From Gemmataceae bacterium (GTDB lineage: Bacteria > Planctomycetota > Planctomycetia > Gemmatales > Gemmataceae): a DNA stretch of 33,907 bases. The stretch covers positions 1 through 33,907 of the forward strand of contig JAIEQO010000921.1 in assembly GCA_019747655.1 (NCBI GenBank). The letters are read 5' to 3'. Below, one piece after another: positions 1 to 33,907 of the stretch; within the stretch, counting starts at the first letter, position 1, and the number at the start of each line of letters is the position of its first letter. The notes below the pieces were generated by a model, which was not told the origin of the DNA, did no database searches, and saw only the letters and a list, made by a program, of their open reading frames with translations. A program made the translations under genes and the position numbers.

Positions 1-60
1 GCCGGCGAGCAGGCCGGCCGCCGCGGCGGCCGTCGTCTGGTGGAACTCGCGGCGATTCAC
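1..60 (-). CDS. 5' end of a Tat-signal (RR-motif) protein, cut by window edge
   Basis: Only the first 20 codons are present. Reading the minus strand from a GTG at 60-58 gives MNRREFHQTTAAAAAGLLAG, a basic start with an RREF twin-arginine motif followed by an Ala-rich hydrophobic stretch, so the product is probably exported by the Tat system. A GGGGAGG Shine-Dalgarno lies about 6 bases upstream of the GTG. In planctomycetes such starts are common on Gfo/Idh/MocA oxidoreductases, sugar phosphate isomerases and DUF1501 proteins, but nothing here discriminates between them. The call that this is a real gene start rests on the ribosome binding site and the RR motif; the function is unknown. Confidence 0.6.
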   Translation of the reverse strand, partial: MNRREFHQTTAAAAAGLLAG

Positions 61-132
61 GGGCGACCTCCCCGGCCGGTAGTCGCCCGACAGCCTACCC
101 GCCGGGCCGGGCGGTCGCAACGTGGTAGCGGG

Positions 133-360
133 CTACTCCGCCGGCCGGAGCGGCTTGCGGACCTTCTTCGTCGTGTACCCGCCGTAATTCTTCTTCAGGC
201 TGCCGGCCTTCCCGGTCTGCTCCGGGACGACGTACACGTCGAACTCGCCGCCCATTGCCCGGCTGCACCCAACGCACACCCGGGTGTTCGGCAGGGCCTC
301 GACCCGCTCCGCCGGGACCACCCCGCCGCACCGCTCACACGTCCGCGGGACGATCGTCAT
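133..360 (-). CDS. Small DksA/TraR-type C4 zinc-finger protein
   Basis: A 75-residue protein from the ATG at 360 (a GTG at 366 is in frame but sits only 2 bases from the GGAGG, so the ATG is preferred). Four cysteines at residues 8, 11, 29 and 32 form CxxC-x17-CxxC, and the segment after the second cysteine (GGVVPAERVEALPNTRVC) closely resembles the C-terminal zinc finger of DksA/TraR proteins. The long coiled-coil arm that lets true DksA reach into the RNA polymerase secondary channel is absent, so a DksA-like role in transcription is not implied; it may be a stand-alone zinc ribbon. The C-terminal half is basic (KKNYGGYTTKKVRK). Its Shine-Dalgarno falls inside a hairpin (368-393). It lies downstream of the peroxiredoxin gene on the same strand. 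Confidence 0.75.
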   Translation of the reverse strand: MTIVPRTCERCGGVVPAERVEALPNTRVCVGCSRAMGGEFDVYVVPEQTGKAGSLKKNYGGYTTKKVRKPLRPAE

Positions 361-367
361 GGCCACA

Positions 368-393
368 CCCTCCGGGGTTCGTGATCCGGAGGG
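368..393 (-). promoter_or_regulatory. Hairpin covering the ribosome binding site of the zinc-finger gene
   Basis: CCCTCCGG (368-375) and CCGGAGGG (386-393) are perfect 8-base complements around a 10-base loop. On the minus strand the 3' arm contains the GGAGG ribosome binding site for the gene starting at 360. The structure could limit translation of that gene, or act as a weak terminator for the upstream peroxiredoxin gene; there is no U-run. The pairing is seen directly; function is inference. Confidence 0.4.
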
Positions 394-424
394 ACAGATG
401 GAGAGGGGGTGAGGTTCGGGGCGG

Positions 425-985
425 TCAGCCGGGATTTTCCCGGAGCCAGGCGAGGACCTCGGCCGCGTGCCGGTCCGGCGGGAAGATCGGGTAGAACACC
501 TTCACCACCCGACCGCCGCGGATGACGAGGGTGAGCCGCTTGATCCGCTCCCGCCCGCCGGCCGGGAAGGTCGGGAGCCGGAGGGCGGCGGTCAGCCGAA
601 GGTCGGCATCGCTGAGCAAGGGGAACGGCAGGTGGAGCCGGGCGGCCGCCTCGGCCTGCTCGTCAGCCGGCTGGGTGCTGACCCCGACGACCGCCGTCCC
701 GGCCGCCGCGAACTCGGCGGCCAGGTCCCGGAAGCCGCACGCCTGGGGGGTGCAGCCGCGGGCCCCGGGGACCGCGTCCCACCCGTCCGGGAGCGGCACG
801 CCGGGCCGGCCGGTCATCGGGTAGAAGAACGCCACGACCGTCCCGGGGGCGGCCGACAGGTCGAACTCCCGGCCGGCGGTGGGCGGCAGCGGTACCCCCG
901 GGACCGCGACGCCCGGCAGGTGGTCGCAGGCCCCGTCGTCGGTCGGGACCGGTAGACCGGCCGGGAGCGGGAACGGGTCCGTCAT
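425..985 (-). CDS. Peroxiredoxin (PrxQ/BCP-like, AhpC/TSA family)
   Basis: A 186-residue thioredoxin-fold protein expected to reduce peroxides in the cytoplasm; there is no signal peptide. The line VVAFFYPMTG (residues 50-59) followed by ARGCTPQACGFRD matches the PrxQ/BCP active site, in which the first cysteine (C78) is peroxidatic and the one five residues later (C83) is resolving. Between the FYP motif and the GCT motif there is a roughly 20-residue insertion (PGVPLPDGWDAVPG) that characterises a subgroup of these proteins, so it is not a canonical bcp. VVGVSTQ and FPLLSDADLRL are further family landmarks. The ATG at 985 follows a GAGGG site and lies 6 bases past the thrS stop, so the two genes are almost certainly cotranscribed. 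C20 near the N-terminus is not conserved in the family as far as I recall. Confidence 0.88.
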   Translation of the reverse strand: MTDPFPLPAGLPVPTDDGACDHLPGVAVPGVPLPPTAGREFDLSAAPGTVVAFFYPMTGRPGVPLPDGWDAVPGARGCTPQACGFRDLAAEFAAAGTAVVGVSTQPADEQAEAAARLHLPFPLLSDADLRLTAALRLPTFPAGGRERIKRLTLVIRGGRVVKVFYPIFPPDRHAAEVLAWLRENPG

Positions 986-991
986 TCGCCC

Positions 992-2848
992 TCACCCCGT
1001 CAGGCTGTGCGTCCGCGACTTCACCACCTTCTCCAGCAGCTCGACGAACGCGGCCGTCGGCATCACCTGCTGGGCGTCCTGGCCGCGGAACCGGACGCTG
1101 ACCGCCCCCGTCTCGGCCTCCTTATCGCCGACCACCAGGACGTAGGGGACCTTCTGCGAGGCGAACTCCCGGACCTTGTTGTTCATCCGCTTGTCGCCCA
1201 GGTCGGCCTCGGCCCGGAAGTCCTTCGCCGCGAACTGCCCGGCCACCTGCCTGGCGTAGTCGAAGTGCCGGTCGGCGATCGGCACCACCCCGACCTGGAC
1301 CGGGGCCAGCCACGGCGGGAACGCCCCGGCGTACAGCTCGATCAGGTAGGCCATCATCCGCTCCATCGTGCTGATGACACCCCGGTGGATCATCACCGGC
1401 CGCTTCGGGGTGTCGTCCGAGTCCTTGTACTCCAGCTTGAACTGCTCCGGCAGGTGCTGGTCGGCTTGGATGGTGCTCAGCGTTTCTTCTCGACCCATCA
1501 CGTCCCGCACCTGGACATCGATCTTCGGGCCGTAGAACGCCGCCTCCCCGTCGGCCTCGAAGAACGGCAAGCCGGACTCCTGGAGCACCTCCCGCAGCAT
1601 CCGGATGCTGCTCTCCCACATGGCGGGGTTGGCGACGTACTTCTCCGTGTCGGCCGGGTCGTGCTTCGAGAGCCGGAACCGGTATTCGGTAATGCCCAGG
1701 TCGGCGTAGGCCTTCCTCATCAGGTCGAGCACGCCGGCGATCTCGGCCTTCACCTGGTCCGGCCGGACGAACAGGTGGGCGTCGTTGAGCGTCATGCACC
1801 GCACCCGGGAGAGCCCGCCGACGACGCCGGACCGCTCGTACCGGTACATGGTGCCGAGTTCGGCGATCCGCAAGGGCAGGTCGCGGTAGCTCCGCGGCTT
1901 GATCTGGTACACCTGGATGTGGTGCGGGCAGCACATCGGCCGCAGGCACAGCTCGTCCCACTCCTGGCCGCCCTCGCCCAGGTCCATCGGGGGGAACATG
2001 CCGTCCTTGTAGTGGTCCCAGTGGCCGCTGATGCGGTACAGCTCCTTCTTGGCCACGTCCGGGGTGTAGACGTGGAGGTAGCCGGCGGCCCGCTCGTGGT
2101 CGGTGATGAACGCTTCGAGGAGCCGGCGGACGGTCGCCCCCTTCGGCAGGAGCATCGGGAACCCGGCCCCGAAGACCGGCTCGTTGGCGAACAGCTCCAG
2201 CTCCCGGCCGAGCTTGCGGTGGTCCCGGCGGGCGGCCTCCTCGACCCGCTCCAGGTGGGCCTTCAGGTCGGCCTCACTTGCCCAGCCGGTGGCATGGAAC
2301 CGCTTGAGCACCTTGTTCTTCTCGTCCCCCCGCCAGTACGACCCGGTCACCTGCGTGACCTTGAACCCCTTCGGGTCGAGGTCCCGGGTGGTCTCGACGT
2401 GCGGCCCGCGGCAGAGGTCGACGAACGTGTCCTGCTGGTAGACGGTCAGGGTCGGCGGGCCGGCTTGGGCGGCGTTGCCGTACTCGTCCCGGCCCTTGTC
2501 CAGCCCGTCGATCAGCTCCAGCTTGTACGGGTTGCCCTTGAACAGCTCCCGCCCCTCGGCGGCGGTGATCTCGCGGACCTTGAACGGGTGCTTGCCCTTG
2601 ATGATCTCCCGCATCCGGTTGCCGATCCAGTTCAGGTCGGCGTCGGAGGGCGTGGCGTCGAGGTCGAAGTCGTAGTAGAACCCGTGCTCGACCGGCGGGC
2701 CGATGGTCGGCTTGGCCTCCGGGAACCGCTCGGTCACAGCCTGGGCGAGGACGTGGGCGAGCGAGTGCCGGACCTTGTACAGGGCCGGGTCGTAGTCCTT
2801 CGGGACGTAGGTTTCGCCGAGGGCCTTGAGTTCGGCTTCGGTCGCCAT
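992..2848 (-). CDS. thrS: Threonyl-tRNA synthetase (class II), without N-terminal TGS domain
   Basis: A 618-residue enzyme that charges tRNA-Thr in the cytoplasm. The editing domain comes first, with HSLAH (H28, H32) and the CRGPH motif for removing mis-attached serine. The class II catalytic core follows: RPMCCPHH (zinc cysteine), motif 2 around MYRYERSGVVGGLSRVR, NDAHLF (zinc histidine) and motif 3 VMIHRGVISTMER (zinc histidine). The C-terminal anticodon-binding domain starts near WLAPVQVGVVPI and includes YVLVVGDKE. The E. coli enzyme has a TGS domain of about 60 residues before the editing domain; here the protein starts about 27 residues before HSLAH, so TGS is missing. The catalytic motif reads MCCPHH instead of the usual MNCPGH. 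The ATG at 2848 has a clear AGGAG site. Confidence 0.96.
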   Translation of the reverse strand: MATEAELKALGETYVPKDYDPALYKVRHSLAHVLAQAVTERFPEAKPTIGPPVEHGFYYDFDLDATPSDADLNWIGNRMREIIKGKHPFKVREITAAEGRELFKGNPYKLELIDGLDKGRDEYGNAAQAGPPTLTVYQQDTFVDLCRGPHVETTRDLDPKGFKVTQVTGSYWRGDEKNKVLKRFHATGWASEADLKAHLERVEEAARRDHRKLGRELELFANEPVFGAGFPMLLPKGATVRRLLEAFITDHERAAGYLHVYTPDVAKKELYRISGHWDHYKDGMFPPMDLGEGGQEWDELCLRPMCCPHHIQVYQIKPRSYRDLPLRIAELGTMYRYERSGVVGGLSRVRCMTLNDAHLFVRPDQVKAEIAGVLDLMRKAYADLGITEYRFRLSKHDPADTEKYVANPAMWESSIRMLREVLQESGLPFFEADGEAAFYGPKIDVQVRDVMGREETLSTIQADQHLPEQFKLEYKDSDDTPKRPVMIHRGVISTMERMMAYLIELYAGAFPPWLAPVQVGVVPIADRHFDYARQVAGQFAAKDFRAEADLGDKRMNNKVREFASQKVPYVLVVGDKEAETGAVSVRFRGQDAQQVMPTAAFVELLEKVVKSRTHSLTG

Positions 2849-2921
2849 GTCGCACTCCTGTCGGCCCGCGTGGCACCCGGGCGTACAGCCGGAACCTCCC
2901 GCGGGGGCATCGTGAAATCGT

Positions 2922-3031
2922 ACCCAGGGCTCCCGCCCTGGGCTACATTCGGTCGCCGCTCCGCGGCTCCGGAGTCTTGAGCCCCCGGAGGGGGGCGACC
3001 GCCTGTAGCCCAGTGCGGGAGCCCTGGGTTA
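2922..3031. repeat. Composite palindromic (MITE-like) element, copy 1
   Basis: Left arm 2922-2947 and right arm 3004-3030 are inverted copies differing at about one position; each arm is itself a small palindrome (CCAGGGCTCCCGCCCTGG type). Inside are shorter inverted segments (CGGTCGCC near 2951 and GGCGACCG near 2995) and the string CGCCGCTCCGCGG, which recurs in copy 2 at 7066-7180. The right end (GGGTTA, i.e. TAACCC on the minus strand) contains the pdxA stop codon. There is no coding capacity. It looks like a dispersed non-autonomous or REP-like element. It could fold into a long hairpin and end pdxA transcription before thrS. Confidence 0.7.
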
Positions 3032-3976
3032 GGATGCGAGCCGTGCCGCCAGCTTGACCGCCTGGACCAGGCTGGACACGTCGGCGACGCCCCGCCAGGC
3101 GATGTCGAACGCCGTCCCGTGGTCGACCGAGGTGCGGACGATCGGCAGCCCGAGGGTGACGTTCACCGCGTCCTCGAAGACCAGGGCCTTGAGCGGGATC
3201 AGCCCCTGGTCGTGGTACATGCAGACGTAGGCGTCGCAAGCCCGGCGGTACTTCGGCAGGAACGCCGTGTCCGGCGGCAGCGGGCCGGCCACGTCGATCC
3301 CCTTCCCCCGGGCCGCCTCGATCGCGGGTAGGATGATGCGCTCCTCCTCCCGGTTGCCGAACAGCCCGTGCTCGCCGGCGTGTGGGTTCAGCCCGCAGAC
3401 CAGGAGTTTCGGCGGGCGGCCCCGCAACCGCTCCATCGCCGCGGCGGTCAGCTCGATCGTATCGAGGATGCGCGGGACGGTGAGTAGGTTCGGCACCTCC
3501 CGGTAGCCGATATGAACCGTGACGAGGCTACAGGTGATCTCGTCGGCCGTGAGCATCATGCACGACCGCTCGGCGTTCAGCATGTTCGCAAGGACTTCGG
3601 TATGGCCAGGCTCTGAAATACCGGCCGCGCGCAGCGCCTCCTTGTTCAGGGGGGCCGTCGTGATCGCGTCCACGGCCCCGGCACAGGCATCGGCGATGGC
3701 GGTGATGAAGTAGATGTGCGCCGCACGGCCACAGGCCGCCGTCACCCGGCCCGGCGTGAAGGCGCCGGCAGTGATGGCCCCGAGATCGTTGATGTCGGCC
3801 GGGTCGGGCTGGGGCCAGCCGAGTTGCTTCGCAACTCGTTCAAGAACGCCGAGGTCGCCGTAAGCGACGGGAGAGCAGAACGCCCGGACGGCCGGGTCGG
3901 CGAGGAGTCGGAGGCACAGCTCGGGCCCGACCCCGGCCGGGTCGCCCATCGTGACGGCGATGCGGGGGAGCGTCAT
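3029..3976 (-). CDS. pdxA: 4-hydroxythreonine-4-phosphate dehydrogenase (PdxA family)
   Basis: A 315-residue cytoplasmic enzyme of the PdxA family, which oxidises 4-phosphohydroxy-L-threonine in DXP-dependent vitamin B6 synthesis. Landmarks: [13 protein letters not shown] at the N-terminus, [25 protein letters not shown] (H155), NPHAGEHG (H199) and [11 protein letters not shown] (H255); the three histidines match the divalent metal ligands of the E. coli enzyme. Length fits the family (about 320-330). The related PdxA2 (D-threonate/erythronate phosphate dehydrogenase) is usually next to a DUF1537 kinase; none is here, so pdxA is preferred. The start is the ATG at 3976, 23 bases after the WD40 gene stop, with only a poor Shine-Dalgarno, which suggests reading from the upstream transcript. 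The stop TAA lies in the palindromic repeat. Confidence 0.93.
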
Positions 3977-3999
3977 GCCGGTATGGTACGACGCGGCGG

Positions 4000-5001
4000 T
4001 CAGCCGAGGGTGTGGGTGGTGATGCGGTTGTGGCCGACGCAGACGAGCGACTTGGCGTCGGCCGACAGGGCGAAGTCGTGGACGTGCATCGGCACCTTCT
4101 CCTGCCGCAGCACCTTCTTGGCGGCCGCGTCGAAGAACAGGAGGAAGCCCTCGTTGGCCCCGCCGGCCCCGAGCAGCCAGGACCCGTCCGGGGCGAACGC
4201 GAGCCGGTTGACGAGGCCGTTGAACTTGTCGCTCTGGAACTCCGCGACCCGCTTCCCGGCGGACCAGTCGAACACCTCGACCCGGGCCTTCCCCTCCAGG
4301 TGGTCGATGTTGCCGATCTTGCCGGTCCCGCCGGCGGCCAGCAGCTTCCCGTCCGGCGAGAAGGCGACCGACCGTACCCCGCCGATCGAGTGCAGACGCT
4401 GGACCGGGTCCCAGGTGTACATCACCGGGGCCTCGACGGCGGCCACCTCCTTGCCCGACTCGACCTCCCAGACGGCGACGTGGCCGACCTTGTCGGCGGT
4501 GGCCAGGCGCTTGCCGTCGGCCGAGAACGCGGCCGCGTAGAGCATCGACGGGAAGTCGTGGGGCGTCTGCTCCTTGTGGCCGCGGAGGTCGCGGACGAGC
4601 TTGCCGGACGCGGCGTCCCACAGCTTGCAGGCCATGTCGTCGGCGACGCTGGCTACCAGCTTCCCGTCCGGCGACGCGACCACCTTGCGAATCCACTTGC
4701 CATGCGCATCGACCCTGCGCATCTCCTTCCCGGCCTCGGCGTCCCACCAGACGAGCTTGCGGTCGTACCCGCCGGAAACGAGGTGCTTGCCGGCGAGGGC
4801 CACGCCGGTGACGTAGCTGCCGTGGGCGTACAGCTCCTTCGGCTCGACCTTGTCCGCGGCGAGGTCGGCCCCGTAGACCTTGAAGTCCTGCGAGGCGAGG
4901 TAGACCCGCTGGGAGCCGGGCGCGGCCGCGACGGCGAACACGGCCGCCGGCCGGTCGAGGCTCTTGACCTGCTTGAGCGTGTCCGGGTTGGGTGCGGTCA
5001 T
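4000..5001 (-). CDS. WD40-repeat protein, cytoplasmic
   Basis: A 333-residue protein made almost wholly of WD40-type blades: examples are [19 protein letters not shown]...[28 protein letters not shown]...[26 protein letters not shown]...[27 protein letters not shown] and [18 protein letters not shown]. About seven blades would close a single beta-propeller. No signal peptide or membrane segment is visible, so it is expected to be a cytoplasmic scaffold. The ATG overlaps the stop of the upstream aspartic-protease gene as ATGA (4998-5001), indicating translational coupling; pdxA follows after 23 bases. The open frame extends further upstream but that part is the shadow of the protease gene. The partner or ligand is unknown. 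Confidence 0.88.
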
Positions 5002-5411
5002 GACGTGCCCGTGGGGGTCAAAGTCCGGAGCCAGAACGAGTCGTTGTTGCCGCCGTACTCGCCGAGCCGGAGGACCGGCAGCCCGACCAGCCCGACGAAG
5101 TTGAGGGACGACCGGCCGACGGTCCGGGCGGTCTCGTCGTTCCCGTAACCGAGGACGAACTCGACCAAGTCCAGTTCGGGGGTGTAAAGCCGCACCCACC
5201 CGGCCCGGTGGGGGCCGAACCGGCCGGTCCGGTCCCGGGCCGGCACCCAGTCGTGGACGAGTTGGGCGAACAGGTCTTCGCCAAGGATCACGGCCGCTGG
5301 GCTGCCGGTGTCGGCCACCAGTTCCATGTGACGGACCGAGCCGCCGGGCAACATGAAGCCGAGGCCGAGCCACGGCCGCCCGGCCCGGTACAGGTTGCGC
5401 TGCTCGGGCAT
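4998..5411 (-). CDS. Retropepsin-like (clan AA) aspartic protease, putative
   Basis: A 137-residue soluble protein. It carries one DTG active-site motif in [15 protein letters not shown] and, near the C-terminus, a hydrophobic-Gly segment [12 protein letters not shown] that resembles the second retropepsin signature before the final strand (FWLRTL). One DTG per chain means it would act as a homodimer, as retropepsins do. No signal peptide is visible. It lies 18 bases after the DUF5678-like gene and overlaps the WD40 gene by 4 bases. From memory, small proteases of this kind and DUF5678 proteins occur side by side in several bacterial phyla, which supports the pairing; this was not checked. 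Substrate unknown. The family call rests on two short motifs. Confidence 0.6.
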
Positions 5412-5429
5412 GGGGGCGATTCCGGCCGG

Positions 5430-5708
5430 TTAAAGGATGTCGAGGGGCTCCGGGTCGCCCTCGCCGGCGGTCACGACGAGGGCGTGTGGGTCGGTCCGGC
5501 CGATCTCGTTGAGCCGAGCGTTGAGCGCGGGATAGGTGTCGGCGTCGGCGACGATCCGGCCGCCGTCGATCGCCACCTGGCGGCCCGGCGGGTAGGTCGC
5601 GTCGATCTCGGCCCGCAGCCGCAGGTAGGCGGCGAAGTTGACCTCGTAAGCCGCGTCCGCGGCGGCGCGGCGGGCCCGGGCGTCATCGGTGTCGTCGGTG
5701 ATGACCAT
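5430..5708 (-). CDS. Small DUF5678-like protein
   Basis: A 92-residue protein from the ATG at 5708, which has GGGAG 6 bases upstream (a further upstream GTG start lacks this). The N-terminal half is a charged helix (RARRAAADAAYEVNFAAYLRLRAEI); the C-terminal half, PPGRQVAIDGGRIVADADTYPALNARL...LVVTAGEGDPEPLDIL, follows the pattern of DUF5678 ('vaf..g.vva.g.d..el...a...G.....v..vp'). The role is unknown. It is the first gene of a compact run with an aspartic-protease-like gene, a WD40 gene and pdxA, so it may be a partner, substrate or inhibitor of the protease. Assignment to DUF5678 is by eye. Confidence 0.6.
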   Translation of the reverse strand: MVITDDTDDARARRAAADAAYEVNFAAYLRLRAEIDATYPPGRQVAIDGGRIVADADTYPALNARLNEIGRTDPHALVVTAGEGDPEPLDIL

Positions 5709-5753
5709 TTGGGGCTCCCGTGATGGTGCCACCCCTATCGTACCAGACCCGGC

Positions 5754-7049
5754 TCAGCTCAGCACCGCCGCCACCGGCTCGGCCCCGGGGTCGACCAGCG
5801 GGACCGGCCGGCTGCCGACGTAGTAGTTCTTGTGCGGGTTGATGCCGAGGGCGGCGTAGATCGTGGCGAACAGGTTGGCCGCGTTCACCTCCTCGTGCGT
5901 CACCGTATTCCCCTTCGCGTCCGTCTTGCCGTAGACGGCCCCGCCTTTCGCCCCGCACCCGGTCATGGTCATGCTCCAGGCGCTGGCGAAGTGGTCCCGG
6001 CCGAGGCTGGCGTTGATCGCCGGCGTCCGCCCGAACTCCGCGAGGGTGAGCACCAGCACGTCGTCCCGCAGGCCCCGGTCGCCGAGGTCGTCGATCAGGG
6101 CGGCCATCACCCGGTCCAGATCCGGGACCATCTCCTGGTGGGTCTCGAAGTTCTGGCCGTGGCTGTCCCACCACGCCCGGGCCACCCGGACGAACGGGAC
6201 CCCGGCCTCGACCAGCCGCCGGGCCTGGAGGCACTGCCGGCCGAACTGCGTCGGGCCGTACCGGTCCCGGACCTTCTGCGGCTCTTTAGAAATGTCGAAC
6301 AAGCTATCGCTCGCCATGAGGCCCCGGACGCGGCCGTAGGCCTCCCCCTGGCTGGCCAGGGCGTCCGACGACCGGCCGCGGGCGAAGTCCTTGCCCAGCA
6401 GGTCGCGGAGGTCGGCCCGGGCGAGGTGGTCGTCATCAGACAGCCCGGCCGGCCGGCGGATGTTCTCGGGCGTCGGGCTGGTGGTCAGCTCCATCGGGGC
6501 GTACCGGGCCCCGAGGAACCCGGCGTCCCCGGGGGCCATGCCCCGGCCCTCGGTCTGGGTGTAGAAGGTGACGTAGTCCGGGACCGGGCTGTCCGCCCGG
6601 CCCATCTCCCGGGCGACGACGGCCCCGAGGTCGGGGTAGCGGAGGCCGGCCTCGTCCCGCCGGCCCCGCATCATGATCTTGGCCGCGGCGCCGTGGTCGC
6701 CGTTCTTCGTGTTCAGCCCGCGGATCACGCAGGTGGTCTTCATCCGCTTGGCCATCTCCGGCATCAGCTCGGAGATGTGCAGCCCGGGCACGTCGGTCGG
6801 GATGGCCGCGAACGGCCCGCCGGTGCTGGCCCCCGGCTTCGGGTCCCAGGTTTCGAGCTGACTGGCCCCGCCGGCCAGCCAGAGCAGGATGACCCGCTTC
6901 TGGCCCTTCTTCAGTTCCCCCGCGAGGGCCGGGGAGCCGAGGATGTCGAGGCCGGTCATGTCGGCGGCGACGGCCGCCCCCGCGGCGGCCGCCCCGAGGA
7001 ACGCCCGCCGGCTGACCGCGTGGTCGGCCGCGCCGCAGAACGTGGACAT
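5754..7049 (-). CDS. DUF1501 family protein (Tat-exported, sulfatase-like fold)
   Basis: A 431-residue protein of the DUF1501 family, abundant in planctomycetes and almost always next to DUF1549/DUF1553 genes, as here. The N-terminus VSRRAFLGAAAAGAAVAA (R14, R15) is a Tat signal. Family landmarks include RVILLWLAGGASQLETWDPKPG, VIRGLNTKNGDHG, PYVTFY-like PDYVTFYTQ, ARAWWDSHGQNFETHQEMVPDLD, VLVLTLAEFGRTPAIN and GRDHFASAWSMTMTGCGAKGG, which fit the alkaline-phosphatase/sulfatase-like fold. The biochemical role is not established. The start is the second ATG (7049): GGGAG abuts the first (7055) but is 7 bases from this one. It probably shares a transcript with the DUF1549/1553 gene; the 128-base gap is mostly the palindromic repeat. 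Confidence 0.93.
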   Translation of the reverse strand: MSTFCGAADHAVSRRAFLGAAAAGAAVAADMTGLDILGSPALAGELKKGQKRVILLWLAGGASQLETWDPKPGASTGGPFAAIPTDVPGLHISELMPEMAKRMKTTCVIRGLNTKNGDHGAAAKIMMRGRRDEAGLRYPDLGAVVAREMGRADSPVPDYVTFYTQTEGRGMAPGDAGFLGARYAPMELTTSPTPENIRRPAGLSDDDHLARADLRDLLGKDFARGRSSDALASQGEAYGRVRGLMASDSLFDISKEPQKVRDRYGPTQFGRQCLQARRLVEAGVPFVRVARAWWDSHGQNFETHQEMVPDLDRVMAALIDDLGDRGLRDDVLVLTLAEFGRTPAINASLGRDHFASAWSMTMTGCGAKGGAVYGKTDAKGNTVTHEEVNAANLFATIYAALGINPHKNYYVGSRPVPLVDPGAEPVAAVLS

Positions 7050-7065
7050 GGTCATCTCCCTTGTG

Positions 7066-7180
7066 ACCCGGGGTTTCCACCCCGGGCTACGGACGGCGGC
7101 CGCTCCGCGGCGATGATTCGATCCGGCTCTTCGCCCCGTAGGGGCGTCCGGTCGCAACCCGGGGCGGGAGCCCCGGGTTA
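7066..7180. repeat. Composite palindromic (MITE-like) element, copy 2
   Basis: Arms at 7066-7090 (ACCCGGGG...CCCCGGG) and about 7152-7180 (AACCCGGGG...CCCCGGGTT) are inverted copies, each itself palindromic, with shorter inverted segments (GGACGG/CCGTCC type) and CGGCCGCTCCGCGG inside. Layout and several strings match copy 1 at 2922-3031. Its right end again supplies a stop codon (TAA, 7178-7180 read on the minus strand), this time for the DUF1549/DUF1553 gene. It fills most of the gap between the two planctomycete-specific genes. Confidence 0.7.
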
Positions 7181-8773
7181 ATGAGTAAACCGGAACTCGG
7201 GGCCCGTCACCAAAGCCCACAACACCTGCCGGTACGCCTCAACTTTCCGGTCCGACCGCTTCGCGACGTACTCGGCGAGGGCCCGGGTCTCGTCCGCGGT
7301 CGGGGGCCGGCCGTAGGCCACCCGGACCAGCAGCCCGACCGCCTCCGCCGGGTCCTTCGCGGCCGCCCGGGCGACCAGCGACCCGCCGCCGTCGGTCAGG
7401 AACTCCTTCGTGACCCGCTCGCCGTTGCTGAACAGCAGGGCCTCGCCGACCCCGACCTGGAAGTTGTCGGCCGGCTGGGCGAGGAGCGCCGCAAACCCCC
7501 GGGCCGCCCCCTCGGCCTGCTCGACCCGCTTCTCGAAGTCGCCCTTCCCCTTCTCCCACTCGGCCGGGTCGGTCCCCGCGACCTTGAGCGAGGTGGCGAG
7601 TTGCATCGGGGTCAACGGCTTCAGCCGGGCGACGGCGAACAGCTTCGGGTCGGGGGCGGCCTCGGTCGCGTACCGGCTGGCCCGGGAGTAGGCCTTGCTC
7701 AGGACGATCCCGCGGACCAACCGCTTCAGGTCGTACCCGTGGGCGGCCACGTCCTTCGCCAGCCAGGTTAGTAGCTCCGGGTGGCTGGGCGGGTTCTCCG
7801 CGTGCATCTGGTCGAGCGGCGTGACCAGCCCGAGGCCGAAGAACTGGTGCCACAGCCGGTTGACGATCGCCCGGGCGAGGAAGTCGGCGTTGCCGTCCCG
7901 GAGTGCGACCTCGACGAGCTTGGCCCGGGCGCTGACGGCCGGCCGGGGCGGGGCCGTCTTGGTCTTCTTGGCCTCCTCGGCGGCCGCCTTCTCGGCCTTC
8001 TCCTCGTCCTTCGTCAACTCCCGCGCGGAGGGGTCGTCGAGCGGGCCGCCGGCCAGGAACATCATCCGGGCCGTCCGCTCCGGCCCCTTCGTCGGCTTGT
8101 ACTTGACGACGCCCGCCCCCCGCTCGGCGACCGCCCCGCCGGCCTCGTAGGTCCGGGAGAGGAACGCCTTGAGCCCGTAGAAGTGGGCCTGGGTCCAGTC
8201 CTTGACGTGCGGGTGGTCGTGGCACTGGGCGCAGCTCACGTTCACCCCGAAGAAGGCCACGCTCACGTCGGTCGTCAGCTTGTCCGGGTCGGCCAGCCGG
8301 GGGCGGAGGAAGTCGGCCGCCCCCTTCACCGGCGGGTCGGCGTGGTCGGGCAGCAGCAGGTCGCGGAACACCCGGTCCCACCCCCGGTTGTCCGCCACCG
8401 CACCGACCAGGTAATCCCGCACGCCCCCGCCCCGGCGGCCGTCTGGGTTGAGTAGCGCCTCGAACTGGGTCGCCTGATGGCGGGCGTACCCGGGTGCGGC
8501 CATCAGCCGGTCGACCAGTTCGGCCCGCTTGCCCGGGTCCGACGAGCCGACGTACCGCTCGACCTCGGGCAGGGTCGGGATACGGCCGACCAGGTCGAGG
8601 GTGAGGCGGCGGACCAGGGCGGCGTCGTCGGCCGGCGGGGCCGGCTCGACCGCGGCCGCCGCCAGGGCGGCGTCGATCTCGCGGTCGATCACCTGTTCGA
8701 CCGGCTGTTCGGCCGGGGCGGCGGTCGCGCCGACGGCCAGCAAGACGGCCGCGAGGGCGGGGCGGAGCGGCAT
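7178..8773 (-). CDS. DUF1549/DUF1553 secreted planctomycete protein with CxxCH motif
   Basis: A 531-residue protein with an N-terminal signal peptide (MPLRPALAAVLLAVGATAAPA). The DUF1549 part runs from about residue 25 to 220 (LVRRLTLDLVGRIPTLPEVERY, and FFGVNVSCAQCHDHPHVKDW with a CAQCH haem-like motif at 181-185); DUF1553 occupies the C-terminal half (FLARAIVNRLWHQFFGLGLVTPLDQM, NPPSHPELLTWLA, LSKAYSRASRY, and a final LWALVTGPEFRFTH). Many homologues also carry an N-terminal PSCyt1 cytochrome domain; this short form lacks it. A Lys/Glu/Ala-rich insertion (DEEKAEKAAAEEAKKTK) separates the halves. The start ATG at 8773 has GGAG 6 bases upstream. The DUF1501 gene follows. Role unknown; probably acts outside the cytoplasm. 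Confidence 0.93.
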   Translation of the reverse strand: MPLRPALAAVLLAVGATAAPAEQPVEQVIDREIDAALAAAAVEPAPPADDAALVRRLTLDLVGRIPTLPEVERYVGSSDPGKRAELVDRLMAAPGYARHQATQFEALLNPDGRRGGGVRDYLVGAVADNRGWDRVFRDLLLPDHADPPVKGAADFLRPRLADPDKLTTDVSVAFFGVNVSCAQCHDHPHVKDWTQAHFYGLKAFLSRTYEAGGAVAERGAGVVKYKPTKGPERTARMMFLAGGPLDDPSARELTKDEEKAEKAAAEEAKKTKTAPPRPAVSARAKLVEVALRDGNADFLARAIVNRLWHQFFGLGLVTPLDQMHAENPPSHPELLTWLAKDVAAHGYDLKRLVRGIVLSKAYSRASRYATEAAPDPKLFAVARLKPLTPMQLATSLKVAGTDPAEWEKGKGDFEKRVEQAEGAARGFAALLAQPADNFQVGVGEALLFSNGERVTKEFLTDGGGSLVARAAAKDPAEAVGLLVRVAYGRPPTADETRALAEYVAKRSDRKVEAYRQVLWALVTGPEFRFTH

Positions 8774-9343
8774 GCGGGGCTCCGGGCGGGACGGGAGAGG
8801 CGGCGGGCAGGCAGGCGGGGCCGACACCGACGAGTATACCCGGGCCGTACCGGGGCCGCAAAGGTTTATCCCGCCCGGGTCGTCCCGGGGCCGAATTGTT
8901 GCGGCCCGACTTGAGCCGAAATCGGCGAATCCGCCCGGGCCGTCGGGGCTCGAACTGGTACGGCCCGGAGGACCCCGGCCGCCGGGATTCCGTTGCCGAA
9001 CGGCCCCCCGGCGGGGCCGCCGGGGCGGGTCTGGCACGACCAGAAGAAGCCGCACCACGCCACGCCGGGGGCGGCATTCCGCCGGGTTCGGCTGGCCCCG
9101 GGCGGACCGGCCCGGGGCCGGCGCGGGTAAGTTCTCTTCGACCTCCCGGCCGGCCCGGGCGGGTGCGGGTGGTCCGGCCGGCGGGTGCGGCCCATAACCC
9201 CCGGCGGGCCAAACTTTACCCGCCCCCGCCCCGTCTTGAGTGAGTACGCGGCCCCGCCCGCCGCCGGACGGACGATTGCCCCGGGGACGCCCTCCCCCGC
9301 ACATACACGGTTCGCCCCACCGGACAGGTACAGGACGCGCACC
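8774..9343. other. 570-base intergenic region between divergent genes
   Basis: Separates the DUF1549/1553 gene (minus) from the giant secreted protein gene (plus). It is very GC-rich with several short self-complementary CCGG-type runs. A minus-strand promoter-like sequence is at 8833-8862. No convincing plus-strand promoter could be picked out. Open frames across it (including an upstream extension of the giant gene to 9185) have no ribosome binding site and Pro/Gly/Arg-rich content, so no gene is called. Confidence 0.5.
8833..8862 (-). promoter_or_regulatory. Putative sigma70-type promoter for the DUF1549/DUF1501 genes
   Basis: On the minus strand TTTGCG (8862-8857) and TATACT (8838-8833) are separated by 18 bases. 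The -10 matches the consensus at 5 of 6 and the -35 is weak. Transcription would start near 8826, about 50 bases before the ATG at 8773. By eye only. Confidence 0.4.
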
Positions 9344-12300
9344 ATGTCGACCCCCGCCTTCTCCAAGTTCCTCCGCCGGTGGGCCCAGCAGAAGCGGCCG
9401 GCGGCCCCGGCCAGCCGCCGGGCCCGCCTCCGGGTCGAGGAGGTGGAGGCCCGGCTGGTCCCGGTGACCGCCCCGACCCCGCTGGCCGGGTCCGCCCAGG
9501 CGATCGTCGGGGGGGCGTTCAACTCGCTGTCGTTCGTCCAGCCGTCGGCCGTCGCCGACCCGACGAACCCGGACAACCTGGTGATGGTGACCAACAACGG
9601 CACCTTCATGATCGCCTACGCGTCGAGCGACGGCGGGGCGAGTTGGGTGCCGTTCTTCGACAACAACCAGTACAACCTGGTCCCGGTCCCGCCGCCGGGC
9701 GCCCCGAACCCGCCCCAGGGGTACATCCGGGCGTTCCGCATCGCCGACCCGTCGATCGACCCGGGGCCCGGGTTCAAGCGGCGGGACCAGAAGAATTACA
9801 CCAACACCACCTCGGCGGCGGCCGCGTTCGGGCGGGACGGGAAGGTGTACATCGCCGCCGTCGAGCAGAACGCCGCCCCCGGCCAGCTGGCGACCAGCGG
9901 GGCGGTGGTCGTGTACGCCTTCGACTTCAACGGCGGCGTCCCGCAGATCATCGACCTCGACGAGAAGCTCGGCGCGGAGAACGTCAACGACAGCTTCTTC
10001 GGCTTCACCGCGGGGGGTTACCAGGACAGCCGGGCGAACGTCATCTACCGCTGGCTGACCACCGGGACGAACGAGCGGGAGGGGGCGTTCAACCTGTCCA
10101 TCGCCACCGACAACAACCGGCCGACGTTCACCGACCCGGAGACCGGGCGGACGGCCCGGGACACGATGTCCGGCAAGGGGGTGTACGTCGCCTGGAACAC
10201 CGGCACCTTCGCCACCCCGTTCGAGGACGGGCGGGCCCGGCGGATCGACCCGACCAGCACCAGCGCGATCCTGGTGGCCGGGTCGTCCGACGGCGGGGTG
10301 AACTTCTCCACCCCGGTGCTGGCCAACTCGAACGCCTACTACACCCCGAACACCGGGGCCGCCCTGCCGACCGTCGCCTTCTCCCCGGCCGTCGCCAAGG
10401 CCGGGGCCCCGGCCGGCGGGCAGTTGACCTTCACCTGGCAGACGATCGGCGGCCGGACCACCTCGAACGACCCGATCCCGGGGACCGCGTTCTCCGACGC
10501 CAGCCGCCCGGACAACGGCAACCCGAACCGCCCGGCGGTGGCCTCCGGCAAGAAGCGGTACGACGTCGGCCGGACCATCAACGACGGCATCTCGCCCCCC
10601 CAGGGGGCCCCGGCCGGCACCCCCGACACGCCCGGGGTCACCAACGCCACCTTCGACGTCAACCTGTCCGACCTCGGGAACCTGACGGCCGACTCGCCGA
10701 TCACCGACCTGAACTTCGGGCTGGGCATCTTCCACCCCGACCCGTCCCAGCTCTCGGTGGAGGTGATCAGCCCGGCCGGGGACCGGGTCGTGCTGTTCGG
10801 CAACTGGATGAACGGGCTCGGCCAGAAGCCGACCGCGGGGCAGACCTACGGGCTGGAGACCGGGGGGAACAACGGGGTCGGGGTGCGGACGTTCGCCACC
10901 AACCCGATCCGGGCCAACTTCGTCGGGACGGTGTTCGACGACGAGGCCCCCCGGTACATCAACGACGGGGTTCTGGGGACCCGCCGGGTGTCCGACCCGT
11001 ACGCCTATAACCTGAAGACCGACAGCGTGTTCGGCGGGCTCCTGTCCACCCTGTACGCCGGCAAGACGGCGAACGACCTGGTCGGCACCTGGACGGTCCG
11101 CATCCTCGACGTCCGGAACAGCGGGAGCCCGCCCCCGTTCCAGCAGCTGACGTTCGTCGAGCTGCACGCCTCCGGGTACATCTCGAACACCGGGTTCGGG
11201 CCGGACGAACAGCTGGTCGGGACCGACGGGTTGGCCGCCGCCGTGCCGGTCAACCCGAACGGGACCGGCCAGGACATCGACGGGACCGGCCCGCTGACCC
11301 AGCCGGCGGTCTCCCCGGTGGTCGGCATCGCCGGCGGGACCAGCACCGCCTACGACCGGTCGCTCGGGTCGTTCTCCCCGTACGCCGGCCGGCTGTACAC
11401 CGCCTACGCCGCCCCGGTGTACGACGGCGCGACACTGGTCGACAGCAACATCTTCCTCCGGTACTCGGACAACAACGGGGGCACGTGGTCCCCGGCCGTC
11501 CGGGTCAACGACGACAACGCCAACGACAACTTCAGCGAAGGCCGGCGGTGGCAGTTCCAGCCGACCGTGGCCGTCGACGACGTCACCGGGGCGGTGGTGG
11601 TCACCTGGTTCGACGCCCGGAACGACGCCAGCGACGGCCGGGTGGCGACGTACATCGCCACCAGCATCGACGGCGGGAACACGTTCAGCGCCCGGCTCGA
11701 GGGCGGGGCGTTCTCCAACCAGACCCCGTCCACCCAGGCGTACCTGAACACCCCGAAGCGGGCGACCGACGCCGTGACCGGCCGGCAGGTCGACCTGGAG
11801 CCGATCCCGAGCAACTTCAGCACCTTCAACGTCGACCAGAACAACAACCCGGCCGCCCCGTTCGGGCCCGGCATCCGGCAGTCGCTGATCGCCTTCGACG
11901 GCCGGGTCTACCCGTTCTGGTCCGGGAACAACAACGCCCCCGGGACCCGCATCTTCGTCGGCCGGTACCCGGCCGCCGACAACGACAACCAGCCGGTCCG
12001 GATCACCGCCGGGCCGCGGGTCGTCGGCGGCGACCAGGGGCCGGTCACCGACCCGGTCCGGGTCAACCGGGACGGCCAGCCGTTCGACTACAACACCACG
12101 TTCGCCGACGACGGCACCCGGCTGCTGGACGGGTTCGTCGTCACCTTCGACCGGGCGGTCGACACCAGCACCTTCGACGGCGGCGACGTCCGGGTCTTCT
12201 ACCGCGGGCCGGCCACCGACCGGAACGTCCCGGCCACCCAGCTCCCGGTCGCCGAGGTGTTCGCCCTCAACGCCGTCGCCCCGGACCCGGCGTTCCCGAA

Positions 12301-15300
12301 CCTCCGGAACGCCACCCGGTTCTTCGTCCGGCTCCGGGACCCGCAGGGGGCGGTCGGGACGTACAGCTACGTCGTCGGCCCGAACATCCGGGACCGCATC
12401 CGGACCGACGACCCGTTCGCCCCGGGCGGGGTCGTCCTCGGGAACGAGATGGACCAGGACGCGGACGGCAACCGGGCCGAGACGGGCGGCGGGCCGGGCC
12501 AGCCGGACGACCGGTTCGCCGTCCCGGCGTCGGCCACCGGCGGCCCGTTCGTCCTGCCGTTCGCCACCAACAGCCTGCCGCTGATCATCCCCGGCCCGCA
12601 CGTCGTCGGGTCGGCCGCCGCCGGCCGCCCGGCCGGCCAGCCGGACACCGAGGACAACCTGGTCCTCAACGCCGGGAACGACACCCTGGACGTGACCTTC
12701 GACCGGGACATGGTCCCGTCGTCGTTCACCGCCGCCAACGTCCGCCGGATCACCGGCCCGATCGGGGACATCGCCGGCCCGTTCACCGTCACCCCCCTGA
12801 ACGTCGACCCGATCACCGGCGGGGCCCGGACGTTCCGGATCACCTTCGCCCGGCAGGTGCTCAGCGGCGGGTACACGGTCGAGTTCGGGCCGGACCCGAA
12901 CGGCAACCTGCCCCGGGCGGTGGCCCAGCCGCGGCTGGTCCTCAGCCTGCCGGTCGGTGCGACCTCGGCCGCCGTCCGGTTCGACCGGGACATCTCCCGG
13001 GCGGTGACCGCGGCCGACGTGGTCCGGATCACCGGGCCGAACGGCCCGCTGGCCGGGCCGTTCGACATCACCGGGGGCGGGCGGGACTTCACCGTCACCT
13101 TCCCGGCCGTCCCGGTCGCCGGGCAGTACGTGATCGAGTTCCGGGACGCCCCGGACCGGACCGACACCCCGCTCCGGGTGCCGGCCAACGCGGCCGGCCC
13201 GGTGGCCACCAACCTGAACCCGGTCCCGGCGGTCGACACCAACCTGAACGCCGGGCTGGCCACCCTGCGGGGCGGGGACCGGACCCAGCTCACCCCCGAG
13301 ACGGTGACCACCCGGACCTACGGCCCGCCGGGGCCGTCGACGATCCCGATCCCGTCCGGCTCGACCGCCAGCCCGGCGGTGGCCGAGTTCCCGATCAACA
13401 TCACCGACGACTTCGCCGTCCAGCAGCTGCTGGCGACCAACCCGGCCGACCGGCGGGTCATCCAGGTCCGGCTGACGGTCGACTTCCCGAACGTCCCCGA
13501 CCTGGTCGGCGAGCTGGTCGCCCCGGACGGGTCGACGGTGCTGCTGTTCAACCGGGTCGGGACCCAGGGCCAGCCGAACCAGGCGAACCTGACCAACACC
13601 CTGTTCGAGGACACGGCCGGGACCCCGATCTCGTCGGCCGCCCCGCCGTTCACCGGCCCCGGGGCGTTCAACCCGGAGGAGCCGTTCGCCCGGCTGGTGG
13701 TCCGGCCGGAGGGCCCGGTGTCGTCCCGCGGCACCTGGCGGCTGCGGGTGACCAACACCGGGGCCGGGGCCGGGGTGATCCGGAACTTCCAGCTCACCCT
13801 GCCGTTCGCCATCTCCGGGTCCGGGCTGGGTGAGGCGGTGGCCGACCGGTTCACCGCCGGGTTCCGCATCTTCACCCAGGACCCGTCCAACCCGCTCAGC
13901 CGGCAGCAGTGGACGCCGGTCGGGCCGGCCAGCCAGAACGCGACGGTCAACCCGGCCGGGTTCAACACCGGGCGGGTGACCGCCCTGGCCGTCGACCCGT
14001 CCGACCCGTCCGGGAACACGGTGTACGCCGGCGGGGCGACCGGCGGGGTGTGGAAGACGACGAACTTCCTGACCACCGACCCGGTCGGCCCGGACTGGGC
14101 CCCGCTGACCGACTTCGGCCCGACCGTGACCTCCGGCGGGGCGTTCGGGAACACCCTGAACATCGGGTCGATCGCGGTCTTCGGCCGGAACAACGACCCG
14201 ACCCAGTCGGTCGTCCTGGTGGCCACCGGGGAAGGCGACACCCTCGGCGAGTACGTCCAGGGCGGCGGCCTCCGGACCGAGGAGTCGCCGGGCGTCGGGT
14301 TCCTGCTGTCGGTCGACGGCGGGCGGACCTGGCGGCTCTTGGACAGCTCGGTCAACGTCGACCGGACGACCGGCGAGTACCTGGCGATCTCGTCCGGCCA
14401 GCGGGACCACCGGTTCGTCGGGACGGTCGGGTTCCGGGTGGCCATCGACCCGACCCCGACCCCGGCCGGCGAGCTGATCTTCTACGCCGCCCTGAGCGAC
14501 GCCCCGTCCCGGACCGCGGCCCAGCGGACCGGCGGCATCTACCGGTCGAACGACACCGGCAAGACCTGGACGCTGGTCCGGGCCGGGCAGGCGACCGACG
14601 TGACCCTGGCCCCGGGCAGCGCCCAGACGCTGAACATCCCGGACGACCCGAACAACCCGAACCTCAGCCCGTTCCTCCAGGTGATGTACGCCGCCTTCCG
14701 CGGGGAGGGGGTGTTCTTCAGCCCGCAGGCCCCGGACGCGACCTCGGCCGGCGGCCCGGGGGCCCTGACGCGGGTGGACGGCCGCGGCCAGAACCCGCTG
14801 TTCCGCGACTTCCAGATCATCCCGACCCGGCAGATCCCGATCGCCACCTTCCCCGGGCAGGCGGACCGGACCCCCGGCGGGAACAAGGGGCGGATCACCC
14901 TGGCCGTCCCGGCGGTGACCAACGACGTGATCCGCAACGTCGCCTACCAGGGGTGGGTGTACGCCCTGGTGGCCGGGGCCGGGCAGGACGCCTCGGGCGG
15001 CCCGATCGACGGGCTGTACCTGTCCAAGGACTTCGGCCGGAACTGGACCCGGGTCCGGCTGAACGAGTTCCGCCCGCCGGTCGCGGCCGGGGTGTTCCAG
15101 GGCGGGGCGTTCGGGACGAACGACGTGTCGGCCCCCCAGTCCAACCCGTTCGGGCTCGACAACGCCCCGTCCGGCGGGAACTTCGCCCAGTCGATCGCCG
15201 TCGACCCGCGGAACCCGAACATCGTCTACCTCGGCGGGCTGAACCAGGCGACCCGCCAGCCGCTCGGCGGGTACATGCGGGTGGACGTGACCAAGCTCGA

Positions 15301-18300
15301 GGACGCCCAGGCGGTGGTGGCGTACAACAACAGCCTGCCGAACGCCGCCCCCAACGCGGCCGGCACCAACGTCGGCGGCCCGCGGCTCCAGTTCGGCTCC
15401 CCGCCGGTCGCCGCGGACCTGTCCCGGTTCACCGGGTCGGTGGTCGTCGGGCCGTACGAGGACCCGGTCTATGCCGGGCCCGGCGGGAACTACGGCATCT
15501 TCCGCCCGGACAACCTGCTGTCGGTCAACCGGGGGTTCCTGAACGTCTTCCGGAACCCGGCCCGGCCGTTCGTGTCGAACGCCACCCTGCTGTTCACCAA
15601 CGTCGACTCGAGCGCCGGGGCAGGGTTCCAGAACCGCGGGTTCGGGGCCCAGACCCAGTACATCGACGCCGAGACCGAGACGAACGTCCACGAGATCCTG
15701 ACGATCGTCGACCCGCTGACCGGGAAGACCCGGCTGATCACCGGGGACGACCAGGGGGTGGCCAGCCAGGTGGCCAACGACGACGGGTCGACCGACGACG
15801 CCGCCGTCGGGTTCGCCCGGGCCCCGAACAAGCGGCGGAACGGCGACCTGCAGATCGGCCAGTTCTTCCAGGGGGCGGCCCAGCCGAGTCAGCTGGCGGC
15901 CGACATCGCCGGGGTCCAGCGGCTGTTCTACGCCACGTCCGACAACAACGGGTACCCGCGGTCGACCAACACCGTCCTCCAGGACGGCGGCATCCGGGAC
16001 TCGCGGTTCACCGCCCCGCCGGCCCCGTACACCTCGCCGGAGGGGACGGTCGGGTACTCGGGGACCGGGGTGGCGACCGACCAGACCGGGACCGGGGTGG
16101 CCTACGAGTTCCGGTGGCCCGGGCTCGGCGGCCAGGGGACCGACTTCTTCCGGGTCATCCCCCGGAACACCTACCAGGAGGGGAACGGGCTGAACGACGG
16201 GTTCAGCCGGACCAACGGGCTGCTCCAGGACCGGTCGAACAACGGCATCCTGGGGGGGGTGCCCGACGACCCGCTCCGGTTCAGCGGCCAGTGGCGGCCG
16301 GACGCCGGGTCCAACTTCGCCGTCAACCCGATCAACCCGAACGCCATCGTGATGTCGGCGAACGGGGACAACCAGGGGGTCGGGCGGCTGTTCCGGACGA
16401 CCGACCGGGGGCTCAACTGGTTCGTCGTCGGGGAGACGAACACCGTCACCCAGGCCCTCGGCCAGGGGGACTTCGCGGCCCCCGGGCTGCCCGGCCCGGG
16501 GCTCGACGGGACGTACTCGGCGGCGGTCGCGTTCGGGGCCCCGGACCCCAACCAGCCGACGCTCTTGGACAACTTCATCTACGCCGGGACCAACGGCGGG
16601 CGGGTGTTCGTCACCCGGACCGGGACGGCCCCGTGGCTGAACATCACCGGGCCGGTCGGGTCGACGTTCGGGGTCGGCGGGTCGCTCGACGGGTCGCCGG
16701 TCCAGCAGATCGTGGCCAACCCCCGGCGGGGCAGCACCGACCTGTTCGCCGTCACCCTCCGCGGGGTGTACTACAAGGCCAACGCGTTCGACACGGCGGT
16801 CGGCTGGCAGAACGTCACCGGCAACCTGTTCAGCCTGACCCGGGCGGCGTTCGGCGGGTCCGGGGAGCAGGTCGCGTCGCTGAAGTACCTGACCACCATC
16901 GCCGCCGACTGGCGGTTCGCCATCCCCCAGGACCCGGAGGACCCGAACAGCCCGACCTTCCCGGTCCTGTACGTCGGGGGCGAGGGCGGGGTGTTCCGGT
17001 CGGCCGACAAGGGGACCACCTGGGACTACTTCCCGGCGGCCACCACCTACACCGACGTGCCGAGCGGGAAGACCTACGACATCCCGGCCGGCGGGTACCT
17101 GCCGAACGTCCACGTGACCGACCTGGACCTGTCCCTCGGGGACATCGACCCGGCCAACGGGCTGCCCCGGCAGTCCCAGTCCGGCGGGCTGAACCTGCTG
17201 TTGGCCACCACCTACGGCCGCGGCCAGTTCGCCATCCGGCTGAGCAACCAGCTGCCGCCGAACAGCTTCGTGTCCGGCCCGCGGGTGGTCCAGCTGATCA
17301 ACCCGAACTCCGTCGGCGGCCCGTCCGACCGGTTCCAGGTGGTCTTCAGCGGGCCGGTCGACCCGAACACGTTCACCGCCGCCGACGTCGCCCTGACCGG
17401 GCCGAACGGGGCGATCACCGTCCAGTCCGTCACCCCGGTCGGCGGGGGCACCCTGCCGACCACCTTCGACATCCTGTTCCAGCCGGTCGCCGGGCAGGCC
17501 CCGGTGAACGTGGTCATCGGGGCCAACCCCGGGGCCGGGAAGGACGTCCCCGCCGTGACCGACCTCGGCGGGAACGTGATGAACCAGAACGGGAACGGGA
17601 CGAACGGGGAGTCGCTGGTCGACCAGTACCGGACCACCATCGTCCTGAACGCGGCCACCAACAACCGGCTGGTCGTCGCCCAGGCCCCGGCCACGGCGGT
17701 CGCCGGGGAGTCGGTGAGCGTGACCATCGAGGCCCGGGACGCGGACGACCAGATCTTCGACGGGTCGGCCCCCGGCCGGCCGGCCCTGAACGGGACCGTC
17801 ACCCTGTCCCCGGCCCCCGGGACCGGGGCGTTCAGCCCGACCACCGTGGACCTGGTGAACGGCCGGGCGACGTTCCAGATGGTGTTCGAGAAGGCCGGGG
17901 ACCAGACCGTCCGGGCCGACCTGACCTCGGGCGGGCTGAACGCCAACGGGACCGACTTCACCGTCCGGGTCCGGGCGGCCGCCGCCTCCCAGTTCGTCCT
18001 CGACCCGCCGGACACCATCCTGACCGTCGGGCTGAGCAACCCGGACGTGCCCTTCACCATCGCCGCCCGGGACCGGTTCGGGAACGCGGCCGCCGACTAC
18101 GCCGGGCCGGTCACCGTCGCCGTCACCGGGGCCGGCGGGACCGTCCCCGAGACGCTCAACATGGCCAACGGGACCGGGACGTTCACCGGCCGGTTCACCA
18201 ACACCGGGACGGCCACCGTGACCGTCTCCGGCCCGGACCCGACCAACGCGGCCAACACCATCTCGGGGTCGGCCACGGTGTCGGTCAGCTCCGGGACGGC

Positions 18301-19615
18301 GGCCCGGCTGGAGGTGACGGCCGGGGGCGGCCCGTTCGTCATCGGCAACCCGGTCACGGTCACCGTCCGGGCCCTGGACGCGGGCGGGAACCTCGCCGAC
18401 TTCGACAGCCGGTTCACCATCGACTTCGGCGACCCGGCGGCGGTGGTCAGCCCGGCCGACCCGGTTCTGACCGACGGGACGGCGACCGTGACCGTCACCT
18501 TCGGGACCCCGGGGACGTACACCGCCCGGGTGACCTCCGGGGCCCTGACCGGGCAGAGCGGGCCGATCACCGTCCTGGCCACCCCGCCCAAGCCGAAGCC
18601 GACCACCACCCTGCCCAAGGTGACGGCCGTCGGGTCCGGGGGGGGCGGCAGCCCGGTCGTCCAGGTAGTCAACCCGGACGCCTCCCCGCTCACCCAGTTC
18701 GTCCCGTTCCCGGCCGGGTTCAACGGCGAGGTCGACGCGGCCGGGGGCGGGTTCACCGGCGGCCTCCGGGTGGCGGTGGCCGACGTCACCGGGGACGGGG
18801 TGCCGGACTACGTGGTCGGCAGCGGCCCGGGGATCACCGCCATCGTCCAGGTCCGGGACGGGGCGACCGGGAAGGCGACCAACATCCAGCCGTTCGAGAC
18901 GTTCAAGGGCGGGGTGTTCGTGGCCGTCGGGGACGTGACCGGGGACGGGACGGCCGACGTGGTCGTCACCCCGGACCTGTCCGGCGGGCCGCGGGTGTCG
19001 GTCTACCGCGGCGGGGACTTCCGCCGGGTGGCCAACTTCTTCGGGATCAAGGACGAGAACTTCCGGGGCGGGGCCCGGGCCGGGGTGGGGGACGTCAACG
19101 CCGACGGGTTCGCCGAGGTGGTCATCTCGGCCGGGTTCGGCGGCGGCCCGCGGATCTCGGTGTACGACGGGGCGGCCCTGGCCCAGGGCCGGGAGATCAA
19201 CCCGGTCAGCGACTTCTTCCTGTTCGAGGAGGGGCTGCGGAACGGGGCCTACGTGGCCGTCGGGGACGTGGACGGGGACGGGTTCGCCGACCTGATCGGC
19301 GGGGCCGGCCCGGGCGGCGGGCCGCGGGTCCTGACGATCAGCGGCAAGACCCTGCTGCAGAGCGGGGCGGACGCCGCCATCGGGGCCCCGCTGGCCAACT
19401 TCTTCGCCGGCGACCCCGAGAACCGGGGCGGGGTCCGGGTGACGGTCAAGAACCTGGACAACGACGACCTCGCCGACGTCGTCACCGGGGCCGGGGAGGG
19501 CGGCGGGTCCGCCGTCACCTCCTACGCCGGCAAGACCCTGATGGAGGGCGGGACCGACCCGCTCTTCGGGTTCGACGCCTTCCCGGACTTCTCGGGCGGG
19601 GTGTTCGTCGGCTAA
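9344..19615 (+). CDS. Giant secreted protein: BNR propellers, P-domain-like, Ig-like and FG-GAP modules
   Basis: A 3423-residue protein. There is no classical signal peptide; instead a basic N-terminus carries RLRVEEVEARLVPV (28-41), a motif common at the start of large planctomycete secreted proteins. Modules by eye: Asp-box propeller units near residues 94, 314, 707 and 775; P-domain-like jelly-roll about 433-616; Ig-like domains about 886-1270; second P-domain-like module about 1348-1491; a large Asp-box region about 1520-2640 (SVDGGRTW, SNDTGKTW, SKDFGRNW, TTDRGLNW, SADKGTTW); another Ig-like domain about 2645-2760; three invasin/filamin-like domains about 2774-3080; a PKPKPTT linker; and FG-GAP calcium-binding-type repeats (DVTGDGVPD, DVNADGFAE, DVDGDGFAD) from about 3096 to the end. 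It is probably cell-surface or matrix material. The start ATG at 9344 has only a weak AGGA upstream; the frame is open further 5' but without support. Confidence 0.9.
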   Translation: MSTPAFSKFLRRWAQQKRPAAPASRRARLRVEEVEARLVPVTAPTPLAGSAQAIVGGAFNSLSFVQPSAVADPTNPDNLVMVTNNGTFMIAYASSDGGASWVPFFDNNQYNLVPVPPPGAPNPPQGYIRAFRIADPSIDPGPGFKRRDQKNYTNTTSAAAAFGRDGKVYIAAVEQNAAPGQLATSGAVVVYAFDFNGGVPQIIDLDEKLGAENVNDSFFGFTAGGYQDSRANVIYRWLTTGTNEREGAFNLSIATDNNRPTFTDPETGRTARDTMSGKGVYVAWNTGTFATPFEDGRARRIDPTSTSAILVAGSSDGGVNFSTPVLANSNAYYTPNTGAALPTVAFSPAVAKAGAPAGGQLTFTWQTIGGRTTSNDPIPGTAFSDASRPDNGNPNRPAVASGKKRYDVGRTINDGISPPQGAPAGTPDTPGVTNATFDVNLSDLGNLTADSPITDLNFGLGIFHPDPSQLSVEVISPAGDRVVLFGNWMNGLGQKPTAGQTYGLETGGNNGVGVRTFATNPIRANFVGTVFDDEAPRYINDGVLGTRRVSDPYAYNLKTDSVFGGLLSTLYAGKTANDLVGTWTVRILDVRNSGSPPPFQQLTFVELHASGYISNTGFGPDEQLVGTDGLAAAVPVNPNGTGQDIDGTGPLTQPAVSPVVGIAGGTSTAYDRSLGSFSPYAGRLYTAYAAPVYDGATLVDSNIFLRYSDNNGGTWSPAVRVNDDNANDNFSEGRRWQFQPTVAVDDVTGAVVVTWFDARNDASDGRVATYIATSIDGGNTFSARLEGGAFSNQTPSTQAYLNTPKRATDAVTGRQVDLEPIPSNFSTFNVDQNNNPAAPFGPGIRQSLIAFDGRVYPFWSGNNNAPGTRIFVGRYPAADNDNQPVRITAGPRVVGGDQGPVTDPVRVNRDGQPFDYNTTFADDGTRLLDGFVVTFDRAVDTSTFDGGDVRVFYRGPATDRNVPATQLPVAEVFALNAVAPDPAFPNLRNATRFFVRLRDPQGAVGTYSYVVGPNIRDRIRTDDPFAPGGVVLGNEMDQDADGNRAETGGGPGQPDDRFAVPASATGGPFVLPFATNSLPLIIPGPHVVGSAAAGRPAGQPDTEDNLVLNAGNDTLDVTFDRDMVPSSFTAANVRRITGPIGDIAGPFTVTPLNVDPITGGARTFRITFARQVLSGGYTVEFGPDPNGNLPRAVAQPRLVLSLPVGATSAAVRFDRDISRAVTAADVVRITGPNGPLAGPFDITGGGRDFTVTFPAVPVAGQYVIEFRDAPDRTDTPLRVPANAAGPVATNLNPVPAVDTNLNAGLATLRGGDRTQLTPETVTTRTYGPPGPSTIPIPSGSTASPAVAEFPINITDDFAVQQLLATNPADRRVIQVRLTVDFPNVPDLVGELVAPDGSTVLLFNRVGTQGQPNQANLTNTLFEDTAGTPISSAAPPFTGPGAFNPEEPFARLVVRPEGPVSSRGTWRLRVTNTGAGAGVIRNFQLTLPFAISGSGLGEAVADRFTAGFRIFTQDPSNPLSRQQWTPVGPASQNATVNPAGFNTGRVTALAVDPSDPSGNTVYAGGATGGVWKTTNFLTTDPVGPDWAPLTDFGPTVTSGGAFGNTLNIGSIAVFGRNNDPTQSVVLVATGEGDTLGEYVQGGGLRTEESPGVGFLLSVDGGRTWRLLDSSVNVDRTTGEYLAISSGQRDHRFVGTVGFRVAIDPTPTPAGELIFYAALSDAPSRTAAQRTGGIYRSNDTGKTWTLVRAGQATDVTLAPGSAQTLNIPDDPNNPNLSPFLQVMYAAFRGEGVFFSPQAPDATSAGGPGALTRVDGRGQNPLFRDFQIIPTRQIPIATFPGQADRTPGGNKGRITLAVPAVTNDVIRNVAYQGWVYALVAGAGQDASGGPIDGLYLSKDFGRNWTRVRLNEFRPPVAAGVFQGGAFGTNDVSAPQSNPFGLDNAPSGGNFAQSIAVDPRNPNIVYLGGLNQATRQPLGGYMRVDVTKLEDAQAVVAYNNSLPNAAPNAAGTNVGGPRLQFGSPPVAADLSRFTGSVVVGPYEDPVYAGPGGNYGIFRPDNLLSVNRGFLNVFRNPARPFVSNATLLFTNVDSSAGAGFQNRGFGAQTQYIDAETETNVHEILTIVDPLTGKTRLITGDDQGVASQVANDDGSTDDAAVGFARAPNKRRNGDLQIGQFFQGAAQPSQLAADIAGVQRLFYATSDNNGYPRSTNTVLQDGGIRDSRFTAPPAPYTSPEGTVGYSGTGVATDQTGTGVAYEFRWPGLGGQGTDFFRVIPRNTYQEGNGLNDGFSRTNGLLQDRSNNGILGGVPDDPLRFSGQWRPDAGSNFAVNPINPNAIVMSANGDNQGVGRLFRTTDRGLNWFVVGETNTVTQALGQGDFAAPGLPGPGLDGTYSAAVAFGAPDPNQPTLLDNFIYAGTNGGRVFVTRTGTAPWLNITGPVGSTFGVGGSLDGSPVQQIVANPRRGSTDLFAVTLRGVYYKANAFDTAVGWQNVTGNLFSLTRAAFGGSGEQVASLKYLTTIAADWRFAIPQDPEDPNSPTFPVLYVGGEGGVFRSADKGTTWDYFPAATTYTDVPSGKTYDIPAGGYLPNVHVTDLDLSLGDIDPANGLPRQSQSGGLNLLLATTYGRGQFAIRLSNQLPPNSFVSGPRVVQLINPNSVGGPSDRFQVVFSGPVDPNTFTAADVALTGPNGAITVQSVTPVGGGTLPTTFDILFQPVAGQAPVNVVIGANPGAGKDVPAVTDLGGNVMNQNGNGTNGESLVDQYRTTIVLNAATNNRLVVAQAPATAVAGESVSVTIEARDADDQIFDGSAPGRPALNGTVTLSPAPGTGAFSPTTVDLVNGRATFQMVFEKAGDQTVRADLTSGGLNANGTDFTVRVRAAAASQFVLDPPDTILTVGLSNPDVPFTIAARDRFGNAAADYAGPVTVAVTGAGGTVPETLNMANGTGTFTGRFTNTGTATVTVSGPDPTNAANTISGSATVSVSSGTAARLEVTAGGGPFVIGNPVTVTVRALDAGGNLADFDSRFTIDFGDPAAVVSPADPVLTDGTATVTVTFGTPGTYTARVTSGALTGQSGPITVLATPPKPKPTTTLPKVTAVGSGGGGSPVVQVVNPDASPLTQFVPFPAGFNGEVDAAGGGFTGGLRVAVADVTGDGVPDYVVGSGPGITAIVQVRDGATGKATNIQPFETFKGGVFVAVGDVTGDGTADVVVTPDLSGGPRVSVYRGGDFRRVANFFGIKDENFRGGARAGVGDVNADGFAEVVISAGFGGGPRISVYDGAALAQGREINPVSDFFLFEEGLRNGAYVAVGDVDGDGFADLIGGAGPGGGPRVLTISGKTLLQSGADAAIGAPLANFFAGDPENRGGVRVTVKNLDNDDLADVVTGAGEGGGSAVTSYAGKTLMEGGTDPLFGFDAFPDFSGGVFVG

Positions 19616-19645
19616 CGAGCCGTCACCCGGCCCGCTGACCGCGAC

Positions 19646-19682
19646 CCGCCGCCCCGGGGCTACCCCCGGGGCGGCGGTGTTT
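19646..19682 (+). terminator. Terminator-like hairpin after the giant gene
   Basis: CCGCCGCCCCGGGG (19646-19659) pairs perfectly with CCCCGGGGCGGCGG (19664-19677) around a CTAC loop and is followed by TGTTT. It lies 31 bases past the stop of the giant gene, the right place and shape for intrinsic termination, although the U-run is short. Confidence 0.65.
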
Positions 19683-19712
19683 CCCGGGCGGCCGTGACCG
19701 GCTACGAAACGA

Positions 19713-19744
19713 CGCGGCCCGCCCGGTTTCCCGGGCGGGCCGCG
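19713..19744 (-). terminator. Terminator-like hairpin after the FG-GAP gene
   Basis: CGCGGCCCGCCCGG (19713-19726) pairs perfectly with CCGGGCGGGCCGCG (19731-19744) around TTTC. Read on the minus strand it follows the stop of the gene at 19768 by 23 bases and is followed by TCGTTTCG. It probably ends that transcript; together with the hairpin at 19646 it insulates the two convergent genes. Confidence 0.6.
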
Positions 19745-19767
19745 GTGCGGTCAACGGGCGGGTCGCC

Positions 19768-21459
19768 TTACCCGACGAACACCCCGGTCGCCAGGGCCCC
19801 GCCGCCGAACGGCAGGTCCTGCGTGTTCCCGGCCCCGATGGCCAGCCCGCGGTAGACCCGGACCGCGCCGGTCGCCCCGTCCCCGCTGCCGACCACCAGG
19901 TCGCCCCGGTCCTCCCCGTCGACCCGCTTGACGGCCACCCGGACCCCGCCCCGCTGGTTCGGGTCGAAGGCGAAGAAGTTGGCCAGCGGGCCGGCCTTGG
20001 CCGCCTCCGGGTTGGCCAGGGTGGCGGCGTAGGTCAGGACCATCACCCGGGGCCCCCCCCCGGGGCCGCCACCGAACGCCATCTCGGCCAGCCCGTCCCC
20101 GTTCAGGTCCCCGGCCCCGACGTAGGTGCCGTCCCGGAGGGTCTGCTCGAACACGAAGAAGTTCAGGGTCGCCCGCGGGGTGCCGTTCGCCAGGGTCGAC
20201 CCGTCGAACACGGTGACCCGGGGGCCGCCGCCGATCCCGGCCGCCACCACCAGGTCGGTGAACTCGTCCCCGTCGAAGCTGCCGGCCGCCACCCGGGCCC
20301 CGCCCCGGAAGTTCGGGTCGTCGATCCCGAAGAAGTTGGCCACCCGCCGCAGGCTCGTCCCGTCCAGGGTGAAGATCTGGACCCGCGGCCCGCCCCCCCG
20401 GTCCGGGGAGACGATGATCTCGGCCTTCCCGTCGGCCGTCACGTCCCCGACGGCGACGAACAGCCCGATGTTCGTCACGTTCTCCCCGGGGAAGGCGTTG
20501 AACGCCCCCCCGGCGGCGGACAGGAGGTCGGTCCCGGTCCGGCCGGAGATCACCCGGATCAGCCCGCCCCCGCCCGGGCCGGTGACGAACACCATGTCCG
20601 TCGACCCGTCCCCGTCCACGTCCCCGGACGCCCCCCGGACCAGCCCGGGCAGGCCGAACGGGCTGAACGGGCCGAACGCCGAGGTGAGCTGGTCGTTCGA
20701 CCCGACCCGGAACACCTGGGCGGTCGTGTTGGCCGACGCCACCGCCAGGTCCGGCGGCCGGCTCCCCGGCCCCGGGGTCCCCGGCCCGCCCCCCGGCGGG
20801 GGCGGCGGGGGGAGCGTCTGGCCCGGGGTGTTGAACCGGAGGTTGTCGATCTCGTACCCGACCACCCCGTTGGACGACAACCGGGCCGACCCGACCTCGA
20901 CCCGGGCGATCCCCCGGCCGAACGCCAGCCCGATGAACGTGTCCTCGGTGTCCCCGGGGAGCGGGACGAACGACCGGTTCGCGGTGTCGATCGCCGCCTG
21001 GTCGACCAGGTTCCCGGCCTCGTCGAACGCCCGGGCGGTGAACCCCCCGGGCGGCCCGTCGGTGAACACGAACCCGACGGCCGTGGGGTAGTCGGCCCGG
21101 CCGCCCGGCACCGACCGGTCGAACGCCATCACCAGCGTCGACGCCTCGCCCGACCGCTCGCCCTGGTTGACGTACAGGCTGTTCGGGGCGGAGATGGCGT
21201 CGACGATGTTCCGGTTGCTGGTGACCGGCAGCTCCCGCCGGCCGCGGAGCGAGAACCGCACCCCGAGGCCGGCGTACTGGTCGGACACCAGGTTGCCCGG
21301 CGGGATCGCCGCCCCGGCCAAGTCCCGGTCGAAGTCGACCAGGAGCGAAGGCCCGCCGAAGAACCCGGGCGGGGAGGCCACCACCCCGGGGGTGAACACC
21401 GCCGGGGCCAGCCGGGCCTCGACCCCCTCGACGCTCGGGCGGAACCGCTTGTCGGCCAT
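19768..21459 (-). CDS. Secreted FG-GAP repeat protein with N-terminal 'VEGVEARLAP' motif
   Basis: A 563-residue protein starting at the ATG at 21459, which has a strong GGAGGAGG site 6 bases upstream. The N-terminus RPSVEGVEARLAPAV (residues 7-21) is the same type of motif as in the giant protein. A beta-rich domain follows (about 25-225; LVSDQYAGLGVRFSLRG, YEIDNLRFNTPG), then a Pro/Gly linker (about 228-250), then FG-GAP/VCBS-like repeats with DxDGDGxxD calcium-type motifs (DVDGDGSTDMV, DVTADGKAEII, SFDGDEFTDLV, DLNGDGLAEMA) to the C-terminus, which ends GVFVG exactly like the giant protein. Long stretches such as RRVANFFGI-D-NFRGGAR are shared between the two modules. It is probably surface- or matrix-located; the ligand is unknown. 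The open frame upstream of 21459 is unsupported. Confidence 0.88.
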   Translation of the reverse strand: MADKRFRPSVEGVEARLAPAVFTPGVVASPPGFFGGPSLLVDFDRDLAGAAIPPGNLVSDQYAGLGVRFSLRGRRELPVTSNRNIVDAISAPNSLYVNQGERSGEASTLVMAFDRSVPGGRADYPTAVGFVFTDGPPGGFTARAFDEAGNLVDQAAIDTANRSFVPLPGDTEDTFIGLAFGRGIARVEVGSARLSSNGVVGYEIDNLRFNTPGQTLPPPPPPGGGPGTPGPGSRPPDLAVASANTTAQVFRVGSNDQLTSAFGPFSPFGLPGLVRGASGDVDGDGSTDMVFVTGPGGGGLIRVISGRTGTDLLSAAGGAFNAFPGENVTNIGLFVAVGDVTADGKAEIIVSPDRGGGPRVQIFTLDGTSLRRVANFFGIDDPNFRGGARVAAGSFDGDEFTDLVVAAGIGGGPRVTVFDGSTLANGTPRATLNFFVFEQTLRDGTYVGAGDLNGDGLAEMAFGGGPGGGPRVMVLTYAATLANPEAAKAGPLANFFAFDPNQRGGVRVAVKRVDGEDRGDLVVGSGDGATGAVRVYRGLAIGAGNTQDLPFGGGALATGVFVG

Positions 21460-21726
21460 GTCGGACCTCCTCCAGGTGATGAGCCGGCCGGGCAACCCCC
21501 ATAAGGTATCCGCCCGCCGCGGGGCGGCCGCCCCGCCGACGAGCACAACCCGAAGGAGTTAACCGGTTTTACCCAATTTACCGAATCTACCACAACCCGG
21601 GCGAGATGGGCAGACCGCGACCGTCCCCGGGTCGGGGCCGGACGCAGCCGTACCAGACCAACGACGACCACCCCCCGAAGGATTGCCGGTCCGAACGGAT
21701 CTGCCGATGCCGCGGCCGGGGCGGGG

Positions 21727-24700
21727 TTAGTGACTGTCCGATCCCCCGACATCTTCACTCGTGAGCTGAACCGGCGGCGGGCCGGCCGGGGCCGCCACCG
21801 TCTCCCCGTTGCGGCCGTCCCGCCCGGTTTCCGGCCGGCGGTGTTCGGTGGCGGGCGCCGGCTGGCCGGGTAGCTTCGGCGGGCCGCTCACCCACTCGAT
21901 GAGCAGTTGGACCGCGACGTAGAAGGCCGGGACGAAGAAGACCGCCAGGACGGTGGACGTAATCATCCCGCCGAACACGGCCGTCCCGAGCGACCGCCGG
22001 CTGGCCGCCCCGGCCCCGGTGGCGAACACCAGGGGGGCCACCCCGAGGATGAACGCGAAGCTGGTCATGATGATCGGCCGGAACCGGAGCCGGGCGGCGT
22101 GGACGGCCGCCTCCCGTACCGGCTTGCCGGTCAGCCGCGTCTCCCGGGCGAACTCGACGATCAGGATGGCGTTCTTCGACGCCAGGGCGATGATGAGTAC
22201 GATCCCGATCTGGACGTACACGTCGTTGGCGAAGTTCCGCAGCCCGACCGCCCCGACCACCCCCAGCAGGCCGAGGGGCACCACCAGGATGACGGCCAGG
22301 GGCAGCAGCCAGCTCTCGTACTGGGCGGCCAGGACGAGGTAGACCAGGAGCACCGCCAGCCCGAACACGTACACCGCCTCGCCGGAGACCTTCTTCTCCT
22401 GGAAGGCGATCCCGGTCCAGTCGTACCCCATCGTCCGGGGGAGGGTCTCGGCGGCCGCCGCCTCCATCGCCCCGATCGCCTCCCCGGAGCTGTACCCCTC
22501 GGCCGCCGACCCCCGGACCTGGGCGGTCGGGTACAGGTTGTACCGGATCACCGACTGCGGCCCGATCCGGTCCTCGACGGTCAGGAGCGTCCCGAGCGGG
22601 ACCCGCTTGCGGGGCAGCCCCGGGCCCTCCTCCCGGCCGGGGACTTCGAGCCGCAGGATGATCCCGGGGTCGGCCCGGAACCGGCCCTGGGCCTGGACCC
22701 GGACCTGGTACGTCCGGTCGAACTTGTTGAAGTCGTTGACGTAGACCGACCCCAGGTTGGCCTGGAGGGTGCGGAAGATGTCGTCCGCCTTCACCCCCAT
22801 CTTCTCGGCCTTCACCCGGTCGATGTCGAGGTAGATCTGCGGCACCCCGGCCCGGAACACCGAGTTGATCGCCTGGGGGTCGATCGCGGGCTGCTCCCGG
22901 GCGGCCGCGATCAGCGCCTGGACCCGGTCCTGGAGGGCGGCCAGGCCGACGCCCTCCCGGTCCTCGACCTGCAGCTCGAACCCGCCGGACACCCCGAGCC
23001 CCTGGATGGCCGGCGGGATGAGGACGATCACCCGGGCGTCCGGGAACCCGGCGAACTCCCGCCGCAGGTCGTTCACCAGGGCGGCCTGCTGCAGCTCCGG
23101 GGTGGTCCGCTTGGACCAGTCGGTCCAGGCGATGAAGGCGGTGGCGGCGTTCGGGGCGGCCGTCCCGTCGAGCAGGGAGAACCCGCCGAGGACGAACCAG
23201 TTCTCGGCCGCCCCGGCCTCCTGGTAGCGCCTCATCACGGCGTTGAACTTCTCGGTCAGCTCCCGGGTCCGGTCGAGCGACGCCGCGTCGGGGAGCTGCA
23301 TGGCGACGATGACGTAACCCTGGTCCTCCTCGGGCAGGAACCCGGTCGGGGTGTGGACGTAAAGGTAGCCGGTATACGCCGCCACCCCGGCGAACGCGAG
23401 CAGGACCAGCGGCCAGACCCGGACGAGCTGGCGGACGCTCCAGGCGTAGGCCCGCTCGACCGGTCCGTAGGCGGCCTCGAACGCCCGGGCGAACCACCCC
23501 TTCTTCTTGACCGGCTTGAGGTACTGGGCGCACTGGGCGGGCTTCAGGGTGAGGGCGTTGATCGCGCTAATCAGGGCGGTGGCGGCGATGGTCAGGGCGA
23601 ACTGGCGGTAGAGCTGGCCGGTGATCCCGCCGAGGAAGGCGGTCGGCAGGAACACGGCCATCAGCACCAGGGTGATGGCGATGACCGGCCCGGTCACCTC
23701 GCTCATCGCCTGGATGGTGGCGTCCCGCGGGGTCATCCCCTGCTCGATGTGGTGGCTGGCGTTCTCGACGATCACGATCGCGTCGTCGACCACGATCCCG
23801 ATGGCCAGGATCAGGCCGAACAGGGTGAGCAGGTTGACCGAGAAGCCGAGCAGCGGCATGAACGCGAAGGCCCCGATGATCGTCACCGGGACGGTGGTGG
23901 CGGGGACCAGGAGGGCCCGGAAGCTGTGGAGGAACACCAGGATGACGATGAGGACCAGGACCCCGGCCTCGGCCAGGGTCAGGTACACCTCGTCGATGGC
24001 CGAGGCGACGAACTTGGTGGTGTCGAACGGGATGTCGTACTGCACCCCCTCGGGGAGCGTCGGGGCGATCTTCTCCATCGCCGCCCGGACGGCCTTGGCC
24101 ACGTCCAGGGCGTTCGACCCGGGGAGCTGGTAGATCAGGATGTTGGCCGCGTCGTACCCGGTCTTGGTGGCGAACGAGTCGTACGTCTGGGCCCCCAGCT
24201 CGACCCGGGCCACGTCCCGGAGGTAGACGATCTGCCCGCCCTCGCCGGACTTGACCACGATCCCGGCGAACTCCTCGGGGTCGGACAGCCGGCCGAGGGT
24301 GGTGACGGTCAGGGTGAACGCCTGGCCGGACGGGTTGGGCGGCTGGCCGATCTGCCCGGCGGCGACCTGGACGTTCTGCCGCTGGAGGGCGGCGACCACG
24401 TCCTGGGTGGTGAGCTGGCGGGCGGCCAGCCGGTCCGGGTCGAACCAGATCCGCATGGCGTAGGCCCCGACCCCGCGGACGTTCACGTCCCCGACCCCCG
24501 GGACCCGGCTCAGCTCGTCCCGCAGCCGGAGGGTGGCGTAGTTCGACAGGAACAGGGCGTCGTAGGCCCCGGACGGGGAGGTCAGGGAGATGGCCAGGAC
24601 GATGTTCGACGACTGCTTCTTGACCGTGATCCCCTGCCGGCGGACCTCCTCCGGGAGCTGCGGCTCGGCCACCGAGATGCGGTTCTGGACGAGCACCTGG

Positions 24701-25011
24701 GCCTGGTCCAGGTCGGTCCCGATGTCGAAGGTGACGGTCAGCCCGTAGCTGCCGTCGGCCGAGCTGGTCGAGGACATGTACAGCATGTTCTCGACCCCGT
24801 TGACCTGCTGCTCGATCGGGGCGGCGACGGTGTTGGCCACCACCTGGGCGTTGGCCCCGGGGTAGTTGGTGCTGACCTGGACGGTCGGGGGGGTGATCTG
24901 GGGGTACCGCTCGACCGGCAGCCGGTACAGGGCCACGACCCCGAACAGGACCGTGACGATGGCGATCACGTTGGCGAAGATCGGGCGGTCGATGAAGAAC
25001 CGGGAGATCAT
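21727..25011 (-). CDS. RND efflux pump, HAE1 family (AcrB/MexB-like)
   Basis: A 1094-residue inner-membrane proton/drug antiporter, the usual length for AcrB-like pumps. The start MISRFFIDRPIFANVIAIVTVLFG is the standard first transmembrane helix. GIVVDDAIVIVENA holds the paired aspartates of the proton relay (D407/D408 in AcrB), and ALASKNAILIVEFA the conserved lysine (K940 equivalent). Porter-domain landmarks include VERYPQITPPTVQVSTNYPGA and LQNRISVAEPQLP-like VQNRISVAEPQLP. A helix group with HSFRALLVPATTVPVTIIGAF and LGFSVNLLTLFGLILAIGIVVDD is typical. The C-terminal tail (about 50 residues, PAPATEHRRPETG...) is polar and extra. The start is the ATG at 25011; the open frame continues upstream through a repeat. 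The adaptor gene lies 143 bases upstream; no TolC-like gene is in the window. Confidence 0.96.
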   Translation of the reverse strand: MISRFFIDRPIFANVIAIVTVLFGVVALYRLPVERYPQITPPTVQVSTNYPGANAQVVANTVAAPIEQQVNGVENMLYMSSTSSADGSYGLTVTFDIGTDLDQAQVLVQNRISVAEPQLPEEVRRQGITVKKQSSNIVLAISLTSPSGAYDALFLSNYATLRLRDELSRVPGVGDVNVRGVGAYAMRIWFDPDRLAARQLTTQDVVAALQRQNVQVAAGQIGQPPNPSGQAFTLTVTTLGRLSDPEEFAGIVVKSGEGGQIVYLRDVARVELGAQTYDSFATKTGYDAANILIYQLPGSNALDVAKAVRAAMEKIAPTLPEGVQYDIPFDTTKFVASAIDEVYLTLAEAGVLVLIVILVFLHSFRALLVPATTVPVTIIGAFAFMPLLGFSVNLLTLFGLILAIGIVVDDAIVIVENASHHIEQGMTPRDATIQAMSEVTGPVIAITLVLMAVFLPTAFLGGITGQLYRQFALTIAATALISAINALTLKPAQCAQYLKPVKKKGWFARAFEAAYGPVERAYAWSVRQLVRVWPLVLLAFAGVAAYTGYLYVHTPTGFLPEEDQGYVIVAMQLPDAASLDRTRELTEKFNAVMRRYQEAGAAENWFVLGGFSLLDGTAAPNAATAFIAWTDWSKRTTPELQQAALVNDLRREFAGFPDARVIVLIPPAIQGLGVSGGFELQVEDREGVGLAALQDRVQALIAAAREQPAIDPQAINSVFRAGVPQIYLDIDRVKAEKMGVKADDIFRTLQANLGSVYVNDFNKFDRTYQVRVQAQGRFRADPGIILRLEVPGREEGPGLPRKRVPLGTLLTVEDRIGPQSVIRYNLYPTAQVRGSAAEGYSSGEAIGAMEAAAAETLPRTMGYDWTGIAFQEKKVSGEAVYVFGLAVLLVYLVLAAQYESWLLPLAVILVVPLGLLGVVGAVGLRNFANDVYVQIGIVLIIALASKNAILIVEFARETRLTGKPVREAAVHAARLRFRPIIMTSFAFILGVAPLVFATGAGAASRRSLGTAVFGGMITSTVLAVFFVPAFYVAVQLLIEWVSGPPKLPGQPAPATEHRRPETGRDGRNGETVAAPAGPPPVQLTSEDVGGSDSH

Positions 25012-25028
25012 TTCTCGCCCTGCGGGCG

Positions 25029-25159
25029 AATGACCAATGACCCACCAATGACCCACCAATGACCAAGGAAGACAGGTGCGGTTCTTCCCCAAGTCGGAGG
25101 TAGGTCATTCGTCATTCGTCATTCCTTGGTCATTGGTGGGTCATTGGGCATTGGTCATT
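25029..25159. repeat. Inverted repeat of GGTCATT / GGTGGGTCATT units, copy A
   Basis: Left arm 25029-25070 (AATGACCAATGACCCACCAA... type) and right arm 25122-25159 (TTCCTTGGTCATTGGTGGG... type) are inverted copies over about 38 bases with few differences, around a spacer of about 50 bases that also carries TCATTCGTCATTC. The units are short tandem repeats of GGTCATT, GGTGGGTCATT and CGTCATT. It fills the gap between adaptor and pump genes, and the right arm supplies the adaptor's TGA stop (25155-25157). A related element is at 26671-26783. In composition it is much less GC-rich than everything around it. Confidence 0.8.
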
Positions 25160-26570
25160 TCCCCGAAGGGGGCGGGATCGGCGGGCCGCCGGTCTTGGGC
25201 GGCGGGGGGCCGGCGAAGGTCCACACCTCGGGCACCACCTCGGCCCCGGGGCGGGCCTTCTGGAGGCCCGCCACGATCACCACGTCGTCCGGGCCGATCC
25301 CCTTGTCGATGGCCACCACCGCCTGGACCGGCAGCTTGCTCGGCGGCGGGGGGGCTTGGGGGATGCCGGGCGGGGGCGGCGGGGCCGGCGGCGGGTTCGG
25401 GTTGGTCAGCGTCCACGGGGGAGGGCCGGCCGCCTCCCCGGGGGGCGGGGCACGGTAGATGCGGGTGCCGACCGTGACCACCTTCTGGGCCACCTTGTTC
25501 CCGGGCCCGACGACGTACACGTACCGCCCCTCCTGGCCGCTCTGGAGGGCCTCCTCGGGGATCACCGGGCGGTCCGTCGGCGGCCCGACCGGGACCCGCA
25601 CCCGGGCGTACAGCCCGGGGTAGAGGAGCCGGACCGGGGGGGTCCCGGGGGGCGACCCGGGGGCCGGCGGGCTGCCCGGGTTGGGCACCCGGCCGCGGAC
25701 CCGGACCGTCCCGGTCCCGGTGTCCACCCGGTTCTCCCGGAAGTCGATCTCGCCCCGGTGGGGGTAGCCCTCCTCGGTCGCCACCCCGACCTCGACCGGG
25801 ATGCGGCGGCTGGTCGGGGACGGCAGCCCGGGCGACTGCTGGAGGGCCCGCTGGTACTCGACCAGGTCCCGCTCCGGCACGTCGAAGTAGACGTACAGCG
25901 GGTCGACGCTGACGACGGTGGTGAGCAGGGTCGGGCTGGCCTGGCCGACCAGGTTCCCGCGGGTGACGAGGGTGCGGCTGATCCGCCCGTCGATCGGGCT
26001 CTTGATGTCGGTGTACTCGAGCTGGAGGCCGGCCGTCTGCTTGGCCGCCTCGGCGGCCGCCTTGTCGGCCACCGCCACGTCGAACTGGGCCCGGTTGGCG
26101 GCCAGGGTGGCGACCGCCTTGTCCACGTCGGTCTTGGCCGCCGCACCCTTGTTGAACGCCTCCCGCTGGCGGGTCTCGTCGGCCGTCGCCAGGGCGATCT
26201 GGGCTTTAGCGTTGGCCATGTCGGCCTCGGCCTTGGCGATGTCGGCGACGCTCTTGGCCACCGCCGCCTGGTACTCCCGGGGGTCGATCGTGTACAGCGG
26301 CTGGCCGGCCCGGACCTCCTCCCCCTCGGTAAACAGGATGTCGGTCAGGAAGCCCTTCACCCGGGCGGTCACGTCCACCTTCTCGATCGCCTCCAGGTAG
26401 CCGTTGTACTCGTAGTAGCTCTGGACCGGGTACACGACCGGCTTGGCGACGGTGACGGTTTCGAGCCCCTTTTGCGGCGGCGGGCCCTTCCCCCGCTGGC
26501 ACCCGGCCAGCCCGGCGACGGCCCCGGCCATTACGGCGAGGGCGGCCCAGCGGTACGGCGAGGACGGCAT
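25155..26570 (-). CDS. RND efflux periplasmic adaptor (membrane fusion lipoprotein)
   Basis: A 471-residue HlyD/AcrA-type adaptor that links the pump to an outer-membrane channel. MPSSPYRWAALAVMAGAVAGLAGC ends in a lipobox (LAGC), so it is probably a lipoprotein. Next come the biotinyl-lipoyl-like and hairpin parts (YNGYLEAIEKVDVTARVKGFL, EGEEVRAGQPLYTIDPREYQAAVA, long Ala-rich helices, then LEYTDIKSPIDGRISRTLVTRGNLVG) and the beta-barrel (VDPLYVYFDVPERDLV). Two features are odd: a proline-rich insertion of about 40 residues (PNPPPAPPPPPGIPQAPPPP) before VQAVVAIDKGIGPDDVVIVAGLQ, and a Pro-rich tail (PPPPKTGGPPIPPPSGK). The start is the ATG at 26570 with GGAG 7 bases upstream; a longer open frame has no site. 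The gene precedes the pump gene and probably shares its transcript. Confidence 0.94.
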   Translation of the reverse strand: MPSSPYRWAALAVMAGAVAGLAGCQRGKGPPPQKGLETVTVAKPVVYPVQSYYEYNGYLEAIEKVDVTARVKGFLTDILFTEGEEVRAGQPLYTIDPREYQAAVAKSVADIAKAEADMANAKAQIALATADETRQREAFNKGAAAKTDVDKAVATLAANRAQFDVAVADKAAAEAAKQTAGLQLEYTDIKSPIDGRISRTLVTRGNLVGQASPTLLTTVVSVDPLYVYFDVPERDLVEYQRALQQSPGLPSPTSRRIPVEVGVATEEGYPHRGEIDFRENRVDTGTGTVRVRGRVPNPGSPPAPGSPPGTPPVRLLYPGLYARVRVPVGPPTDRPVIPEEALQSGQEGRYVYVVGPGNKVAQKVVTVGTRIYRAPPPGEAAGPPPWTLTNPNPPPAPPPPPGIPQAPPPPSKLPVQAVVAIDKGIGPDDVVIVAGLQKARPGAEVVPEVWTFAGPPPPKTGGPPIPPPSGK

Positions 26571-26626
26571 GCGGCGGCTCCACCGGCGGGTTGCGGCGGC
26601 CGGGAACCCGCACGCCGCGTGCCGAC

Positions 26627-26656
26627 ATGATAGGCGGCGGCTACAACCACACCCAA
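26627..26656 (-). promoter_or_regulatory. Putative promoter for the efflux operon
   Basis: On the minus strand TTGGGT (26656-26651) and TATCAT (26632-26627) are 18 bases apart; the -10 fits 5 of 6 consensus bases, the -35 four. It would start transcription about 50 bases before the adaptor ATG. It sits just inside the repeat at 26671. By eye only. Confidence 0.3.
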
Positions 26657-26670
26657 CCACCCCTGTCGGG

Positions 26671-26783
26671 GAATGACCAATGAGGAATGACCCACCAATG
26701 ACGAAGGGAAGAACCGGATGATCTGCCGGCCGGTGTTCTCCCTTCGTCATTGGTGGGTCATTGGTGGGTCATTCGTCATTCCT
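26671..26783. repeat. Inverted repeat of GGTCATT / GGTGGGTCATT units, copy B
   Basis: The left arm (about 26671-26710, with AATGACCCACCAATGACGAA) and right arm (about 26740-26783, with TTCGTCATTGGTGGGTCATT) are inverted copies; the core CCCTTCGTCATTGGTGGG is perfect. The right arm contains an extra GGTGGGTCATT unit. The element lies between the divergent adaptor and esterase genes, 22 bases before the esterase ATG. With copy A it flanks the adaptor gene. Confidence 0.8.
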
Positions 26784-26805
26784 CACTCTCCCCGAGACCC
26801 CGCCG

Positions 26806-28518
26806 ATGTTTACCCGAACGCTGCCGCTCGCCGTGGCGCTCGTCCTGCCCGCCCTCGCCCTGCCGGCCCCGGCCCAGCCGGACGAAATCCCCAAGGGGGA
26901 GCTGACGGAGCACACCTTCGCCGACAGCAAGGTCTTCCCCGGGACCACCCGGAAGTTCTGGGTGTACGTCCCCCGGAAGTACGACGGGAAGACCCCGGCC
27001 TGCGTGTACGTCAACCAGGACGGCGTGCAGTACAAGGCCCCCGAGGTGTTCGACAAGCTGATCCACACCGGCCGGATGCCGGTCACGGTCGGCGTGTTCG
27101 TCACCCCGGGCGTGGTCCCGCCGCCGTCCCCGGACGCCCTGCCGCGGTTCAACCGGAGCTTCGAGTACGACGGCCTCGGCGACGGCTACGCCCGGTTCCT
27201 TCTCGACGAACTCCTACCGGCAGTCGAGAAGCTGAAGACGGCCGGCGGCCGGCCGATCGTGCTGTCGAAGAACGGGAATGACCGGGCCATCGGCGGGGCC
27301 TCCAGCGGGGCCATCTGCGCCTTCACGGCGGCCTGGGAGCGGCCGGACGGCTTCACCCGGGTGTTCAGCGCGATCGGCACCTACGTGGGCTTGCGCGGCG
27401 GGAACGAGTACCCGACCCTGGTGCGGAAGTCCGAGCCGCGGCCGATCCGGGTGTTCCTCCAGGACGGCGAGAACGACCTGAACATTTACGGCGGCAACTG
27501 GTGGATGGCGAACCAGGAGATGGAGCGGGCCCTGACGTTCGCCGGGTACGAAGTCGCCCACTCGTGGGACAAGGGGAAGCACAGCACCGACGAGGGGACG
27601 AAGGTGTTCCCGGAGGCGATGGAGTTCCTGTGGAAGGGCTGGCCGGAGCCGGTGAAGGCCGGGAAGGGGTCGCCGCAACTCCAGCAACTCCTCATCCCCG
27701 GCGAGGGGTGGCAGCTCGTCGGCGAGGGGTACAAGTTCACCGAGGGGCCGTCGGCCAACGCCAAAGGCGAGGTCGTCTTCAACGACGTGGGGGCCTCGAA
27801 GACGTACAAGGTCGGCCCGGACGGTAAGCCGGTCGTCTGGCTGGAGGACTCGAAGCGCGGCGACGGCCAACGGCACGGACCCGACGGCCGGCTGTATGCC
27901 AACGCCGGCAACCAACTCCTGGCCTGGGACGCCGAAGGGAAGGCCACGGTGGTGGCCGACGGGTTCCGGGGGAACGATCTCGTCGTCAACCACGCCGGCG
28001 GCGTCTACCTGACCGACCCGTTCACCAAGCCGGGGAACTCGGCCGTCTGGTACGTCTCGCCGAAGGGCGAGAAGCGGGTCGTTGACACCGGCCTTGGGTT
28101 CGCCAACGGCATCACCCTGTCGCCCGACCAGTCGCTCTTGTACGTCGACGACATGCGGTCGCACTGGGTCTACAGCTACCAGATTCAGGCCGACGGGTCG
28201 CTGGCCTACAAGCAGAAGTTCTTCCACCTGCACGTCCCGGACACGGCCGACGACTCCGGGGCCGACGGGCTGCGAACCGACCGCGACGGCCGGCTGTGGG
28301 TGGCGACCCGGATGGGACTACAGGTGTGCGACCAGGCCGGGCGGGTGAATTGCATCATCCCGACGCCGAACCGGACCGTCTCGAATCTGACGTTCGGCGG
28401 GCCGGACTTCGACGTGGTCTATGCGACCTGTGGCGACAAGGTCTTCAAGCGGAAGGTGCGGGTGAAGGGGGCGAACCACTTCGAGCCCCCGATCAAGCCG
28501 AAGGCCCCGCAGTTGTGA
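26806..28518 (+). CDS. Secreted esterase fused to SMP-30/gluconolactonase-like domain
   Basis: A 570-residue protein with a signal peptide (MFTRTLPLAVALVLPALALPAPAQ). Residues about 30-285 are an esterase-D/IroE-type alpha/beta hydrolase: RKFWVYVPRKYDGKTPACVYVNQDG, the nucleophile elbow GGASSG (S166 in GxSxG), an acidic position in FLQDGEND and a histidine in WDKGKHSTDEG (H259) or AHSW (H252). Residues about 300-560 form a six-bladed SMP-30/gluconolactonase-type propeller: YKFTEGPSANAKGEVVFNDV, RHGPDGRLYANAG, NDLVVNHAGGVYLTDP, GFANGITLSPDQSLLYVDDM, GADGLRTDRDGRLWVATRMG. The domains suggest hydrolysis of an ester followed by action on a lactone or sugar derivative outside the cytoplasm; the substrate is unknown. 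The ATG at 26806 is chosen for the signal peptide; no clear Shine-Dalgarno is visible. Confidence 0.88.
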   Translation: MFTRTLPLAVALVLPALALPAPAQPDEIPKGELTEHTFADSKVFPGTTRKFWVYVPRKYDGKTPACVYVNQDGVQYKAPEVFDKLIHTGRMPVTVGVFVTPGVVPPPSPDALPRFNRSFEYDGLGDGYARFLLDELLPAVEKLKTAGGRPIVLSKNGNDRAIGGASSGAICAFTAAWERPDGFTRVFSAIGTYVGLRGGNEYPTLVRKSEPRPIRVFLQDGENDLNIYGGNWWMANQEMERALTFAGYEVAHSWDKGKHSTDEGTKVFPEAMEFLWKGWPEPVKAGKGSPQLQQLLIPGEGWQLVGEGYKFTEGPSANAKGEVVFNDVGASKTYKVGPDGKPVVWLEDSKRGDGQRHGPDGRLYANAGNQLLAWDAEGKATVVADGFRGNDLVVNHAGGVYLTDPFTKPGNSAVWYVSPKGEKRVVDTGLGFANGITLSPDQSLLYVDDMRSHWVYSYQIQADGSLAYKQKFFHLHVPDTADDSGADGLRTDRDGRLWVATRMGLQVCDQAGRVNCIIPTPNRTVSNLTFGGPDFDVVYATCGDKVFKRKVRVKGANHFEPPIKPKAPQL

Positions 28519-28522
28519 CTGC

Positions 28523-28580
28523 CGGGAGGGCGAGGCTCCCGCCGAGCCGGGCCCGGCTCGGCGGGAGCCTCGCCCTCCCG
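28523..28580. repeat. Perfect 58-base palindrome between convergent genes
   Basis: Bases 28523-28551 (CGGGAGGGCGAGGCTCCCGC...) are the exact reverse complement of 28552-28580, a 29-base arm with no loop. It begins 5 bases after the esterase stop and ends 10 bases before the stop of the gene at 28590. In RNA it would form a very stable hairpin from either strand, so it can act as a bidirectional terminator, but there is no U-run on either side. It resembles a dispersed palindromic repeat more than a plain terminator. Confidence 0.85.
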
Positions 28581-28589
28581 TGCCGTCGG

Positions 28590-28937
28590 TCAGTCCTTGT
28601 CCTCCTGCATTTTGTGGACCTGCCGGTCCGGGGCGACCCCGCCGTAGGGCGTACCGGCCGTCGTGTCCACATCGGCGTCGTCCCGGGCCCACTGCTTGGC
28701 CTCGGTCCCGGACGGCTTGCGGGTCCCGTCCTCGAACGCCGCCTCGGCATCCTGCTTGGCTTGGTTGGCGGTGCCCCGCTGTTGGTGGCCGGTCGCGGCC
28801 GGCATGCTCCCGCCGGTCGGGGAGACGGCGTTGGTGCCGCCGCTCGGGCCGCCGACGTTGACCTGCGGGGTTGCCCCATGAGCCTGGGTGCCGCCGACCA
28901 ACCGCTCGGCAGTCTCATCCTGGGGTCGGGTAGGCAT
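28590..28937 (-). CDS. Small hydrophilic protein of unknown function
   Basis: A 115-residue protein starting MPTRPQDETAERLVGG at the ATG at 28937; an upstream weak GAGAGA is the only ribosome-binding candidate. It is rich in Gly, Thr, Asn, Gln, Asp and Ala (GGTQAHGATPQVNVGGPSGG, GHQQRGTANQAKQDAEAAFEDG) with no hydrophobic core, signal peptide or membrane segment, so it is likely disordered. I do not recognise a family. The low-complexity composition, lack of cysteine and charged C-terminus (VHKMQEDKD) recall small stress-related hydrophilins, but that is only an impression. It converges on the esterase gene across the perfect palindrome and is divergent from the pair at 29056. Confidence 0.6.
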   Translation of the reverse strand: MPTRPQDETAERLVGGTQAHGATPQVNVGGPSGGTNAVSPTGGSMPAATGHQQRGTANQAKQDAEAAFEDGTRKPSGTEAKQWARDDADVDTTAGTPYGGVAPDRQVHKMQEDKD

Positions 28938-29055
28938 GATGTCTCTCGGGTTGTGGACCGGGCGAGATGAGGTGATAAACGGGCAAACGGTGTGCCGGGT
29001 GACGGCCGGCAGACGATCGGTTAGAGTGGGGGTATTACCGCCCGGAGGACGACTG

Positions 29056-29361
29056 ATGGCGAACCTGGACGAGACCGGCACCCCGCCCGGCGACGGCCGG
29101 AACGGCGAGCCGCACGACACCCCGCCGGCGGCCGACGGGCCGTCGCGGCTTCAGGAACTGGAGCGGGAGAACGCCCGGCTGCGGACCGAGTTGGCCGAAC
29201 TCAAGACCAAGCACCAAGTCTATTTGGACATCCTCGCGGACATCAGCCGCGACGAGCTACCGGCGACCGAGGAGGAGTTCCTTCGGGGGATCGAGGGCCC
29301 CAGCATTTCCGACATCATTCGGGAGTTCGAGCAGGAACACGGCTTGGGGGGAAAGCCGTGA
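29056..29361 (+). CDS. Small coiled-coil protein, possible antitoxin partner
   Basis: A 101-residue protein with a good ribosome binding site (GGAGG, 7 bases before the ATG). The first 30 residues are Pro/Gly-rich and polar; residues about 33-58 form a coiled coil (SRLQELERENARLRTELAEL), followed by a short acidic segment (DISRDELPATEEEFLRGIEG) and a C-terminal helix (SDIIREFEQEHG). Its stop overlaps the GTG start of the next gene by 4 bases (GTGA, 29358-29361), so the two are translationally coupled. A small acidic, partly disordered protein before a small basic one is the usual antitoxin-toxin order; no DNA-binding domain is recognised. Family not recognised. Confidence 0.7.
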   Translation: MANLDETGTPPGDGRNGEPHDTPPAADGPSRLQELERENARLRTELAELKTKHQVYLDILADISRDELPATEEEFLRGIEGPSISDIIREFEQEHGLGGKP

Positions 29362-29672
29362 ACCCGAACCCGGGATTCGGGCTCGTCCTCTCGGACGGCG
29401 TGCGGTCGGCTGTCAACGCACTGCTCGCCCGCGCTGCCGGCTCCACGACCTATGCCAGGCTGGCGGCGGCCCTGCAAGCGGTCGAGCGGGAGCTACGGAA
29501 TGACCCGAGGCCCTGGGGCGATCCCGTCAAGCGTTTCCGGGGCCTCCAAGCGACCCTGTACCACCGCCTCTACGACGAACTTTACGTCCAGTACACCGTC
29601 CACGACGGCCGGCCGCTGGTCTGGTGGACGATGCTCAGGCCGGTCTTGGGGCATCCGTTGACACGGGGCTAG
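29358..29672 (+). CDS. Small basic protein, RelE/ParE-like toxin candidate
   Basis: A 104-residue protein starting at GTG 29358. The order helix-helix (SDGVRSAVNALLARAAGSTTYARLAAALQAVERELR), then NDPRPWGDPVKRFRGLQATLYHRLYDELYVQYTVHDGRPLVWWTMLRPVLGHPL, resembles the helix-then-beta-sheet layout of RelE/ParE toxins, where a 'dP..fG.pl..l.' segment leads to strands with conserved Arg/Tyr and a final 'V.......P..' strand. The similarity is only in pattern. It overlaps the upstream coiled-coil gene by 4 bases, and its TAG stop (29670-29672) shares a CTAG with the TAG of the opposing gene. It could instead be an unrelated conserved planctomycete protein. Confidence 0.6.
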   Translation: MNPNPGFGLVLSDGVRSAVNALLARAAGSTTYARLAAALQAVERELRNDPRPWGDPVKRFRGLQATLYHRLYDELYVQYTVHDGRPLVWWTMLRPVLGHPLTRG

Positions 29673-30199
29673 CGGATCAGCCCGCCGGGCGGCGGGTCCT
29701 TCCGCAGCTCCTCCCACTCCCGCCGGACCTCCCGCAGACCGACCGCACACACCTCGAACTGGTCGCTCAGCCGGCGGAACAGACCGGCCTCGGCCCGGTG
29801 GTCCTCCTCGTCCAGCACGCTCGTCAGCAAGTAGCCCCGCTTCCCCTGGATGGTGTAATCGACCACGTCGTCCCGCCGCCGGCCGGCGCGGTTCAGGGTT
29901 TCCGGGTAAACCCCGGTCCAGAACAGGGCGAAGTCGCCGATGTGGCGGAAGTACTCCCGCCGGGTCCGGCCGGCCGGCAGCCCCCCGGCCTCGGCCGCCA
30001 TCGCCGCCAGTTCCGTGAGCGGCCGGCCCCCCTGCCCCCGCAGCCGGTAAACGGCGTCGGTGTGGACGAACCGGCTCAGCAGGCCGGACACGTAGTCCAC
30101 GAGCGGCGGGTCGGCGACCCCGAGGTGCGACAGGAAGGCATGCTCGGTCAGCCCCGCGAAGAGCCGGCGGAGCGGGTGTTCGGCGGGCGGTTCCCACAT
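29669..30199 (-). CDS. Conserved-looking protein of unknown function
   Basis: A 176-residue soluble protein from the ATG at 30199, with AGGAG 6 bases upstream. Mostly helical by composition: PLRRLFAGLTEHAFLSHLGV, PLVDYVSGLLSRFVHTDAVYRL, TELAAMAAEA, RREYFRHIGDFALFWTGVYPE, VVDYTIQGKRGYLLTS, EAGLFRRLSDQFEVCAVGLREVRREW. There is no signal peptide, membrane segment or recognised catalytic motif. The segment RREYFRHIGDFALFWTGVYPE looks like a family signature, and I have the impression of similar planctomycete proteins without a named function. It is a single-gene unit with a promoter-like sequence about 65-90 bases upstream. It is convergent with the putative toxin gene; both stops use the same CTAG (29669-29672). 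Confidence 0.75.
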   Translation of the reverse strand: MWEPPAEHPLRRLFAGLTEHAFLSHLGVADPPLVDYVSGLLSRFVHTDAVYRLRGQGGRPLTELAAMAAEAGGLPAGRTRREYFRHIGDFALFWTGVYPETLNRAGRRRDDVVDYTIQGKRGYLLTSVLDEEDHRAEAGLFRRLSDQFEVCAVGLREVRREWEELRKDPPPGGLIR

Positions 30200-30262
30200 G
30201 ACGTGCTCCTCTCGGGCGGCCCGGACGGGGTCGCGGGGCGGGAGAGGGCCGCCCCACCAGGT

Positions 30263-30291
30263 ATTGTGGCCGACGCCGTGTAGGAAATCAA
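30263..30291 (-). promoter_or_regulatory. Putative promoter of the gene at 29669-30199
   Basis: On the minus strand TTGATT (30291-30286) and CACAAT (30268-30263) have a 17-base spacer, about 65 bases upstream of the ATG at 30199. A perfect 10-base palindrome CGTCTAGACG (30300-30309) sits just upstream of the -35 box and could be an operator. By eye only. Confidence 0.35.
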
Positions 30292-30351
30292 CCCGCCGGC
30301 GTCTAGACGTCTTGGCGAATTTTTCCGAACTTTGCTTCCGAGGCCCATTGG

Positions 30352-31764
30352 TCAGGTGAAGATGTCGCTCGTGCAGTCGCCGCCGGGGTAGCGGACCTCG
30401 TGGGCCCGGCTGGGCCCGTCGGGCTCCTTCCCGAAGTCGACGAAGAACCGCTCGTTCAGGGCCAGCCCGCCCTTGTCGGTATCGCAGTCCAGTTGGAGCA
30501 TCCAGGAACCCCGCTTGGCCAGCCCGGGGTGGAACTGGTTGTCCCACTTCCCGAGTAGCGAGTTGGTGACGTACAGCCGCTTGCCGTCGAGCGACAGTTG
30601 CAGCATCTGCGGCCCGCCCAGCAGCTTCTCGCCGTGCAACTCGCGGGCCTTGCCGATCACCCCGCCGAGGAAGAGCTGGCCGACCAGTCTCGGGTTCTTC
30701 GGGTCGGTGATGGCGTACTGCCGCACGTCTCCGTGGAGCCAGTTGGAGAAGTACAGGAACCGGTCGTCCATCGACACGAGAATGTCGGTGATGAGGCCGG
30801 GCACGTCCTGCCCGCCGGCCTTCACCGGCTCGACCTGGACGACCTTCCCGACCACGGTGCCGCGGACGTCCTCGCCGGAGACGGCCCGGACGTGCCAGAT
30901 CGCGCTGCCCAGGGCCGCCCCGGTGAACCCGTGTGGGCTGTCCGGGTCGTGCAGGAATCGGACCTCCAGCGGGATGTCGCCGCCGTCCTTCAACTCGACC
31001 GAGTGCATGACCCGCCGGTCCTTCCAGTCCCAGACGTGGAGCCGCTTGCCGTACTTCCCGGCGGCCACGTCGTTCGGGTCGAACCCCTTCCGGTAGGTGT
31101 TCGGGGCGGCCCACTCGCTCGAGACCATGACGTTGTGCCGGGGCTGGTACCAGAAGTCGTAGTTGAACCGCATCCCGTCGGCGTTCTTCTCCCACCGCCC
31201 TTTGATGTCGAACTTGTCGTCGAGCAGGAGGAACCCGCCCGGGGCGTCGCCGTTCGCGTCGCCGAGCATCGACAGCATGATCTCGCCGCTCGGGAGGCAG
31301 TGGACCGTGTGCGGGGCCGTGAACCCGGCCGCCTTCACCTGCTCCGGGTTGATGACCTTGTGCAGCTTCAGGTTCAGCGGGTCTTTCGCGTCAACGACGT
31401 GGATGCGGCTCGACCCGAGCCCGGGGACGATCAGGTAGCGGCGGTCGCCCGGCCGGCCGTGACACGACGAGCAGATGTTCCAGCCGAAGTGGTGCAGTTC
31501 GTCCCCGACTTCGGGCATCGAGAGGCGGTGGACCACCTTCGAGTACGTCTTCGAGGCCGGGTCGGCGTCCACCACGGCCAGGTAGTCGGGCTTGTTCACC
31601 CCGGTCTCGGCGTAGGTGCAGACCACGAACAGGTGCTTCTCCCGCGGCCCCTTCATCGCCTCCTTCGGGGAGGCGAACCCGGGCGTCTCGTCGGCCCGGC
31701 CGTGCGGGAGCAAGGCCCCCGAACCGATCACCGCACCGGCCTGCAAGAACTGGCGGCGGTCCAT
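30352..31764 (-). CDS. mtoX: Selenium-binding protein / methanethiol oxidase (SBP56 family), Tat-exported
   Basis: A 470-residue member of the SBP56/SELENBP1 family; bacterial and human members oxidise methanethiol to formaldehyde, H2S and H2O2 with copper. The ATG at 31764 (GGAGG 7 bases upstream) gives MDRRQFLQAGAVIGSGALLP, a Tat signal, so it is exported folded, as expected for a periplasmic copper enzyme. The hallmark ELHHFGWNICSSCHG (H91, H92, C98, C101) matches the family's conserved Cys/His region. Other landmarks: FTAPHTVHCLPSGEIMLSMLGD, FWYQPRHNVMVSSEWAAP, TDILVSMDDRFLYFSNWLHGDVRQY, PQMLQLSLDGKRLYVTNSLL. No maturation genes (SCO1/senC, mauG-like) are next to it. It is divergent from the HtrA-like gene with 96 bases between. 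The activity itself is inferred. Confidence 0.92.
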   Translation of the reverse strand: MDRRQFLQAGAVIGSGALLPHGRADETPGFASPKEAMKGPREKHLFVVCTYAETGVNKPDYLAVVDADPASKTYSKVVHRLSMPEVGDELHHFGWNICSSCHGRPGDRRYLIVPGLGSSRIHVVDAKDPLNLKLHKVINPEQVKAAGFTAPHTVHCLPSGEIMLSMLGDANGDAPGGFLLLDDKFDIKGRWEKNADGMRFNYDFWYQPRHNVMVSSEWAAPNTYRKGFDPNDVAAGKYGKRLHVWDWKDRRVMHSVELKDGGDIPLEVRFLHDPDSPHGFTGAALGSAIWHVRAVSGEDVRGTVVGKVVQVEPVKAGGQDVPGLITDILVSMDDRFLYFSNWLHGDVRQYAITDPKNPRLVGQLFLGGVIGKARELHGEKLLGGPQMLQLSLDGKRLYVTNSLLGKWDNQFHPGLAKRGSWMLQLDCDTDKGGLALNERFFVDFGKEPDGPSRAHEVRYPGGDCTSDIFT

Positions 31765-31860
31765 GTATGGTCCTCCACGGGATGGCGACACGTCCAGGAA
31801 TACCACGGGGCTTGACCCGGCCCTACTACAATTCGCCGACCCGAACCGAAAGGAACGGCC

Positions 31861-32886
31861 ATGAGCCGCTTCTCGCAGTTGCTCCTCGCCGGCGACACGC
31901 CGGAGCAGACTCCGGGGGCTGACGCCCCCGGCTCGCCGACGCCGGCCGACGACGCGGAAGTCCTGGACGCCTTCTCGAACGCCGTGGTGGCGGTGGCCGA
32001 CAAGCTCCGCCCGGCCGTCGTCAACCTCCGGGTCGGCCGCGGGCCGCGGGCCGGCGGCGGGTCCGGCGTACTGTTCACCCCGGACGGCTTCCTCCTGACC
32101 AACCACCACGTCGTCCAGGGCCACGACACCACCCGCGTGCGGCTGGCCGACGGGACCGAGCTGACCGGCCGGGTGGTCGGGAACGACCCGTGGACCGACC
32201 TGGCCGTCGTCCGGGTGGACGCCTCGTCACTCCCCTATGCGACGTTGGGCGACTCGGCACGTCTCAAGGTCGGCCAACTCGCCGTGGCCATCGGCAGCCC
32301 GCTCGGGTTCGAGTCGACCGTCACCGCCGGGGTGATCTCGGCCCTCGGGCGGACGCTGCGGAGCGTCAGCGGCCACCTGGTCGACAACGTCATCCAGACG
32401 GACGCGGCCCTCAACCCCGGCAACAGCGGCGGGCCGCTGGTGGACAGCCGCGGGCGGGTGGTCGGCATCAACACGGCCGTCATCCAGCCGGCCCAGGGGA
32501 TTTGCTTCGCCGTCCCGGTGAACACCGCCAAGACCATCCTGCCGCAGCTCCTCAAGCACGGCCGGGTGGTCCGCGGCTACCTCGGGCTGCACGCCCGGCA
32601 GGTGCCGGTCGCCCCCGACCTGCGGAACCGGTACGGCCTGTCCGGCCAAACCGGGGTGGAAATCCTCATGCTGGAAGAGGACGGCCCGGCCATGAACGCC
32701 GGGCTGTGGATCGAGGACGTGGTCGTCGCCTTCGCCGGCGAACCCGTGGGGAGCGTGGACGACCTGCACCGGCTGCTCACCCGCCACCCGGTCGGCATCC
32801 CCGCCCCGGTGGTCGTCCTCCGGGAGGGCCGGCGGGTCGAGCGGGCCGTCACGCCCGGCCCTTACCCGGAGCCGGTGGGGCGGTAA
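31861..32886 (+). CDS. HtrA/DegP-like serine protease with one PDZ domain, no export signal
   Basis: A 341-residue trypsin-fold protease. The triad is H83 (LLTNHHVV), D113 (WTDLAVV) and S189 (NPGNSGGPL). The oxyanion and activation regions are intact (GSGVLFTPDGFLLT, VAIGSPLGFESTVTAGVIS, DNVIQTDAALN). One PDZ domain spans about residues 238-330 (RGYLGLHARQVPV, GVEILMLEEDGPAMNAGLWIEDVVVAFAGEPV). The usual signal peptide or N-terminal membrane anchor is missing: the protein starts MSRFSQLLLAGDTPEQTPG and runs into a polar linker that holds a GC-rich palindrome (31912-31931). It therefore appears cytoplasmic, unlike DegP/DegS. The ATG at 31861 has AAGGAA 5-7 bases upstream. It could process misfolded cytoplasmic proteins; the target is unknown. 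Confidence 0.93.
   Translation: MSRFSQLLLAGDTPEQTPGADAPGSPTPADDAEVLDAFSNAVVAVADKLRPAVVNLRVGRGPRAGGGSGVLFTPDGFLLTNHHVVQGHDTTRVRLADGTELTGRVVGNDPWTDLAVVRVDASSLPYATLGDSARLKVGQLAVAIGSPLGFESTVTAGVISALGRTLRSVSGHLVDNVIQTDAALNPGNSGGPLVDSRGRVVGINTAVIQPAQGICFAVPVNTAKTILPQLLKHGRVVRGYLGLHARQVPVAPDLRNRYGLSGQTGVEILMLEEDGPAMNAGLWIEDVVVAFAGEPVGSVDDLHRLLTRHPVGIPAPVVVLREGRRVERAVTPGPYPEPVGR
31912..31931. repeat. GC-rich palindrome inside the HtrA-like reading frame
   Basis: CCGGGGGC-TGAC-GCCCCCGG is an 8-base perfect stem within the N-terminal linker codons (TPGADAPG). It looks like a small dispersed palindromic unit inserted in frame rather than protein-constrained sequence. In mRNA it would form a stable hairpin about 50 bases after the start codon. 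Confidence 0.5.
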
Positions 32887-33074
32887 GTGCTACCCCCCCC
32901 GTATTTTTGCACACCACCGGCCCGTCGGCGAAACCGGCGGGCCGGCAAGGACTTGAGAGAAAACTGACGCGGCTCGGCCACGAACAGGCGGTCACGGTCG
33001 GGCTCGGATTTCACCCCAACTCGATTTCCAACCAGCACTTCCGGCTTGGGCCCACCGATCCCGTATACCGCCAC
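32862..33074 (-). CDS. Possible small basic protein, low confidence
   Basis: A 70-residue open frame from a GTG at 33074, with GGGGGA 2-3 bases upstream, overlapping the 3' end of the HtrA-like gene by 25 bases on the opposite strand. The product (MAVYGIGGPKPEVLVGNRVG...) is basic, with RRFRRRAGGVQKYGGG in the second half. Third codon positions are less GC-saturated than in the surrounding genes. A strong promoter-like sequence (33134-33162) points into it. It could equally be a non-coding transcript, or nothing. No family recognised. Confidence 0.25.
   Translation of the reverse strand: MAVYGIGGPKPEVLVGNRVGVKSEPDRDRLFVAEPRQFSLKSLPARRFRRRAGGVQKYGGGSTYRPTGSG
32917..32945 (+). terminator. Hairpin downstream of the HtrA-like gene
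   Basis: CCGGCCCGTCGG (32917-32928) pairs with CCGGCGGGCCGG (32934-32945) with one non-Watson-Crick position around a CGAAA loop, 30 bases after the stop of the HtrA-like gene. There is no U-run, so termination efficiency is uncertain. Confidence 0.5.
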
Positions 33075-33133
33075 GGTCCCCCATCCCGATCCGCACCCGA
33101 CGGGTCACAACCGCCCTGCCGTCTATACTGTAC

Positions 33134-33162
33134 AAAATAACATAACTTATCCCGCTTGTCAA
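33134..33162 (-). promoter_or_regulatory. Minus-strand promoter-like sequence with perfect -35
   Basis: On the minus strand a perfect TTGACA (33162-33157) is followed after 17 bases by TATTTT (33139-33134). The surrounding 30 bases are by far the most AT-rich in this part of the window. Transcription would run toward the end of the HtrA-like gene through about 200 bases that hold only the weak small frame at 32862-33074. Confidence 0.45.
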
Positions 33163-33236
33163 CCGGGCCGGCTCCGGTTTTCGGACCGCCCGTTCCGGAC
33201 CTCCAGCCGGATGCGGGGGCGGGCTGGGACTAGGAG

Positions 33237-33288
33237 CCGAAAAAATTTCGGAAATTCGTCTCGACAGGATGGCCGGCGAACGTATGAT
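33237..33288 (+). promoter_or_regulatory. Promoter-like region of the RRM gene with upstream inverted repeat
   Basis: TCGACA (33261-33266) and TATGAT (33283-33288) each match the sigma70 consensus at 5 of 6 positions with a 16-base spacer. Just upstream, CCGAAA-AAA-TTTCGG (33237-33251) is an AT-centred inverted repeat that could be an UP element or operator. A start near 33295 would give a leader of about 300 bases before the RRM ATG. Confidence 0.5.
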
Positions 33289-33598
33289 GCTGTGACGGCG
33301 GGTGGGTACCCGCCGCTCAGGAGATGACGAATCGCAGTGCAGCCTCTCGCTTCGACCCGTCTTGGTCTTCCTGCTCTGAGAGTTCTCCTCACGGCTCCCA
33401 AGATCGTGAAGCAGCGTCGCCGCAGTGGCCCGGGTTCCCCGGCAAACGTCCGTCGAGCGGTCCCCCAGGTTGGGATGGGCCCCGCCGCCGGATCCGTGGG
33501 GCCCGACCGCCCTTCGTCCGCCCCTGTTCAGTCCGCGGGGCCGGGTCCCCGGCCCGCGGGGTCCGTTTCCGGGCCGTGAGGCCCAGCACAGGTTGATC

Positions 33599-33907
33599 AT
33601 GAAGAAACTGTACGTCGGCAACATTTCGTTCCAGACCACCAGCGACGAGTTGATGCAGGTGTTCGGCCAGTACGGCACCGTCACCAGCGCCCAGGTCGTG
33701 ACCGACCGGGAGACCGGCCGGAGCCGCGGGTTCGCGTTCGTCGAGATGTCGGACGGGGCGGACGAGGCCATCGCCGCCATGAACGGCGCCCTCGTCGGCG
33801 GCCGGACCCTGACCGTCAACGAGGCCAAGCCGCGGGAAGACCGGGGCGGTGGCGGTGGCGGCGGCCGCGGCGGGTACGGCGGTGGTGGCGGCGGCCGCGG
33901 CGGGTAC
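33599..33907 (+). CDS. RRM RNA-binding protein with Gly/Arg-rich tail, 3' end cut by window
   Basis: The first 103 codons are present. One RNA-recognition motif spans residues 1-80: RNP2 is LYVGNI (4-9) and RNP1 is RGFAFVEM (43-50), with the intervening EVMF-like helix (TSDELMQVFGQYGTVTSAQVV). From residue about 82 a Gly/Arg/Tyr-rich tail begins (GGGGGGGRGGYGGGGGGRGGY) encoded by two near-identical 30-base repeats at about 33848-33907; it continues past the window. This is the architecture of bacterial Rbp proteins (cyanobacterial RbpA-like), which bind RNA in the cytoplasm and are often cold-induced. Because the frame reaches the window edge without a stop, the true length is unknown. The Shine-Dalgarno (CAGG) is weak; the start is fixed by the conserved KKLYVGN beginning. 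Confidence 0.93.
   Translation, partial: MKKLYVGNISFQTTSDELMQVFGQYGTVTSAQVVTDRETGRSRGFAFVEMSDGADEAIAAMNGALVGGRTLTVNEAKPREDRGGGGGGGRGGYGGGGGGRGGY
33848..33907 (+). repeat. Tandem 30-base repeat encoding the RGG tail
   Basis: Two adjacent copies of a roughly 30-base unit ending GGCCGCGGCGGGTAC encode the GGxGGGGGGRGGY tail of the RRM protein. The second copy ends at the window edge. Such units can expand or contract by slippage. Confidence 0.7.

Follow-up and report, generated by a model that had tools for sequence, protein, structure and literature searches.

Within the window, meaning the whole 33,907-nt stretch of Gemmataceae DNA analyzed here (contig JAIEQO010000921.1), a small gene for a divergent DUF5678 protein lies directly upstream of a gene for a retropepsin-like aspartic protease. 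On balance, we favor the view that the DUF5678 protein is a regulatory or targeting partner dedicated to this protease, which would act as a homodimer, and that the two genes form an accessory two-gene cassette. The locus is laid out as follows:

5430-5708, minus strand: gene 1, divergent DUF5678 protein, 92 amino acids
4998-5411, minus strand: gene 2, single-domain retropepsin-like aspartic protease, 137 amino acids
5304-5312, minus strand: codons for the catalytic D34-T35-G36 of gene 2
5737-5742, minus strand: candidate promoter, a promoter-like TACGAT hexamer in a GGTAYNAT motif, 5' of gene 1
5713-5719, minus strand: Shine-Dalgarno-like GGGAGCC, 5' of gene 1, picked out by eye
4000-5001, minus strand: flank, outside the module, WD40 beta-propeller protein, 333 amino acids
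5754-7220, minus strand: flank, outside the module, DUF1501 protein (longest open reading frame, start not fixed)

The first-pass annotation had described three tightly coupled genes, and this layout holds: all three are minus-strand open reading frames, gene 1 stops 18 nt before the start of gene 2, and the stop of gene 2 overlaps the WD40 start as ATGA. Gene 1 and gene 2 are under purifying selection, with dN/dS values of 0.20 for the small gene and 0.33 for the protease between the window's genome (G000) and a genome of the same genus (G091), and of 0.14 and 0.16, respectively, between G030 and G031, which marks both as real genes. The pair has a candidate promoter of its own in the GGTAYNAT element, and each of the 11 syntenic loci that were compared retains its TA..T core; the element was not seen among the DUF1501-WD40 sequences inspected at empty sites, that is, loci without the pair. 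Elsewhere in the window, a very long open frame occupies positions 9185-19615 of the plus strand (3476 codons from the first start); the part read resembles a large extracellular repeat-type protein, and the frame contains no strong tandem DNA repeats.

By sequence, the window protease has no match in Pfam, NCBIfam, or the PDB, and PDB sequence searches with the small-protein or the protease family returned nothing useful. Its predicted structure, an AF2 model built from 12 homologs (pLDDT 91.9, pTM 0.85), clearly adopts a single-lobe retropepsin fold: the best match among solved structures is Rickettsia APRc (5c9f; Z 12.0, rmsd 3.2 Å over 117 residues, 14% identity), retroviral proteases including HIV protease come next (Z about 10), and Foldseek matches the model to 5c9b at 2.9e-4. 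The catalytic motif, two hydrophobic residues followed by D-T/S-G, is present as VADTGS at D34, and together with the predicted fold it bears out the retropepsin-like label originally given to gene 2. Conservation of the DTG motif in orthologs, on which the first-pass proposal hinged, is complete, with D34, T35, and G36 invariant in 12/12 intact homologs. Near the C terminus, GLVGLP, which fits the second hydrophobic-hydrophobic-glycine motif of retropepsins, has G107 and G110 invariant in 12/12, and the glycine matching that of the second motif is invariant in 13/13 members of a wider protease set. The underlying alignments (A1 and A3) exclude the frameshifted proteases of G009, G012, and G020 and the truncated ones of G029 and G033. 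To our knowledge, all characterized retropepsins are homodimers with one DTG aspartate per subunit.

The small protein scores 12.7 bits (E 0.12) against Pfam DUF5678 (PF18929), below the gathering cut-off of 23.2 bits, and we therefore file it as a divergent DUF5678 homolog rather than as a Pfam member. In this qualified sense its earlier DUF5678-like label stands, since 15 of its 17 close homologs match DUF5678 at E<=1 (best 1.4e-4) and a profile-profile comparison by hhalign relates the small-protein family to Pfam-recognized DUF5678 proteins (95.6%, E 1.1e-8). The model of the small protein (pLDDT 81.7) predicts a long N-terminal helix followed by beta-beta-alpha-beta; its search of the PDB gave no significant match (best E 1.2), which says nothing of the newness of the fold. 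In the literature, we met DUF5678 in a table of plant-pathogen proteins, where its function is not discussed, and found no paper linking DUF5678 to a protease.

Of the 95 family genomes surveyed, 15 carry the protease and 17 carry the small gene. In all 15 protease-bearing genomes the small gene lies directly upstream, and the two additional small genes have a protease stump downstream, so that the co-occurrence outside this genome that the first-pass annotation had left to be checked is found. The two genes decay asymmetrically: the protease is broken in 5/17 small-gene loci (three frameshifts and two truncations, in the genomes excluded above; single-base frameshifts may be sequencing errors), whereas the small gene is broken in 0/17. 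Because these five loci keep the small open reading frame without an intact protease, the partner may also serve some purpose independent of the protease. The distribution of the pair is patchy, with 2/6 genomes of the window's genus carrying it, and its location varies. In g1 and g7 it separates DUF1501 from WD40; inspection by eye places it behind another planctomycete operon in G028 and G033 and between apparent pyruvate dehydrogenase E1 and E2 genes in G030 and G031.

The pairwise identities of the small protein and the protease co-vary (r 0.81 over 12 genomes; 0/2000 permutations as high). At the eight syntenic loci, r is again 0.81 for small protein and protease, compared with 0.32 for small protein and WD40 (199/2000) and 0.20 for protease and WD40 (325/2000); the permutation test leaves shared ancestry in, for which the WD40 gene is the control. 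The pair thus has a trait expected of toxin-antitoxin systems, though not specific to them: its two small genes are neighbors and are inherited together. A single-protein scan of wider genome contigs gave no match, and an alignment scan gave 14 loci, 12 of which are family genomes already found; the other two are a fragment (L065) and a Pirellulaceae metagenome-assembled genome with a contig that begins within the protease (L062). Profile A1, run against 392 phylum genomes with 10 candidates scored per genome, recovered its own genome and one weak match in G319 (2.9e-4), and found no match in the viral contigs searched.

Beyond the family, a DUF5678 search of 246 phylum genomes identified 30 places, 24 of them above the cut-off, and a retropepsin adjoins or is fused to DUF5678 in 20 of these 24. 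The chance of a retropepsin neighbor is about 0.1% per gene (79 PF13650 places in 73.2 Mb; the table has 78 in about 71.6 Mb, with the outcome unchanged), giving a binomial probability of 5e-56. The four above-cut-off places without a retropepsin (L073, L078, L079, and L081), one of them a receiver-DUF5678 protein, count against the partner reading. Below the cut-off, 3/6 places have a retropepsin (L085, L086, and L094), that of L086 being a frameshifted fusion. The neighbors were identified by Pfam (9/10 scanned match), by a PF13650 genome search (14 places coincide), and by HMM (9/9 at E<=3.1e-8; best of 450 shuffles 0.41); another downstream protein, at L097, has the motif and no Pfam match. 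Seen from the protease side, 14 genomes, selected because they contain DUF5678 or, in one case, as the window's own, have 78 PF13650 places in all. Of these, 14 stand beside DUF5678 or are fused to it, 40 had their upstream side examined, and 24 fall outside these sets. Among the 40 further stand-alone retropepsins, seven have an upstream open reading frame matching DUF5678 models at E<0.05.

Fused DUF5678-protease proteins (L074 and L090) have the same order as the gene pair. L074 (200 amino acids) matches DUF5678 at 1.7e-8 and Asp_protease_2 at 2.4e-10, and the C709 fusion of the window's own genome matches at 4e-6 and 1.5e-14, respectively. A response-regulator receiver domain precedes DUF5678 in two proteins, L096, which is followed by a protease, and L078, which is not. 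The open reading frame after the latter (G165:C161) encodes something other than a retropepsin. At L088 (G239:C392), a dUTPase frame runs stop-free into a DUF5678 domain with a retropepsin directly downstream, an arrangement that could be read either as a fusion or as a later internal start. The window protease family resembles the other DUF5678-linked proteases weakly by profile (18%), and the link between them rests on fold and position. Phages searched with one DUF5678 protein gave no match, nor did plasmids searched with four queries, three of them DUF5678 or DUF5678-like proteins and the fourth a fusion (chance-level hits only at E<=5); these searches thus provide no evidence of DUF5678 outside the phylum, the small partners of the cyanobacterial pairs described below being of other kinds.

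The window's genome carries ten units with model support (C1106, which is the window, and C477, C486, C726, C812, C900, C921, C996, C1054, and C709), or twelve with the weaker C358 and C802. Two DUF5678-like domains stand in tandem in C1054. The C812 paralog (G000:C812:5997-6371; L082 and L207) has DSA in place of DTG/DSG, so its retropepsin is possibly inactive. The retropepsin of C760 has a different small partner, weakly matching the PADLOC-DB model PDC-M52A (0.0058), and that of C929 lacks such a partner. As the pairing recurs in this genome and in its relatives, the small protein is probably a dedicated partner.

A PADLOC search with the window pair gave no match at E<=0.1 for either protein, and the A+B combination of PDC-M08 was not found; the WD40 protein matches HEAT-ARM_XIII over a short repeat stretch. 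In the wider sets, models of two phage-defense candidates in PADLOC-DB, PDC-M08 and PDC-M52, do find matches. PDC-M52B matches 6/13 retropepsins (best 5.9e-7), PDC-M08B matches several (up to 4/13 per model, best 3.9e-6), and PDC-M08A matches 2/18 DUF5678-like proteins (1.5e-4 and 0.035) over about 23 residues. According to PMC11811056, the PDC class comprises unpublished candidates of Payne et al. 2021. We found no paper naming PDC-M08 or PDC-M52 and none joining retropepsin, aspartic protease, and toxin-antitoxin; PDC is absent from the main text of the two PADLOC papers. The first-pass remark that no described system of this composition was known to it has to be qualified: we too found no paper on one, but these candidates are of like composition, and because an unpublished PADLOC-DB class shares its composition, the pairing is not categorically new.

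In cyanobacterial plasmids, a small gene of the C802 type occurs in nine records, a 'clan AA aspartic protease' in ten, and both in eight; PDC-M52A matches the small partner of a cyanobacterial plasmid pair at 5.4e-6. On a Nostoc plasmid, a sister-type pair is embedded in a BREX-1 locus, with pglZ on one side and pglX on the other, and other plasmid pairs of this type lie near ParDE, RelE, PIN, or nuclease genes. Comparisons of the C802/Nostoc-type small partner with DUF5678 (14.6% and 1.1%; HMM 0.042) are at most suggestive of homology. The Tolypothrix sp. PCC 7712 plasmid NZ_CP063787.1 carries two different pairs of a small gene and an aspartic protease about 10 kb apart, at 123693-124375 (L217) and 133627-134276 (L219).

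The third gene of the locus encodes a WD40 protein, as labeled from the outset (Pfam, 5e-26), and is a bystander of the gene pair. An ortholog is present in 69/95 family genomes versus 15 for the protease, and it adjoins DUF1501, its usual upstream neighbor, with or without the pair. Its median identity across the eight syntenic genomes is 0.75, compared with 0.41 for the small protein and 0.50 for the protease. Thirty WD40 loci were examined, ten of them with the pair. At the nine occupied sites where the DUF1501 end was found, 719-758 nt separate the DUF1501 stop from the WD40 start, against 78-111 nt in seven pair-less genomes; other pair-less spacers measure 189 nt (G092), 367 nt (G089), and 690 nt with another open reading frame (G045), and in the rest of the 30 loci one or both spacer ends were not located. 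Empty sites showed no remnant of the pair, and those genomes gave no match to either gene. Since pair-less relatives keep DUF1501 and WD40 with a short spacer, the pair has been either inserted or lost as a unit. The protease tail reaches the WD40 ATG through a C-rich leader resembling that of the empty sites, and for this reason the ATGA overlap probably arose as a side effect of insertion. In G045:C158 (L127), the different open reading frame that fills the junction, of ~190 amino acids, has a hairpin-like sequence, TTAGCCCGACGCG..., at its two borders in inverted copies, and may be SMI1/KNR4-like. The spacers of empty sites L107, L110, and L119 contain GC-rich hairpins, TTAGC.GCGACC...GGTCGCGGCTAA, that are terminator- or REP-like.

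These observations bear directly on the first-pass suggestion that all three genes form a module in which the WD40 propeller is a substrate scaffold. An obligate trio is refuted by the WD40 distribution, the empty sites, and the lack of co-variation, and even a looser three-gene module strikes us as exceedingly improbable: the ATGA overlap, which would favor it, looks like a by-product, and the downstream gene is not WD40 in six family loci (G028-G031, G033, and G042). What survives of the suggestion is the two-gene unit of small protein and single-DTG protease, which may serve regulated proteolysis or act in a toxin-antitoxin-like way. That this unit is a decaying passenger with no selected function is hardly more credible; the broken proteases would fit, but the low dN/dS of intact pairs and their invariant catalytic motif argue otherwise. 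Alternatively, DUF5678 could be a substrate or pro-region, the cognate protease freeing an N-terminal part such as the receiver domain. The usual place of a pro-region is N-terminal to the protease, and DUF5678 is indeed found C-terminal to variable N-terminal regions and, in fusions, N-terminal to the protease. We nevertheless consider this doubtful, given that the small protein of the window family has only a helix before the domain and that the small gene is kept where no intact protease remains.

Another alternative is a toxin-antitoxin or abortive-infection system, in which the protease would be an effector cutting an essential protein and DUF5678 both antitoxin and phage sensor. It is the same molecular pairing that we favor with a specific physiology added, so the two readings overlap, and in this specific form we regard it as unlikely, if worth keeping in view. 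The matches of PDC-M52B and PDC-M08B to retropepsins and of PDC-M08A and PDC-M52A to some small partners are consistent with it, but the window proteins themselves have no such match and those of PDC-M08A are short. Likewise, the BREX-1 pair and those beside ParDE or RelE point toward defense, but the small partner in the BREX-1 locus belongs to the C802 type, at most a putative homolog of DUF5678. More generally, a role in defense or addiction is favored by the patchy presence of the pair, which has been inserted or lost at a fixed locus, by the ten to twelve divergent copies of a single genome, by the one-sided decay of the protease, and by the BREX neighbor. It is disfavored by the metabolic, rather than defense, surroundings of the Gemmataceae loci seen, by the fused forms, which misfit a labile antitoxin, and by the low dN/dS.

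We therefore return to the dedicated-partner reading. The product of gene 2 would be a cytoplasmic retropepsin that, judging from its fold, forms a homodimer with one DTG aspartate per subunit. The product of gene 1 would bind this protease and control or direct it, holding it in check, activating it, or supplying it with substrate, and the variable N-terminal extensions of other DUF5678 proteins would supply the input. Physical association is favored by the fusions and the gene order, and a role in control or targeting by the variable N-terminal domains. As the cassette behaves as an accessory element, defense or addiction is its likeliest physiology, and a plausible one.

With a pairing that is nearly constant and with fusions that occur naturally, the molecular role of DUF5678 can be tested directly, and a dedicated partner family would offer a handle on the regulation and substrates of bacterial retropepsins, most of which have no known function. 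More speculatively, and in our view improbably, DUF5678-superfamily proteins and retropepsins could constitute widespread, unrecognized protease-based anti-phage or abortive-infection modules, about a dozen per planctomycete such as this one. In such modules the small protein would detect infection and then release an executioner resembling HIV protease, or form a part of it. If so, retropepsins would join the effectors of phage defense, and the unpublished PADLOC candidates would gain a family-level basis.

Several known systems invite comparison. Pfam DUF5678 (PF18929), of which the small protein is a divergent relative, is a family without assigned function. The PDC-M08 and PDC-M52 candidates are likewise two-gene systems, with B models that match retropepsins and A models describing small proteins of 86 positions, and PDC-M08A weakly matches two DUF5678-like partners of other pairs; they differ in that the window proteins fall outside their matches at E<=0.1. 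The closest solved fold to the window protease is that of APRc (RC1339) of Rickettsia conorii (PDB 5c9b, 5c9d, and 5c9f), which, by the crystal numbering, is a piece of a longer protein. In RloA/RloB/RloC of P. aeruginosa, a retropepsin is also encoded in an operon with partners, but that system is secreted, with an inactive transglutaminase and an ATP-grasp protein as partners (PMC12239564). The nearest parallel in organization is RimB-RimK of Pseudomonas, a bacterial retropepsin with a genetically linked partner and natural hybrids of the two; its partner is an ATP-grasp ligase and its substrate polyglutamylated RpsF, and nothing DUF5678-like appears in it (PMC11957791). As described there, RimB stimulates RimK, and this precedent makes a retropepsin working with a partner a possible mode of action for the pair described here (PMC11957791).

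Follow-up and report, generated by a model that had tools for sequence, protein, structure and literature searches.

Tandem heptamers occur in cyanobacteria, as the STRR heptamers and as the heptamers of the P6b segment of the Nostoc trnL intron, the latter forming a hairpin. S23, a protein for which we know of no catalytic activity, was first recognized in the intervening sequences (IVS) of 23S rRNA; many IVSs encode it in their loop, and an IVS is excised by RNase III. S23 is a pentameric four-helix-bundle protein; in the Coxiella IVS, tandem heptamers (GACAGAT) are located just upstream of the S23p ORF, and the Coxiella protein is believed to remain unproduced in vivo (PMC4990558). Heptamers with the sequences GGGAATC and GGGGA(T/C)T were described in Xanthomonas and Nostoc, and those of Xanthomonas form 70–75 inverted pairs, which favor sites between aligned ORFs, at no more than 50 bp from a stop codon (PMC4692102). 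REP sequences are stem-loops of 20–40 bp, one end of which carries a GTAG or CGTC tag (PMC3733652). No paper that we found in the open-access literature connects inverted heptamer arms with S23 genes outside rRNA.

The DNA analyzed here (the window) is a stretch of 33,907 nucleotides from a Gemmataceae bacterium. It contains the following features:

25029 to 25159, no strand: ORF-less hairpin element 1, in the spacer between the adaptor and pump genes, with arms of AATGAC heptamers and AATGACCCACC 11-mers
26672 to 26780, no strand: ORF-less hairpin element 2, in the divergent spacer between the adaptor gene and the esterase/SGL gene
25155 to 26570, minus strand: RND efflux periplasmic adaptor with a lipoprotein signal (RND_mfp/TIGR01730), a host gene outside the element, with orthologues in four congeners
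25155 to 25157, minus strand: TGA stop codon of the adaptor gene, within element 1, in the context GGGGAAATGACC
21727 to 25011, minus strand: RND transporter permease (pump) of the AcrB type (PF00873), a host gene
26806 to 28518, plus strand: esterase/SMP-30 (SGL) gene, a host gene divergent from the adaptor gene

Both elements consist of AATGACS heptamers and AATGACCCACC 11-mers that face their own inverse, forming long, AT-rich, near-perfect hairpins. The arms of element 1 (25029–25072 and 25109–25152) are 84% complementary with a perfect core of 26 nt; those of element 2 (26686–26709 and 26739–26762) are 24 nt long and 100% complementary. Allowing one mismatch at most, GGTGGGTCATT occurs seven times in the window, each time within element 1 or 2; the mean in the shuffle control was 0.6, and 7 was never reached. 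The GC-content is 50% for element 1 and 53% for element 2 as compared to 72% for the window, and the proportion of 120-nt windows with a lower GC-content was 0.03% and 0.24%, respectively. The predicted RNA folds had energies of −84.2 kcal/mol (z = −8.5) for element 1 and −75.5 kcal/mol (z = −7.1) for element 2. These results agree with the earlier note, which had described two GC-poor internal inverted repeats with common units, one providing the adaptor TGA and the other located in the divergent region. The complementary ends make a long stem, as in an rRNA IVS, and are also terminal inverted repeats, as in a MITE. Elements 1 and 2 had no match in Rfam. The only Rfam match in the window was an unrelated Acido-Lenti-1 RNA (RF01687) at 2923–2968 on the plus strand, with 52.8 bits against a gathering threshold of 37; on the same strand, one very long ORF of approximately 3,400 codons occupies positions 9344–19615.

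The hairpins belong to a family dispersed in the genome. The 17-mer GTCATTGGTGGGTCATT had 154 exact matches in the 7.3-Mb genome, and a reversed-pattern control had none. Because these matches are mostly arranged in head-to-head pairs, the genome contains approximately 75 copies of the element; a BLAST search with element 2 as the query found copies on dozens of contigs. The 17-mer was present in four of five congeners, and no match was found in 35 further genomes from the same family, order, and class. Copies are approximately 75–155 bp in size and have symmetric arms built of tandem units, with one to three 11-mers per arm depending on the copy and outer units that are various and private. 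The two arms of a copy resembled each other more than they resembled the arms of other copies (p = 8e-4 for the outer part and p = 0.01 for the inner part). In one copy (L005, positions 1–163, on contig C368) both arms share a private, symmetrical extension of 42 nt, which suggests arm-to-arm copying or recent conversion. The own-genome copies examined were located between protein genes and not within rRNA. No exact empty site was obtained and no target-site duplication was found (see below), so that the evidence for mobility is indirect.

The earlier note had also stated that the two elements bracket exactly the adaptor gene, and had suggested that this gene might be a mobile or swappable cassette. 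The adaptor gene indeed has an element on each side, and the description of the bracketing was roughly right; however, the bracketing is incidental, because approximately 75 such elements are present across the genome and other close pairs, on contigs C919 and C887, have different genes between them. The repeats found by the genome-wide search were widespread between genes and had no tie to adaptor genes. Comparison of the locus with that of relatives also argues against a cassette. The adaptor and pump genes are adjacent in congeners G002, G003, G004, and G005, and the operon is conserved in congeners without the flanking element; in G002, in which the esterase/SGL gene is likewise divergent from the adaptor gene, the divergent spacer lacks the hairpin element. 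Identity to G004, G003, G002, and G005 was 75, 65, 64, and 58% for the adaptor and 85, 73, 74, and 69% for the pump, so that the order of divergence is nearly the same for the two proteins. From the conservation of this operon in four congeners and the parallel divergence of its two proteins, we conclude that no cassette was swapped. Widespread repeats without a tie to the adaptor gene and an adaptor history that agrees with that of the pump were the two findings named in the note as refuting its proposal; that the adaptor gene is a cassette is almost certainly wrong.

As a high-copy, dispersed, extragenic palindrome found behind stop codons, the element resembles REP and REPIN sequences, and, as in Pseudomonas and E. 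coli, it might be a palindrome of that type moved by a RAYT, which is a Y1 tyrosine transposase. The genome does contain three good Y1_Tnp genes. However, no AATGAC/GTCATT cluster was found within approximately 1.5 kb of them, and at least two have other, GC-rich inverted repeats on their flanks (ACCAGGGGTTTGCACCCCTGG at L062 and CCCCGAAGGGG at L063). A RAYT gene flanked by the same palindrome was therefore rejected as the partner. In addition, the arms are composed of 7- or 11-bp tandem units, not of a 20- to 40-bp REP, and have no one-sided GTAG or CGTC tag. Movement by a RAYT is thus an improbable explanation. Even less probable is a classical MITE, in which the arms would be the terminal inverted repeats of a DDE transposon and would be mobilized in trans. 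The elements are short, dispersed, and bounded by inverted repeats, and a longer coding relative exists, all as in a MITE; against this, the number of 11-mers in the arms varies, the coding relative encodes an S23/IVP protein and no transposase, and no target-site duplication was found (1.16 nt observed vs. 1.18 nt for shuffled sequences, with element boundaries uncertain by a few nucleotides).

The coding relative is located on contig C887 (locus L099, positions 6034–6582). Its element arms are approximately 480 nt apart, 40 nt long, and 100% complementary, and enclose an ORF of 135 amino acids. The product is an S23/IVP four-helix-bundle protein, scoring 35.1 bits with PF05635 (cut-off 33.8) and 55.2 bits with TIGR02436 (cut-off 24); S23 relatives in the PDB are 2gsc and 2rld. 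An S23 ORF in the loop, which is the arrangement of many IVSs, was found in the long form (L099 and L135), and both copies in the window are without the ORF, which is carried by one of the approximately 75 copies in this genome. After the left arm, the S23 gene starts as AATGACGAAGGAGAAGACATG. In the ORF-less copies AATGACGAAGGAAGAC is retained, which may be the remnant of a Shine-Dalgarno sequence; the inner edge of their arms, GAAGGAAGAC, corresponds to the Shine-Dalgarno segment ahead of the S23 start. In G002 and G001, the S23 proteins most closely related to it (77% and 70% identity, respectively) are encoded at non-orthologous sites and have the same arms as the C887 copy, on both sides in G002 and on the left side only in G001. 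The genome of G005 (one contig, 97% complete) had 35 matches of the 17-mer and no close S23 of the cognate clade; it is an exception to the co-occurrence of hairpins and S23 described below, and short copies can therefore occur in the absence of a cognate S23.

The context of 53 copies was determined with a simple codon-usage gene caller made for this analysis. None of these copies was inside a gene. Tandem spacers held 41 of the 50 placeable copies, a share greater than expected from intergenic length (p = 0.002) and not significantly different from that expected from spacer counts (Fisher p = 0.22). Within tandem spacers, the copies started at a median of 1 nt past the upstream stop codon, with 40 of 41 starting within 30 nt, and for 35 the distance to the preceding stop codon was shorter than that to the following start codon (p = 5e-6). 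The stop codon itself was contained in 18 of the 41 copies, and in 10 of these it was the TGA of the first AATGAC. Elements bearing an S23 gene had a similar location: 45 of 58 were behind the end of a co-directional gene, compared with 15% of random positions (p = 1e-23). The positions of the hairpins at gene 3′ ends are non-random and their folds are strong, which leaves room for the other suggestion of the note, that the repeats may be regulatory hairpins.

At the locus in the window, element 1 includes the adaptor stop and the pump gene starts 18 nt past the element, at 25011; element 2 is 101 nt upstream of the adaptor start (26570) and 25 nt ahead of the divergent gene at 26806. The adaptor-pump spacer of G002 also contains a GTCATT hairpin, which likewise provides the adaptor stop. 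The corresponding spacers of G004 and G005 contain palindromes that are unrelated to this hairpin and are themselves dispersed: GGCACAGGCCTCCCGGCCTGTG in G004 (L095 junction) had 649 matches in that genome and 28 in the genome of the window, and CGACCAGCCGGCTGACGCCGGC in G005 (L098 junction) had 26 matches in that genome and 194 in G001. This shows that one adaptor-pump spacer has been colonized repeatedly, either through a shared preference or through selection for a hairpin. If the latter, these would be selected regulatory hairpins, the spacer needing a hairpin to balance adaptor and pump mRNA and retaining palindromes of any origin. The occupation of the same spacer by unrelated families, the very stable predicted folds, and the maintained complementarity of each copy's own arms are consistent with such selection; however, all of these families may favor spacers behind genes, in which case coincidence or tolerance would suffice, and the spacer of G003 has no obvious palindrome. 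We regard selection for a regulatory hairpin as on the unlikely side, and as compatible with the explanation preferred below.

Arms of this kind were common around S23 genes. In the genus, 24 of 36 S23 genes had inverted short-repeat arms at E<1e-5 and 12 were without strong arms, as compared to 13 of 600 random positions with such arms; the true background is lower than 13/600, because most of these 13 were RAYT loci, which have their own inverted repeats. Most of the arms in the genus were composed of 7-bp units of differing sequence (GGACAGA, GTGTTTG, AGTGCGG, and AGGGATG). Arm similarity was correlated with S23 identity (Mantel r = 0.60, p = 5e-5; r = 0.53 without syntenic copies). Similar arms were also found for S23 genes at L106, L108, and L112 and at L110 and L115, where the likeness is simple inheritance because the loci are orthologous.

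A scan of GTDB was performed with the cognate S23 clade as the query, the nine-member S23 alignment being too diverse. It yielded 80 S23 loci in Verrucomicrobiota, Planctomycetota, Patescibacteria, Omnitrophota, and Bacteroidota. Arms were found at 50 of the 80 loci vs. 5 of 240 controls at E<1e-3, and at 19 of 80 vs. 0 of 240 at E<1e-8; their period was mostly 7 bp, and the heptamers AATGACN, AATGTCT, and CTAATTT predominated. One of the loci (L151, in G043) is from a 9.1-Mb bin titled Candidatus Nealsonbacteria, a size implausible for that lineage, and the bin is probably mis-binned or contaminated. For another S23 clade, on cyanobacterial plasmids, inverted heptamer arrays were present at 9 of 10 loci, and the inverted-arm layout was thus seen in Verrucomicrobiota, Planctomycetota, Patescibacteria, Bacteroidota, and Cyanobacteria. 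Two heptamer-armed S23 genes on cyanobacterial plasmids (L269 in NC_019429.1 and L275 in NZ_CP112875.1) are located between cas6 and cas4 in type I-D CRISPR operons; these may be insertions rather than cas genes.

ORF-less AATGAC-heptamer hairpins were present in 7 of 12 targeted distant genomes containing the cognate S23 clade, in up to 23 copies, and the controls had none. Among 198 other genomes of the phylum, the S23 clade was found in five, hairpins in four, and both in two (Fisher p = 0.003). The 20 ORF-less hairpins of G035 have a genome-specific arm, AATGACGAATGTCGAAACCAGAATGTCGAA, that is also the arm of the S23 element of G035. These 20 hairpins have a conserved, non-complementary segment between the arms (GAAGCTCG vs. 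GAAACCAG), and this hairpin family therefore keeps a defined internal loop.

We conclude that the repeats in the window are probably ORF-less copies or derivatives of a dispersed, IVS-like S23 hairpin element located outside rRNA, whose spread S23 may promote. The observations on which this rests are copy number, hairpin anatomy, the presence in this genome of an S23-bearing copy with matching arms, the agreement of arm sequence with S23 phylogeny, an architecture found in several phyla, and placement directly behind stop codons. The full-length element would consist of a stem of inverted short tandem units (an AATGACG 7-bp theme and an 11-bp variant) and a loop encoding S23/IVP. The match between the inner arm edge and the Shine-Dalgarno segment suggests that the short form arose through loss of the ORF. 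S23 might bind the heptamer arms and promote spread of its cognate hairpin in trans, with ORF-less forms riding along, and insertion would prefer gene 3′ ends. In the E. coli malE-malF operon, intra-operon REP hairpins protect or process mRNA and lower downstream relative to upstream output. By analogy, and as our most speculative suggestion, the hairpin over the adaptor stop could protect or process adaptor mRNA and lower pump output relative to that of the adaptor.

A broader proposal, which we advance tentatively and hold somewhat less probable than its converse, is that S23 proteins act as cognate partners for a class of mobile hairpins that extends across phyla. Each S23 clade would recognize its own heptamer-array arms and spread them to sites just behind stop codons, either together with the ORF or alone; the intermediate might be RNA or single-stranded. 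In cyanobacteria, Xanthomonas, and planctomycetes, this class would then be one origin of heptamer repeats that have long been unexplained. The proposal gives S23/IVP, a very common protein family of unknown function, a testable role, predicts protein-arm specificity and an insertion preference for stop codons, and offers a common framework for heptamer repeats, intergenic hairpins, and the intervening sequences of rRNA. The locus also cautions that a hairpin next to a gene of an operon can belong to a dispersed repeat family instead of being a gene-specific regulator, and it illustrates how one operon spacer can be taken by different repeat families in related species.

Among known systems, the cyanobacterial STRR and P6b heptamers are like the S23 arms in being heptamer arrays, which need not imply identity with them. 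The TAACTGA heptamers of Beggiatoaceae (PMC4679880) are also intergenic, and some overlap the end of the upstream ORF, but they are direct repeats with essentially no inverted pairs and no S23 link. REP/REPIN sequences and their RAYTs (PMC3116915, PMC2817692) share with the present family dispersed extragenic palindromes behind stop codons, a cognate single-gene partner, and co-variation of arm and protein; here, however, the partner is S23 and not a Y1 transposase, the arms are tandem heptamers, and the RAYTs present have other palindromes. The 23S rRNA IVSs of Coxiella and Leptospira (PMC4990558) likewise have a stem of inverted repeats and a loop that contains an S23-family ORF, whereas the elements described here are behind the stop codons of protein genes, have stems made of heptamer arrays, and comprise many S23 clades, each with its own unit, together with dispersed ORF-less copies. 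The Xanthomonas and Nostoc heptamers (PMC4692102) are, like our elements, 7-bp units in inverted pairs near stop codons, but were read as G-quadruplex repeats and not linked to S23; X. campestris has an S23 protein, XCC0516 (PDB 2gsc). The IVS heptamers of Coxiella (PMC4990558) and the stop-proximal inverted heptamers of Xanthomonas (PMC4692102) are pieces of the S23-hairpin picture.
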